Shown in pieces: positions 1-43,822 of a stretch of 43,822 bases of DNA; position 1 is the first letter of the stretch, and each line of letters begins with the position of its first letter. The stretch spans positions 1-43,822 of the forward strand of contig JADEXV010000035.1 in the NCBI GenBank assembly GCA_015206945.1. The letters are read 5' to 3'. The position numbers and the translations under genes were made by a program. The notes beneath the pieces are model-generated. The model was not told where the DNA came from. It was given only the letters and a program-made list of their open reading frames with translations, and did not search any database. The DNA comes from Nostocales cyanobacterium LEGE 12452. Its GTDB lineage: Bacteria; Cyanobacteriota; Cyanobacteriia; Cyanobacteriales; Nostocaceae.

Positions 1-1
1 A

Positions 2-97
2 ACTGATGCCTCTTCTCTTGAACAATCCGTTGTTCCATCTGATGATTGGAAGCCTGATTTAACTGGCTGGGAGGTGAGCATCGTTCTACCAAAATAA
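2..97 (+). CDS. tniA: C-terminal end of a TniA/TnsB-type transposase (partial)
   Basis: An open frame enters the window at base 2 and ends with TAA at 95-97. It encodes about 31 residues finishing ...WEVSIVLPK. Forty nucleotides downstream starts a TniB/TnsC-type ATPase and then TniQ, the standard order of Tn5053 and type V-K-like transposons. I therefore infer that this is the tail of the DDE transposase (TniA/TnsB). In related systems the extreme C-terminus of TnsB is the part that contacts TnsC. The catalytic domain lies outside the window, so the call rests on gene order. Confidence 0.55.
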   Translation, partial: TDASSLEQSVVPSDDWKPDLTGWEVSIVLPK

Positions 98-137
98 GGA
101 AATTTTCGAGGACACAAGCTTAACATCTCTATTAAAA

Positions 138-1130
138 ATGACTTTATCTGAAAAATTTCAAATTATTAATAACATTTACGTTATTTACCCTCGGCTTCAG
201 GAAATCCTCGCAGCTATAGAGTATTGCCATCATTTCTCTTCAGGTAAGGCTGAACCAGAATGTATGTTTCTTAGTGGTAATACAGGAGTTGGAAAAACTA
301 CAATCTATAAAGCTTACGCTAATAAATATCCAAAGCTTGTTACAAGAAGTGGTACAGTTGTTCCTATTTTAGCTGTTACCATTCCTTCCCCAGCGACTGT
401 TAAGACAGTAGTAACGAAATTGTTATGGAAACTTGGCGACCCCGCTTATGACAAAGGTACAATTGGTAATCAAACAATTCGTTTAATTGGTCTACTCAAA
501 GATTGTCAAGTTGAATTAATTATTTTAGACGAATTCCAACACTTTATTGACCGGGATTCAGAGCGAGTTCTCAAAACAGTTTCGGATTGGTTAAAGACTT
601 TAATTTTAGATACAAACTTGCCAATTATTTTAATTGGTTTGCCTGAAGCTGAAGAAGTTCTTAAACTTAAATCTCATTCTCAACTCAGTCGCCGCTTTGC
701 TAACCGTCATTATCTCTCGTCTTTTGGATGGCAGGCAGATGGTGGTGCAGAATTTCGGACTTTTCTACATTTATTAGAGTCAAAGCTTCCTCTAACTCAA
801 GCTTCAAATTTATCCGAAGTATATACAGCAAGAAGGCTTTACTACGCTTCAGATGGAGTCGTTGCTCATATAATGAAGCTAGTTCGGTATGGAGCTTATT
901 TAGCTCTTAACCAAAATCAAGAAAAACTTGACTTAAATATTCTAGCAACGGCTTTTGAAAAATCTGTTCGAGCCGATAAACCTGATAAAAGTAATCCTTT
1001 CATCACTGATAAATTTGAAATAGAGACAGTCCATTCTCCAACTGTAGACTTAGAAGTTGGTGGAACTAATAAACGGCTTAAGTCTAAATCTAAACTTTTA
1101 AAAGCTGCTCAAATATTAAGAAATTCTTGA
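138..1130 (+). CDS. tniB: TniB/TnsC-family AAA+ transposition ATPase
   Basis: This 330-residue ATPase has Walker A GNTGVGKTT at residues 47-55 and Walker B LIILDEF ending at D131-E132, in a fold typical of TniB/TnsC. Family members polymerise on DNA with ATP and link target choice (TniQ) to the TnsB/TniA transposase. It is somewhat longer than type V-K TnsC (about 275 residues); the extra length is a basic, low-complexity C-terminal tail (residues about 285-330, rich in Lys and Ser). The stop codon overlaps the TTG start of the next gene, so the two are translationally coupled. No Cas12k or CRISPR array follows. A Tn5053/Tn402-like assignment is therefore at least as likely as a CAST. Confidence 0.88.
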   Translation: MTLSEKFQIINNIYVIYPRLQEILAAIEYCHHFSSGKAEPECMFLSGNTGVGKTTIYKAYANKYPKLVTRSGTVVPILAVTIPSPATVKTVVTKLLWKLGDPAYDKGTIGNQTIRLIGLLKDCQVELIILDEFQHFIDRDSERVLKTVSDWLKTLILDTNLPIILIGLPEAEEVLKLKSHSQLSRRFANRHYLSSFGWQADGGAEFRTFLHLLESKLPLTQASNLSEVYTARRLYYASDGVVAHIMKLVRYGAYLALNQNQEKLDLNILATAFEKSVRADKPDKSNPFITDKFEIETVHSPTVDLEVGGTNKRLKSKSKLLKAAQILRNS

Positions 1131-1753
1131 ATAAAATATACTCTTATCAAGTGCTTTTACGAACTCCAACTCCCTATGAAGATGAAAGTTTAGCTGGTTA
1201 TCTAATTCGGCTAAGTGAAAGTAATTATTATTATTCTCCTAATTGGATTTTGCAGCTAGCTGGCTTACATATCAATCGAGGAATTCTTCTTGTCAAAAAT
1301 CCCTATAAGCCTTCCCAACTCGGTCAACTTATTCAAATGACCGATGAGCAGCTAATACTAATGGCTTCTCTCACTTATCAATTACCTTCTGAGATTACTT
1401 CCCAGCAATACACCCTTTATAAATTTGCTATAAAACTGTGTCCTTATTGTTTGACCGAATCTGCTTATTGTCGCAAAATTTGGGATTGGGATCTAGTAAA
1501 AGCTTGTTACTTACATCAATGTGTACTGCTTAAAAAATGTCCTAATTGTAACAAAGGTATTCGGTGGTCTAGACCCGCGGTCACAAGATGTCGATGTGGT
1601 TTCGATTTTCGTTCTGGGCAAGTTGAAATAGCCACCTCTGAGCAAGTTAATTTGTCTGCATACTTATCCTCATTGCAGAAAAGCCTTGCTACTGTGCAAG
1701 TAAGTCAGCATCAACAGAAACTACAAGATGCCTCAAATGATAATTTTGCCTGA
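1127..1753 (+). CDS. tniQ: Short TniQ-family target-selection protein
   Basis: The 208-residue protein opens with the TniQ-type segment PYEDESLAGYLIRLSE (residues 17-31). It carries a zinc-binding array: C105-x2-C108, C127-x2-H130, C138-x2-C141 and C155-x-C157. TniQ proteins recruit the TnsC/TniB filament to the target; short ones (about 170-220 residues) belong to Tn5053-like and type V-K transposons. The start is TTG at 1127, overlapping the TGA of tniB as TTGA, which suggests coupled translation. The C-terminal 45 residues are polar and probably disordered. Just beyond it lies the transposon terminus at about 1875, so the operon reads outward to that end and leaves no room for cargo on this side. 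Confidence 0.88.
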   Translation: MNKIYSYQVLLRTPTPYEDESLAGYLIRLSESNYYYSPNWILQLAGLHINRGILLVKNPYKPSQLGQLIQMTDEQLILMASLTYQLPSEITSQQYTLYKFAIKLCPYCLTESAYCRKIWDWDLVKACYLHQCVLLKKCPNCNKGIRWSRPAVTRCRCGFDFRSGQVEIATSEQVNLSAYLSSLQKSLATVQVSQHQQKLQDASNDNFA

Positions 1754-1774
1754 TGTATTGAAGTTGTGATTCGG

Positions 1775-1875
1775 AAATTTCACTTTATCTGCGAATTTAC
1801 TATTTAGCTCAAACCCTTACTCCCCAAACCCTTGTAACTGCGTTGTCCAAATTTCATCTTATGTGCAAACCCACA
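1775..1875 (+). repeat. Transposon terminus with two transposase-binding-type repeats
   Basis: Two related repeats lie downstream of tniQ: AAATTTCACTTTATCTGCGA (from 1775) and AAATTTCATCTTATGTGCAA (from 1849). The second runs into CCCACA ending at 1875, so the complement starts TGTGGGTTTGCACATAA, fitting the TGT...ACA termini of Tn7/Tn5053-like elements. The same module recurs at 33781-33861, which supports it as an element end. The other terminus lies beyond the left edge of the window, so the target duplication cannot be checked. Confidence 0.6.
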
Positions 1876-2363
1876 AGTGATGCCCAATTCAGTTACAGAA
1901 AGCAATCCAGTTTGTTCTAGTTACTTTAAAGAAAAATAATAGCTAGAACAAAGGACAACTCCAAACTGAAAAACTACAGAAGGGTAAAAAATTAGGCAGA
2001 CATAAAATTATCAAGCTGCTGCCACACTAATTTAGCTTTCTCTCTCAAACTACAAACATCAGCACAATGGCAAACATTAAGAACATTACTACTGATTTAG
2101 CATTAAGCAAGAAATAATTGAGAAGTTTGTATATTTTTTTCATACTTAAATTTTGAGATCACGCCGAATTATATCTTTAAAAGCTATCTTCTAAGCAATA
2201 ACTATATTTTAATGTATAAAAAGTTATATTTATTTTGCAAATGGAAATTAGAAAATTGTTTAATAAATTACCGAGATAGAGAAAGTAAAATCAAGCTTTA
2301 AGGGTATTTTAGTGCCAAAAAGTAAAAATTTATATTTAATTTTATAAGTTTAATTGTTAATAT
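1876..2363. other. AT-rich leader region before the giant gene, with an inverted repeat
   Basis: No convincing gene is visible in this stretch. A perfect 10-bp inverted repeat, TTTGTTCTAG (1911-1920) and CTAGAACAAA (1943-1952), encloses a 22-nt spacer and could be an operator or an RNA hairpin. The remainder is AT-rich and presumably holds the promoter and 5' leader of the 2617-codon gene. There is no clear Shine-Dalgarno sequence in front of ATG 2364. Confidence 0.4.
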
Positions 2364-5300
2364 ATGACAATTCAAGCTAAACATTTTGACACTAGATTAA
2401 ATCAATGGATTCATACAGATGGTAATAGAAATAATCCAGATTCGCTGTTAAAGGAAGAACTTAATAATACCTTACTAGAAGATTTCTTTCCTGGGGTAAA
2501 CTTTTCGTTTGGGCATATGGACGAAAAGTCTACTGTGGAACAATTAATTAATCATCCTGAAGGTCATAAATTATTATTATCATCAAAAACTCGGTTGTTA
2601 TATGGGCCAGAAGAATGTCTAGATACAATTAGACAATTATGCCCTGATAGCAAAGATAGAGGTGCTTACGGGTCTATCTTTCTTGGTTCATGTCAAAATG
2701 CTGTCAAGAAAGAGTTAAATATTCTAATTGTCGATGATAATAATGGTGGGAATGGCGGCGTTATTAGTAATGACCAAGCATATCAGCTAACAGGAGACTG
2801 TTACGGGCAAATATCCACAGACCTATATCACGAATTAACTAAGCATCAAAAAGGTGATAAATATCGAGTAATTCAACACCGCTTCGGTTGGACTGACCAA
2901 GACGGAGATGATAATAAATACCGCTTTGGCAAAGGTACACTACGCCCTGCAAACCTTGACCAAATTCTCAATTATTCAGATCCCAAGAACTCAACTAGAA
3001 TTGACTTAATTCTTCCCTTATCTGCATTCAAGGGAACTGATAAAGACAACCCTAATGGGCCAAGCAAGCCCCAAATTCAACCTGGACTGTACAGGCAAAA
3101 TATCTGGCTAGGTGAAAAATCACAATCTGAACTCGGTAAAACAGCTATTTCGCAGTTACTCGCTTCATTCCCTAACGGACTGAAAGACTTTACCGAACAG
3201 CTAGAACTTGAAGCCAAAAAGCTGAATGTTGTACAGGACGACCCCCGGCAACTTGCACAACTTTACTGCGAAAAGTACGAGAAGCGGAAAGCTTTTCTTG
3301 AAGAACAAGCAGCAGAAGATCCAACAGTAGCAGAAGATTTAGAACCTTTGCGCGATGGCGCAGGAGCGCCCGCCGTAGGCGATCGCATTCCTACTGATTC
3401 ATTTATTTACAAACTTATCAAAGCTGACCTGCAAGGAGAAAGTCAACTTCTCGAAACTGAGAAAGTACAGCGCGAACTCACCCGGTTCGTCCAAAACGAG
3501 TGGAAAGAAATTGCTATCGGCAAAACACTGACGTTTGAACGGGCAATGGTCATTCCCTGCAAAGACCTACAAAATGGGGAAATCTGCATCCCGCATTATC
3601 AAAGCGGGGAAGAAGTTCTCAACTTCCGCTCCCCTTTCCTCAACTCAAATGGTCTGTGCGTCTCAACTAACAAAATTGTAGAAGATATCCTTGGGCCTGA
3701 TGGTCAACCTTTAGCAGGTGCGATCGCTGTCTCGGACGAAACAAGCGATCGCATTTATAACCGTCTAAACGAGCAAATTAAATCTGCCCTACCCGAAGCC
3801 CAAAGTAAAAATATTCAGTTAGAAGGTATTGAAAATTACTTAGATAAAAATATTGGCAAGCTCGAAACTAAAGACAAAATCGAGTTTACCAACAAATTTA
3901 ATGAGTATATTTCAGAACTAAAGTCGGCTGGTTACGAGCTAGAAATTCTTCCTCAAGAGTCCGAACAAGAGCGTCAGGCACGCGACTACGATGGTGATTG
4001 TATTGGCTTTGAGCGGGCAAGCAGGTATCCAAACCTCACTGCCGAGGCAAGGGAGCGCAACCTGCCTGAAAACGCTTACGATCCAACTGTTAAACTCAAA
4101 AAACAATCTTTTTACCAGGAAGATGGCAGTCAGCCGGAATTTGAAGAAATCGCCATCCACATGAGCGATGGCATTAGTGTCGGTGTTATCAACAATCACC
4201 TGACCTCAATCGAAGCGTTAGAGTCAGAAATTACTATCCTGAAAAACTTTGGTAGTGAAAAAGACCAAATTGAGTACGTACAGCAGGTAGCCAAACACTA
4301 CGAAGATTTATTTAAAACAGAAGCCTGGGCAAAATCCAAGGGTATTGAAGGGAAGGAGATTCCGACTAAGTATCGCGGTTACATGGAAGAGTTTATCAAA
4401 ACTGTTCGGCAAGAACCCCTAAACCAGGTCAATGCACTGGTGGCAATGAATATTAACATCAAGATATACCGCAAAATGATTGCCGAGGCAGCATTTCAAA
4501 ACCAAATTGCAGTTGACCTCTTCAAAAGTGCCAAAAAACCCGAAATGGAAATTATCCGCGACAACAGCCGGATTCTCTACCGGGAGGTTAACTATATTAA
4601 GGATAAGAAAAAAGACGTTTATATTGACAATACAATTCAACCCACGGGATACTCGCCTGTTGAATTACTAATTGCTCAAACCAACCAGTATTTTGAAAAA
4701 GCTCGTCTCGAATCGCGTGAAATCGCCCAATTTCAAGCTTTATTTAAAGGTGTCGAGTTTTCTAACGAACAGCGATTAATAGCTACTCTTGTCAAAAAAG
4801 AATTCGACAAATCCTTTAACCAAGCGAGTCAGCTATCTAGACAAAGAGAAACTGAAAAAGGGCCGTCTGCAAATATTACCCTTGCTAACGGCAATCAAGT
4901 AAGTGTAACTAACCTTTTACAGTATGACAACGAATTTATCTGGAAAGCTAATAAAATTACAATCAAGCTATCAGAAATATCTGAAGACAAGCGCAACAGT
5001 AACCGCCCACATAAATATGTAGTTTATGCCCAAATTAACGATGAAACTGAGAACAACAAACCCAAGTTTAGGGCATTAGGAACACTTGCTAAGGAGCAAG
5101 AAAATAAAGCCGAAGAAATAGGAATTGGACTTGTACAGGAAGTAACGTCTAACAAAATAGCCTTCCAAGCTGAACTAAGCGAAGGTCAAATTAAACTTCT
5201 TTACCAAAAAGCCTACCAGATAGCAGAAGAATTTTACAATTCAATTCCAGAAGGACAAAAGCTAGCAATGGCAGCTGCTACCTGGGCAGTATCAACTACT

Positions 5301-8300
5301 CGTGAGAGTAGTAATGATAAAAATAGCGATTACCAAAAGAAAGTTTCTAATTTTGCCTTTGCTGCCTTTCCTGAAGAAATTATCAGTCAGTTAGACACAC
5401 TCAGATTTAACGAGTTTAGTATCACCGGGTTCGACCGCAGTAGTGAATTATTTCATGAAAATAAACCTCAAAATATTCGATTTAATCTAGCTGAAGATGG
5501 AAAAAGTGTCATTGAACTCCAGAATCAGGAAGGTAATTACGAAACATTTGGCAATATAGAACAAAGTAACGCCCGACTACCAATTGGTACTATTGCTATT
5601 GCCAGCGTTGAAAAAGGTGAAGTATATACCACCTCTGTTACAACCAAAGTACCTGGACTACCAGAACTTACCTTTAAAGTAGGTGAAGTTAATAAGTTTG
5701 GAAATTCCCAAAGGTTTAATAATGAACCTGTAATGTTAACAATCGAAAAGGTTGACCTTATTCGTGAAGACTATAGTATTTATCTTCAAAATGGTAATAA
5801 ACCTGAGAAATTAGGCAACATTGATAAGGAATCAATCAAAGAGGGTATTGCTGAAGGTTGGCTAGCAGAAAAACCCGGTAATGGGCAACAGTTACAGCTT
5901 AAAATTCAAACCATCATCACCGGACAAAATGCCTATGCAATAGCAGAGACATCTAAGGGAAATTTTTTACGAATTAATATTACTAATCCAAAATACAAAA
6001 AACAGGAGATTAGCAACCAAGCATTTAAAGAAACTTTAGTTAGAGCATTTGATAAAAAGCACGTTTATATTGCTAAAGTTGGTGAACAATCACTCGGCAT
6101 TATTGGTCAGCATACTGAACGCCTCGAAACCGAGTTAAATAGAGAGAATGTACAAAGACAGTGGCAAAGGAAAGAAAGTAGCACTGTACAAAAACTAATT
6201 GATACAGGCATTATCCGCTTAAACCAACAACGAACTACTATCCCTGTACAGATTACTAGTAATGAAAGTACCTGTAAAATAACTATTAATCCAGAAACAG
6301 TAGAGTATCCCGAAAAATGGGTTAAGCGCAGTCAGCTTATCAGTAATGAACAGCCTGTCAGAAACGAACAGCAAGAAAAACGTAACCAAATACTTGGTAA
6401 AATTAACGAACGTCCTACAATCATATTCCAAGATAAAGAACAAAAATTAGTAGGGCTTTTAGGATTAACAGTTGATGAAAATATAACTGAAAAAACTAAA
6501 AAATATCTAGAAAAAGTAGGAGTATCATACGAACTGTTTCCCAGTTCACAAGCTCGGTTAGAAGCCAAAAAAGGTATGACTGTATTCGTACTCGATGAAA
6601 GTACCATGAGTGGCGAATTAAAACAAACATTTATTGACCGTGCTGGTGGTAATATCAAGAGTGCAAATATACTGTCACAAACCACTCCAGTCGTTCCAGA
6701 ACAAACTGTATATTTTTATAACCCAAACCAACAATATAGTTCTCCAGATGGCTCGCAGGTAGAAACTAAAGAAGCTCTCGGATTAGTTGTTCCCGCACAA
6801 GACGCGATCGCTGTAACTACTTGGCTAGAATCAAAATCTACTGAAAATCATTATTTTATTGAGAGTAACACAGCTACATTTATTTTTAATAAAAATGAGA
6901 TTAGTGAAAAAATAAACGAAGAATTAAATAGTTTACTTGGAAAACCGATTAATATCGGTGAAGTTGAGGGATTTGACCGCTATGAACAGCTTAGTGCAGA
7001 GTTAAATCAAAAAGTTGCGGCTGAAGATAGTCGTTTAAAATTAAACCAAATTACAGAAAATAGTGAGTACAAAAAAGCTCTACAAGCACTACCTAACCGT
7101 CCCAGAGAGCTTAATCAAGAAGATTCTCCAGTACCAATTATTCCTGCAAAAGCTGTACCAGAAAATAATATAACTAACATTCAATCAAATACTAACGCCA
7201 CAGTTGCAGGTATTTCACAAGTTTACAAAAACGCAGTTGATATACAAGTATCAACAAACACAAAATTAGAAGCTGATAACCAAGCAATATTACTACCAAA
7301 CTCGCGCCAAGCTGATCCAACTAAAGCTATCGAAATATTGGGTAAGGTAAGCGAGGAAAAAGTAGAACAATTGCGATCGCACCTTGAAACCCACTTCAAA
7401 CCTATACTTGAAAACGATAAATCCAACTACGCACTAGGACGACAAGTCGCATGGGTCGGTGCAAAATGGGATTTGAAGGATAAAGACTTCAAGCCAGGGG
7501 TACAGGACGACAAGTTAATGAAACTTGTCAAACAAGTATATCCTGACGCTGATATTGTGCTGGTAACTTATTCCAAAAACCCCGGCGCTGGCATCAACTA
7601 CCACCGCGATGACTCCTACGCCGCGACGGAAGCCCGCAGCATTAATATCGGAAATTCTGATTGGGGGTATCGCGCTGCTAAGGAACGAATGGCATGGGCT
7701 AGGGAGGAAAATCAGGATGCACCATACCAAGAGTTTAAACTTGAGTCGGGTACAGCAACCCGCTTTAACTGCAAGAATGAACACGCTGCCCTCAATACTG
7801 AGGCTGGCAGATGGTCTATCAACATCTGGTCAATTAAAAATGACCTGGGCAGAGAAAACAGCGTTCGCCAAAAATTTGAGAACTTCCTCGCCTCAAACCA
7901 ACCTCCTCGTGCGATAGTCCAAAGCAACAGCGACCTTACCATCAAAACTAACGAGTGGACACCTGGGGGAGAAATTAAAGTAGAGCGCAGTTATACCAGC
8001 CTCAGAGAAGCCACCCGAAACATACCCTCACACCCTTCAAATCAAACAACTGTAGAAGAAATTATCGCCATCGGGAATTCCACTACGGCACGCGCTGCTA
8101 ACCCTCAGATTCCAGACAACCCGACTATATCTGGAAAACCAGTACCAATGGTTTATTCGCTACATCTGCACGACGAATCTTCCAAAGTACCAGCTGATAC
8201 AACTATCGATGCCATGCGGGGACACGGTAGGATACACACCACCAGAGGTGTAGATTACCAAAAAACTTATGGTGTCAAAGAAGGAGATATTGCGATCGCC

Positions 8301-10217
8301 CTTGGTAAAAACGGCGAGCAAGTTGCTTTCCGAGTGGGTAAGCAGTACAAAATTACCCCCGAAATGATTCAAGATCCAAGTTACCAGCAAGCCTGGGCGA
8401 AATGGGAAAAGCATTCATCTAAAGAACTTACCCAAACCCAGGCGAGTAAGAATCAGGTATATGGCTTATTCATGGAGCCGCTAGGGGATTATGTCAATGG
8501 CAAAATTGTTCCGTTCTCAACCATTCAAAAACAACCTGCAACTCCAGTAAATATCAGTCCCGACTCCAAAGATGGACTTGGAGTAGCACTCAGCCTTGCC
8601 ACTGCACTCGCAAAAGAACAAGGCAAGCTACAAAACGATTACCAAGTTTCAGTCAATAATAATCCAGAAGCCCCCACCGGACGATATGGAGTAGAGAACC
8701 ATGTCCAAAAACCTGAAGGAGTAGCATACGCATCCGCCGAACACGCATTTAACCACCAAAAGCAGTTGCATCCATCGGCTGATGAATACAAGCTAATGGT
8801 AGAAGTGCTTCAGGCTAAACTGGAACAACACCCCCGACTAACTGAGGCGATCGCCAAACGCGGAGGAACTGAGTGGCTGGAAAACTGTACGGCAGTTGCT
8901 ACAACTGGGGGAACCCCAACGGACAGTTCGCTCAAGTCGGGAAACCCGCCCACGCGACTGTCCTCCACAACGCACTGCCTCACCAACATAACTAACGCCC
9001 AGGATAAACAGTGGGAGGGTAAGGGTAAAGAATCCGCATTTATTCAAGCCCTCAGCGAAGCATATATCAATGTAGTTGAAAAGTCACAACAAACTACGGT
9101 ACAAACCCAGCAGGAAAAGTCCGAACAGACTGATCGGCCGCTGACAAATCCACTATCCCAACTCGAACCGATAAACGCCGCCGTCGCTGAACACATGAAA
9201 AAAGATATTGCGATGGCACAAATAGCTACCCAGTTTATCGGTAAATCAGCTGCGCCACCTGAAACACCTTCAAGCACCCGTAATTACGAGCAAGCATGGG
9301 GAGAACGCGCCAACACTGGAAATTACTCAAAAGACGACATCATTATGGTATCCGGGTCTGGCCCGTGGCGCGGAGTGACAAGCGAGCAAATTGCCCAAAC
9401 TTTTGAAAATCACTACAAACCGTTACTTAATAAGGTAATAGAAGCCAAAAGCTCTTTCATAGTCGGAAACGCACAAGGAACTGATCAATTAGTTCAAAAT
9501 TATCTTCAAGAAAAAGGCTACAAAGTAGAACAAACTTCCCAAGGATACGCTGTATTTAATCCTATAGAAAATATCAAAATTAATATCAACACTATTTCTT
9601 CCAATATACAAGTATCACATAACCCATTTATTACTAATGACAAGAGCATTTTGTCTCCACAACAAAGTCAACAACCAAATATTTACCAAGCACTTGCATC
9701 ACCTTCTCAACCCAGAATACAGCAGGTTGGAGCGATGGATAGCATTATCGAGCGGATGAAAGCTAATACAGTGCAAAATCTTCGAGACTGGTATGTAGCA
9801 GCTGAAAAGCTCGGTAAATCAGAAACATATCTCAATAGAATTCAGGAGGTAACTGATTTATACATCAAAGAAAATATCAGTCTTGAGAACGCTTTTAAGG
9901 CAATGGAGCAAGATATTAAGGAGCTAGAAAAAATTAATGAAATGACCAGTCTTTCCCAAAGTTTAGTTAAAATCATTGGACAGGAAGATATCAATGGCAT
10001 TATGTCAGTACAAACAGAAAAATACCAAATTGCTACAAAAGTCCAAGACAAAATTTACTTAGTTAAAGATAAAAATGACAACATATTATTATATATCAAA
10101 GAAGGAAGAACCCAAGTAAGTAACATTAGTGATGAAACATTACAGGACTTTCAACTCATGAATTCCCGTATCGATAATGCTCTCAAAAATGTCAAAAAAG
10201 ATTTAGTGGAGAGGTAA
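2364..10217 (+). CDS. Giant polyvalent protein: RDR-like RNA polymerase + AlkB-like + ASCH-like + NADAR-like + SLOG-like domains
   Basis: This is a single uninterrupted 2617-residue frame. The N-terminal third carries, in order, motifs typical of RNAi-type two-barrel RNA polymerases: GGVIS (131-135), Q171-x-R173-F-G followed by K190-G191, a YRQ...AISQLL helix (243 to about 267), NFRSPFLNSNG (420-430), the metal-binding loop D541-Y-D543-G-D545, and AVDLFKSAKKPEM (716-728), which resembles the AVDFxKTG block of eukaryotic RDRs. A long barrel-rich linker follows. Residues about 1660-1830 look like an AlkB-type 2OG-Fe(II) oxygenase with H1747-x-D1749, H1807 and R1816. Residues about 1930-2050 look ASCH/PUA-like. 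NADAR-like features lie at about 2095-2235 (SAEHAF from 2124, WEGKG from 2217), and a SLOG/DprA-like Rossmann segment at about 2327-2400 (VSGSGPWRG, VGNAQGTD). The last 170 residues are helical. Two short repeats sit in frame. No signal peptide or membrane span is seen. The architecture suggests a mobile-element effector or counter-defence protein. Domain calls are by eye. Confidence 0.7.
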   Translation: MTIQAKHFDTRLNQWIHTDGNRNNPDSLLKEELNNTLLEDFFPGVNFSFGHMDEKSTVEQLINHPEGHKLLLSSKTRLLYGPEECLDTIRQLCPDSKDRGAYGSIFLGSCQNAVKKELNILIVDDNNGGNGGVISNDQAYQLTGDCYGQISTDLYHELTKHQKGDKYRVIQHRFGWTDQDGDDNKYRFGKGTLRPANLDQILNYSDPKNSTRIDLILPLSAFKGTDKDNPNGPSKPQIQPGLYRQNIWLGEKSQSELGKTAISQLLASFPNGLKDFTEQLELEAKKLNVVQDDPRQLAQLYCEKYEKRKAFLEEQAAEDPTVAEDLEPLRDGAGAPAVGDRIPTDSFIYKLIKADLQGESQLLETEKVQRELTRFVQNEWKEIAIGKTLTFERAMVIPCKDLQNGEICIPHYQSGEEVLNFRSPFLNSNGLCVSTNKIVEDILGPDGQPLAGAIAVSDETSDRIYNRLNEQIKSALPEAQSKNIQLEGIENYLDKNIGKLETKDKIEFTNKFNEYISELKSAGYELEILPQESEQERQARDYDGDCIGFERASRYPNLTAEARERNLPENAYDPTVKLKKQSFYQEDGSQPEFEEIAIHMSDGISVGVINNHLTSIEALESEITILKNFGSEKDQIEYVQQVAKHYEDLFKTEAWAKSKGIEGKEIPTKYRGYMEEFIKTVRQEPLNQVNALVAMNINIKIYRKMIAEAAFQNQIAVDLFKSAKKPEMEIIRDNSRILYREVNYIKDKKKDVYIDNTIQPTGYSPVELLIAQTNQYFEKARLESREIAQFQALFKGVEFSNEQRLIATLVKKEFDKSFNQASQLSRQRETEKGPSANITLANGNQVSVTNLLQYDNEFIWKANKITIKLSEISEDKRNSNRPHKYVVYAQINDETENNKPKFRALGTLAKEQENKAEEIGIGLVQEVTSNKIAFQAELSEGQIKLLYQKAYQIAEEFYNSIPEGQKLAMAAATWAVSTTRESSNDKNSDYQKKVSNFAFAAFPEEIISQLDTLRFNEFSITGFDRSSELFHENKPQNIRFNLAEDGKSVIELQNQEGNYETFGNIEQSNARLPIGTIAIASVEKGEVYTTSVTTKVPGLPELTFKVGEVNKFGNSQRFNNEPVMLTIEKVDLIREDYSIYLQNGNKPEKLGNIDKESIKEGIAEGWLAEKPGNGQQLQLKIQTIITGQNAYAIAETSKGNFLRINITNPKYKKQEISNQAFKETLVRAFDKKHVYIAKVGEQSLGIIGQHTERLETELNRENVQRQWQRKESSTVQKLIDTGIIRLNQQRTTIPVQITSNESTCKITINPETVEYPEKWVKRSQLISNEQPVRNEQQEKRNQILGKINERPTIIFQDKEQKLVGLLGLTVDENITEKTKKYLEKVGVSYELFPSSQARLEAKKGMTVFVLDESTMSGELKQTFIDRAGGNIKSANILSQTTPVVPEQTVYFYNPNQQYSSPDGSQVETKEALGLVVPAQDAIAVTTWLESKSTENHYFIESNTATFIFNKNEISEKINEELNSLLGKPINIGEVEGFDRYEQLSAELNQKVAAEDSRLKLNQITENSEYKKALQALPNRPRELNQEDSPVPIIPAKAVPENNITNIQSNTNATVAGISQVYKNAVDIQVSTNTKLEADNQAILLPNSRQADPTKAIEILGKVSEEKVEQLRSHLETHFKPILENDKSNYALGRQVAWVGAKWDLKDKDFKPGVQDDKLMKLVKQVYPDADIVLVTYSKNPGAGINYHRDDSYAATEARSINIGNSDWGYRAAKERMAWAREENQDAPYQEFKLESGTATRFNCKNEHAALNTEAGRWSINIWSIKNDLGRENSVRQKFENFLASNQPPRAIVQSNSDLTIKTNEWTPGGEIKVERSYTSLREATRNIPSHPSNQTTVEEIIAIGNSTTARAANPQIPDNPTISGKPVPMVYSLHLHDESSKVPADTTIDAMRGHGRIHTTRGVDYQKTYGVKEGDIAIALGKNGEQVAFRVGKQYKITPEMIQDPSYQQAWAKWEKHSSKELTQTQASKNQVYGLFMEPLGDYVNGKIVPFSTIQKQPATPVNISPDSKDGLGVALSLATALAKEQGKLQNDYQVSVNNNPEAPTGRYGVENHVQKPEGVAYASAEHAFNHQKQLHPSADEYKLMVEVLQAKLEQHPRLTEAIAKRGGTEWLENCTAVATTGGTPTDSSLKSGNPPTRLSSTTHCLTNITNAQDKQWEGKGKESAFIQALSEAYINVVEKSQQTTVQTQQEKSEQTDRPLTNPLSQLEPINAAVAEHMKKDIAMAQIATQFIGKSAAPPETPSSTRNYEQAWGERANTGNYSKDDIIMVSGSGPWRGVTSEQIAQTFENHYKPLLNKVIEAKSSFIVGNAQGTDQLVQNYLQEKGYKVEQTSQGYAVFNPIENIKININTISSNIQVSHNPFITNDKSILSPQQSQQPNIYQALASPSQPRIQQVGAMDSIIERMKANTVQNLRDWYVAAEKLGKSETYLNRIQEVTDLYIKENISLENAFKAMEQDIKELEKINEMTSLSQSLVKIIGQEDINGIMSVQTEKYQIATKVQDKIYLVKDKNDNILLYIKEGRTQVSNISDETLQDFQLMNSRIDNALKNVKKDLVER
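3351..3386. repeat. Short palindromic Nostoc-type repeat inserted in frame
   Basis: A GC-rich palindromic unit beginning CGCGATGGCGCAGGAGCGCC and ending in GCGATCGC lies inside the giant gene (residues about 330-341, read DGAGAPAVGDR). It resembles the repeat at 23919-23946 and contrasts with the AT-rich surroundings. It preserves the frame and falls between two recognisable motif blocks of the polymerase-like region, probably in a surface loop. Confidence 0.6.
8891..8966. repeat. 75-bp GC-rich repeat inserted in frame within the NADAR-like domain
   Basis: A stretch containing CTGGGGGAACCCC and CTCAAGTCGGGAAACCCGCC has the look of dispersed cyanobacterial intergenic repeats rather than of coding sequence. 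It encodes a Gly/Pro/Ser/Thr-rich insert (residues about 2177-2201) between NADAR-like blocks (EWLENC before, NITNAQDKQWEGKG after). The length keeps the reading frame. The insertion may expand a loop without destroying the fold. Confidence 0.6.
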
Positions 10218-10224
10218 TTTTAGC

Positions 10225-10995
10225 ATGAAAGAATTAATCGAACTTTCAGTAGAAGGTTTAACTCCGGCTATGCAAGCCAGTCTCCTCAGAGAATTGATCA
10301 AACAGCTTAACATTCCTAATGATAAATTTGAAGAATCTGCAAAAAAGCCTCCAACTGCTGAGGAACGAAAACAGGCTGTGTTAAACTTAAATTCAGAAAT
10401 GAATAGAATCAGTGAAATAGCGCAAGAGGAAGTAAAGTTAAGCTCGACAGAAATTGAACCTATCATTTCTGTTAATTCAGTTAGTCAAAAACTATCTTTA
10501 CAACCCGAAGTAAGCCAGTCTAAAGAAAATACAATTGAACCAGAGATTCTAAAAAATCTCACAACTAAAAATGACGACAATAATGGCAAACCAGTAGAAG
10601 AAACTCCAGAAGATAAAGTACGATCTCTTACCGCAGATTTTCAAATTAGACAGTTTGTTATTCCTATAATTTTAGACCGCTTAGATATATTTGGAAAATC
10701 AGATAAAGAGACACAAGGTATTATTTATGAAAGTGAAGAATATACTGCAAGTCTAAAATTAGAAGAAGATTCACAAACTCTTAGCCTTGATAGAAATTTA
10801 CCTAATTCCGAAGAAAGTCAAGAAGCACTCTTGGCATCTCGTGACAATAACTCAGAAGAGTACTCTATCACCATTAATAATCTCACTAAAGAGGAATTTG
10901 AACGTTTCAAGACTCTGTTCAATGAGCAACAAGCACGCCGTGAACAGAGTCAACAACAATTCAAAAACCAGGATTCTGCTAAAGAGCTAGATTAA
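10225..10995 (+). CDS. Acidic hypothetical protein coupled to the giant gene
   Basis: I do not recognise this 256-residue protein. It starts 7 nt after the stop of the giant gene, preceded by GAGAGG as ribosome binding site, so the two form an operon. The N-terminal half (residues 1-80) is helical and charged (LLRELIKQLN, EERKQAVLNLNSEMNRI). The middle is Glu/Asn-rich and probably disordered. A short conserved-looking core around residues 128-150 (DKVRSLTADFQIRQFVIPIILDRLDIFG) and a Glu/Gln-rich helical C-terminus follow. There are no membrane spans, Cys motifs or catalytic signatures. By position it is probably a partner or regulator of the giant protein (inference). Its stop overlaps the 3' end of the convergent gene downstream. 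Confidence 0.7.
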   Translation: MKELIELSVEGLTPAMQASLLRELIKQLNIPNDKFEESAKKPPTAEERKQAVLNLNSEMNRISEIAQEEVKLSSTEIEPIISVNSVSQKLSLQPEVSQSKENTIEPEILKNLTTKNDDNNGKPVEETPEDKVRSLTADFQIRQFVIPIILDRLDIFGKSDKETQGIIYESEEYTASLKLEEDSQTLSLDRNLPNSEESQEALLASRDNNSEEYSITINNLTKEEFERFKTLFNEQQARREQSQQQFKNQDSAKELD

Positions 10996-11237
10996 ATCAA
11001 CCCAAAGCACACGCCATACATAAAAGCTATAAATCCAAAAATCAGCTTTTTATTAAAACTCAGGGGGGTCTTGGGACAAATAACAACCGCAACAGCAAAA
11101 TAGTAAAAAGACGCAGTAAAGTCCAACAAACTCGTCGGGTTAATAGGCAATCTGCCTAATCCGACCAAACATAGCATCCCCATTAAAGACCAAACAACAA
11201 TCTTTTCTATCCATCCTAAAAGTTTATCGCTATTCAT
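10992..11237 (-). CDS. Small integral membrane protein, unknown function
   Basis: This 81-residue protein consists almost entirely of hydrophobic helices: about residues 10-30 (IVVWSLMGMLCLVGLG), 40-55 (FTASFYYFAVAVVIC) and 63-81 (KLIFGFIAFMYGVCFGLI). It is convergent with the acidic protein and overlaps its stop by 4 nt. A GGAGG lies about 15 nt before the ATG, longer spacing than usual. No family is recognised. The three-span pattern and lack of charge bias make it more plausible as a real gene than a chance frame. Confidence 0.55.
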   Translation of the reverse strand: MNSDKLLGWIEKIVVWSLMGMLCLVGLGRLPINPTSLLDFTASFYYFAVAVVICPKTPLSFNKKLIFGFIAFMYGVCFGLI

Positions 11238-11494
11238 AAAAAATTATCTATTCCTCCATCAATTCGCTAATAACTATTAAACCCATGACTTATAAATAAA
11301 ATCACCTAGTAAATAGATTGCTTAATGAAAAGTACACAAACCACCCAATCACTTTGTAAAGTTTTTACGAATAATGGTAAAAATTTTAAATAAGCCAATT
11401 AAGTTATAGTAATTGTAAAGATTAAAAAATTTAAAATAGTAAGTGCTATAAGTATTATTATCAAGGACAATACCAAACCAAAAAAGCATATAAT

Positions 11495-12283
11495 ATGAAA
11501 CCTATTAATGTTGTCATCATTGAAAATGAGAACATATCTAGGATTGGCGCGGCAACAATATTATCTGAAACTGGTAGAATCCAGGTATGTAGCCTTGTCA
11601 AATACGGGAAAGAAGGGATAGAAATTGTTGATAAGCAAAAGCCAGATATCGTAATTATAAATATTGATTTACCTGATATCGATGGCATTGATGTAATCAG
11701 TACAATCAAATCCAAACACGCATCAATTAAAATTGTGGTTATGACTGCAAATAGCAGCCGAGATACTATTAACGCAGCCATTAGTAATGGCGCAGACTGC
11801 TATTACTGTAAAAATAGCGTCAGAGAAGAAGTAGGAGAAAGATTCGTTGAAGCAGTAATGGCTGCATACAATAACGAATCATGGATTGATCCAACTATTA
11901 ATCGTATTCTGATTGATAGTCTCAGGTTAAATGAGACCCCTGATAGAAATGCACTAGATTTGTTAAGTGATTTCTCTAATAAAGAAATAACAGTTCTTAA
12001 ATTAGCTGCTGGAGGCATGAAAAATAATGAAATTGCTAGTGTCATGTATGTTTCCGAAGGTACAGTAAGATCGTATCTACATAATTCATTTATCAAGCTA
12101 GGAGTTAAAGATAGGTTAAACGCTATCCGCGAAGCAATCCGTCTGGGAATCCTCAGCTTTACAGACATGAAAATTGAAGAAGAAGTTACTCAAGAAACCC
12201 ATACAAGAGTCAAAACCAACCATAAAAGTCAAAAAGATACAGCTAAAACAAGTAACAAGGGATACAAAGGCTGGGTTGCCTAG
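11495..12283 (+). CDS. NarL/LuxR-type response regulator with degenerate receiver domain
   Basis: The 262-residue protein has a CheY-like receiver (residues 4-125) and a LuxR-type helix-turn-helix (about 155-215: SNKEITVLKLAAGGMKNNEI, then VSEGTVRSYL). The receiver keeps the switch Thr (VVMTA, T84) and conserved Lys (K106), but the phospho-acceptor Asp is replaced by N56 (IIN-ID-LP), and the acidic pair after strand 1 reads E10-N11. It should therefore not be phosphorylated in the normal way and may be constitutive or controlled by ligand or partner. A Lys/Thr-rich tail of about 45 residues follows the HTH. It stands alone, with no histidine kinase nearby, between the giant-gene operon and the ParA-like operon. 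Confidence 0.88.
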   Translation: MKPINVVIIENENISRIGAATILSETGRIQVCSLVKYGKEGIEIVDKQKPDIVIINIDLPDIDGIDVISTIKSKHASIKIVVMTANSSRDTINAAISNGADCYYCKNSVREEVGERFVEAVMAAYNNESWIDPTINRILIDSLRLNETPDRNALDLLSDFSNKEITVLKLAAGGMKNNEIASVMYVSEGTVRSYLHNSFIKLGVKDRLNAIREAIRLGILSFTDMKIEEEVTQETHTRVKTNHKSQKDTAKTSNKGYKGWVA

Positions 12284-12287
12284 AAAA

Positions 12288-12908
12288 TTAATCAACTGCA
12301 ATTATGCAGCCACCTGAATACTTCTTCTGCTGGCGGCAAGTTTTAATGATGGCGGCGTTTTTAACATAAATACTACGTGCTACCTTACCTTCATTGGATT
12401 TAGCCCAATCTAGAAGCTTTTTATCTTCGGGTTGTAAGATGGCAGATCCAGAAGCCGCCTGCTGAAAAGTTACACTTCCAGCGATGGTCTTGTATGTAAA
12501 AACACCAATTGCAGTCCCTAAGGCTAGTACGAAACCCAATACCCCCGCCACTTGTGCCAATCGCCAATTACTTACATCCAAGTGAGGCAAAGCTCCGCCA
12601 GCTTGCTTAGTCATCTTAACTAGATCCTTCGCCGCTTCTGCGATCGCACTCTTTTGTTGGTGTATAGCCACCTTAGAAGCACTATTAAGCTTATCGTCTA
12701 CCATGTCAGTCCAACCCACCACAAGCGAGTCAAGCCTACCTGGTAGCTGCTGCAACGCAAATTGAGTTGTACCTAGTTCGGCGTATAGGTTAAACAAGGG
12801 GTCATCAGGCCGAATACCCAATTTAAGTATCCAATCAGTAACCTCTGCTTTTTTTTCTTCAGAATATTCAGCAACAACTTTTTCAATAACTTTTGCAAGA
12901 TTAGTCAT
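12288..12908 (-). CDS. Single-span membrane protein of a plasmid-type ParA operon
   Basis: The 206-residue protein has a soluble helical N-terminus (residues 1-110), one transmembrane segment at about 119-139 (VAGVLGFVLALGTAIGVFTYK) and a C-terminal domain of about 65 residues with Cys near the end (TCRQQKKYSGGC). It is the third gene of an operon after two ParA-like ATPases. This arrangement resembles conserved cyanobacterial plasmid clusters, but I cannot name the family. A role in plasmid maintenance or conjugation is inferred from context only. Confidence 0.7.
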   Translation of the reverse strand: MTNLAKVIEKVVAEYSEEKKAEVTDWILKLGIRPDDPLFNLYAELGTTQFALQQLPGRLDSLVVGWTDMVDDKLNSASKVAIHQQKSAIAEAAKDLVKMTKQAGGALPHLDVSNWRLAQVAGVLGFVLALGTAIGVFTYKTIAGSVTFQQAASGSAILQPEDKKLLDWAKSNEGKVARSIYVKNAAIIKTCRQQKKYSGGCIIAVD

Positions 12909-12965
12909 AGGTTGTTTTTAAACAGTCAATTTGAAATTTCACTTTCAATTTGGTAAAGCAAATAA

Positions 12966-13772
12966 TTACCATTTTTCAGATTCAACATCTTCAGTTACAT
13001 CAAAATTGGAAGGACTTTGTTTACTTACACCCGTAGAAACTAGTTCTGCACAGTTCGTACTCAACCCTAGATAATTAGAAGCTATTCCATTAGAAACAAT
13101 AGAGTTATGAAAATTCTCCATCCAGTTGAATACTATCGACCGCTGAATAGTATTAAGAGGAGAGTTAATTTCAATCAGTTGAGCATAAGGTAAACTAGCA
13201 TCCTCAAGTAACTGGTAAAAGTCATTATGCAATCCACCTAAAACTAGTTCCAAGCCGTTTAATTTTTTAATATTAGCTTGGAATTGACTCCCCTCATAGT
13301 ATCGAAATCGCTTGCCAAAGTAATGATTTTGGATAACAACATAATCAACCTGACTACCAAAATGCTGATATAAATCCTGAAGATAATCTTCAACACAGTC
13401 TTTACGGTGTGATATCGGGTGCAAGAAAGTAACACGATATCCTAGACAATTAAGATTTTCTATCAGTGAAACATCTCTATCAAAAAACTTGAATTCTCGG
13501 AGGTTTTGACCTGGCATATCAGTCAAAACAACTTCAATTTTCGGAAACATTTCTAAGTCGAGTAATAACCTATCAGAATCACCTCTAGAGAATCCCAAAT
13601 GGTTTATCTCAAAGCGTTGTGTTTGATACATCGATAGCTTATTGCGATGCCCGTGGTAGAAAACACGCACATTGAGTTTATTTTTCAAGTACAACTCTAG
13701 CAAGAGCCTAGAAGCTGTGGACTTACCAACACGGGCATCACCTGATGTAATTACAAAACGCTTTCTAAACAT
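12966..13772 (-). CDS. ParA/MinD-like P-loop ATPase, second of a pair
   Basis: The 268-residue protein has a P-loop GDARVGKST at residues 11-19 and a Walker B-like VVLTDMPGQN with D85. It lacks the signature lysine of the KGGxGKS deviant Walker A box found in its neighbour, so dimer-type ATP hydrolysis as in true ParA may be altered. The region VDYVVIQNHYFG parallels VDYVVVKNLFHG in the upstream paralog, showing that the two arose by duplication. It is separated from the upstream gene by 23 nt and likely co-transcribed. Probable role: plasmid partition or mobilisation (MobD-like), by inference. Confidence 0.75.
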   Translation of the reverse strand: MFRKRFVITSGDARVGKSTASRLLLELYLKNKLNVRVFYHGHRNKLSMYQTQRFEINHLGFSRGDSDRLLLDLEMFPKIEVVLTDMPGQNLREFKFFDRDVSLIENLNCLGYRVTFLHPISHRKDCVEDYLQDLYQHFGSQVDYVVIQNHYFGKRFRYYEGSQFQANIKKLNGLELVLGGLHNDFYQLLEDASLPYAQLIEINSPLNTIQRSIVFNWMENFHNSIVSNGIASNYLGLSTNCAELVSTGVSKQSPSNFDVTEDVESEKW

Positions 13773-13795
13773 AATAAACTAAGCAAATTATTAAA

Positions 13796-14722
13796 TTAAG
13801 CAGCTATATTCTCAGATTGTAAATTTGAATCTTGATTTTTAGCTTTTTCTTCATTTTCTCTAAGCTCTTTAGACTTTTCAACAACTGCTGGATAGTAACA
13901 ATCATCTGGTTGCATATCAAAACCAAATAAATTAAATGCTGGCTTGATTTGCGATTCAAACTCAGCAAGCCAAGATTTAATTCTCGATTTAATCACAATA
14001 TTTGTTCCTTTATAAGTCTGTCCTTCATTAAACGTTAAAGCATGGCGGTCAATAAAGTCGTAGGATTTGTAGAATAAATCTGGCATCACAAGTTCTACCA
14101 AACCTTCTGCAAGCATATTTTGACGCAGAAAAGCGTCATTATATCGCTCAAATTTTTCTTCTTCACCATGAAATAAGTTCTTGACAACAACATAATCTAC
14201 TTGATTTTTACAAAGTTCACGCAGTTTTTCTAGAACATTTATGGAATCAAGAACCCTACTAATCACTGAAACCATCGTAACTTGACAATTAATATCGGTT
14301 TTAAGCACTTCAAAAAATGAAAGCTCTTTGACATAACTTTCAAAGAAACCTCCAGATTGTGCTGGTAAGTCTAATAGTGTAATAGGACAATCAGTCTCAT
14401 CTAAATTAATTAATAAATCGTCAGCACCACCTCTATGAAAAATATCAATGTAACGTATTATGGGTCGGTAGTCTTTTTGAAAATATCTTTCTAACTGAGG
14501 ATTTCTTAAGTCAGCTTCATAAGTAACACAGGGTAAATTTTTATTAATGTATAGTTGAAATAGCGCTCGTGCAAAGGTACTTTTTCCCACGCCTCCTTTA
14601 TCACCTGTGACAATTATTAGCCGCTTTTTAGGTTTACTATCAGTGTTTAATGAAATATTTCTATTGGTTATATTATCATCAGACATGGCTTTCTTACTCT
14701 TATTGTTTCTATTTTGAGACAT
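13796..14722 (-). CDS. ParA/MinD-like ATPase with complete deviant Walker A motif
   Basis: The 308-residue protein has KGGVGKST at residues 42-49 preceded by LIIVTGD, a YEADLRNPQL segment (switch-like, D71) and Walker B LLDLPAQSGG (D118). These features define the SIMIBI/ParA-MinD class, which drives plasmid partition, septum placement or relaxase-linked functions. The N-terminal 30 residues are polar and likely disordered. It is the first gene of a three-gene minus-strand operon with a diverged paralog and a membrane protein. No ParB-like gene or obvious centromere repeats were seen next to it, so a partition role is not proven. Confidence 0.82.
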   Translation of the reverse strand: MSQNRNNKSKKAMSDDNITNRNISLNTDSKPKKRLIIVTGDKGGVGKSTFARALFQLYINKNLPCVTYEADLRNPQLERYFQKDYRPIIRYIDIFHRGGADDLLINLDETDCPITLLDLPAQSGGFFESYVKELSFFEVLKTDINCQVTMVSVISRVLDSINVLEKLRELCKNQVDYVVVKNLFHGEEEKFERYNDAFLRQNMLAEGLVELVMPDLFYKSYDFIDRHALTFNEGQTYKGTNIVIKSRIKSWLAEFESQIKPAFNLFGFDMQPDDCYYPAVVEKSKELRENEEKAKNQDSNLQSENIAA

Positions 14723-15573
14723 AACAATCTTCTACAAAGCAAATAGACTTTGTTGATGTAAATCGAAACTTCTAAACCTTATTTTGAAGAAAATAATTCC
14801 TTTATACTAGTTGACAATTATTTGATACAAACAATATTCAATGATAAAATTAGTTGATGATACAGGTTCCCAGTAAACCACTTAAAATGACTGCATCCCT
14901 CCATTAATCCTCCCAGAATAAAAAATCAGAAGTATACTTATGCAAAAATATCATGCTTGCATCAATTCTAAAATGTTCATATACTTACCATAAAAATTAG
15001 CTGCCAATAAATACTCATTATTCAATGAAACATGACTACTCTGTTTTATACAGATTGCTTTTATTATATAAGCTCTAACTTAAAAAGCCAATCAACAAAA
15101 TTTCAATATTTAACTAACATTTGTTGATCTGTAAATTAGTAATAAATTTCATCTAGTTTACTTGATTTAGTGTTAGTTATGCATTTAATTAATATATTTT
15201 GTAGCTTGATAAAAGCTATTTTATAGTATTCTTAAAGTTTGAGTTATATTCTTATTAAAAGAAATCAGATATCAAACCAACTTTACAGGAAGCTGCTGAT
15301 TATAAAGTGGCAACACACAAAAAAATGCCCCTCGCAAAAACTTACCTACAAATTATTCAAAAATCATAAATTTTGGCGTATACGAGCATACAACCATACC
15401 ATTCAACTAGAAATTGCAACGCCTCGGATGCCTAGTCGGTTGGCTGCACGTCAGAAAACTGATTTATAAAATAACCTACCTAAATTTATACCTTGAGAGG
15501 GACGAAAAAAATCGACGAATTTAGGCGTGGATAAAAGGAACTGCGACACTTATTCGGCTGTCAAAGCTGGCTT
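14723..15573. other. AT-rich intergenic region without a convincing gene
   Basis: This 850-bp AT-rich stretch separates the ParA-like operon from IS copy 1. A basic 76-codon frame starting with TTG at 15239 has no ribosome binding site or recognisable motif, and I do not call it. The region presumably holds the promoter of the minus-strand operon. I saw no iterons or long inverted repeats. Confidence 0.4.
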
Positions 15574-15574
15574 C

Positions 15575-17497
15575 GGGAGCAACGCGATTTTGTGAGGTCG
15601 GCCAAAAAAGGTGCGATCGCTAAAAACCTATTTATCTGTACTTAGAATATTTATTGCCATTAACTAATTATTTATACTGGGTTAAATTAGAGATGATTTT
15701 AGGATACAAAAAAAGGTAGGATTCCCTTTGGAGTAAAGGTTTTGATATCTGACATCAAAACAAAAACAGGGAATACTTACGATGAAAAATAATATATATT
15801 GTACTTTTGATTTAAGCAAATCAGTGTCACACTTTCAAGAAAAAGTTACGAAAGTTTTAGAATTAACGAATATCCCAGAATGGAATGGACAAACTTTCAA
15901 ATTACGTGAAAAATAAATTAGGGAATCGGCATTAATTTTAGCAGGAGAATGTATTGCTTTATTGCTCCATAACTTGTCTAAATCTCAAGAATTTTTGCAC
16001 AAAACAATGCAGGAAACTCAGGGATGGTGGCACAATAAGACGCGAAAGCACGGTTGTAAAAAACGGCAAATATTAACAGTTGGGAATGTTGTAGTAACTT
16101 TCAAGCTACCGTATGTAGTTGAACGTCAGACTCAACCAAATAAAAATAAAAAATCTACTCATGTTGGATTCTGCCCATTCTTAAGATATTTAGGAATGTC
16201 CGAAGGTTTAACCCCTGGAGTTTTATCGACTGTTGCTCAATATGGTGCAATTGCTGGCTCGTTTGAGGCAGCACGGACAACATTAATCGATTGGGGCGTA
16301 AATATTAGTCTAAAACGCATAGAACGGCTAACATATTACTTTGGTAAAATTGGCATAAATTTACGTGAATCGAAAATAACAAGTTTAGAGCTTGGTAACT
16401 TACCTACGAATAATACTCTTAAAGACCAGCGTGTTGTTATTGCTGTAGATGGCGGTCGTACACGGATTCGGATTAATAAAAAAGGCAGACGTAAGGCTAA
16501 AACTAATCGTGTAGGCTTTACAGGAGAATGGATTGAGCCAAAACTATTAACAATTTATGTAGTGAATGAACAAGGTGAAAAAATCAGGAATGGAGAGGTT
16601 TCAATTACCAATGATGGAACTTATCAAGGATATCAAGGATTTTTGCAGATATTAGAGATGTACTTGGTTAATTTAGGCATTAGTCAGGCTAAACAGGTTT
16701 TATTAATTGCGGATGGAGCAGAATGGATCTGGATACATATTCCCCCTTTACTCAAAAAGTTAAAATGCCCACCTGAAACTTATCAATTATTAGACTTTTT
16801 TCACGCTGCATCACATTTACAAGACTTTGCTGATGCTGCTTTTAACACAAACAATGAGCGTCAACAATGGTTTAAAAAGGCGCGAAAAAGTTTAAGGAAA
16901 GGTCAAACACTAAATTTAATCAGAAACATGGATGAATTTATCTCCGGGGCAAGTGGAGAGCGTCTTAAAAATTTGGTACGAGAGCGAAACTATATTTTAA
17001 AAGCTTACCGACGGAGGCTTGTAAAATATAATGAAGTTGCAACCAAAAAACTTCCTCTTGGTAGTGGGGCTTCTTGATTGTTTAATTCGTCAAGTTGTTA
17101 ATTTACGTATGAAAGGTAATAGTAAATTTTGGCTTCAAGATAACGCAGAAATTATGTTGCACCTCCGTTGTCAATGGATAGCTAAAAGTTGGGATAATTT
17201 TTCTGACTCTATCTTTAATTCGTTTATAAAACCCCAAAGTGCCTGATAAATTTTATACTTTAATTCAGCATTTAATTTATTTACTGCCATAATTGATACC
17301 AAGTCTTAAAGAATTATTGCAGGCATATTTGGAAATAATCGTCAAATGATTTACTAGCAATCTTTTTGGGATATCTCATCAAGATAATTTTTCGTGCAAT
17401 TACGTATGTTAATTGCAAATAAAATCACCTCATGCAGAAATGTAAGTTTTAGCGATCGCTGGTTTTTGATCCGACCTCACAAAATCGCGTTGCTCCC
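15575..17497 (+). mobile_element. ISKra4-like insertion sequence, copy 1 (inactive)
   Basis: Perfect inverted repeats of 28 bp lie at 15574-15601 (GGGAGCAACGCGATTTTGTG...) and 17471-17498. Counting from GGG to CCC, as fixed by copy 2, the element is 1923 bp. The flanking 9-mers (15566-15574 and 17498-17506) do not match, so no target duplication remains, which implies an older insertion or a recombination. Its transposase is broken by a nonsense codon and a frameshift. It lies about 220 bp upstream of phoX. Confidence 0.85.
15782..17246 (+). pseudogene. ISKra4-like transposase, nonsense and frameshift mutated
   Basis: The frame starts at ATG 15782, is stopped by TAA at 15914-15916 where copy 2 has a Gln codon, continues from 15962 to 17077, and then shifts frame within GSGA(VES) so that the C-terminus continues in another frame to 17246. 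Conserved blocks are VIAVDGGR, LLIADGAEWIW and, after the shift, RQVVNLRMKGNSKFW...NAEIMLHLR, the ISKra4-type signature. Restoring both lesions would give a protein of about 485 residues. The element is therefore not self-mobile. Confidence 0.85.
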
Positions 17498-17653
17498 GAA
17501 TAGATTGCGATCGCTTGTTATAGATTCTGTTCTAGCGTTGTTTGCTATTACACACTTATTTTTTTACACAAAGGGTTGTATTTACTTATACAATATTTGT
17601 TGTTGAACGGATAGTTTTTAAATAAACCGCAGTTAAACTAGTCATTACCTAAG

Positions 17654-17686
17654 CTTAATCTAAACCAAATAACTTTCACTTAATCG
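17654..17686 (+). promoter_or_regulatory. phoX: Possible weak Pho-box-like octamers upstream of phoX
   Basis: CTTAATCT (17654-17661) and CTTAATCG (17679-17686) resemble the CTTAACCT-type octamer of cyanobacterial PhoB sites. Normal Pho boxes are tandem with 3-nt spacing, whereas these are 25 nt apart, so the call is tentative. Confidence 0.25.
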
Positions 17687-17717
17687 CTGCATTTTCAAGA
17701 AAAAAAAATTAAGTAGA

Positions 17718-19094
17718 ATGGCATTTTCAAGACGAAGATTTCTCTCTTTAGCCGGTGCTGGCGCAGCTGGTGTCTCCATGCTTTCGCCCTTAGAAGCTTT
17801 ATACGCAAGGGCTGCTGCTCGTGGTCAAGTTGCAAGAGGAATTGGTTATGGTTCATTACAAGCAAAATTACCAGAAAATGCAGCTGAACTTGTTGGTATT
17901 GTTCTGGGTGGAATTAACTTAAGTACAACTCCCCTACTGGAACTACCTCCTGGGTTTAACTACACCGCGATTTCATATACAGGTCAAAACATGGATGATG
18001 GGAACAAAGTCCCAGGTTCTCATGATGGCATGGCTGCTTTTCCTGGCCCTAACAACACTACAATTCTAGTAAGAAATCAAGAGTTGGGCCCAACTTCTAA
18101 TGGTGCTATTGCACGCCCCGAATTTGTATATGACCAGATTGGGGGAGGCACAACAACAATAATTGTTGGTACTGACCGTCGAGTAAGAAAACATTTCGTA
18201 TCTCTAGCAGGGACTATTCGTAACTGTGCCGGTGGACCGACTCCTTGGGGTTCTTGGGTTAGCTGCGAAGAAAATCTGACTATTCCTGAACCTACCAATA
18301 CTGCTACCAAAAAGCATGGTTATAACTTTGAGGTTCCGGCAACAGATGATATTAAAGTTGCCGAGCCAATTCCCCTTGTAGCAATGGGTCGTTTTAATCA
18401 TGAAGCCGTCGCAGTTGATCCAGACAGTGGATGGGTATATCAAACTGAAGACAATGGCAATAGCTGCTTCTATCGCTTCCGTCCTAATCAATATGGCAAT
18501 CTCCGCAGTGGTGGAATCCTTGAGGCGTTAGCCATTGAAGCAATGCCAACAGTTAATACTCGCACGAATTTTCTTCAATATAAAAACCAACCATTGCCAG
18601 TTCGGTGGATGACGATTGATACTGTTGATCCTGCTACTAATGACGATAGTATTTCTGTGCGCCGTCAGGGGCAAAATAAGGGTGCAGCTATCTTCTCTCG
18701 CGGTGAAGGTTGTTGGTATGGCAACGGCTTGGTCTATTTTACTTGTAGCAATGGCGGTAATATAGGGCAAGGACAGGTTTTTGCTTATGATCCCAGCAAC
18801 GATACTATCACCTTAGTTGTGGAGTCTACTAATAGTGAGGAGTTGAACGCCCCCGATAACATTACTGTGGCTCCTTTTGGAGACCTCTTTATTTGTGAAG
18901 ACGGTAGCGGTACAGAATACGTTATCGGCGTTAACCAGCAAGGTGAACTGTATCGGTTTGCAACGAACGCTATTAATGGCAGTGAATTTGCTGGTGCTTG
19001 CTTCTCACCTGATGGTCAAACATTGTTTGTCAATATCCAGTCTCCTGGAATTACCTGTGCGATTTGGGGCCCTTGGACACGCCGTCGCAGTTAA
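17718..19094 (+). CDS. phoX: PhoX-family alkaline phosphatase with Tat signal
   Basis: The 458-residue protein begins with a twin-arginine signal (SRRRFLSLAGAGAAG, R5-R7), so it is exported folded to the periplasm. Family landmarks are RNQE (119-122), GTIRNCAGGPTPWGSWVSCEE (165-185, with C183 and E184/E185), GRFNHEAV, RGEG, APDN and GACFSPDG. PhoX enzymes are Ca/Fe-dependent phosphomonoesterases that release phosphate from organic esters under phosphate limitation. The upstream region has two octamers close to the cyanobacterial Pho-box consensus (CTTAATCT at 17654, CTTAATCG at 17679), a weak hint of PhoB control. It is monocistronic, with IS copy 1 upstream and an IS remnant downstream. Confidence 0.88.
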   Translation: MAFSRRRFLSLAGAGAAGVSMLSPLEALYARAAARGQVARGIGYGSLQAKLPENAAELVGIVLGGINLSTTPLLELPPGFNYTAISYTGQNMDDGNKVPGSHDGMAAFPGPNNTTILVRNQELGPTSNGAIARPEFVYDQIGGGTTTIIVGTDRRVRKHFVSLAGTIRNCAGGPTPWGSWVSCEENLTIPEPTNTATKKHGYNFEVPATDDIKVAEPIPLVAMGRFNHEAVAVDPDSGWVYQTEDNGNSCFYRFRPNQYGNLRSGGILEALAIEAMPTVNTRTNFLQYKNQPLPVRWMTIDTVDPATNDDSISVRRQGQNKGAAIFSRGEGCWYGNGLVYFTCSNGGNIGQGQVFAYDPSNDTITLVVESTNSEELNAPDNITVAPFGDLFICEDGSGTEYVIGVNQQGELYRFATNAINGSEFAGACFSPDGQTLFVNIQSPGITCAIWGPWTRRRS

Positions 19095-19167
19095 AGGTGT
19101 ACTCTCTAAACTAGGGTAAAGATTTGTTGTAGCCAAAGAGTTAATTGAGATTACGCTAACAAATTTT

Positions 19168-19755
19168 CTGACTTTTCACGTTATATGGAAAAGGTGATTC
19201 TAACGTTTTCTCAAACCCTATTCTTTCCTTACTTATTGTCATTAGCTTCAAGTTATTGCTAATAAGCCTGTGAAAAAAGTAACGTAGTTCTGTTGCTTGA
19301 AGACTTCCCGTGAAAAGTCAGCTTACCAATCGGGCCGTAACCTTCTTTTTTAGCTGCAATACTGCCATAATCAAGAAAAGTAGTGTCCCCGACACACAGC
19401 ACTACATCATGCTCTGCAACAATTTCTGCCGTCATTTGGCAGTGCGGCTCTAAAAGCTATTGTAAATTCCACTTTGGGGTTGGCAAAAACTCGTATGCTC
19501 TCTTAAGTACGGTTCCGCTGTTAAAGATTTCTGAGAGTGCTTTGCCAAATCCCTGGCTTAAAGCATAGCCAAAAGACAAAAGCACGCTCATTCAATCGGC
19601 GCTCGCCTAATTCACAGGTTGCAAAATTTTTCTCCCACCAGTCCAGCATTGCTTGTTACCTCTAGCACACGATTTCAATCACTGTACCGTATATACTGTG
19701 CTTTATCCAAAATCCTTTCTGAGCAAGCTTTTTGAGACTTAACGGGAAAAGTCAG
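19168..19755 (-). mobile_element. Internally deleted IS4/Tn5-like element (588 bp)
   Basis: The left terminus reads CTGACTTTTCACGTTATATG (from 19168) and the right terminus, on the complement, CTGACTTTTCCCGTTAAGTC (ending at 19755). A third copy of the same terminal motif, on the complement, ends at 19321 and joins directly to transposase coding sequence. The element thus looks like a transposase fragment plus a 154-bp unit with its own inverted ends (19168-19321). No target duplication was identified. Confidence 0.6.
19322..19649 (-). pseudogene. IS4/Tn5-like transposase, N-terminal remnant
   Basis: On the minus strand from ATG 19649 the product begins MLDWWEKNFATCELGERRLN, the typical start of Tn5-type IS4 transposases. 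With two frameshifts it continues through a QGFGKALSEIFNSGTVLKR-type segment to VVLCVGDTTFLDYGSIAAKK and GYGPIG, the first catalytic Asp region. It is cut off there by terminal-repeat sequence. The remaining two thirds, including the other catalytic residues, is missing. Confidence 0.75.
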
Positions 19756-19950
19756 GTTCTACAATTCCCTTAACAATACGCCTACTGGGAACAAGACCCC
19801 CGGCTTATTGTATTGCTCCCTGCCACACAATAAGCTGTTAACGTGGTTCTAGCTTAGTCATCGGTCGGACTTGGCGTTCGCTAGTCGGCAGAATATGATC
19901 CATTGGATCACATTCTGCCACCCAATTCTCAAAAATAACCGCAGAAAAGC
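19756..19950. promoter_or_regulatory. Upstream region of the ZIP-like gene with a 15-bp stem hairpin
   Basis: GGCAGAATATGATCC (19887-19901) and GGATCACATTCTGCC (19905-19919) form a near-perfect 15-bp inverted repeat with a 3-nt loop, only 31 bp before the ATG of the membrane protein gene. One position is a G-T type pair. There is no T-run, so it is not a standard terminator. It may be an operator or leader hairpin controlling the downstream gene. Confidence 0.45.
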
Positions 19951-20676
19951 ATGATCACTGCAATATGTGCGATCGCCTTAGCCATCATACATTTGTCTTC
20001 AGGTAAACTACAATTTATTAGAGCTAAACCGCGTAGTCGTTGGCTCTCATTTAGCAGTGGGGTATCTGTCGCTTATGTGTTTGTCCACATTTTGCCAGAA
20101 CTGAGTAAAGCCCAAATAACACTTCAAAGCAGTTTGAATATTGGACTTGCTTTTTTAGAGCATCACGTTTATTTGGTCGCACTTTTAGGTTTAGCAGTGT
20201 TTTATGGCTTAGAACGATTTGCAAACAAGTCGCGTCAACGCAATCAAAAAGCAGGCAAGGGAGATGTTACTGCTTTAGACGTTTTTTGGATACATATTGC
20301 TTCTTTTGCTGTTTATAACGCCTTAATTGGCTACTTATTAGTACACCGAGAAGAATCAAGTATCAAGAGTTTATTATTCTATTCTTTTGCGATGGCACTG
20401 CATTTTGTAGTCAACGATGATGGTTTGCGCGAAAACCACAAACAAATATATGATCGGATTGGGCGGTGGTTGTTAGTAGCTGCGATCATTGTTGGCTGGA
20501 TAATTGGCATTGGCACAGTAATTCATCAGGCGGCTGTTGCGGTTCTCTTCGCCTTTTTATCGGGAGGTATTGTACTCAATGTCCTTAAGGAAGAACTACC
20601 AGAAGAGCGAGAAAGCCGCTTTTGGGCGTTTGCATTAGGTGCGTTCGGTTATGCAATTCTTTTATTAGCTCTTTAA
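19951..20676 (+). CDS. Polytopic membrane protein, weakly ZIP-like
   Basis: The 241-residue protein has about seven or eight hydrophobic segments. Polar positions within or near the helices are VHILPELSK (H47), LEHHVY, WIHIAS, ALHFVVNDDGLRE and NVLKEELPEE. The C-terminal pattern (gating helix, FLSGGIVLNVLKEELP, final helix) and His/Glu-rich helices recall ZIP metal transporters, but the HNxPEG signature is absent. It may be a ZIP-related protein of unknown substrate. The start at 19951 lies after a prominent hairpin. The protein appears intact despite the decayed surroundings. Confidence 0.6.
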   Translation: MITAICAIALAIIHLSSGKLQFIRAKPRSRWLSFSSGVSVAYVFVHILPELSKAQITLQSSLNIGLAFLEHHVYLVALLGLAVFYGLERFANKSRQRNQKAGKGDVTALDVFWIHIASFAVYNALIGYLLVHREESSIKSLLFYSFAMALHFVVNDDGLRENHKQIYDRIGRWLLVAAIIVGWIIGIGTVIHQAAVAVLFAFLSGGIVLNVLKEELPEERESRFWAFALGAFGYAILLLAL

Positions 20677-20678
20677 TT

Positions 20679-21207
20679 ATTCAATTTTATTATTCTCTAG
20701 CTCCAGCATTAATAGGTGTATCAATTGCTTTTGTACAACCTCAAAATGCTTTTGCACTCTCCTCAGCCGAAATTGCTAAAGTTGCCAAAGCTATTACTGT
20801 AGAAATTGATAATTATGATAGTTCTGGTACTGAAGCCACTAAACGAGTCAATACCTTTTTGAGACTCTCAGCTAAAACTGGGGCAGATGTGGGCGTTAGT
20901 ACACCTAAGATACCAACAGCCACAGTACCGAAAGCTGATGACTTCTATATTCAGGCTGGGGATAAGTACAAAAAAGGAGACTTGCAAGGGGCGATCGCCG
21001 ATTTCAACCAAGCCATCAAGATTAATCCTAACTTTGCCCAAGCCTACTACAACCGGGGAGTTGTCCGCTCTGCATCAGGAGACTTGCAAGGGGCGATCGT
21101 TGATTTCAACCAAGCCATCAAGATTAATCCTAACTTTGCCCAAGCCTACTACAACCGGGGAGTTGCCCGCTCTGAATTGAGAGACAAACAAAGGGCAATC
21201 ACCGATT
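20679..21207 (+). pseudogene. Truncated secreted TPR protein (both ends lost)
   Basis: An open frame without a credible start codon encodes a signal-peptide-like segment ending AFA/LSSAE, then AKAITVEID, a stretch seen in cyanobacterial S1-protease-TPR proteins, although the protease core is missing. Two almost identical TPR units follow (GDLQGAIADFNQAIKINPNF and its copy), encoded by a 102-bp direct repeat. The frame is cut at 21207 by an IS701-like element. The 5' side directly abuts the ZIP-like gene without a ribosome binding site. It is likely a dead gene fragment. Confidence 0.65.
20976..21179 (+). repeat. Two 102-bp tandem TPR-coding repeats
   Basis: Units at 20976-21077 and 21078-21179 are nearly identical at the nucleotide level (start GGAGACTTGCAAGGGGCGAT), each encoding one 34-residue TPR. 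The sequence identity implies recent duplication or conversion rather than old TPR divergence. Confidence 0.85.
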
Positions 21208-22390
21208 CAGGACTTACGCATTGACAGGAATCTGAATATGTGAATTCAAGTTCATCCTTTGTTCAAGATGTTCCAGAATAAAGTCACGAGCCACCTGAAG
21301 AGACAAATTTCGCTGGACTTCATACCAGTTTTCAATTAACTCTTGAGTTCGCATTAGTTCTAGTTGTGTGAAAGCGCGGATAGCACTAAAAAAGTGAGTT
21401 TTAATTGCCTCAGATGTTCTCACCATGAATAGCTCAATTCCACACACTTGTTTGATGGCTCGATGGTAACATTCAATCCCCCAATGAATCGAATGTAACT
21501 CCTTAAATTCGACGAGGGAAATTAAAAATAGTGCATCTTTGTCAGGCACATACATGATGTAATATCTGGGAATCTCGTTTTTGAAAAGTCTCCGAAATAC
21601 TTTCACTTGTCCAAATTTTTTCAGATGCACTATTAACCCATTCTCTGGAATTTCTAGATTTTGGATTTGGGTAAAATTTTTACCATCAACTGAACACAAG
21701 CGATTTTTAGCTATCCCAGTTAAAAACTTTAATCCCTTGTCTTTAAAGAACTTCAGGTTCCTTTTACTGGAATACCAAGCATCAGTGGTTACATTCTCAG
21801 GCTCCAAACCCCAATGCAAAACCTCAGCAATCATATCTCGTAAATAATCATTTTTCGTCTGACCATCTTGTTTATCATAAATCCGATAATTTACAGGTAC
21901 AGATTTACCTGATAAATCGGTGTAATACAAGGTAATTAGTTGAATCCCTTTAACTGTACGATGATGCCTTCCTGAATAAATGTAAGTAAAAAATTGCTGT
22001 TAGTTTCGGGTCACTATGAGGCTTATCAATTACGGTATCATCTGCACTTAATGTACCACCTACTAAATTGATATGCAGCTTAACTTCATCAAATAAATCC
22101 TTTGGCTCGTAACGCTCACGTAGCAAAAATCTGTTGACACTATCATGTGACAAATCTTCCATAATATCTGCTAAACGTGTGCAGCCTGGATACTTTGATT
22201 CTGCCAATAAAAACAGAGTGTAAGTGTTGAGGTCACACTTTGCAGTTGATGGCTTGGTAGTTACTCTGATTGTCCATGCCCTCAATAGAGACAGTGTAAA
22301 TTATCTATCTTTTCAGCCCCCTACTGCTAGCGATCGCTTATTCTTCTCTTCCCTTCATTCTTTGTCTCATTTGTCAATGCGTAAGTTCTG
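21208..22390 (-). mobile_element. IS701-like insertion sequence (1183 bp)
   Basis: The terminal inverted repeats are CAGGACTTACGCATTGACA (21208-21226) and, on the complement, CAGAACTTACGCATTGACA (22372-22390), matching at 18 of 19 positions. The single transposase gene is on the minus strand and frameshifted. No matching target duplication is seen (flanks GATT and CGCT). The sequences on the two sides do not join into one gene, so a rearrangement accompanied or followed insertion. Confidence 0.85.
21214..22285 (-). pseudogene. IS701-like DDE transposase, frameshifted
   Basis: The first part (22285 to 21950) contains SADDTVIDKPHSD with the first catalytic Asp. The second part (21930 to 21214) contains TTDAWYSS (second Asp) and HSIHWGIECYHRAIKQ (catalytic Glu). 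Between them a T6 run at about 21989 shifts the frame: the alternate frame reads YIYSGRHHRTVKGIQLITLYY, which reconnects both halves. The change is a one-base insertion (+1), not the -1 shift used by many IS elements, so decay is more likely than programmed frameshifting. Confidence 0.85.
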
Positions 22391-22691
22391 CGCTAGACCC
22401 ATCCAACAGCGATTGACAGAAATAGAAACGGATTTACTTATCCCTTATCAAACTGTTGCTATTCAAATACTTGGAACTTGGTCACACAGGGGTAATGTAG
22501 AACTATATTTTAAACACCGCTATCATAATTACAATTATCGCATTGGTAGTTTAACTGAGTATTTCAAATTTGGTGCTACCGATGCTAACGCTGCTCTACA
22601 TGAGCTACAACAAATGAAAGATAAAGTACTTTCTCCAGTCGAGATAGATATTTTTAAGGACAACATTAGCTTATCTATTGTTGCTATCTAG
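22391..22691 (+). pseudogene. C-terminal fragment of an unknown gene
   Basis: About 99 residues are open from the IS701-like end to TAG 22689-22691. The product looks like real protein (RLTEIETDLLIPYQTVAIQI, then FKHRYHNYNYRIGSLTEYFK) but matches no family I recognise. It has no start codon after the IS end, so the 5' part was lost. It does not continue the TPR gene on the other side. Confidence 0.5.
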
Positions 22692-22845
22692 CCTATTTGA
22701 ACAGTTATCAATGGTCTATTTATCCTGTGATTTAAGTCACCAACCATTTAGTAGAACCCTTTGGTGACAATTCTTTATCCCCCATTAACGCAAAAATAAT
22801 TGATAATTTTTTAACAGTACTATCTGTTTGCCCTATCTCCACAAT

Positions 22846-23256
22846 ATGAATATCGACCGATTACATGAACTTAAGCAAAAACTGACGAATGACGCAGACT
22901 TGTCCGATATCTGGCTATTTTATATGGATCATTTTGCGGATCTGCCGGAATTCACTGACATGGGTGAGCCTGCCTATAATGAATATCTAGATGCTGTCCT
23001 CCAAAAAACTTGTCAGCAGATGTTTGATAGGGCAATAAAGATTAGTGACTTTTTGCTAATCTACATCGCTCCATATCATTTATTTCATGGAGCTTTCTTT
23101 CTGGAAGGGCGTATTGGGGGTGTGATTTATTTCGAGGATATAAAAATTGGGTTAATTGCAGTGTCGGCAGATTATCCCCCTACCGATGCAGTTAAGTATT
23201 CACGTTTTACTGAGATGATTCAACTGTCTGCTCCTAATTGCAATGACCGCAATTGA
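22846..23256 (+). CDS. Hypothetical protein, 136 residues
   Basis: I prefer the ATG at 22846 (MNIDRLHELKQKL) over the in-frame one at 22828, because the protein-like helical sequence begins there; neither has a clear Shine-Dalgarno sequence. It is a soluble mixed alpha/beta protein with an aromatic, acidic middle (DIWLFYMDHFADLPEFTDMG) and a hydrophobic core strand region (GAFFLEGRIGGVIYFEDIKIGLIAV). No catalytic motif is recognised. It may be a small orphan cyanobacterial family. It stands alone between an IS-truncated fragment and a decayed SDR gene. Confidence 0.6.
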   Translation: MNIDRLHELKQKLTNDADLSDIWLFYMDHFADLPEFTDMGEPAYNEYLDAVLQKTCQQMFDRAIKISDFLLIYIAPYHLFHGAFFLEGRIGGVIYFEDIKIGLIAVSADYPPTDAVKYSRFTEMIQLSAPNCNDRN

Positions 23257-23266
23257 AATTCACTCT

Positions 23267-23671
23267 TTAATTTACAGTTAAGGGAATCCTATTATCTTCG
23301 GGTTTTAAATTGAGAATAAACGGAATAGCTTTCAATACCCAATCGGACACGGGTGTATAATTAGCAGCTTCTTCTCCAAAGGTAATAGAAAGCATATCTG
23401 TATGAATAATCCCTGGATTAAGGGGTATAGCTGCCATACCATTCGGCAATTCTTGTGCCAAAGAACGAGTTAATCCTTCGATTGCCCACTTAGAAGCACA
23501 GTATGGTGCAACTTGGGCCCAAGTCGAACATCCCCAGCCAGAACTAAAGTTAACAATTCACAATTATTTTTTGAATTTTGAATTTTGCATTTTTAATTTT
23601 GAATTTCCTTAAATGGTCATTGCATAACCTAGACCTTTGCTTATGCCTGTAATTAAGATGAGCTTACTCAT
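23267..23671 (-). pseudogene. Short-chain dehydrogenase/reductase remnant (internal deletion)
   Basis: The start (ATG at 23671) encodes MSKLILITGISKGLGYAM, the SDR cofactor motif TGxxxGxG, then stops. After an AT-rich junction the frame resumes at about 23557 with the catalytic YxxxK block (PYCASKWAIEGLTRSLA) and runs to 23267. The central 100 or more residues are missing. The start lies 22 bp after the original stop of the upstream Rieske gene, so the two once formed an operon. A second remnant of a closely similar SDR lies at 33043-33300. Confidence 0.8.
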
Positions 23672-23693
23672 ATATTTCTGGTATTATTAGATT

Positions 23694-23879
23694 TCAGTTT
23701 TTTTCGGGTCGGTTTCGTGGAGGTAAGGTTCGTCCATCATAAAACTGAATAACTAACTTACTTAGTCCGAGCCATGCTAGTGCAAAGATTAAGGGAGCTA
23801 GAGTTTCAATCACAACTACTACAACTGATGTTGTCTGAAAAAATAAAAAAAGCATTGGAGTCCAAGCCAAAGTAAGTAC
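23694..23879 (-). pseudogene. Displaced 3' end of the Rieske oxygenase gene
   Basis: Read from the target duplication (23879-23871), this segment continues the Rieske frame exactly: LAWTPMLFLFFQTTSV..., a hydrophobic membrane segment, then IQFYDGRTLPPRN and a TGA at 23696-23694. The C-terminal membrane anchor and the YDGR-type tail are typical of cyanobacterial PAO/TIC55-like Rieske oxygenases. Joined to 25859-27085, it restores a 467-residue protein. Confidence 0.9.
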
Positions 23880-23918
23880 GGGAGCAACGCGATTTTGTGA
23901 AGTCGGATCAAAAACAAG

Positions 23919-23946
23919 CGATGCCTTCGGCGGGCTGCGCCTACGC
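23919..23946. repeat. Short palindromic Nostoc-type repeat in the IS end
   Basis: GCGATGCCTTCGGCGGGCTG and following bases form the GC-rich palindrome common between genes in Nostocales. It is placed just inside the terminal inverted repeat of IS copy 2, where copy 1 lacks it. It was therefore acquired by this copy or its parent. Confidence 0.65.
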
Positions 23947-24151
23947 TAAAAATGATATTTAAGTTAATGGTGATTTTATTTACAAAATAAATACTGATTT
24001 AAACGAGAAATCATCTTGATGAGGTATCTCAAAAAGATTGCTAGCAAGTAATTTGACGATTATTTCCAAAAATCTCTGCAACAAATCTTTGATACTTGGT
24101 ATCAATTACGGCAGAAAATAAATTAAAGGGAGAATTAAAGTATAAAATTTA

Positions 24152-25643
24152 TCAACCCGTTTGGGGTTTGATAAAAAATTTAAAGATAGAATCACAAAAA
24201 TTATCCCAACTTTTAGCTATCCATTGACAACGCAGATGTAACATAATTTCTGCATTATTTTGTAACCAAAATTTACTGTTTCCTTTCATACGTAAATTAA
24301 CAACTTGACGAATTAAACTTTCAACTGCGCCACTACCGAGAGGTAATTTTCGAGCCACAACTTCGTTATATTTTAAAAGCCTCCTTCTATACGCTTTTAA
24401 AATATAATTTCGCTCTCTTACCATAATTTTACAGCGCTCTCCTGTTGCCTCGGAGATAAATTCACCCATATTTCTCATTAAATCTAGTGCCTGACCTTTT
24501 TTTAAAATTTTTCGAGATTTTTTAAACCATGCTTGACGCTCATTCTCTGTACTAAAAGCAGCATCAGCAAAATCTTGTAAATGTGATGCTGCGTGATAAA
24601 AGTCTAATAATTGATAAGTTTCAAGTGGGCATTTTAATTTTTTGAGTAAAGGAGGAATATGTATCCATATCCACTTCTTTTCCATCAGCAATTAATAACA
24701 CCTGTTTGGCTTGACTTATACCCAAATTTACCAAATACATTTCTAAAATGAGGAGGAATTCTTTATAACCAGAATACGTGCCATCATTAGTAATAGGTAT
24801 TGCCGATGTCCTAATTTTTTTACCTTGTTCATTTACTACATAAATGGTTAGTAACTTTGGCTCCATCCATTCACCGACAAAGCCATGACGGTTTGTTTTG
24901 TTACTGCGTCTACCTTTTTTATTGAACCTAATTTTAGTTCTTCCACCATCTACAGCGATTACAACTCGTTGGTCTTTGAGAACATTACTGTTAGATAAGT
25001 GACCCATCTTCAGATTTAATATTTTTGATTGGCGTAGATTAATACCAATTTCACCAAAAAGGTAAGTCAGGCGCTCGATTCGTTTTAAACTAACATTTAT
25101 TCCCCAATCCATTAGCGTCGAACGTGCTGCATCAAAAGAACTAGCTATTGCACCATATTTGGCAATTGTTGACCAGACCAAAGGGGTAATACCTTCAGAC
25201 ATCCCTAGCCACTTTAAAAACGGACAAAATCCTTGATTTGAGGTTTTTATTTTTGGCTCATTAAGCGGAAAATTATTCGATTCTTTGCTTGTGGGATTCC
25301 GTTCAAGTACATAAGGTAGGTTTAAAGTTACTTCGACGTTTCCAATTGTTACTATTTGTCGCTTTTTAAAACCATGTTTTTTCGTATTTAATTTTCTCCA
25401 TTCCTGTGTTTGACTAACAGAATAGTTCAAGACTTTTGGGGATATTGAAAGATTATATAATAAAATAGCTATACATTGCCCTGCTAAAATTATTGCCTGT
25501 TCTCTAATTTGTTCTTCTCGTTCTCTCAGCTTTTTTCCATTCCACTCTGTGATATTTGTAAATTCTAAAAGTTTTGCGACCTGTGAGTGAAAACTTTTAA
25601 CTGACTTGTTTAAATCAAGAGTTGCACTTATATTTTTTGCCAT
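24152..25643 (-). pseudogene. ISKra4-like transposase of copy 2, one frameshift
   Basis: The first part (25643 to about 24660) covers the N-terminus through VIAVDGGR to LLIADG. The second (to 24152) carries WIWIHIPPLLKKLK, KLPLGSGAVESLIRQ and RMKGNSKFW...AEIMLHLR. The break is an extra base after GGAAAAGAA, where copy 1 reads GATGGAGCAGAATGG. The +1 direction argues for mutation rather than programmed frameshifting. Apart from this one lesion the roughly 495-residue reading frame is complete, so reversion or trans-mobilisation is conceivable. Confidence 0.85.
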
Positions 25644-25858
25644 AAAAGGTAGACGTTAAAAGCCTGGAAGAATTACTTAACGGGAATCCTACCTTGTTTT
25701 TGACCCTCATAAATTTTTGCACACATCACCACACTTAAAATTTATTCATTATTTATGTATTAATACGACTATTGATGTAATAAATATTTTTTAGTACTGA
25801 AGAAAGTTGTTAGCGATCGCTGGTTTTTGATCCTACCTCACAAAATCGCATTGCTCCC

Positions 25859-27085
25859 AGTAAGTACTGTTGCAACTCCACTCCCAAATCTCAATCGCTT
25901 AATAATAGAAAGCGCCGAGCTACAACTGGCACATTTTTCCGTATGAGAATGATACCTCTCCAGAAGCACGGACTTTGCCAATGGGGGAGAAAAAGTCTCT
26001 TTGCCAAATGGTTCAGCATTATATTGGTTTACCCACTGACGCAATTCAAATACAAAACTATCTGCTTTGGTTGGAAGGTAAAAGGCTTTAGTAAAGTTAG
26101 GGTTACCTCCTTTAGCTTCAAGATACCTTTCTTGATAGTGGAGAAAAATTTGATCATCTTCTAAAACACCATTTTGTCCAATGTGGTAATACCAACGCGG
26201 TCTGAGCTTAATAAACCAACCTGGAAGTTTATCAGGAAACTTAAAAGGAAAACGTGCAAATACACGACATTCTCCTTTACGTATGGGTGTAGCATAAACA
26301 ACGGTTAGAATTCTACCACGCTGGGAGTTGATGTCATGCCACATTAAACTTGGAGCGACGAAGGTTGTAGACAACTCTCCTGATTGCCCTGGTTTCAAAC
26401 CTTGTTTCCAAATCCCTTTGAATCCATGTTTTCCAGATTCAATCACTTCAAGTTCCAAAGGTGCTGCATTTGCCCTATTTCCTACCGTTTTATGATGTGT
26501 AAACGATATGTGGCTAGGGTCTAGTATATTTTCTAATAGTGTTAATGCATCATAAGGTACATCTCTAAATGTATTAATTACAACCCATCCTTCGGGAGAT
26601 TCTTCTAACGGTTCAATTATTGGGACTTCGGTTTTGGCAGCATTTTCATATTCACCAACGTATACAAACAGTAGTCCTTGCTTTTCAATAATTGGTAATG
26701 ATGCCACGCAAGCTCGTTTTGATATCTCTGCTGTTCCACCTTTGACTTGTTGAGGAATCCTTTGACAATTTCCATCTCCAGAAAAAGCCCAACCGTGATA
26801 GGGACATTCCAAAAGCCCATCGTCACTAATCCTGCCTTCAGACAATGGTGCTAAACGATGAGGACACTGGTCTTCAAAGCTTCTCCAAGATTGAGCAAGT
26901 CTATCCCACCAAATTACAATATTTCTTCCCAGCACTGTAAAAGGCGTTGGTTTTGATTTGTCTAAGTCCTCTAGGTAATGGATGGGATACCATGTTTCTT
27001 TACAATCAAAACTATTCGGATCGCTGCCGCCCCCAAGCTGTTTTGAGTGAAAACTATCTCTGACATTAACTTCTTTCTCAAACAT
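25859..27085 (-). pseudogene. Rieske oxygenase (PAO/TIC55-like), split by IS copy 2
   Basis: The main part encodes 409 residues: Rieske [2Fe-2S] ligands C74-x-H76 and C94-x2-H97, the mononuclear iron motif NILDPSHISFTHH (D189, H192, H197) and the C385-x2-C388 motif typical of PAO, CAO and TIC55-like enzymes. These are membrane-bound oxygenases acting on chlorophyll derivatives or other substrates in thylakoid or envelope-type membranes. After T409 the frame runs into the IS and stops at 25838. The missing 58 residues with the membrane anchor lie beyond the IS at 23879-23694. The gene was the first of a Rieske-SDR pair. The truncated protein retains all metal ligands but lacks its anchor. Confidence 0.92.
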
Positions 27086-27500
27086 TTTTGATGTTTATTA
27101 ATTTTGATTGCCTACTCTAAGATTTATTTTAGCTAGTATGAACATTGGCTGTATGGCGATCGCATGAGGATTATCTTGTTCTAATGCTTACTGATCTAAG
27201 GGTAGGGAGCAATTATATATAAAGATATATATTCTAGCTATTAAGGGGAAATTCTCCCTACTTCCACTCTTGTAAGTTGGCAGGGCTTAAATCTATCGCC
27301 CTGGATAGGATTGTAACAATAATAACTTTAGTTATATATCTGAGGGACAAATTCATCGTTACTATTTATCTCTAAAGAAGCATGAATTCATTAGATTTAC
27401 AGGGCTAAATTAGAGCCATCAGACAACTCAATTGAATTGCTTTTGAAGTTTTATTAACTCAAAACTTCAAAAGCTTTAATTAGTTACAAGGAGTCATATT
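27086..27500. other. Divergent intergenic region upstream of the KGG gene
   Basis: This region holds promoters of the minus-strand Rieske gene and the plus-strand KGG gene. A CAGGGC...GCCCTG inverted repeat lies at about 27280-27302 and an AT-rich palindrome around 27328. A good ribosome binding site (AAGGAG) sits 8 nt before the KGG start. No further gene is visible. Confidence 0.4.
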
Positions 27501-27734
27501 ATGTCAGATACTAGCAATCGTGGCTTTGCTTCTATGGATGAAAACAAGCAACGCGAAATTGCAAGCAAAGGTGGACAAGCTGCTCATGAAAAAGGTACTG
27601 CCCATGAGTTCACCTCCGAAGAAGCTCGTGAAGCTGGACAAAAAGGTGGACAAGTTGCTCATGAAAAAGGTACTGCTCATGAGTTCACTTCTGAAGAAGC
27701 TCGTGAAGCTGGACGTAAGGGCGGCAGTTCGTGA
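27501..27734 (+). CDS. KGG-repeat general stress protein
   Basis: The 77-residue hydrophilic protein has repeated KGG units: GFASMDENKQREIASKGG, then two nearly identical copies of a 20-residue block (AHEKGTAHEFTSEEAREAG) followed by QKGG and RKGG. This is the GsiB/con-10-like family, small, glycine-rich, heat-soluble proteins induced by desiccation, starvation or salt. The start is supported by AAGGAG upstream. A strong hairpin 137 nt after the stop may end the transcript. Confidence 0.9.
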   Translation: MSDTSNRGFASMDENKQREIASKGGQAAHEKGTAHEFTSEEAREAGQKGGQVAHEKGTAHEFTSEEAREAGRKGGSS

Positions 27735-27870
27735 GCGTCAGATATAGAGATAATTGATGGGTGCAGATTTTTATTTGAAGTCACTCATTAGTGGATCTTC
27801 AGCAATAGCATCCATAAAACTGTCGAATTTTACTTATCTTGAGCCTGTAAATCTTGTATTTGCATGTCTT

Positions 27871-27906
27871 AAAACTGCCCCATTGCAATCCCAATGAGGC
27901 AGTTTT
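27871..27906 (+). terminator. Hairpin terminator candidate downstream of the KGG gene
   Basis: AAAACTGCC and GGCAGTTTT pair perfectly, extended inward by CATT/AATG around the loop GCAATCCC. The T-run belongs to the stem, so the structure could act in both directions. The 137-nt distance to the stop is long but plausible. Confidence 0.6.
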
Positions 27907-28268
27907 ACAATTTACAATCCTAATAATCTAATTTATTTTGTCTGGGTGAGTTTTTGTTGATATTCTCTATGTTTACGCTGCCACTATTTATCTACAGTTG
28001 ATTTGGCAGCCACAACCATAGGTGCGAGCGCTTTGGTTTGCTGATTATCTGTTGCATTGATGCATTATTGAATTATTATATTAACTTACTTAATCAAACC
28101 CAGAGGCACAGCATCTGGGCGATAAGCTAATACAGTTGAGATCAGCCTATTTTTTCTCTGCTGAAGTCGAACGTTCCTAGCCAGAATTACAGTTAACAAT
28201 AATACCCCGTTTGTTTTTCACCATTGCTGATACGAAATGGCTAATTATATTCGTAATGCGTCTACAAC
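27907..28268. other. Intergenic region, nothing recognised
   Basis: This stretch lies between the KGG terminator and the convergent glycosyltransferase gene. Several short frames have stops and no recognisable similarity. I see no repeats or RNA genes. Confidence 0.3.
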
Positions 28269-29528
28269 TTAATAACTTTGGGATTGAGTAACCTGCTCAA
28301 TAATATTTGCTGCCTGTTTCACGCCACCTGCTTGTTGAATTGATTGCTGAATTTTTCGTGCATTATTTTTATAGGAATCTGTCGTTAATACCTGCTCTAT
28401 TGTCGATCGCAGTGTGGAAACGCTAAGTTTTGACAGAGAAAGCACTTCTCCAACTCCAGTTGAACGAATACGTGCGCCTGTCCCTGGTTGTTCAAAGGTA
28501 ATGGGAATAGCTACCAAAGGTACACCGTAACTCAGGGAATCTAGTGTTGTATTCATCCCCGCATGGGTAATCGTCAGACTTGCTTTTGCCATGATATCTG
28601 GTTGGGGTGCATACTCGACTACTAAGGGACTTCCAGGTAGCGAACGCACTATTTCTTTCCTCATCCCACCCCCATGTGCAATTACCAGTTGTACATCTAA
28701 TTCGGCACAAGCAGCAGCAATGCAACGAAATACCGTATGTTTAGTGTTCTGGACGCTTCCCAAGGAGGCATAAACCATAGGCTGTGTAGTCAGCCGCTCG
28801 TAGGGAAAATCAACCAATTGTGGTGAAGCGTTGCGTAACGGACCTACATAATGGAGGTGCGATGGCAAGTTAGGAATGGGAAACTCAAATGCCGCAGGTT
28901 GTTGGCTAATATGGGCCAGCCGCGCATGAGAAGTGTAGATATGGCAGTAATTTGACAACTTCCACTTTTGACGGTAATGATTAATCGTTCGCAAAATTGG
29001 TTGACAACTGCGATCTAAAAAGTAATAGACCACCTGATTGCGAATTTTTGCCCACTGGGTATTTTGGTAATTCCAAGGAGTGAAAAAAGGAGGAACATCA
29101 GCACGGCGGTGAATTACCTGGCCACAAGAAATGCAGATAAACGGAAGTTGGAGATATTGAGCCACTGTTTCGCCCACAGGTTCGAGTTGATCTACTAGTA
29201 AAACCTCAATTCCCGTCGCGGCGATCGCTTTTGGTGCATCTTGACAGATGATTTCTACCATTTGCTGGCAAAAGTCCAGAGAGTAACGCAACGCCTCCAC
29301 AGCACTTAGCTTTCCCAGATGAGCAAAGGTTTCAGCCATCGCTCCAGGTTGATAAATCGCTTCACCAATCGGATAGAAGTTCACTCCTTCCGATTGCACC
29401 TTTAATTCCAGGTCGGGAATTTGTAGAAAAGTAACCTGATGGCCCCGCAATTGCAATTCTCGCCCCAAGGCAGTATGGGGATTTAGATGTCCGAGATAGG
29501 GTGGGCAAATAACGCCAAAGTGAGTCAT
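28269..29528 (-). CDS. UGT/MGT-type glycosyltransferase (GT1, CrtX-like)
   Basis: The 419-residue GT-B enzyme has an N-terminal acceptor domain starting ICPPYLGHLNPHTALGREL (H14 close to the usual catalytic His) and a C-terminal nucleotide-sugar domain with VYASLGSVQNT and the HAGMNTTLDSLSYGVPLV motif (H322), followed by FEQPGTGARI. Such enzymes transfer sugars from UDP-glucose or similar donors to small hydrophobic acceptors; zeaxanthin glucosyltransferase CrtX and macrolide glycosyltransferases are the nearest in style. The acceptor is unknown. It reads toward the KGG gene. The upstream neighbour is a decayed aldehyde dehydrogenase, so no operon partner suggests the substrate. Confidence 0.85.
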   Translation of the reverse strand: MTHFGVICPPYLGHLNPHTALGRELQLRGHQVTFLQIPDLELKVQSEGVNFYPIGEAIYQPGAMAETFAHLGKLSAVEALRYSLDFCQQMVEIICQDAPKAIAATGIEVLLVDQLEPVGETVAQYLQLPFICISCGQVIHRRADVPPFFTPWNYQNTQWAKIRNQVVYYFLDRSCQPILRTINHYRQKWKLSNYCHIYTSHARLAHISQQPAAFEFPIPNLPSHLHYVGPLRNASPQLVDFPYERLTTQPMVYASLGSVQNTKHTVFRCIAAACAELDVQLVIAHGGGMRKEIVRSLPGSPLVVEYAPQPDIMAKASLTITHAGMNTTLDSLSYGVPLVAIPITFEQPGTGARIRSTGVGEVLSLSKLSVSTLRSTIEQVLTTDSYKNNARKIQQSIQQAGGVKQAANIIEQVTQSQSY

Positions 29529-29601
29529 TGCATTTGAGATTTTAGATTCTTTCTAACTCGACATCAAGTTGAATAATTTAGCGATGCGATTGTGCGATCG
29601 C

Positions 29602-29929
29602 TCAATCACCATCAAAACGTCCTATCCCACTATTTTTTTCGCCACCAAAGGGAGCATTCGCTAGGTTGTTTACTGTCTCTCGGTAATGCCTCTGCCCATG
29701 CCGCTTGAGTACGCTGTGCTTGTTGATAAGCATCTTCTAAGCCTCGTTTGTCCGCCGCCGGAATTTCCACGATCGCGTCTTGGCGGTATGGGTTGATGGG
29801 CTGCAATTTGTGTTCGGAACGGACTGTAAACCAACGTCCACCAATAAACAGGCGATCGAATCCTGTGTAGGGCACAGGCGAATTACTATAATTTGAACTG
29901 GTTGTACGGTTGGGTGTTGTAGTTGTCAT
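29602..29929 (-). pseudogene. Aldehyde dehydrogenase remnant: N- and C-terminal ends joined
   Basis: From ATG 29929 the product has the NAD-dependent aldehyde dehydrogenase N-terminus (FIGGRWFTV, INPYRQDAIVEIPAADKR, then AYQQAQRTQAAWAEALPR). Then, in a different frame, the extreme C-terminal block ETVNNLANAPFGGEKNSGIG follows and ends at 29602. About 370 central residues, including cofactor and catalytic Cys regions, are deleted. The junction lies near 29675. The product cannot be functional. Confidence 0.9.
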
Positions 29930-30258
29930 TGAAAAAGCCTCGTTAGTTTCAGCTGGGGTATTATTTAAGCCATAATCTCTTGTGTTTTAGCTGCGATCGC
30001 CTTTAAATTTATCGTCGTGGCTCAAGAGAATTTTTCTGTGAGGAAACTAAAGCTAGAAGACTTAACTTTTTAGCATTGCTGAATTATGGGATGATTTCGC
30101 CCAATTTAGAACGAGTTATCAATGGTTTCATCCGCCAATTTATCCCGCATTTATACAACGCTTGAATTTGCAAGAGCAGAGATACATCACAAATTATCTT
30201 GTTTGAGGCAAGACAACAAAAAAGCTTTTGGACTCACACCGAGAATTAGGTACTTTCC
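29930..30258. other. Intergenic region with a possible gene fragment
   Basis: In the plus-strand frame 30090-30210 the sequence reads DFAQFRTSYQWFHPPIYPAF and IQRLNLQEQRYITNYLV before a stop, which looks like the C-terminus of a real protein. There is no start, and I cannot name the family. The rest is noncoding. Confidence 0.3.
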
Positions 30259-31239
30259 TCACCTTTGAACAACCGATGCCAAGATTTGGTCAATCGCTGC
30301 CAGTACATCTGCATCTAGCTGTACTCCTGATGCAGCCGCATTATCAACAATTTGTTCTGGACGGCTAGCACCAATAATTGCTGAAGACACACGCTCATCT
30401 CGTAGTACCCAAGCTAGAGCTAATTGTGGCATACTCAACCCCAAATCTTGGGCAATGGGTTTGAGCTTTTGTACTGCTGTTAGTGTGCGTTCGTTAAATA
30501 ACTCTTCCATCAAAAACGAATTCATCTTTTCGTTGGCAGCACGAGAATCTGGAGGGGGAGTTTGTCCAGGCTGGTATTTGCCTGTGAGTACACCTTGTGC
30601 TAACGGCGACCAAACAATCTGACCGATGCCATTACCTGCACACAATGGAAACACCTGTGCTTCCGGTTTGCGCCACAGCATGGAATACTGGGGCTGGCTG
30701 GAAACAAAGCGTTCAACATCAGCAAGATTCAGCGCTGCTTGGATCTGCTGCGGACTCCATTCGCTAAAGCCGATGTAACGAGCTTTTCCCTGACGCACTA
30801 CCTCAGTAAGTGCCGTCATGGTTTCTTCTAAAGGTATATTTGGATCGTAGCGATGGCATTGATACAGGTCAACGTAATCAGTATGCAGTCGCTTTAAAGA
30901 AGCATCAATTTGTTTTCTGATTTGGGCTGCTGAGAGTCCTCGGTCAGTGGCTGACATAGGAAAGAAAACTTTGGTTGCTAAGACATAACTTGAGCGCTCA
31001 GTACCTTGCAATACTTCTCCCAAAAAGGATTCAGCTCCTCCCTGAGCGTAAACATTTGCAGTGTCAATAAAGTTAATTCCAACCTCAAAAGCTTTGTGTA
31101 TGCAAGCCTCTGCATTTTGCTGCTCTACACCACCCCCATAAGTCAGCCAGGAACCGAGACTAATTTCGGAGACGCTCAACTCGCTGTTTCCCAATTGTCT
31201 GTATTTCATTTGTATTTCTCGTTTCACTGTTGTTTTCAT
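30259..31239 (-). CDS. Aldo/keto reductase (Kv-beta/YghZ-like)
   Basis: The 326-residue TIM-barrel oxidoreductase has the catalytic tetrad D59, Y64, K90 and H129 (FIDTANVYAQ, LATKVF, DLYQCHRYD). The C-terminal NADPH-binding segment reads SSAIIGASRPEQIVDN. It likely reduces aldehydes or ketones with NADPH in the cytoplasm. The start at 31239 is preceded by GGAG with about 10-nt spacing. The alternative ATG at 31209 (MKYRQLGNS) matches the usual family start, so the first 10 residues may be untranslated. Confidence 0.9.
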   Translation of the reverse strand: MKTTVKREIQMKYRQLGNSELSVSEISLGSWLTYGGGVEQQNAEACIHKAFEVGINFIDTANVYAQGGAESFLGEVLQGTERSSYVLATKVFFPMSATDRGLSAAQIRKQIDASLKRLHTDYVDLYQCHRYDPNIPLEETMTALTEVVRQGKARYIGFSEWSPQQIQAALNLADVERFVSSQPQYSMLWRKPEAQVFPLCAGNGIGQIVWSPLAQGVLTGKYQPGQTPPPDSRAANEKMNSFLMEELFNERTLTAVQKLKPIAQDLGLSMPQLALAWVLRDERVSSAIIGASRPEQIVDNAAASGVQLDADVLAAIDQILASVVQR

Positions 31240-31863
31240 CTTTATTAATCTCCAAGAAGCTATTTTTAGCGTATTTACAAACTTTGTCTCAAGCCACCAG
31301 AGCTTTCCTCATTCAAATTGCAGATATTTTGTCTGTTTATATATACCGAATGAAGAGTCTCAATCCCTGCCCCATCGTTTTGCAACTATAAATTCCGTGA
31401 CAAGAGCAATCTTCTTTATATCCGAATGGTACGAAGATTCATGTGAAACCTAGTCAGGGCTATCTTGTTGCGGATAGGGTTGCAGCTTCGTGTGTTTAGG
31501 AAAGTTGAATTTTAGTGTATCAAATAGAACAACATTTTCTTCCTTTCCAACACCCAAAAGTCAGTAACATCAAAGATATACTCAAAGTTGATCCCCTGCT
31601 CAACCTCAAGTCACTGATTCGTGGCCTTAAGTGTCAAGAACGCAAAATAATTTTGACTTTTAGACAATGATCTTACTGCGATCGCTTTAAGGCATCTGCC
31701 CGAAAACGAGATTTATATCGAAAAAGATAAATTCTTCAACCAGGGACTCGTATTTTCCATAGTTTTGCAGTAGAGTGTTTATTCCGTGCAATTATTCATA
31801 CCTTACTTTTCCCAACTTTACTGCCATCCGAATTTTGAGCCAATGACTTTGAAGGAACAGCCA
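31240..31863. other. Intergenic region between the AKR gene and a small hypothetical gene
   Basis: Mostly noncoding. A short plus-strand stretch at about 31559-31670 reads SNIKDILKVDPLLNLKSLIR and then KCQERKIILTFRQ, protein-like but without start or known family, so possibly a fragment. One HIP1 octamer is present. Confidence 0.3.
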
Positions 31864-32157
31864 ATGAATACTTCTAATGAGATACAGACAAAGAAAATCA
31901 TCAAAAAATCTGACAAGCTTACTCTGAAACAGATGAAGTTGATCGAAGAAGCAGAAGACCAACTTCTTGAAACTAATACTGTCAATTCTCCAGACCCTGT
32001 GGTTGAGGTTGAGGAGCAACCAGTAGCAATTTCAGAGCCTAGAGTTCCTGACTATATTCCATTTCTTGACAATCCTCCTGTACAATCAGTGGGCAATTCC
32101 GGCTGGCAGGTTTCTGATGTCTGGCGGGATATTCGGGTGGATGATTTTTGTGGGTAG
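31864..32157 (+). CDS. Small hypothetical protein, 97 residues
   Basis: ATG 31864 is preceded by AAGGA at 8-9 nt, so I choose it over the in-frame ATG at 31843. The product has a basic, helical N-terminus (KKIIKKSDKLTLKQMKLIEE), an acidic Pro/Val-rich middle and a C-terminal block GWQVSDVWRDIRVDDFCG with its only Cys in the penultimate position. No known family. A modified-peptide precursor is conceivable from the leader-like layout, but no modification enzyme is nearby, so this is only speculation. Confidence 0.5.
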   Translation: MNTSNEIQTKKIIKKSDKLTLKQMKLIEEAEDQLLETNTVNSPDPVVEVEEQPVAISEPRVPDYIPFLDNPPVQSVGNSGWQVSDVWRDIRVDDFCG

Positions 32158-32574
32158 ACCCCCCATGATTACGAGCGCTCATGCATCTATACCCTCTGTA
32201 CCCTTTTCAATTGCATTGGTTGAATCTATGCATGACTACTGATTTGATAATCATTTTTTATTAGCCCAAATCTTTGCCAAGCTTACTTATGCAAGGACAT
32301 ATTCATATTCATCCAGTTTCTTATGGTGTTGAACCGTAATAAAATTGATAAAGGTATTGATCTTTATATTTCAAATCTTCGGGATACTTTATTTTCAAGG
32401 GTAAGGATAATTTCTATGTTAACCAAAACATAAACGTTATTTTCTCAGTGTAAGTGCATTTCAAATACTATTGAAAGTAAGTTTAGATATCCGATCATTA
32501 ATTAGAAAATTATTGACAATTAAGCCTATCTCTTATTGAATTCTTTCCTTAACTAAGATAATCCACAATTAGTT
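32158..32574. other. Intergenic region, nothing recognised
   Basis: This is an AT-rich stretch with a GAGCGCTC palindrome at about 32173. No convincing frame or RNA structure stands out. It separates two unrecognised small genes. Confidence 0.3.
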
Positions 32575-32952
32575 TTGATGCTTGAAGATATAATTACTCT
32601 ACTAATTTGCAGTACAGAAGAAGAGAAGCTTTACTTCGAGGTGTCCCTCTCACTTTTAAAAAAAGTTTCTAGCTGGAATCCTGAATTGTCAGCAGTGCCT
32701 TTATCAATGAGCGACGCTATTCAAATTGGTCGGGCTGAAGCTTATCGAAAGCGACCTCAATTCAACTCTTATGTATGTATAGCTGCCTCGATTAAATCTC
32801 TGCAACCTCATCCAAAACCATTTCTATGGTATTGGCATATTGTGTTTGTCCCAGAAATTGATAAGCATATTTGTTATTTAGATCGCAGTGAGATCGTTTT
32901 GCTTCTGGACGGTACAGTAATTGAGCCAAAAGTTCTTAATATTTCAAATTAG
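32575..32952 (+). CDS. Small hypothetical protein, 125 residues
   Basis: The product begins MMLEDIITLLICSTEEEKLY and has an amphipathic helical N-half and a beta-rich C-half (NSYVCIAASIKSLQPHPKPF, then WHIVFVPEIDKHICYLDRSE). I do not recognise a family. Codon usage and the absence of stops over 378 nt support a real gene. The start may be the first ATG (32578 is also possible), and no clear ribosome binding site helps decide. There is no obvious partner. Confidence 0.5.
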   Translation: MMLEDIITLLICSTEEEKLYFEVSLSLLKKVSSWNPELSAVPLSMSDAIQIGRAEAYRKRPQFNSYVCIAASIKSLQPHPKPFLWYWHIVFVPEIDKHICYLDRSEIVLLLDGTVIEPKVLNISN

Positions 32953-33042
32953 TTTCTACTTTTTTAACAAATTCGGCGAAATTCCCCGTCCCTCTTCTGT
33001 AAGCGCTCAGGGAAAGTCATAACAATTCACGCACGATCAATC

Positions 33043-33300
33043 TCATGAAAGGGTTTTGGGAATTTCCTTATCTTTGGGTTTCAACTTGAGAATAAGCGGA
33101 CCAGCTTTCAATACCCAATCCGACACGGGTTTATAGTTAGCAGCTTCTTCTCCAAAGCTAATAAAAAGCATATCTGTATGAATAATACTTGGATTAAGGG
33201 GTATTGCTGCCATACCAGTTGGCAATTTTTGTGCCAAAGAACGAGTTAATCCTTCGATTGCCCACTTAGAAGCACAATGTCGAACGTCCCCAGGCAGCAA
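33043..33300 (-). pseudogene. C-terminal fragment of a second SDR
   Basis: The 85-codon frame starts near the SDR active site (CASKWAIEGLTRSLAQKL) and continues IIHTDMLFISFGEEAANYKP to the end. It closely parallels the remnant at 23267-23557 along its whole length. The catalytic Tyr position is changed (RHCASK instead of PYCASK) and everything upstream is missing. It is a fragment of a duplicated gene, not a functional enzyme. Confidence 0.8.
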
Positions 33301-33347
33301 TAGTGTCTTGTAGAGAACATCTGAATAGCTGAAAAATACTTAAATAA

Positions 33348-33372
33348 AGAGTAGCTAAAGATGGGCTACTCT
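33348..33372. other. 8-bp stem hairpin
   Basis: AGAGTAGC (33348-33355) and GCTACTCT (33365-33372) flank a 9-nt loop. No T-run follows in either direction. It could be a weak terminator for the SDR fragment or part of the leader of the next gene. Confidence 0.35.
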
Positions 33373-33408
33373 CGCCGCAGGTGATTACGCTTTGTGGGTT
33401 AGTTTAGA

Positions 33409-33726
33409 ATGGTAGCAAATATTGGTGTCAGAGAAACTTTAATGCTTTCAGGAACAATTCAACCCTACAGTCAAAGACAGACAGTTTTACGAACCAATGA
33501 CGGTGATTTTCTCATTCTTGGGCAAGAAATTCACCGCTTAGGTTTGTGGCGAATGCTACGGTCAGGGCTATTGTGGGGACAAAAGGCAACTGCCCAAGCC
33601 GACCAATCGTTTATAAATGATACTCAATTTCTTGAAATTATTGGAGTTATCAAGTTTAATACGCTGCAACTGGAAAACTTCTCAGCACTCATTGAAGCAA
33701 GCAAGCAATTACAGCAGCAGACATAA
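33409..33726 (+). CDS. Small hypothetical protein, 105 residues
   Basis: The product begins MVANIGVRETLMLSGTIQPY and looks beta-rich at the N-terminus (TVLRTNDGDFLILGQEIHRLG), helical at the end (LENFSALIEASKQLQQQ). No motif or family is recognised. It is the last gene before the Tn7-like cluster. No strong ribosome binding site was seen. Confidence 0.5.
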   Translation: MVANIGVRETLMLSGTIQPYSQRQTVLRTNDGDFLILGQEIHRLGLWRMLRSGLLWGQKATAQADQSFINDTQFLEIIGVIKFNTLQLENFSALIEASKQLQQQT

Positions 33727-33780
33727 TTATCAATCAGTTTATGCCCCTGGCTGCTAGCCAAAACACTTACTCCATAATCG

Positions 33781-33861
33781 ATTTCACCTTATGCGCGAGT
33801 TAGAGAGGCTGAAAACCCTGTAAATTCGTTGTTCACATTTCACTTTATGTGCAAACCCACA
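33781..33861 (+). repeat. Orphan transposon end related to the one at 1775-1875
   Basis: Two repeats, ATTTCACCTTATGCGCGAGT (33781) and CATTTCACTTTATGTGCAAA (33836), end in CCCACA at 33861. The segment CCCTGTAAATTCGTTGTTCA between them matches CCTTGTAACTGCGTTGTCCA at about 1830-1849. It is thus the same family of TGTGGG-type ends as the TniABQ element at the start of the window, here without genes. Confidence 0.65.
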
Positions 33862-33865
33862 ACAG

Positions 33866-34153
33866 TGTGACTTACACCATAAAGTCGTTTTTTCCACCAT
33901 AAACTGTCCGCAACGGAAGCTGAAATACTTGATTTGTCGTAGTGCGCTCCCTCTGCGAATATAGGTTTTGAAAGCATAACGTGACCGAAAGTTCAAAAAT
34001 AAAGCATAAACTGACCGAAAGTATCTATATTTTTGCAGCTTGAAAAACTTGAAACTACTAAATTTACGTATCAAAGCCCAAAAAGAGCAGGTTTTAAAGC
34101 TCCCTTTTCAACCATAAGCTGTCCGTAGCGGACAACTTATGGTGTAAGTCACA
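33866..34153. mobile_element. 288-bp gene-less mini-element with Tn7-like ends
   Basis: The inverted termini read TGTGACTTACACCATAA at 33866 and on the complement from 34153. Inside are repeated 14-mers of the form CCATAAACTGTCCG: 33877 (partial), 33897, 33974, 34004 and 34112, plus an inverted one at 34129-34142. TGT...ACA ends with several internal repeats resemble TnsB-binding arrays of Tn7-like transposons. There is no coding capacity. A 5-bp target duplication is not evident (AACAG and GTCTT). Confidence 0.65.
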
Positions 34154-34179
34154 GTCTTCTACTTCAGTGATCTGACTAG

Positions 34180-34522
34180 TGTAAGCATATAAAAAAGTTC
34201 AACAATTCTAGTCTCTCAAAGCATTGATTTTTCGTGGTTGGGTGCAAGTCCACGTAAAAATAAGTTGAACAATTTGGGGATGGAAAAGGGATCACTCTAC
34301 TACTTTTTCAACACAGAGACACCAAACTCAAATAAAAAAGTTCAACAATTAGGAGAGTGATTCTACCCGCATGTGGGCGCGATCGCTCTAGTAATAACGT
34401 AGCGATCGCACGGCGGTAAGACTTGCGAGCGATTCATGGACGGATGCCTGGAGCGGGGTAAAGCACCCAACAGAAATTGTAGAACTTTTTTATTTATTGT
34501 TGAACTTTTTTATTCCTCTACA
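34180..34522. mobile_element. 343-bp Tn7-like mini-element with 5-bp target duplication
   Basis: The left end reads TGTAAGCATATAAAAAAGTT, the right end on the complement TGTAGAGGAATAAAAAAGTT, both continuing CAACAAT. Direct repeats ACTAG flank it exactly (34175-34179 and 34523-34527), the 5-bp duplication typical of Tn7-like transposition. Copies of ATAAAAAAGTTCAACAAT lie at 34189, 34256 (degenerate) and 34331 on one side, and at 34476-34495 and 34496-34515 inverted and back to back on the other. The core (about 34210-34475) has no frame but has hairpins (CGTGG...CCACG at 34234-34255; ATCACTCT with AGAGTGAT) and HIP1 octamers. It may be a non-autonomous element, possibly carrying an RNA. Confidence 0.75.
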
Positions 34523-34612
34523 ACTAGGGAAGTAATTTTAATCGTAGTTTATATCGGATAAAAGATAAGGGTATCTTATTTTGTCTTCAACGTGGTATAT
34601 TATCTTTGTCAC

Positions 34613-34653
34613 TGTAAGCATAAGATGAGCAACTTGCTCACTTTATGCTTACA
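34613..34653. repeat. Palindromic pair of TnsB-type sites at the tniQ-side end
   Basis: TGTAAGCATAAGATGAGCAA and the inverted TTGCTCACTTTATGCTTACA flank one central C. They are two head-to-head transposase sites just inside the terminus. The palindrome lies 41 bp beyond the tniQ stop, so it may also serve as the transcription terminator of the operon. Confidence 0.75.
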
Positions 34654-34694
34654 AAAAGGAAAAGGAAGCACCGTCCAGTAGCTCTGGTCTGGGT

Positions 34695-35612
34695 TCAATT
34701 GAGTACACTCGGTATAATCGAGAAAATTTCCAAACCCTCAACAGGGTTAATTCCAAGCTTGTAACACCACCTCAAAAACCTAGTGAGAGTAGGTTTTCGC
34801 GGATATTTGGCTATTGGGGTATCTTTATAAAAAGAAGTCGAACTAAATGTTGGCAGAGCGCCGAAAATCAGGCCGACAGATTGAGCAGCCCACTTGTCCC
34901 AATCAAACCGAGATCCCTGAGATTTAGCAGTGTTGTCGAAAAACCGACCCAGCCATGCATTACAAGCACAACAATAGCCAAGAGAATGGCATTCCAGATC
35001 GAGAAATTTTTGAAAATAACCACAGTACAAGCAGCGCAATTGTAGGTAACGTTGGTGAACTGGACAAACACTAACAGCTTCTATTGTCCACAACAAAGGG
35101 TGATAAATAGGTAAACCAGCTTCACGCCAGTCTTGATAACAACCAGAACACCAACGTTGTTCAGTATGAAAAATATGATTGAAGTTAAGCCGCCAGGAAT
35201 GCCATTGGAGTAAAGTCAGAAAACTCAAATCCCGCCTAGCAGTTAATTTTTCAACGATGGCAACTACCTTTGAAACATGATGCGTTCGGTCTAACCAAAA
35301 TTTAGCAGACTGCTGTTGTAAAAGTGCAGGCTCTCGATGCCAAGCATCGATGAGCATTTTGATAGCATCATCAGCTTTCAAGAAATCCGGTGGTTGGTTG
35401 CTCTGGATAAATAACGGCGTAATTTTATAGCGAATTAAACTAGCAATCGAGACACCATGTGCAGCAGCCAAACGCTGTAAGTAACTAGTAAAACTTTCAA
35501 CTGTGGGTGTACCAAAACCTATTGGTTGAAGAGAATAAAGATGGCTGCGTTTTGGAAGTTGGTTCATTCTTAAGTCCCAAGACTCATAATTAGCCAAACT
35601 TTCAACCGACAT
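34695..35612 (-). CDS. tniQ: TniQ/TnsD-family target selector, 305 residues
   Basis: I choose ATG 35612 because GGAGGTG lies just upstream and because MNQLPKRSHLYSLQPIGFGTP (from residue 16) is the normal TniQ start. The longer frame to 35717 adds hydrophobic shadow sequence. Zinc ligands are C155-x2-C158, C183-x2-H186, C194-x2-C197 and C214/C217. The protein ends at 305 residues, shorter than TnsD (about 500) and with no long DNA-binding C-terminal domain, so it resembles the stand-alone TniQ of type I CASTs. It overlaps the tnsC stop by 11 nt. With no Cascade partner, how it picks targets is unclear. Confidence 0.88.
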   Translation of the reverse strand: MSVESLANYESWDLRMNQLPKRSHLYSLQPIGFGTPTVESFTSYLQRLAAAHGVSIASLIRYKITPLFIQSNQPPDFLKADDAIKMLIDAWHREPALLQQQSAKFWLDRTHHVSKVVAIVEKLTARRDLSFLTLLQWHSWRLNFNHIFHTEQRWCSGCYQDWREAGLPIYHPLLWTIEAVSVCPVHQRYLQLRCLYCGYFQKFLDLECHSLGYCCACNAWLGRFFDNTAKSQGSRFDWDKWAAQSVGLIFGALPTFSSTSFYKDTPIAKYPRKPTLTRFLRWCYKLGINPVEGLEIFSIIPSVLN

Positions 35613-36708
35613 TTTCACCACCTCCAACAGGACGACGTTGAGGTTTAGTATTACCAGTAGTAGAACGACGAGGTTTAGTATTGCTGGTCTGGGACGTGCT
35701 GTGTGTAACCGACCCATGATGAGATTCTAAACCTAAAGCAATTCTCAAAGCCGAACTATCTGGGGTAAACTCAAGTTGCTTTTCTCCTAATCGTGTTTCA
35801 TTGAGAATAATCATGCATTGTTCATGAGAGTAAGCAGAAGATTTTAAATGCGACAGAGCGAGAGTTTTAGCTCCCTCCAGTAACGCCGTTGCCAATGCTT
35901 GAGATAACCAATCTTTGAGAATACCGACACAACCGAAACTGCGTTCGTAGCAAAAATCCCAGTATTGAAGTAAATCAGGCTCTTCTTCAAAAGGTAAATG
36001 GCGTTGGAAAGTTTGAACAATACCTCTGAAAGCTTTTAAATCTTCTTCATTCTCGACTTTGTATCGTTCAAAATGAATATCCAAGCTGCGTCTGCATAAC
36101 TGGGCACTCAAGTTACGAAGTATCAACAAGTCATAAGTACCTGCTAGTACAAATTTGACCCCAGTCAGGTTTGCTAGGGACTTAATACAGTCCGTCTGGT
36201 CACGTAATTTACGACCACTGGCAACTTTACTGAGATTTTGTGCTTCATCAATGCAAAAAACTTTCAAACGACGATGTTTAAGTGCAGCTTCTAATGATGT
36301 TTTCAACTTCAAATTAGTGATTCGACCATAAGCAGGTAACTGAATGCAGGGGTCTTGGAGAACGCCCAGAGCACGTAGATAAAAATCTTTCCAATCAAAA
36401 TTACTAAATTCCGGGGTAGCAACTTCGATATTAGCGATAGGAATAAAACCTTTATCTAGTTCCATTTCTGTTTGAAAAGAAGCTAGTGACCTTTGTGTGA
36501 TGCGACGTAATAAGGTGGTTTTCCCCACACCTGTTGGGCCAAATAAAAAGATTAAAGAAAAGAACGCTGGGTCATCAATTGCATTTTTGAGTTTTTCTGC
36601 TGCTATTAATAATTTGGGGTGCGCCATTGTATATTGCTGGAAATAAGAAATTCTGTCAGCAATAGGTAGAGTTAGTAATTCTTGAGGAAAGCTATAATCA
36701 TGTGCCAT
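35602..36708 (-). CDS. tnsC: TnsC-type AAA+ transposition regulator
   Basis: The 368-residue ATPase has Walker A GPTGVGKTT (57-65) and Walker B VFCIDEAQ (D154-E155), a sensor-like VKFVLAGTYDLL and arginine-rich SAQLCRRSLDIHF. TnsC connects the TniQ-marked target to the TnsAB transposase and gives target immunity. The basic Ser/Thr/Arg-rich tail (about residues 335-368, with a repeated KPRRSTTGNTKPQRR unit) is probably disordered. The ATG overlaps the last base of tnsAB at 36708, so translation is coupled. Confidence 0.9.
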   Translation of the reverse strand: MAHDYSFPQELLTLPIADRISYFQQYTMAHPKLLIAAEKLKNAIDDPAFFSLIFLFGPTGVGKTTLLRRITQRSLASFQTEMELDKGFIPIANIEVATPEFSNFDWKDFYLRALGVLQDPCIQLPAYGRITNLKLKTSLEAALKHRRLKVFCIDEAQNLSKVASGRKLRDQTDCIKSLANLTGVKFVLAGTYDLLILRNLSAQLCRRSLDIHFERYKVENEEDLKAFRGIVQTFQRHLPFEEEPDLLQYWDFCYERSFGCVGILKDWLSQALATALLEGAKTLALSHLKSSAYSHEQCMIILNETRLGEKQLEFTPDSSALRIALGLESHHGSVTHSTSQTSNTKPRRSTTGNTKPQRRPVGGGENVG

Positions 36709-39476
36709 TAGAACTCTCCATAATATTCAAGGGTTTCCGTGATATATGCAGTCAAATTGCTGATAGTTTCACAATTTTTACCTTCATTGGTCGAGTCATC
36801 TCCTAGACAATCATTATTTTCCTCTGCCGCAAATTCTGAGAAATTTAACTTTGGTTCCGGGATCAAATTATTTTGAATAATTTTGTGAACTTTGTCATGT
36901 TCAGTATCGCGCAAGCGTTGTTTGAGGATAGCGCCTTCTTGAGCAAATTTTGAGTTTAAAAATTCTACTAATTCCCGATCATTTATTGTTAACTTACGTC
37001 CGTAATTGCGTTGGCGCTGATTAAGTTCTGCACTCGCCAGCCGAATTTCTTTTTCGGAACGTCCTTGGAAGTATTGATAGTAAGAAGAAATGCATTTTAC
37101 CCACTGTCCTTGTGCTAGTGCATAAGCAATTCCTGCATTCCAAGGGTCGTAACGAACCCACAGCATTGATTTTTCGATTTCTGGATCACGAAATACATCT
37201 GCCCAGTAATAAATATTGTGTATTTTGACACCCTTTCCTGGTTGAACTTTACGCTTTCGTTGATCTGGTGCTGGTAGAGTCAGAATCTGGAATAATTCGT
37301 CATATGCTACTCTTCGGTGTAAGCGACTTCCACCTGTTGCTAATCCGGTGACAAAAGCATCGCACGGACTAGTACCTAATGCCGGATGCAATCGTTGGTC
37401 ATAAACCGAATATGCCCATTCACAAAAGGCAGAGTACAGTTCTTCTAGTGTCCAAATTGCTAATCTTTCTGGACTGACAGATTTGGTGACTTTACGGTGA
37501 AGGCGTTTGATTTGGGTGTTACCTTGCAACTCATGAATAAACTGCGTGTTGGCAGTCCCAAATAGTCTTTCAACAATTGAACCAAACCGAGCATGTGCTG
37601 GCGGTCGATACTTCAGCGTGCAAGTATAAGATGCCAATAATTGTTCAAAATAATGACTGTGAAACTCTTTTCCATTATCTACAACAATATTTTGCGGAAA
37701 CCGTCCAAATCTAGCAACACATATGCGAATTACCATCATACAATCACGGTAGCTTGGCTCATCGAAGGTCAGATAAACTGATAAAATTCTTCGACTATAT
37801 GCATCAACCATGAAGGTTGCCCAAGGACGACCTAAATTCTGATGAATTGAGTTATTTGTAGCAATATAACAATTAGTTAGAGATTCGAGTGAACTGACTA
37901 ATTCAATGTCAATTTGAGTATGGTCAATGTGAACAATCTCAAAAGGGCGACTGCCATGCCGTGGAGTAGTTTGCTTTAATTCCCAATAAAATGGTTCTTC
38001 GGAAATAGCCGCTCGATTACCAAGACGTTTTCTGGTTTGATGATGTCCGCTTCGCTGTTTGATAGCATGGCAAAATGTGATTCTCGATGGTGGTTTGAAT
38101 GGGGGGTCATGGGTTTGGCAAGCTAAAACAAATGATTCATAAACCCGTATTTTTCTGCGTTGTTTGGGTGTTTCATAATGCTCTTTGATAAAATCGAGCA
38201 TAAATTCTTGGGTTTGAGAATCAATTTTTGGAGTCCGATTGCCTTTATTGTTATGTTTAGGCAGTAATCCCAGGTATCCCTGTCCATAAATGAGTAAAGC
38301 TTTTTGGTACTGAGTGCGCCAACGACGGATTGTGCTGCTTGGATATGCTTTCAGAGCATCTTCTAAGTATGGTTGTATTAAATTGTAGCGACGGTTGGCT
38401 TCGATAATATCTTCACAAGTTGCGTGTTTAATAATTTCTGCCGCTGCTGCTTTAATATTTGAGGTTTGTGTTGTCTTATCTCCCATAATTTTCCCTGTAT
38501 CAATCAATGCTGTAAATGCTAAATTTGGTAGTTCTATAAGTTTGCCATCTGCACGTAATAATCCAGTAGTGGTCGTCCCAGTATTTACTATCTCCCATGA
38601 CTCTCCATCCCAATAAATATTAGTACCTACCGCTATTTGGAGTAATATTTGATTACTAGTTTGGGTTGTAGATTCTATTGAGTTAAGATGCTCATAAGAT
38701 AAAGCAACATCTTGGTTAATAAATACGAATACTGTTTCCGGTTGCGAAAGTTTAACTTTATTAAGCTCTACGTAAAGTTTATCTGTAGCAATTAACCAAT
38801 AAAGTACATCAGGATTTATTTCTTCATTTTGTAACAGTTCTGTCAGGGTGATTCCTAGATGATTGTTTACTGTGTTTACAATCAAACTTTGCTCGGTTTC
38901 GTCTATAATTTCTGATGAGTATCCGAAATAATCTAACAGCCAAATTAGATTTTGTTGGAAGTTCCAATTAATTAGAGCATCTGACCATACATGAAAGTCC
39001 AAACCATGACCATGAGCGTATTCTTCACCTGGGGGACAATGCCATTTGCCATCTGAGTTTTTGCAATAGCGATTTGGATTCAATTCGTTCAGCTTGTTAA
39101 GTTCAAGTTCTGTTTTGCATTCCTCCCAAAAAGCTGAATCTGTCCGAATTATAAAGAAATCAGGTGTATATTGGTGTCTATTTTTTCGCCCGCTTTTGCT
39201 TTGATAGACTAATTCTATTGCTGGCGGTTGGTCGTAATATTCGAGTACGCATGGGTCATGTTCTAGTTCATAAATACGTGCTAATTCGTTATGATGGCTC
39301 TCGAATTGAATAGTACATCCCATTTTTCGACTGGGGTAACTGCCACAAACGTTTTTCCTTGCCCCTGTTACTCGACGAGATGGATTGCTGCTGCGAATCT
39401 CCTCAATGATTGCCTGCCCTGCTTGACTGAGGTCTTGTTGACGGCACCAGTTGTTAAACTCAAGGTTGTCAAGCAT
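36708..39476 (-). CDS. tnsAB: TnsA-TnsB fusion transposase
   Basis: The 922-residue protein joins a TnsA-type endonuclease (residues about 35-190: HHNELARIYELE, YTPDFF with D106, then WEECKTE with E119-x-K121) to a TnsB-type DDE transposase (HIDHT with D518, VVDNGKEF with D600, SIVERLFG with E636, and a classic D-35-E spacing). TnsB cuts and joins the 3' ends and TnsA cuts the 5' ends, which together give cut-and-paste movement. Such fusions are known from type I-B1 CASTs and related cyanobacterial Tn7-like elements. After the catalytic core come the Mu-C-like barrel and an acidic C-terminal tail. All key residues appear intact. Confidence 0.93.
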   Translation of the reverse strand: MLDNLEFNNWCRQQDLSQAGQAIIEEIRSSNPSRRVTGARKNVCGSYPSRKMGCTIQFESHHNELARIYELEHDPCVLEYYDQPPAIELVYQSKSGRKNRHQYTPDFFIIRTDSAFWEECKTELELNKLNELNPNRYCKNSDGKWHCPPGEEYAHGHGLDFHVWSDALINWNFQQNLIWLLDYFGYSSEIIDETEQSLIVNTVNNHLGITLTELLQNEEINPDVLYWLIATDKLYVELNKVKLSQPETVFVFINQDVALSYEHLNSIESTTQTSNQILLQIAVGTNIYWDGESWEIVNTGTTTTGLLRADGKLIELPNLAFTALIDTGKIMGDKTTQTSNIKAAAAEIIKHATCEDIIEANRRYNLIQPYLEDALKAYPSSTIRRWRTQYQKALLIYGQGYLGLLPKHNNKGNRTPKIDSQTQEFMLDFIKEHYETPKQRRKIRVYESFVLACQTHDPPFKPPSRITFCHAIKQRSGHHQTRKRLGNRAAISEEPFYWELKQTTPRHGSRPFEIVHIDHTQIDIELVSSLESLTNCYIATNNSIHQNLGRPWATFMVDAYSRRILSVYLTFDEPSYRDCMMVIRICVARFGRFPQNIVVDNGKEFHSHYFEQLLASYTCTLKYRPPAHARFGSIVERLFGTANTQFIHELQGNTQIKRLHRKVTKSVSPERLAIWTLEELYSAFCEWAYSVYDQRLHPALGTSPCDAFVTGLATGGSRLHRRVAYDELFQILTLPAPDQRKRKVQPGKGVKIHNIYYWADVFRDPEIEKSMLWVRYDPWNAGIAYALAQGQWVKCISSYYQYFQGRSEKEIRLASAELNQRQRNYGRKLTINDRELVEFLNSKFAQEGAILKQRLRDTEHDKVHKIIQNNLIPEPKLNFSEFAAEENNDCLGDDSTNEGKNCETISNLTAYITETLEYYGEF

Positions 39477-39729
39477 AATTCTTGGTTAGGAGAGAGTGTT
39501 GCGATCATTAGTCTCTCCTACTCTTTATCTCAGCACAAGGCTGTATATTTATGAACAAAGTGTTGAAAATGTTTGCTCAACTTATACTTTCTCAATCATA
39601 TTTTTGCTCAACTTATGCTTTCAAAACTCTTCTATTTGCTTGTTCCATCTGACGGGGTTAATACTGTTTCAAGCAATCTGTTGCTCAACTTATGCTTTCA
39701 AAGTTGCTCATTTTATCCTTACAGTGACA
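39477..39729. promoter_or_regulatory. tnsAB-side transposon end with four transposase sites and the operon promoter region
   Basis: Site starts are 39573, 39604, 39681 and 39704; the last two are 23 bp apart and lead to the terminal ACA at 39729. This follows the Tn7 pattern of a multi-site end. The promoter of the tnsAB-tnsC-tniQ operon must lie in this end, so transposase binding may autoregulate expression. Confidence 0.7.
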
Positions 39730-39790
39730 GCTCCGGTCGCATATTTGCCCTTGCTACAATCGCCTCACGCGACCATTTTTCAGGATTTGG
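39730..39790 (-). pseudogene. Gene fragment truncated by the Tn7-like element
   Basis: On the minus strand this flank reads KWSREAIVARANMRPE and stops at the transposon terminus. It matches KWSHEAIVARSNVRPE of the gene at 41682-41984. The remaining C-terminal part is not found at the other transposon flank, so it was lost. Confidence 0.6.
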
Positions 39791-39917
39791 CACGGGCGAA
39801 TTGCCCGTAGTACCGAAGGATAGGGCTGTTCATATAGTAGTGGATTCAACAGGGAGTTTGTTGAAGCAATGGAAGTCGGCGGTATTGCTGCGATGGAGGT
39901 TGTTGCCAGGGATTTGA
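39791..39917 (+). pseudogene. Possible IS5/IS4-type transposase scrap
   Basis: The plus-strand frame reads RAVHIVVDSTGSLLKQWKSA, which resembles the first catalytic Asp block (VHLVVDSTG) of many IS transposases. It is only about 30 residues long and unlinked to any visible inverted repeat. Low confidence. Confidence 0.35.
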
Positions 39918-41168
39918 TTAGATTTCCGAAATAGGTAATTTTTCAACTAAATCTAAATTGTTACTTTTTCTGAGCATAGCTCTCAAGCACATTCTGTACT
40001 TAGGATCGGAAAAGCAGTATGCATCTTTTTTCGGAGAACGTTTAATTATAGGATTATCTTTGACTGACAGTCCACTTAGTATCTGAGGAATATTTAAAGT
40101 AAGGTTATTAGTGGACTCTAAAAACTCCTTTCTAACAATCTCTTCTATATCAGACCATTTAAACTCTTCACTCTCAATTAATCCAAGAGAGTATAGTGTT
40201 TGATTACGTCTACCCACTTTGGTATCACGCTCATTCATCATAGACTCTATAACAGTATAATTTGCTGCTAATGATTGTTTAAGCCAAAATTTATCAGCCT
40301 CATCCAACAAAGTATTATCTATTGTTCGATTATTACTTTCTCCAATAAAAGCAAGCTCTAGACAGTATTCATGGATTCTTTGAGGTAGTCTATCAGTTAC
40401 CCAAGAAATATGGGATATTACTGAATCTATATCATGGATATTGTACTTAAGTTCTGTAATAAAACCTTGATAAATAAGATTTTTGCATTGATCTAAAGTC
40501 ATTCTTGAAACTTCAGGCATCTCTCTAATACGATTTGCCACAGTAGTAAGGTTTGGTGTAGCTCGGTAGTATTCTCTTAAATCACCAGGTACACCAACTA
40601 TCAAAAGATTTACTTTGTAAGAGGCATAACGTTCATCATCCAACAGTGTTATAACATTTGCTAACTCTGTTAGTAAGTTCTGATCTGCTCGGATCGACTC
40701 AAGGTTATCAAGTACAAGAATTGCTTGTTCATTACCACTCAGATTGCGAATGTGACTTAAACAAGCTTCAAAAGGTTCCATTTCGCCAAAACTGTACTGA
40801 CCTTGATGCTGTAGGCTACCAGAAGCAACACCTGCATTAAGATCGGCCTTTTTCGTTTCACTATATCCGGTTTTTTTTGCTTGTTGCCCTCTATTTACTA
40901 AATTTGCAAATTCAGCATTAATAGACTTAAGCCTAGACGCATTTGCCAAATTTGCAATATACACATTGATATTTAAATTTTTAAGAACTTTTTTGTATAA
41001 CCAAGTTTTACCACTTCCGCTCTCTCCGTATGTTAATAAATGCATACCGCTTCGCAAACCTCTGATTAAGTTAGACTCTAGGTCTGGACGGTTTACATAC
41101 ATTGACTCATTTACGTCTGAAGCTCTTGGAGTAAAGACTTCTTCTGGTTTCTTATTTTTCTGCCACAT
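39918..41168 (-). CDS. P-loop ATPase of unknown role (AAA/STAND-like)
   Basis: The 416-residue protein has NRPDLESNLIRGLRSGMHLL leading to Walker A GESGSGKTW (48-56), and Walker B AILVLDNLES (D154, followed by Asn rather than Glu). Then come VNLLIVGVPGDLREYY and an arginine-containing sensor-like segment (ANRIREMPEVSRMTL). The C-terminal half is helical with a winged-helix-like region. Such ATPases occur in defence islands and next to transposons, but I cannot assign a specific system. The Asn after the Walker B Asp suggests unusual or weak hydrolysis. It lies just outside the Tn7-like element, so it is a neighbour, not a confirmed component. Confidence 0.7.
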   Translation of the reverse strand: MWQKNKKPEEVFTPRASDVNESMYVNRPDLESNLIRGLRSGMHLLTYGESGSGKTWLYKKVLKNLNINVYIANLANASRLKSINAEFANLVNRGQQAKKTGYSETKKADLNAGVASGSLQHQGQYSFGEMEPFEACLSHIRNLSGNEQAILVLDNLESIRADQNLLTELANVITLLDDERYASYKVNLLIVGVPGDLREYYRATPNLTTVANRIREMPEVSRMTLDQCKNLIYQGFITELKYNIHDIDSVISHISWVTDRLPQRIHEYCLELAFIGESNNRTIDNTLLDEADKFWLKQSLAANYTVIESMMNERDTKVGRRNQTLYSLGLIESEEFKWSDIEEIVRKEFLESTNNLTLNIPQILSGLSVKDNPIIKRSPKKDAYCFSDPKYRMCLRAMLRKSNNLDLVEKLPISEI

Positions 41169-41681
41169 AATTTTAAGATACTATTTTTCAATAAGCTTAT
41201 AAATAACTAACTATTATCTTAGCTACTCAAATTAGCATCCAGCAATGTTTACTCAAAAGTTTATCAAATTTACTATTGTCATCAGAAATGAAAAAAATGC
41301 TGAATACGTAAGTAATTGAGAGGAAGCAGCAAAAAGCTAGGAGATCGGACAAGCCGAAGTTTTTTACTGAAATATCTCTGTTTTGCCAGTTTCAAAAAAC
41401 AATAATCAAAGCCAAATTCTAAAAACTTGAATTAATCAAGGTTTTAGGGTTTATTCTTTGAGATAAACTAAAATTTATAGACAAAAGTGGAAACTAAAGC
41501 GCCATAAGCCTTTGATTTCTTGCGTTATCTTACTCTGAAACAAGAAGATATTCCACTTCCTTTCCTCATGAGGTACAGAGAGACTTCAGATATACAACTT
41601 TTCAGCTTTGAGGATGTACTTTTTTCTAACTAAAAATCTGAATATAGCAGTATTAATACTTAAAAGCAATCATTACTCATT
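41169..41681. other. Intergenic region, nothing recognised
   Basis: An AT-rich stretch upstream of the P-loop ATPase, presumably holding its promoter. No frame of interest, no repeats and no transposon-like ends were found. Confidence 0.35.
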
Positions 41682-41984
41682 CTAGTGAACTAGCACCCCA
41701 TGAACACAAGCAATCCCCCACTGCGGAAACTTCGCCAATAATTTTTTAATCACAATCTGCAAAGCCAGATCATCATTCCAACACTCCTGCAAAAAATCAA
41801 ACCCCGGATTCTGCCCCGAATTGCTTGCTACTTTGAGTTTCTGCATACGCTCTGGTCGCACATTCGACCTTGCAACAATCGCCTCATGCGACCACTTTTC
41901 AGCACTGGTGACAGGCGCGGCGGAACTTTCACCCTCATCAACTGCTTTGACTTCTCCACCTGAAACTTGGTTTTCTTCCGGCAA
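41682..41984 (-). CDS. Hypothetical protein fragment with a KWSxEAIVAR domain
   Basis: From ATG 41984 the protein has 100 residues: an acidic disordered start, then a compact domain KWSHEAIVARSNVRPERMQK...NPGFDFLQECWNDDLALQIV, then IKKLLAKFPQWGIACVHGVLVH. The open frame extends upstream without ATG to about 42090 (SPYEDTFSAAPVAQNEKSLN...), with repeated SAAPV units, so this is probably the tail of a once longer protein. A second copy of the domain is truncated at 39730-39790. I do not recognise the family. Confidence 0.5.
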   Translation of the reverse strand: MPEENQVSGGEVKAVDEGESSAAPVTSAEKWSHEAIVARSNVRPERMQKLKVASNSGQNPGFDFLQECWNDDLALQIVIKKLLAKFPQWGIACVHGVLVH

Positions 41985-42147
41985 GAAAGCAGATTCACCC
42001 TGTTCTACTTGCCTCTGTGTTTGATTAGCGATCGCTGAATTTAAAGATTTCTCATTTTGTGCAACAGGCGCGGCGGAAAATGTGTCTTCATAGGGGGAGA
42101 TCGCCCCTTAGTCGGGTTTCGGATGAAATAACTTACCTAAAATATTT

Positions 42148-43155
42148 TCATAGCGGTGGGTCATTCAGGAGACGCTGTGTAGAATTAACCAACGAGTTAT
42201 GAGACTCACGTTGATCTTTCACAGTTCTAAAAACCTCCATAATTGGAATTAAGCAGCGTTTAGCATCTTCGTAACCACGCTTTTTTAATTCGGCGATGCG
42301 TTCTGAACTAAAATCCAGGTAGCTATCAATTTTACCAATTATTGGAGTGTCAGACTTTTCAATTCTCTGTTCAGGTCTAATTTCAATTACAGTTTGTTCG
42401 GGAAAGTTATGGCGATTCCAAGCAGCGCCATTTTTTAAGTGAATTACAATGACGTTTTTGCAACCACGTTTTGCCAAAGCTCTCAAAGGTACGTTATCAG
42501 CTAAACCGCCATCTATATAGGACTGTCCGTTAACTTCCTGACTAGGAAATGCTAGAGGAAGGGCAGCACTAGCTAGAAGCAATTTGTAGACTGTTTCATC
42601 ATCAGTACAGTCCTGAATACAAAGCCAGTGAGCATCCGTGCCAGTGCGAGCGCGTATCAAATCAACTAACCAGTCGTAACCCAAAGCTGGTATTTTTAAA
42701 GAGGGAAAGACTGTTACCCATAACTCAATACCACGCCGCAATTCAGCAGGGTTAACAGCTTCTCGTAAAAGTTGCTCGATGGGAGCAGGGTCAAAAATGG
42801 CACTTGAATTTTGCATTAAACCCTCTGTTATAAGAAAATCAAGCAACCATCCCCGCAGTGTAGGTGTAAAGGCTTGAGTAGCGTAGCTAAAAGTACGGAG
42901 AACAGCACCTGTATTTGTGCGTAAAATTTCTGCTTTACTTAGTTGTTCCCAAAGTTGATTCAGACGTTGAACAGCGTAGGGGAAAGGACGATACGCTGAG
43001 AGAACAGCACCATTAAGAGCGCCAATGCTAGTTCCGGCAATAATTTGGGGTTCAAGTCCTAATTCGGCAATATATTGAAGAGCGCCTACTTGGTATGCTC
43101 CTTTAGCACCACCACCTGTAAGTACAAGTCCAAGTTGGGGGTTAGCTGGTTTCAT
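42148..43155 (-). CDS. Patatin-like phospholipase
   Basis: I start it at ATG 43155, which overlaps the upstream stop as ATGA. The protein is then 335 residues. It has the oxyanion motif GGGAKG (14-19), the nucleophile elbow GTSIG with S43, and the catalytic Asp in DGG (D215), so the Ser-Asp dyad is complete. These enzymes hydrolyse acyl chains from membrane lipids. Bacterial patatins act in lipid turnover, as secreted toxins or as membrane-damaging effectors of defence systems such as CapV in CBASS. No signal peptide is present, so it acts inside the cell. It is coupled to a coiled-coil protein gene; no cyclase or other sensor is visible within the window. Confidence 0.92.
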   Translation of the reverse strand: MKPANPQLGLVLTGGGAKGAYQVGALQYIAELGLEPQIIAGTSIGALNGAVLSAYRPFPYAVQRLNQLWEQLSKAEILRTNTGAVLRTFSYATQAFTPTLRGWLLDFLITEGLMQNSSAIFDPAPIEQLLREAVNPAELRRGIELWVTVFPSLKIPALGYDWLVDLIRARTGTDAHWLCIQDCTDDETVYKLLLASAALPLAFPSQEVNGQSYIDGGLADNVPLRALAKRGCKNVIVIHLKNGAAWNRHNFPEQTVIEIRPEQRIEKSDTPIIGKIDSYLDFSSERIAELKKRGYEDAKRCLIPIMEVFRTVKDQRESHNSLVNSTQRLLNDPPL

Positions 43156-43822
43156 TGCATCATCGCCATACAATCATTTGCAGTTTCTTCCACCACATAG
43201 GTGATAAATTCCCGTGCGTCGGTGGTGCGGGAAATAGTGCCAATTTGGGCGCGACATAGTGCTAGTGCGCTTTGTGCTGGTTTAGCCGGTCTAGCTTCTG
43301 TTGGTAGCGTCGCTAGTTCCAAAGTTGTACCAATAACAAACAAATATGGTGTATTAACCAGACGCTGCTGTGGAACGGAGCGAATTTCCAGTAAAGCGGC
43401 TGTTAACTCTTGGTCATTTTTTGTCATTCTCATACAGGATTGATCTAATAAATCACTAAGACCAAAGAAACTATCAGGAAGTTGTTTACTTGTGGCAATA
43501 ATTTTATTCACCAAAAGCTGACGATAACGTTCTGTATCTCCTGTTTCTAGTTCATACATCATTACAGAACTACTAAATACTTCCCGTGCTAGTAAAGCAA
43601 CTTGTACAGCCCAAGGAAAATTTGTATAAGTTTGACCAGCAGCCCAAGCAGTGAAAATATGATCTAAATCTTCATTTGCTGCAATTCGCACTTCTAAACG
43701 ATGTACCTGGGCCTCAAGATTATTAAATCTTGTAGTAACTTTTTGAGCTAACTCGTCTAGTTGATCGCTGAGTTGAACTATTGCGTATTCTTGTCTTTGC
43801 AAACTTTGTTTATGCTTACGAA
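43152..43822 (-). CDS. Coiled-coil/helical partner of the patatin (5' end outside window)
   Basis: The frame is open to the window edge. A possible TTG start at 43802 (LQRQEYAIVQLSDQL) would give 216 residues, but codons remain open upstream (RKHKQS...), so it may be longer. The N-terminus is a heptad-rich coiled coil (LSDQLDELAQKVTTRFNNLE, then AQVHRLEVRIAANEDL), the rest mostly helical (FPWAVQVALLAREVFSSSVM). The ATGA overlap with the patatin gene indicates coupled expression and probably a functional link. The family is unknown; it could be a regulator or inhibitor of the phospholipase. Confidence 0.65.
   Translation of the reverse strand, partial: RKHKQSLQRQEYAIVQLSDQLDELAQKVTTRFNNLEAQVHRLEVRIAANEDLDHIFTAWAAGQTYTNFPWAVQVALLAREVFSSSVMMYELETGDTERYRQLLVNKIIATSKQLPDSFFGLSDLLDQSCMRMTKNDQELTAALLEIRSVPQQRLVNTPYLFVIGTTLELATLPTEARPAKPAQSALALCRAQIGTISRTTDAREFITYVVEETANDCMAMMQ

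Follow-up and report, generated by a model that had tools for sequence, protein, structure and literature searches.

A predicted two-barrel RNA polymerase at the head of a giant protein of cyanobacterial plasmids, often encoded downstream of a relaxase gene

Single-chain RNA polymerases with two barrels are already on record for mobile elements. YonO of Bacillus phage SPbeta is a DNA-dependent enzyme of this kind, and YonO-like proteins have been placed in cyanobacteria by Forrest et al. 2017 (both according to the sections of PMC5467207 drawn on here). The latter report contradicts the original prediction for our locus where it held that such a polymerase would be new in a cyanobacterium. Among the enzymes of this fold that serve gene silencing in plants and fungi, QDE-1 has been solved in complexes with DNA and with RNA templates, as the titles of the PDB entries state. 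In conjugation, the primases TraC of RP4 and SogL of R64 pass into the recipient and carry out priming there, as described in the sections of PMC5512222 used here.

We analysed a stretch of 43,822 nucleotides from Nostocales cyanobacterium LEGE 12452, called the window below, in which one gene encodes a giant protein with a polymerase-like first part.

2364..10217, + strand: giant protein gene, an open frame of 2617 aa with an ATG start at 2364
2364..5414, + strand: predicted two-barrel RNA polymerase part, residues 1-1017
2697..3125, + strand: first barrel in our assignment from the secondary structure of the model, strands within residues 112-254, with QHR 171-173 and KG 190-191
3531..4016, + strand: second barrel in our assignment from the same source, strands 390-457 and 546-551, inserted helices 461-521
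3984..3998, + strand: metal-binding loop DYDGD with D541, D543 and D545
4425..4526, + strand: bridge-helix-like helix 688-717 in the model and AVDLFK 716-721

Searches of the giant protein against Pfam, NCBIfam and PHROG gave nothing above the cut-off or with a convincing E-value. A SUKH_5 match (Pfam) at residues 482-538 was dropped, as it is below the cut-off and overlaps the helical insertion. The motif blocks that had been read by eye are all present in the order originally described, and the residue numbers given for them are correct (DYDGD at 541-545; AVDLFK at 716-721, hence K721). The GxGxIS-like block is GDCYGQIS at 144-151 or, alternatively, GGNGGVIS at 128-135. It is followed by QHRFG (171-175), KG (190-191), RQ (244-245) with AISQLL (261-266), and then VLNFRSPFLNSNG (418-430). 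The block described as RQ...ISLL is thus present, but it may be the wrong stretch, because hhalign pairs the consensus ISLLRxDxxGQL of a distant sister family with IYKLIKADLQGESQLL at residues 348-363.

The conservation of these blocks exceeds chance on three counts. First, every one of the 120 family proteins scanned has DxDGD, including the giant protein itself. Second, an alignment of 106 rows, which takes in proteins sharing merely 22-27% identity with the giant protein, has invariant residues in the first barrel (Q171, R173, K223, G224), in the metal-binding loop (D541, D543, G544, D545), and in AVDLFK (V717, D718, K721). Third, comparison with seven relatives gives dN/dS values of 0.09-0.22 for codons 1-1050: the polymerase part is under purifying selection. 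A simple AVDxxK pattern missed its block in 3 of the 120 proteins (P0039, P0041, P0080); P0039 and P0080 are rows of alignment A1, where K721 is invariant, and P0041 is absent from that alignment.

The structure model has a pLDDT of 87.5 and a pTM of 0.83. Its 15 best PDB matches are without exception single-chain RNA polymerases with two barrels, and the alignments take in most of the chain: residues 1-1015 of the model align with RDR2 over 602 residues (rmsd 5.7), and QDE-1 also aligns over 602 (rmsd 5.6). The largest subunits of multisubunit RNA polymerases match mostly inside residues 336-773. Judged by structural alignment to known polymerases, the model has two double-psi barrels in one chain. 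This supports the original prediction on the points it had named as decisive: the model aligns with double-barrel enzymes, and DYDGD does not lie in an unrelated fold. The description of the fold as RNAi-type holds as far as RDR2 and QDE-1 match over most of the chain; it does not set phage-type enzymes aside, because the Z scores of RDR2 (16.3) and of phage gp64 (16.1) are tied. The span first proposed, 2364-4950, was too short, since the structural match reaches about residue 1017 (window position ~5414). By sequence, no polymerase was retrieved from the PDB with P0001, A1, or A2, nor with the polymerase part in phmmer. In summary, the first ~1015 residues are predicted to form a single-chain two-barrel RNA polymerase fold with conserved catalytic residues.

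Two sceptical readings bear on this point. One takes the motifs for chance matches in an unrelated protein, as the empty family searches might suggest. It is already refuted, because the structural match spans ~1000 residues; the homology with the sister family (E 3.7e-40) and the invariance across 106 rows also count against it. The other accepts the fold and takes the protein for a catalytically dead or non-polymerase derivative, whose barrels would be a nucleic-acid-binding scaffold for variable modules. The activity of the polymerase part is indeed read from sequence and model, and phmmer reaches no PDB polymerase with it. However, the three metal-binding Asp and the Lys of AVDxxK show no variation even at 22% identity, and the dN/dS values are low, so we consider a dead scaffold very improbable.

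As far as its listed members are named, the family is cyanobacterial. A search of 5.8 billion proteins returned 259 homologues at E≤1e-3, and every protein with an organism name among the 120 listed of these is from a cyanobacterium. Among 39 genomes, namely the one that contains the window and relatives of it, 20 have a match; in an even sample of 292 cyanobacterial genomes, which again contains the source genome, the number is 22. We grouped the proteins by identity into subtypes A, B, and C, a division of our own making. The near group has at least 57% identity to the giant protein, and most of its listed members have 1900-4000 aa; the middle group has ~51-57% identity and ~1500-2300 aa; and the distant group—the sister family, subtype C or '1141-aa' family—has 22-29% identity, with most listed members of 1050-1320 aa. 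The sister family is homologous to the giant protein in profile comparison (hhalign, probability 100, E 3.7e-40, 843 columns). One of its loci (L022, 10475-19561) lies beside genes for ThiF, JAB-like, histidine kinase, response regulator, Uma2, and Gp157-like proteins.

The sister family also leads to described polymerases. At E≤0.01, Pfam RdRP (PF05183) recognises 18 of the 38 sister proteins; the best E-value is 1.5e-8, and the first sister protein falls just short of the cut-off. The same Pfam family exceeds the cut-off in 5 of the 292 cyanobacterial genomes. Against the polymerase part of the giant protein, PF05183 gives no row at E≤10. The sister family also resembles proteins of Gordonia phages that bear the name RNA-dependent RNA polymerase; hhalign with one such phage protein gives E 8.5e-7 at a probability of 91.5. 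YonO, used as a single sequence, shows no significant similarity to either family (hhalign probability 1.5 with the sister family, at DNDGD, and 0.4 with the giant-protein family). Phage records gave no match to P0001 at E≤0.01, and none of the 52 pattern matches for a relative of A3 in viral contigs was confirmed; a phage origin of the giant protein thus lacks support.

These matches raise the possibility of an RNA-templated, RNAi-like enzyme that makes double-stranded RNA against transcripts of the host or of rivals. RDR2 and QDE-1 are among the closest solved folds, and Pfam RdRP does match the sister family. Yet QDE-1 has been solved with DNA templates as well, and the neighbouring genes that could be named include no Argonaute or Dicer-like gene. 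We regard this explanation as unlikely.

Beyond the polymerase part, the protein consists of constant and variable regions, followed by a companion gene.

5415..6653, + strand: further constant N-terminal region, residues 1018-1430 (1401-1450 covered in 85% of the 83 more distant relatives)
6654..9710, + strand: variable middle, residues 1431-2449, from coverage among 119 relatives
7311..7913, + strand: possible 2OG-Fe(II) oxygenase-like module, tentative (Pfam 2OG-FeII_Oxy_3, E 0.099, below the cut-off)
8586..9098, + strand: possible NADAR/YbiA-like module, tentative (Pfam NADAR, E 0.01, below the cut-off)
9711..10178, + strand: constant C-terminal module, residues 2450-2605, from coverage among relatives and 45 plasmid records
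10225..10995, + strand: companion gene, 256 aa, starting 7 bp past the giant gene

Nearly all of the 119 relatives cover residues 1-1400, and the constant N-terminal part extends to about residue 1430. Coverage of residues 1451-2450 is 60-97% among the 36 near relatives and 4-52% among the 83 more distant ones; for residues 2451-2600 it returns to 81-83% and 86-94%, respectively. Both ends are therefore constant and the middle is exchanged. Precomputed Pfam domains of the 120 listed proteins include RNase H in 5, cpYpsA in 9, and SF1 helicases in 3, and these modules were confirmed with their positions in three relatives. In the giant protein itself, 2OG-Fe(II) oxygenase-like and NADAR-like stretches are only suggested: a PDB profile search for the first was empty, and the second matches ybiA (2b3w) at E 0.99, ranked behind two unrelated rows. 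Readings made by eye of an ASCH-like stretch (8136-8519) and a SLOG-like stretch (9315-9569) found no support in profile searches. In one relative (L011) the companion gene and the giant gene are fused: the companion is homologous to a portion of the 2800-aa fusion protein there. Like the polyvalent proteins of phages and conjugative elements, the giant protein is multidomain, has variable modules, and has relatives on plasmids.

In PLSDB, 82 of 72,556 records match, of which 39 are typed as conjugative, 15 as mobilizable, and 28 as non-mobilizable. A survey of 424 cyanobacterial plasmids, in the part of PMC8600333 consulted, gives 6% conjugative and 6% mobilizable, a loose yardstick for our 39 and 15 of 82 as the typing method differs. 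In the four relatives with at most 10 contigs that carry the gene, six of seven closer-subtype genes are on contigs of 0.21-0.81 Mb. Some copies are on chromosome-sized contigs (L017, L060). The annotation is 'hypothetical protein' in 52 of 60 listed plasmid rows.

A relaxase gene is a frequent neighbour. We opened three complete plasmids—plasmid C of Trichormus variabilis ATCC 29413 (homologue AVA_RS28855), Nostoc C052 pC052_E, and Chroococcidiopsis pCHRO.01, all typed as conjugative, MOBP and MPF_T—and in each the relaxase gene is 0.8-3.6 kb upstream on the same strand. We then counted relaxase genes of three families in 17 genomes. For the closer subtypes, 28 of 35 polymerase genes have one within 10 kb, upstream in 28 of 28; for the distant subtype, all six have one within 25 kb, always upstream, at 13.6-23.9 kb. 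Uniform placement in the genome would put ~0.7 of 41 within 10 kb, a null that flatters the link because both kinds of genes favour plasmids. Five of the seven closer-subtype genes lacking a relaxase within 10 kb are within 7.5 kb of a contig end; G001:C183 and G015:C2:54500 have long upstream sequence, yet no relaxase. The count leaves out G014, G018, and G037, second halves of the same polymerase genes, and pieces lacking the N-terminus (e.g., G016:C104, G021:C165, G001:C80, G017:C112, and G008:C19, the last with a Mob_Pre relaxase ~11 kb away); 13 relaxase rows were dropped as second pieces of genes already counted.

A second count used contigs of public genomes, which partly overlap with the loci of this survey. 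From 147 relatives we obtained 80 loci, and searched them by BLAST with three representative relaxases whose families were assigned by Pfam. Among the 60 loci with at least 8.5 kb of upstream sequence, 52 have an upstream relaxase (30 VirD2-like, 16 Mob_Pre, 6 TrwC), at a gap of 0.3-9.0 kb (median 3.7), and 8 have none; one of the 52 (L034) holds merely a 97-aa relaxase piece. The other 20 loci, with shorter upstream sequence, have a relaxase in 5. The VirD2-like relaxase is on the strand of the polymerase in 30 of 30 loci. The Mob_Pre or TrwC relaxase is on the opposite strand in 19 of 22, pointing away from the polymerase gene, so these loci have no shared operon. In many loci of the ~55%-identical subtype, a divergent gene for a ~176-aa protein with no Pfam match, possibly a regulator, lies ~50 bp upstream of the polymerase (e.g., L015 6803-7333 and L016 8318-8848, both on the - strand).

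The relaxase type changes at least seven times on a tree of 57 polymerases (a quick tree, with SH-aLRT only), and well-supported branches force at least five Mob_Pre changes. One locus, L057, also holds a VirD2-like gene and was scored by its nearer Mob_Pre pieces. A relaxase stays upstream even though its family is replaced, which argues for a joint function. We found neither the relaxase link nor a giant polymerase with constant ends and a variable middle in the literature searched, which did not include Ruprich-Robert and Thuriaux 2010, Iyer and Aravind 2012, or Drobysheva et al. 2021.

The window itself contains no relaxase; its giant gene is flanked by other genes.

138..1753, + strand: genes for TniB and TniQ from a Tn7-like element, immediately upstream of the giant gene (Pfam TniB 3.7e-26, TniQ 4.4e-15)
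11495..14722: conserved downstream neighbours by Pfam, namely a LuxR-type response regulator, DUF6753, and two more proteins, one of them ParA-like with a P-loop

In the same genome, contig G000:C107 carries NikA-like and VirD2-like relaxase genes in the usual order and ends in TnsA-/TnsB-like sequence. The simplest reading is that a Tn7-like element has likely been inserted between the relaxase and polymerase genes. The insertion and the join between G000:C107 and the window's contig stay presumptive, because the compared ends have no sequence in common. A further polymerase gene of this genome, on G000:C57, has a Mob_Pre relaxase at a distance of 4.8 kb on its upstream side, and a polymerase fragment lies on a 3-kb contig (G000:C21). 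The gene next to this fragment, c12, could pick up at the break in the TrwC contig G000:C296, although identity to the reference is very unequal between these two pieces (80% and 32%).

The ~300 bp before the giant gene (window ~2064-2363) are conserved in 19 aligned loci, with a column identity of 0.7-0.98 that peaks in the last 100 bp; the sequence further up diverges. An Rfam scan of window positions 1-15000 found nothing. Further right, metabolic genes occupy 17718-31239, among them those for a PhoX phosphatase (17718-19094), a Rieske/pheophorbide oxygenase (25838-27085), a UDP-glycosyltransferase-like protein (28269-29528), and an aldo/keto reductase (30259-31239). They lie between the conserved block and a second Tn7-like module (34695-39476, - strand), which has TniQ, TniB, and a 922-aa TnsA-TnsB fusion and is separate from the one at 138-1753. 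It is followed by an AAA protein (39918-41168) and, near the right end, by a patatin-like phospholipase gene (42148-43173, - strand).

The relaxase link could reflect a conserved gene order of plasmids rather than a joint function. The protein would then be a housekeeping RNA polymerase of the plasmid, transcribing a set of plasmid genes in the resident cell, much as YonO serves its prophage, or priming plasmid replication, and would adjoin the relaxase through the order of the backbone. The downstream order (response regulator, DUF6753, and further genes) is the same in many relatives, 28 of the 82 plasmids are typed as non-mobilizable, some copies are on chromosome-sized contigs, and 8 of the 60 loci have no relaxase, all of which suits this explanation. 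But a fixed gene order does not readily account for a relaxase family exchanged at least seven times with the relaxase still upstream, and the single relaxase match on a plasmid-sized contig of 222 kb would fall by chance into a stretch of 10 kb upstream in ~4.5% of cases. We see the housekeeping role as possible, if on the unlikely side.

We favour a role in transfer. Conjugation exposes single-stranded plasmid DNA that needs priming and, in the recipient, a first round of transcription. Considering this exposed DNA together with the transferred primases TraC and SogL and with the DNA complexes of QDE-1, we propose an RNA polymerase for the plasmid strand. Because most relatives have a relaxase gene a few kb upstream, the polymerase-like first ~1015 residues, with their conserved catalytic residues, would likely synthesise RNA on single-stranded plasmid DNA in conjugative transfer, to which we assign a probability of about 0.5. 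The element-specific RNA synthesis of the original prediction is thereby narrowed to plasmid transfer, a plausible setting for this putative activity.

The scheme would run as follows. The enzyme would be active as an RNA polymerase; its template would be the plasmid strand that is transferred or the one that stays in the donor; and its product would be primers for complementary-strand synthesis, first transcripts, or both, making it a primase or an early transcriptase. The modules of the middle, which are RNase H and SF1 helicase in a number of relatives and perhaps 2OG oxygenase or NADAR here, might handle RNA:DNA hybrids, DNA damage, or recipient defences, and the RNase H and helicase modules in particular would remove or unwind RNA. 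The protein might itself pass through the type IV secretion system, as the RP4 primase TraC does. A bolder version, which we hold tentatively and with some doubt, makes the protein a conjugative counterpart of virion RNA polymerases: partnered with the relaxase, it would enter the recipient with the plasmid strand and make RNA at once on naked single-stranded DNA, supplying primers and first transcripts independently of any host enzyme. RNA synthesis in plasmid transfer would give this enzyme family a new task, and the genomic link between a polymerase fold of the RNAi type and the transfer of bacterial plasmids has outlasted the exchange of relaxase families. If the proposal is true, conjugation in a cyanobacterial clade has its own RNA polymerase, and a bacterium could be used to test the role of such enzymes beyond phages and eukaryotic RNAi.

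Compared with known systems, the predicted polymerase part shares its fold with the eukaryotic RDR2 and QDE-1 (PF05183). Unlike them, the giant protein is bacterial, has variable modules fused to it, and is not reached by PF05183, and the identity in structural alignment is 11-14%. The RNA polymerases of the gp64/gp62 type (PDB 8f72, 8f5m) are phage proteins with chains of 595 and 592 residues. Polyvalent proteins are also giant and multidomain and also contain nucleic-acid enzymes; those named in the sections of PMC5512222 used here are Toprim and PrimPol primases and the N4-type RNA polymerase, with no two-barrel RNA polymerase among them. YonO is similar in being a single chain with two barrels on a mobile element, whereas its profile comparison with the giant-protein family is non-significant. 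The 1141-aa sister family differs in identity (22-27%) and in length (listed members of at most ~1320 aa, without the giant middle), but it is homologous, its motifs align with those of the giant protein, and it has a relaxase upstream in six of six cases.
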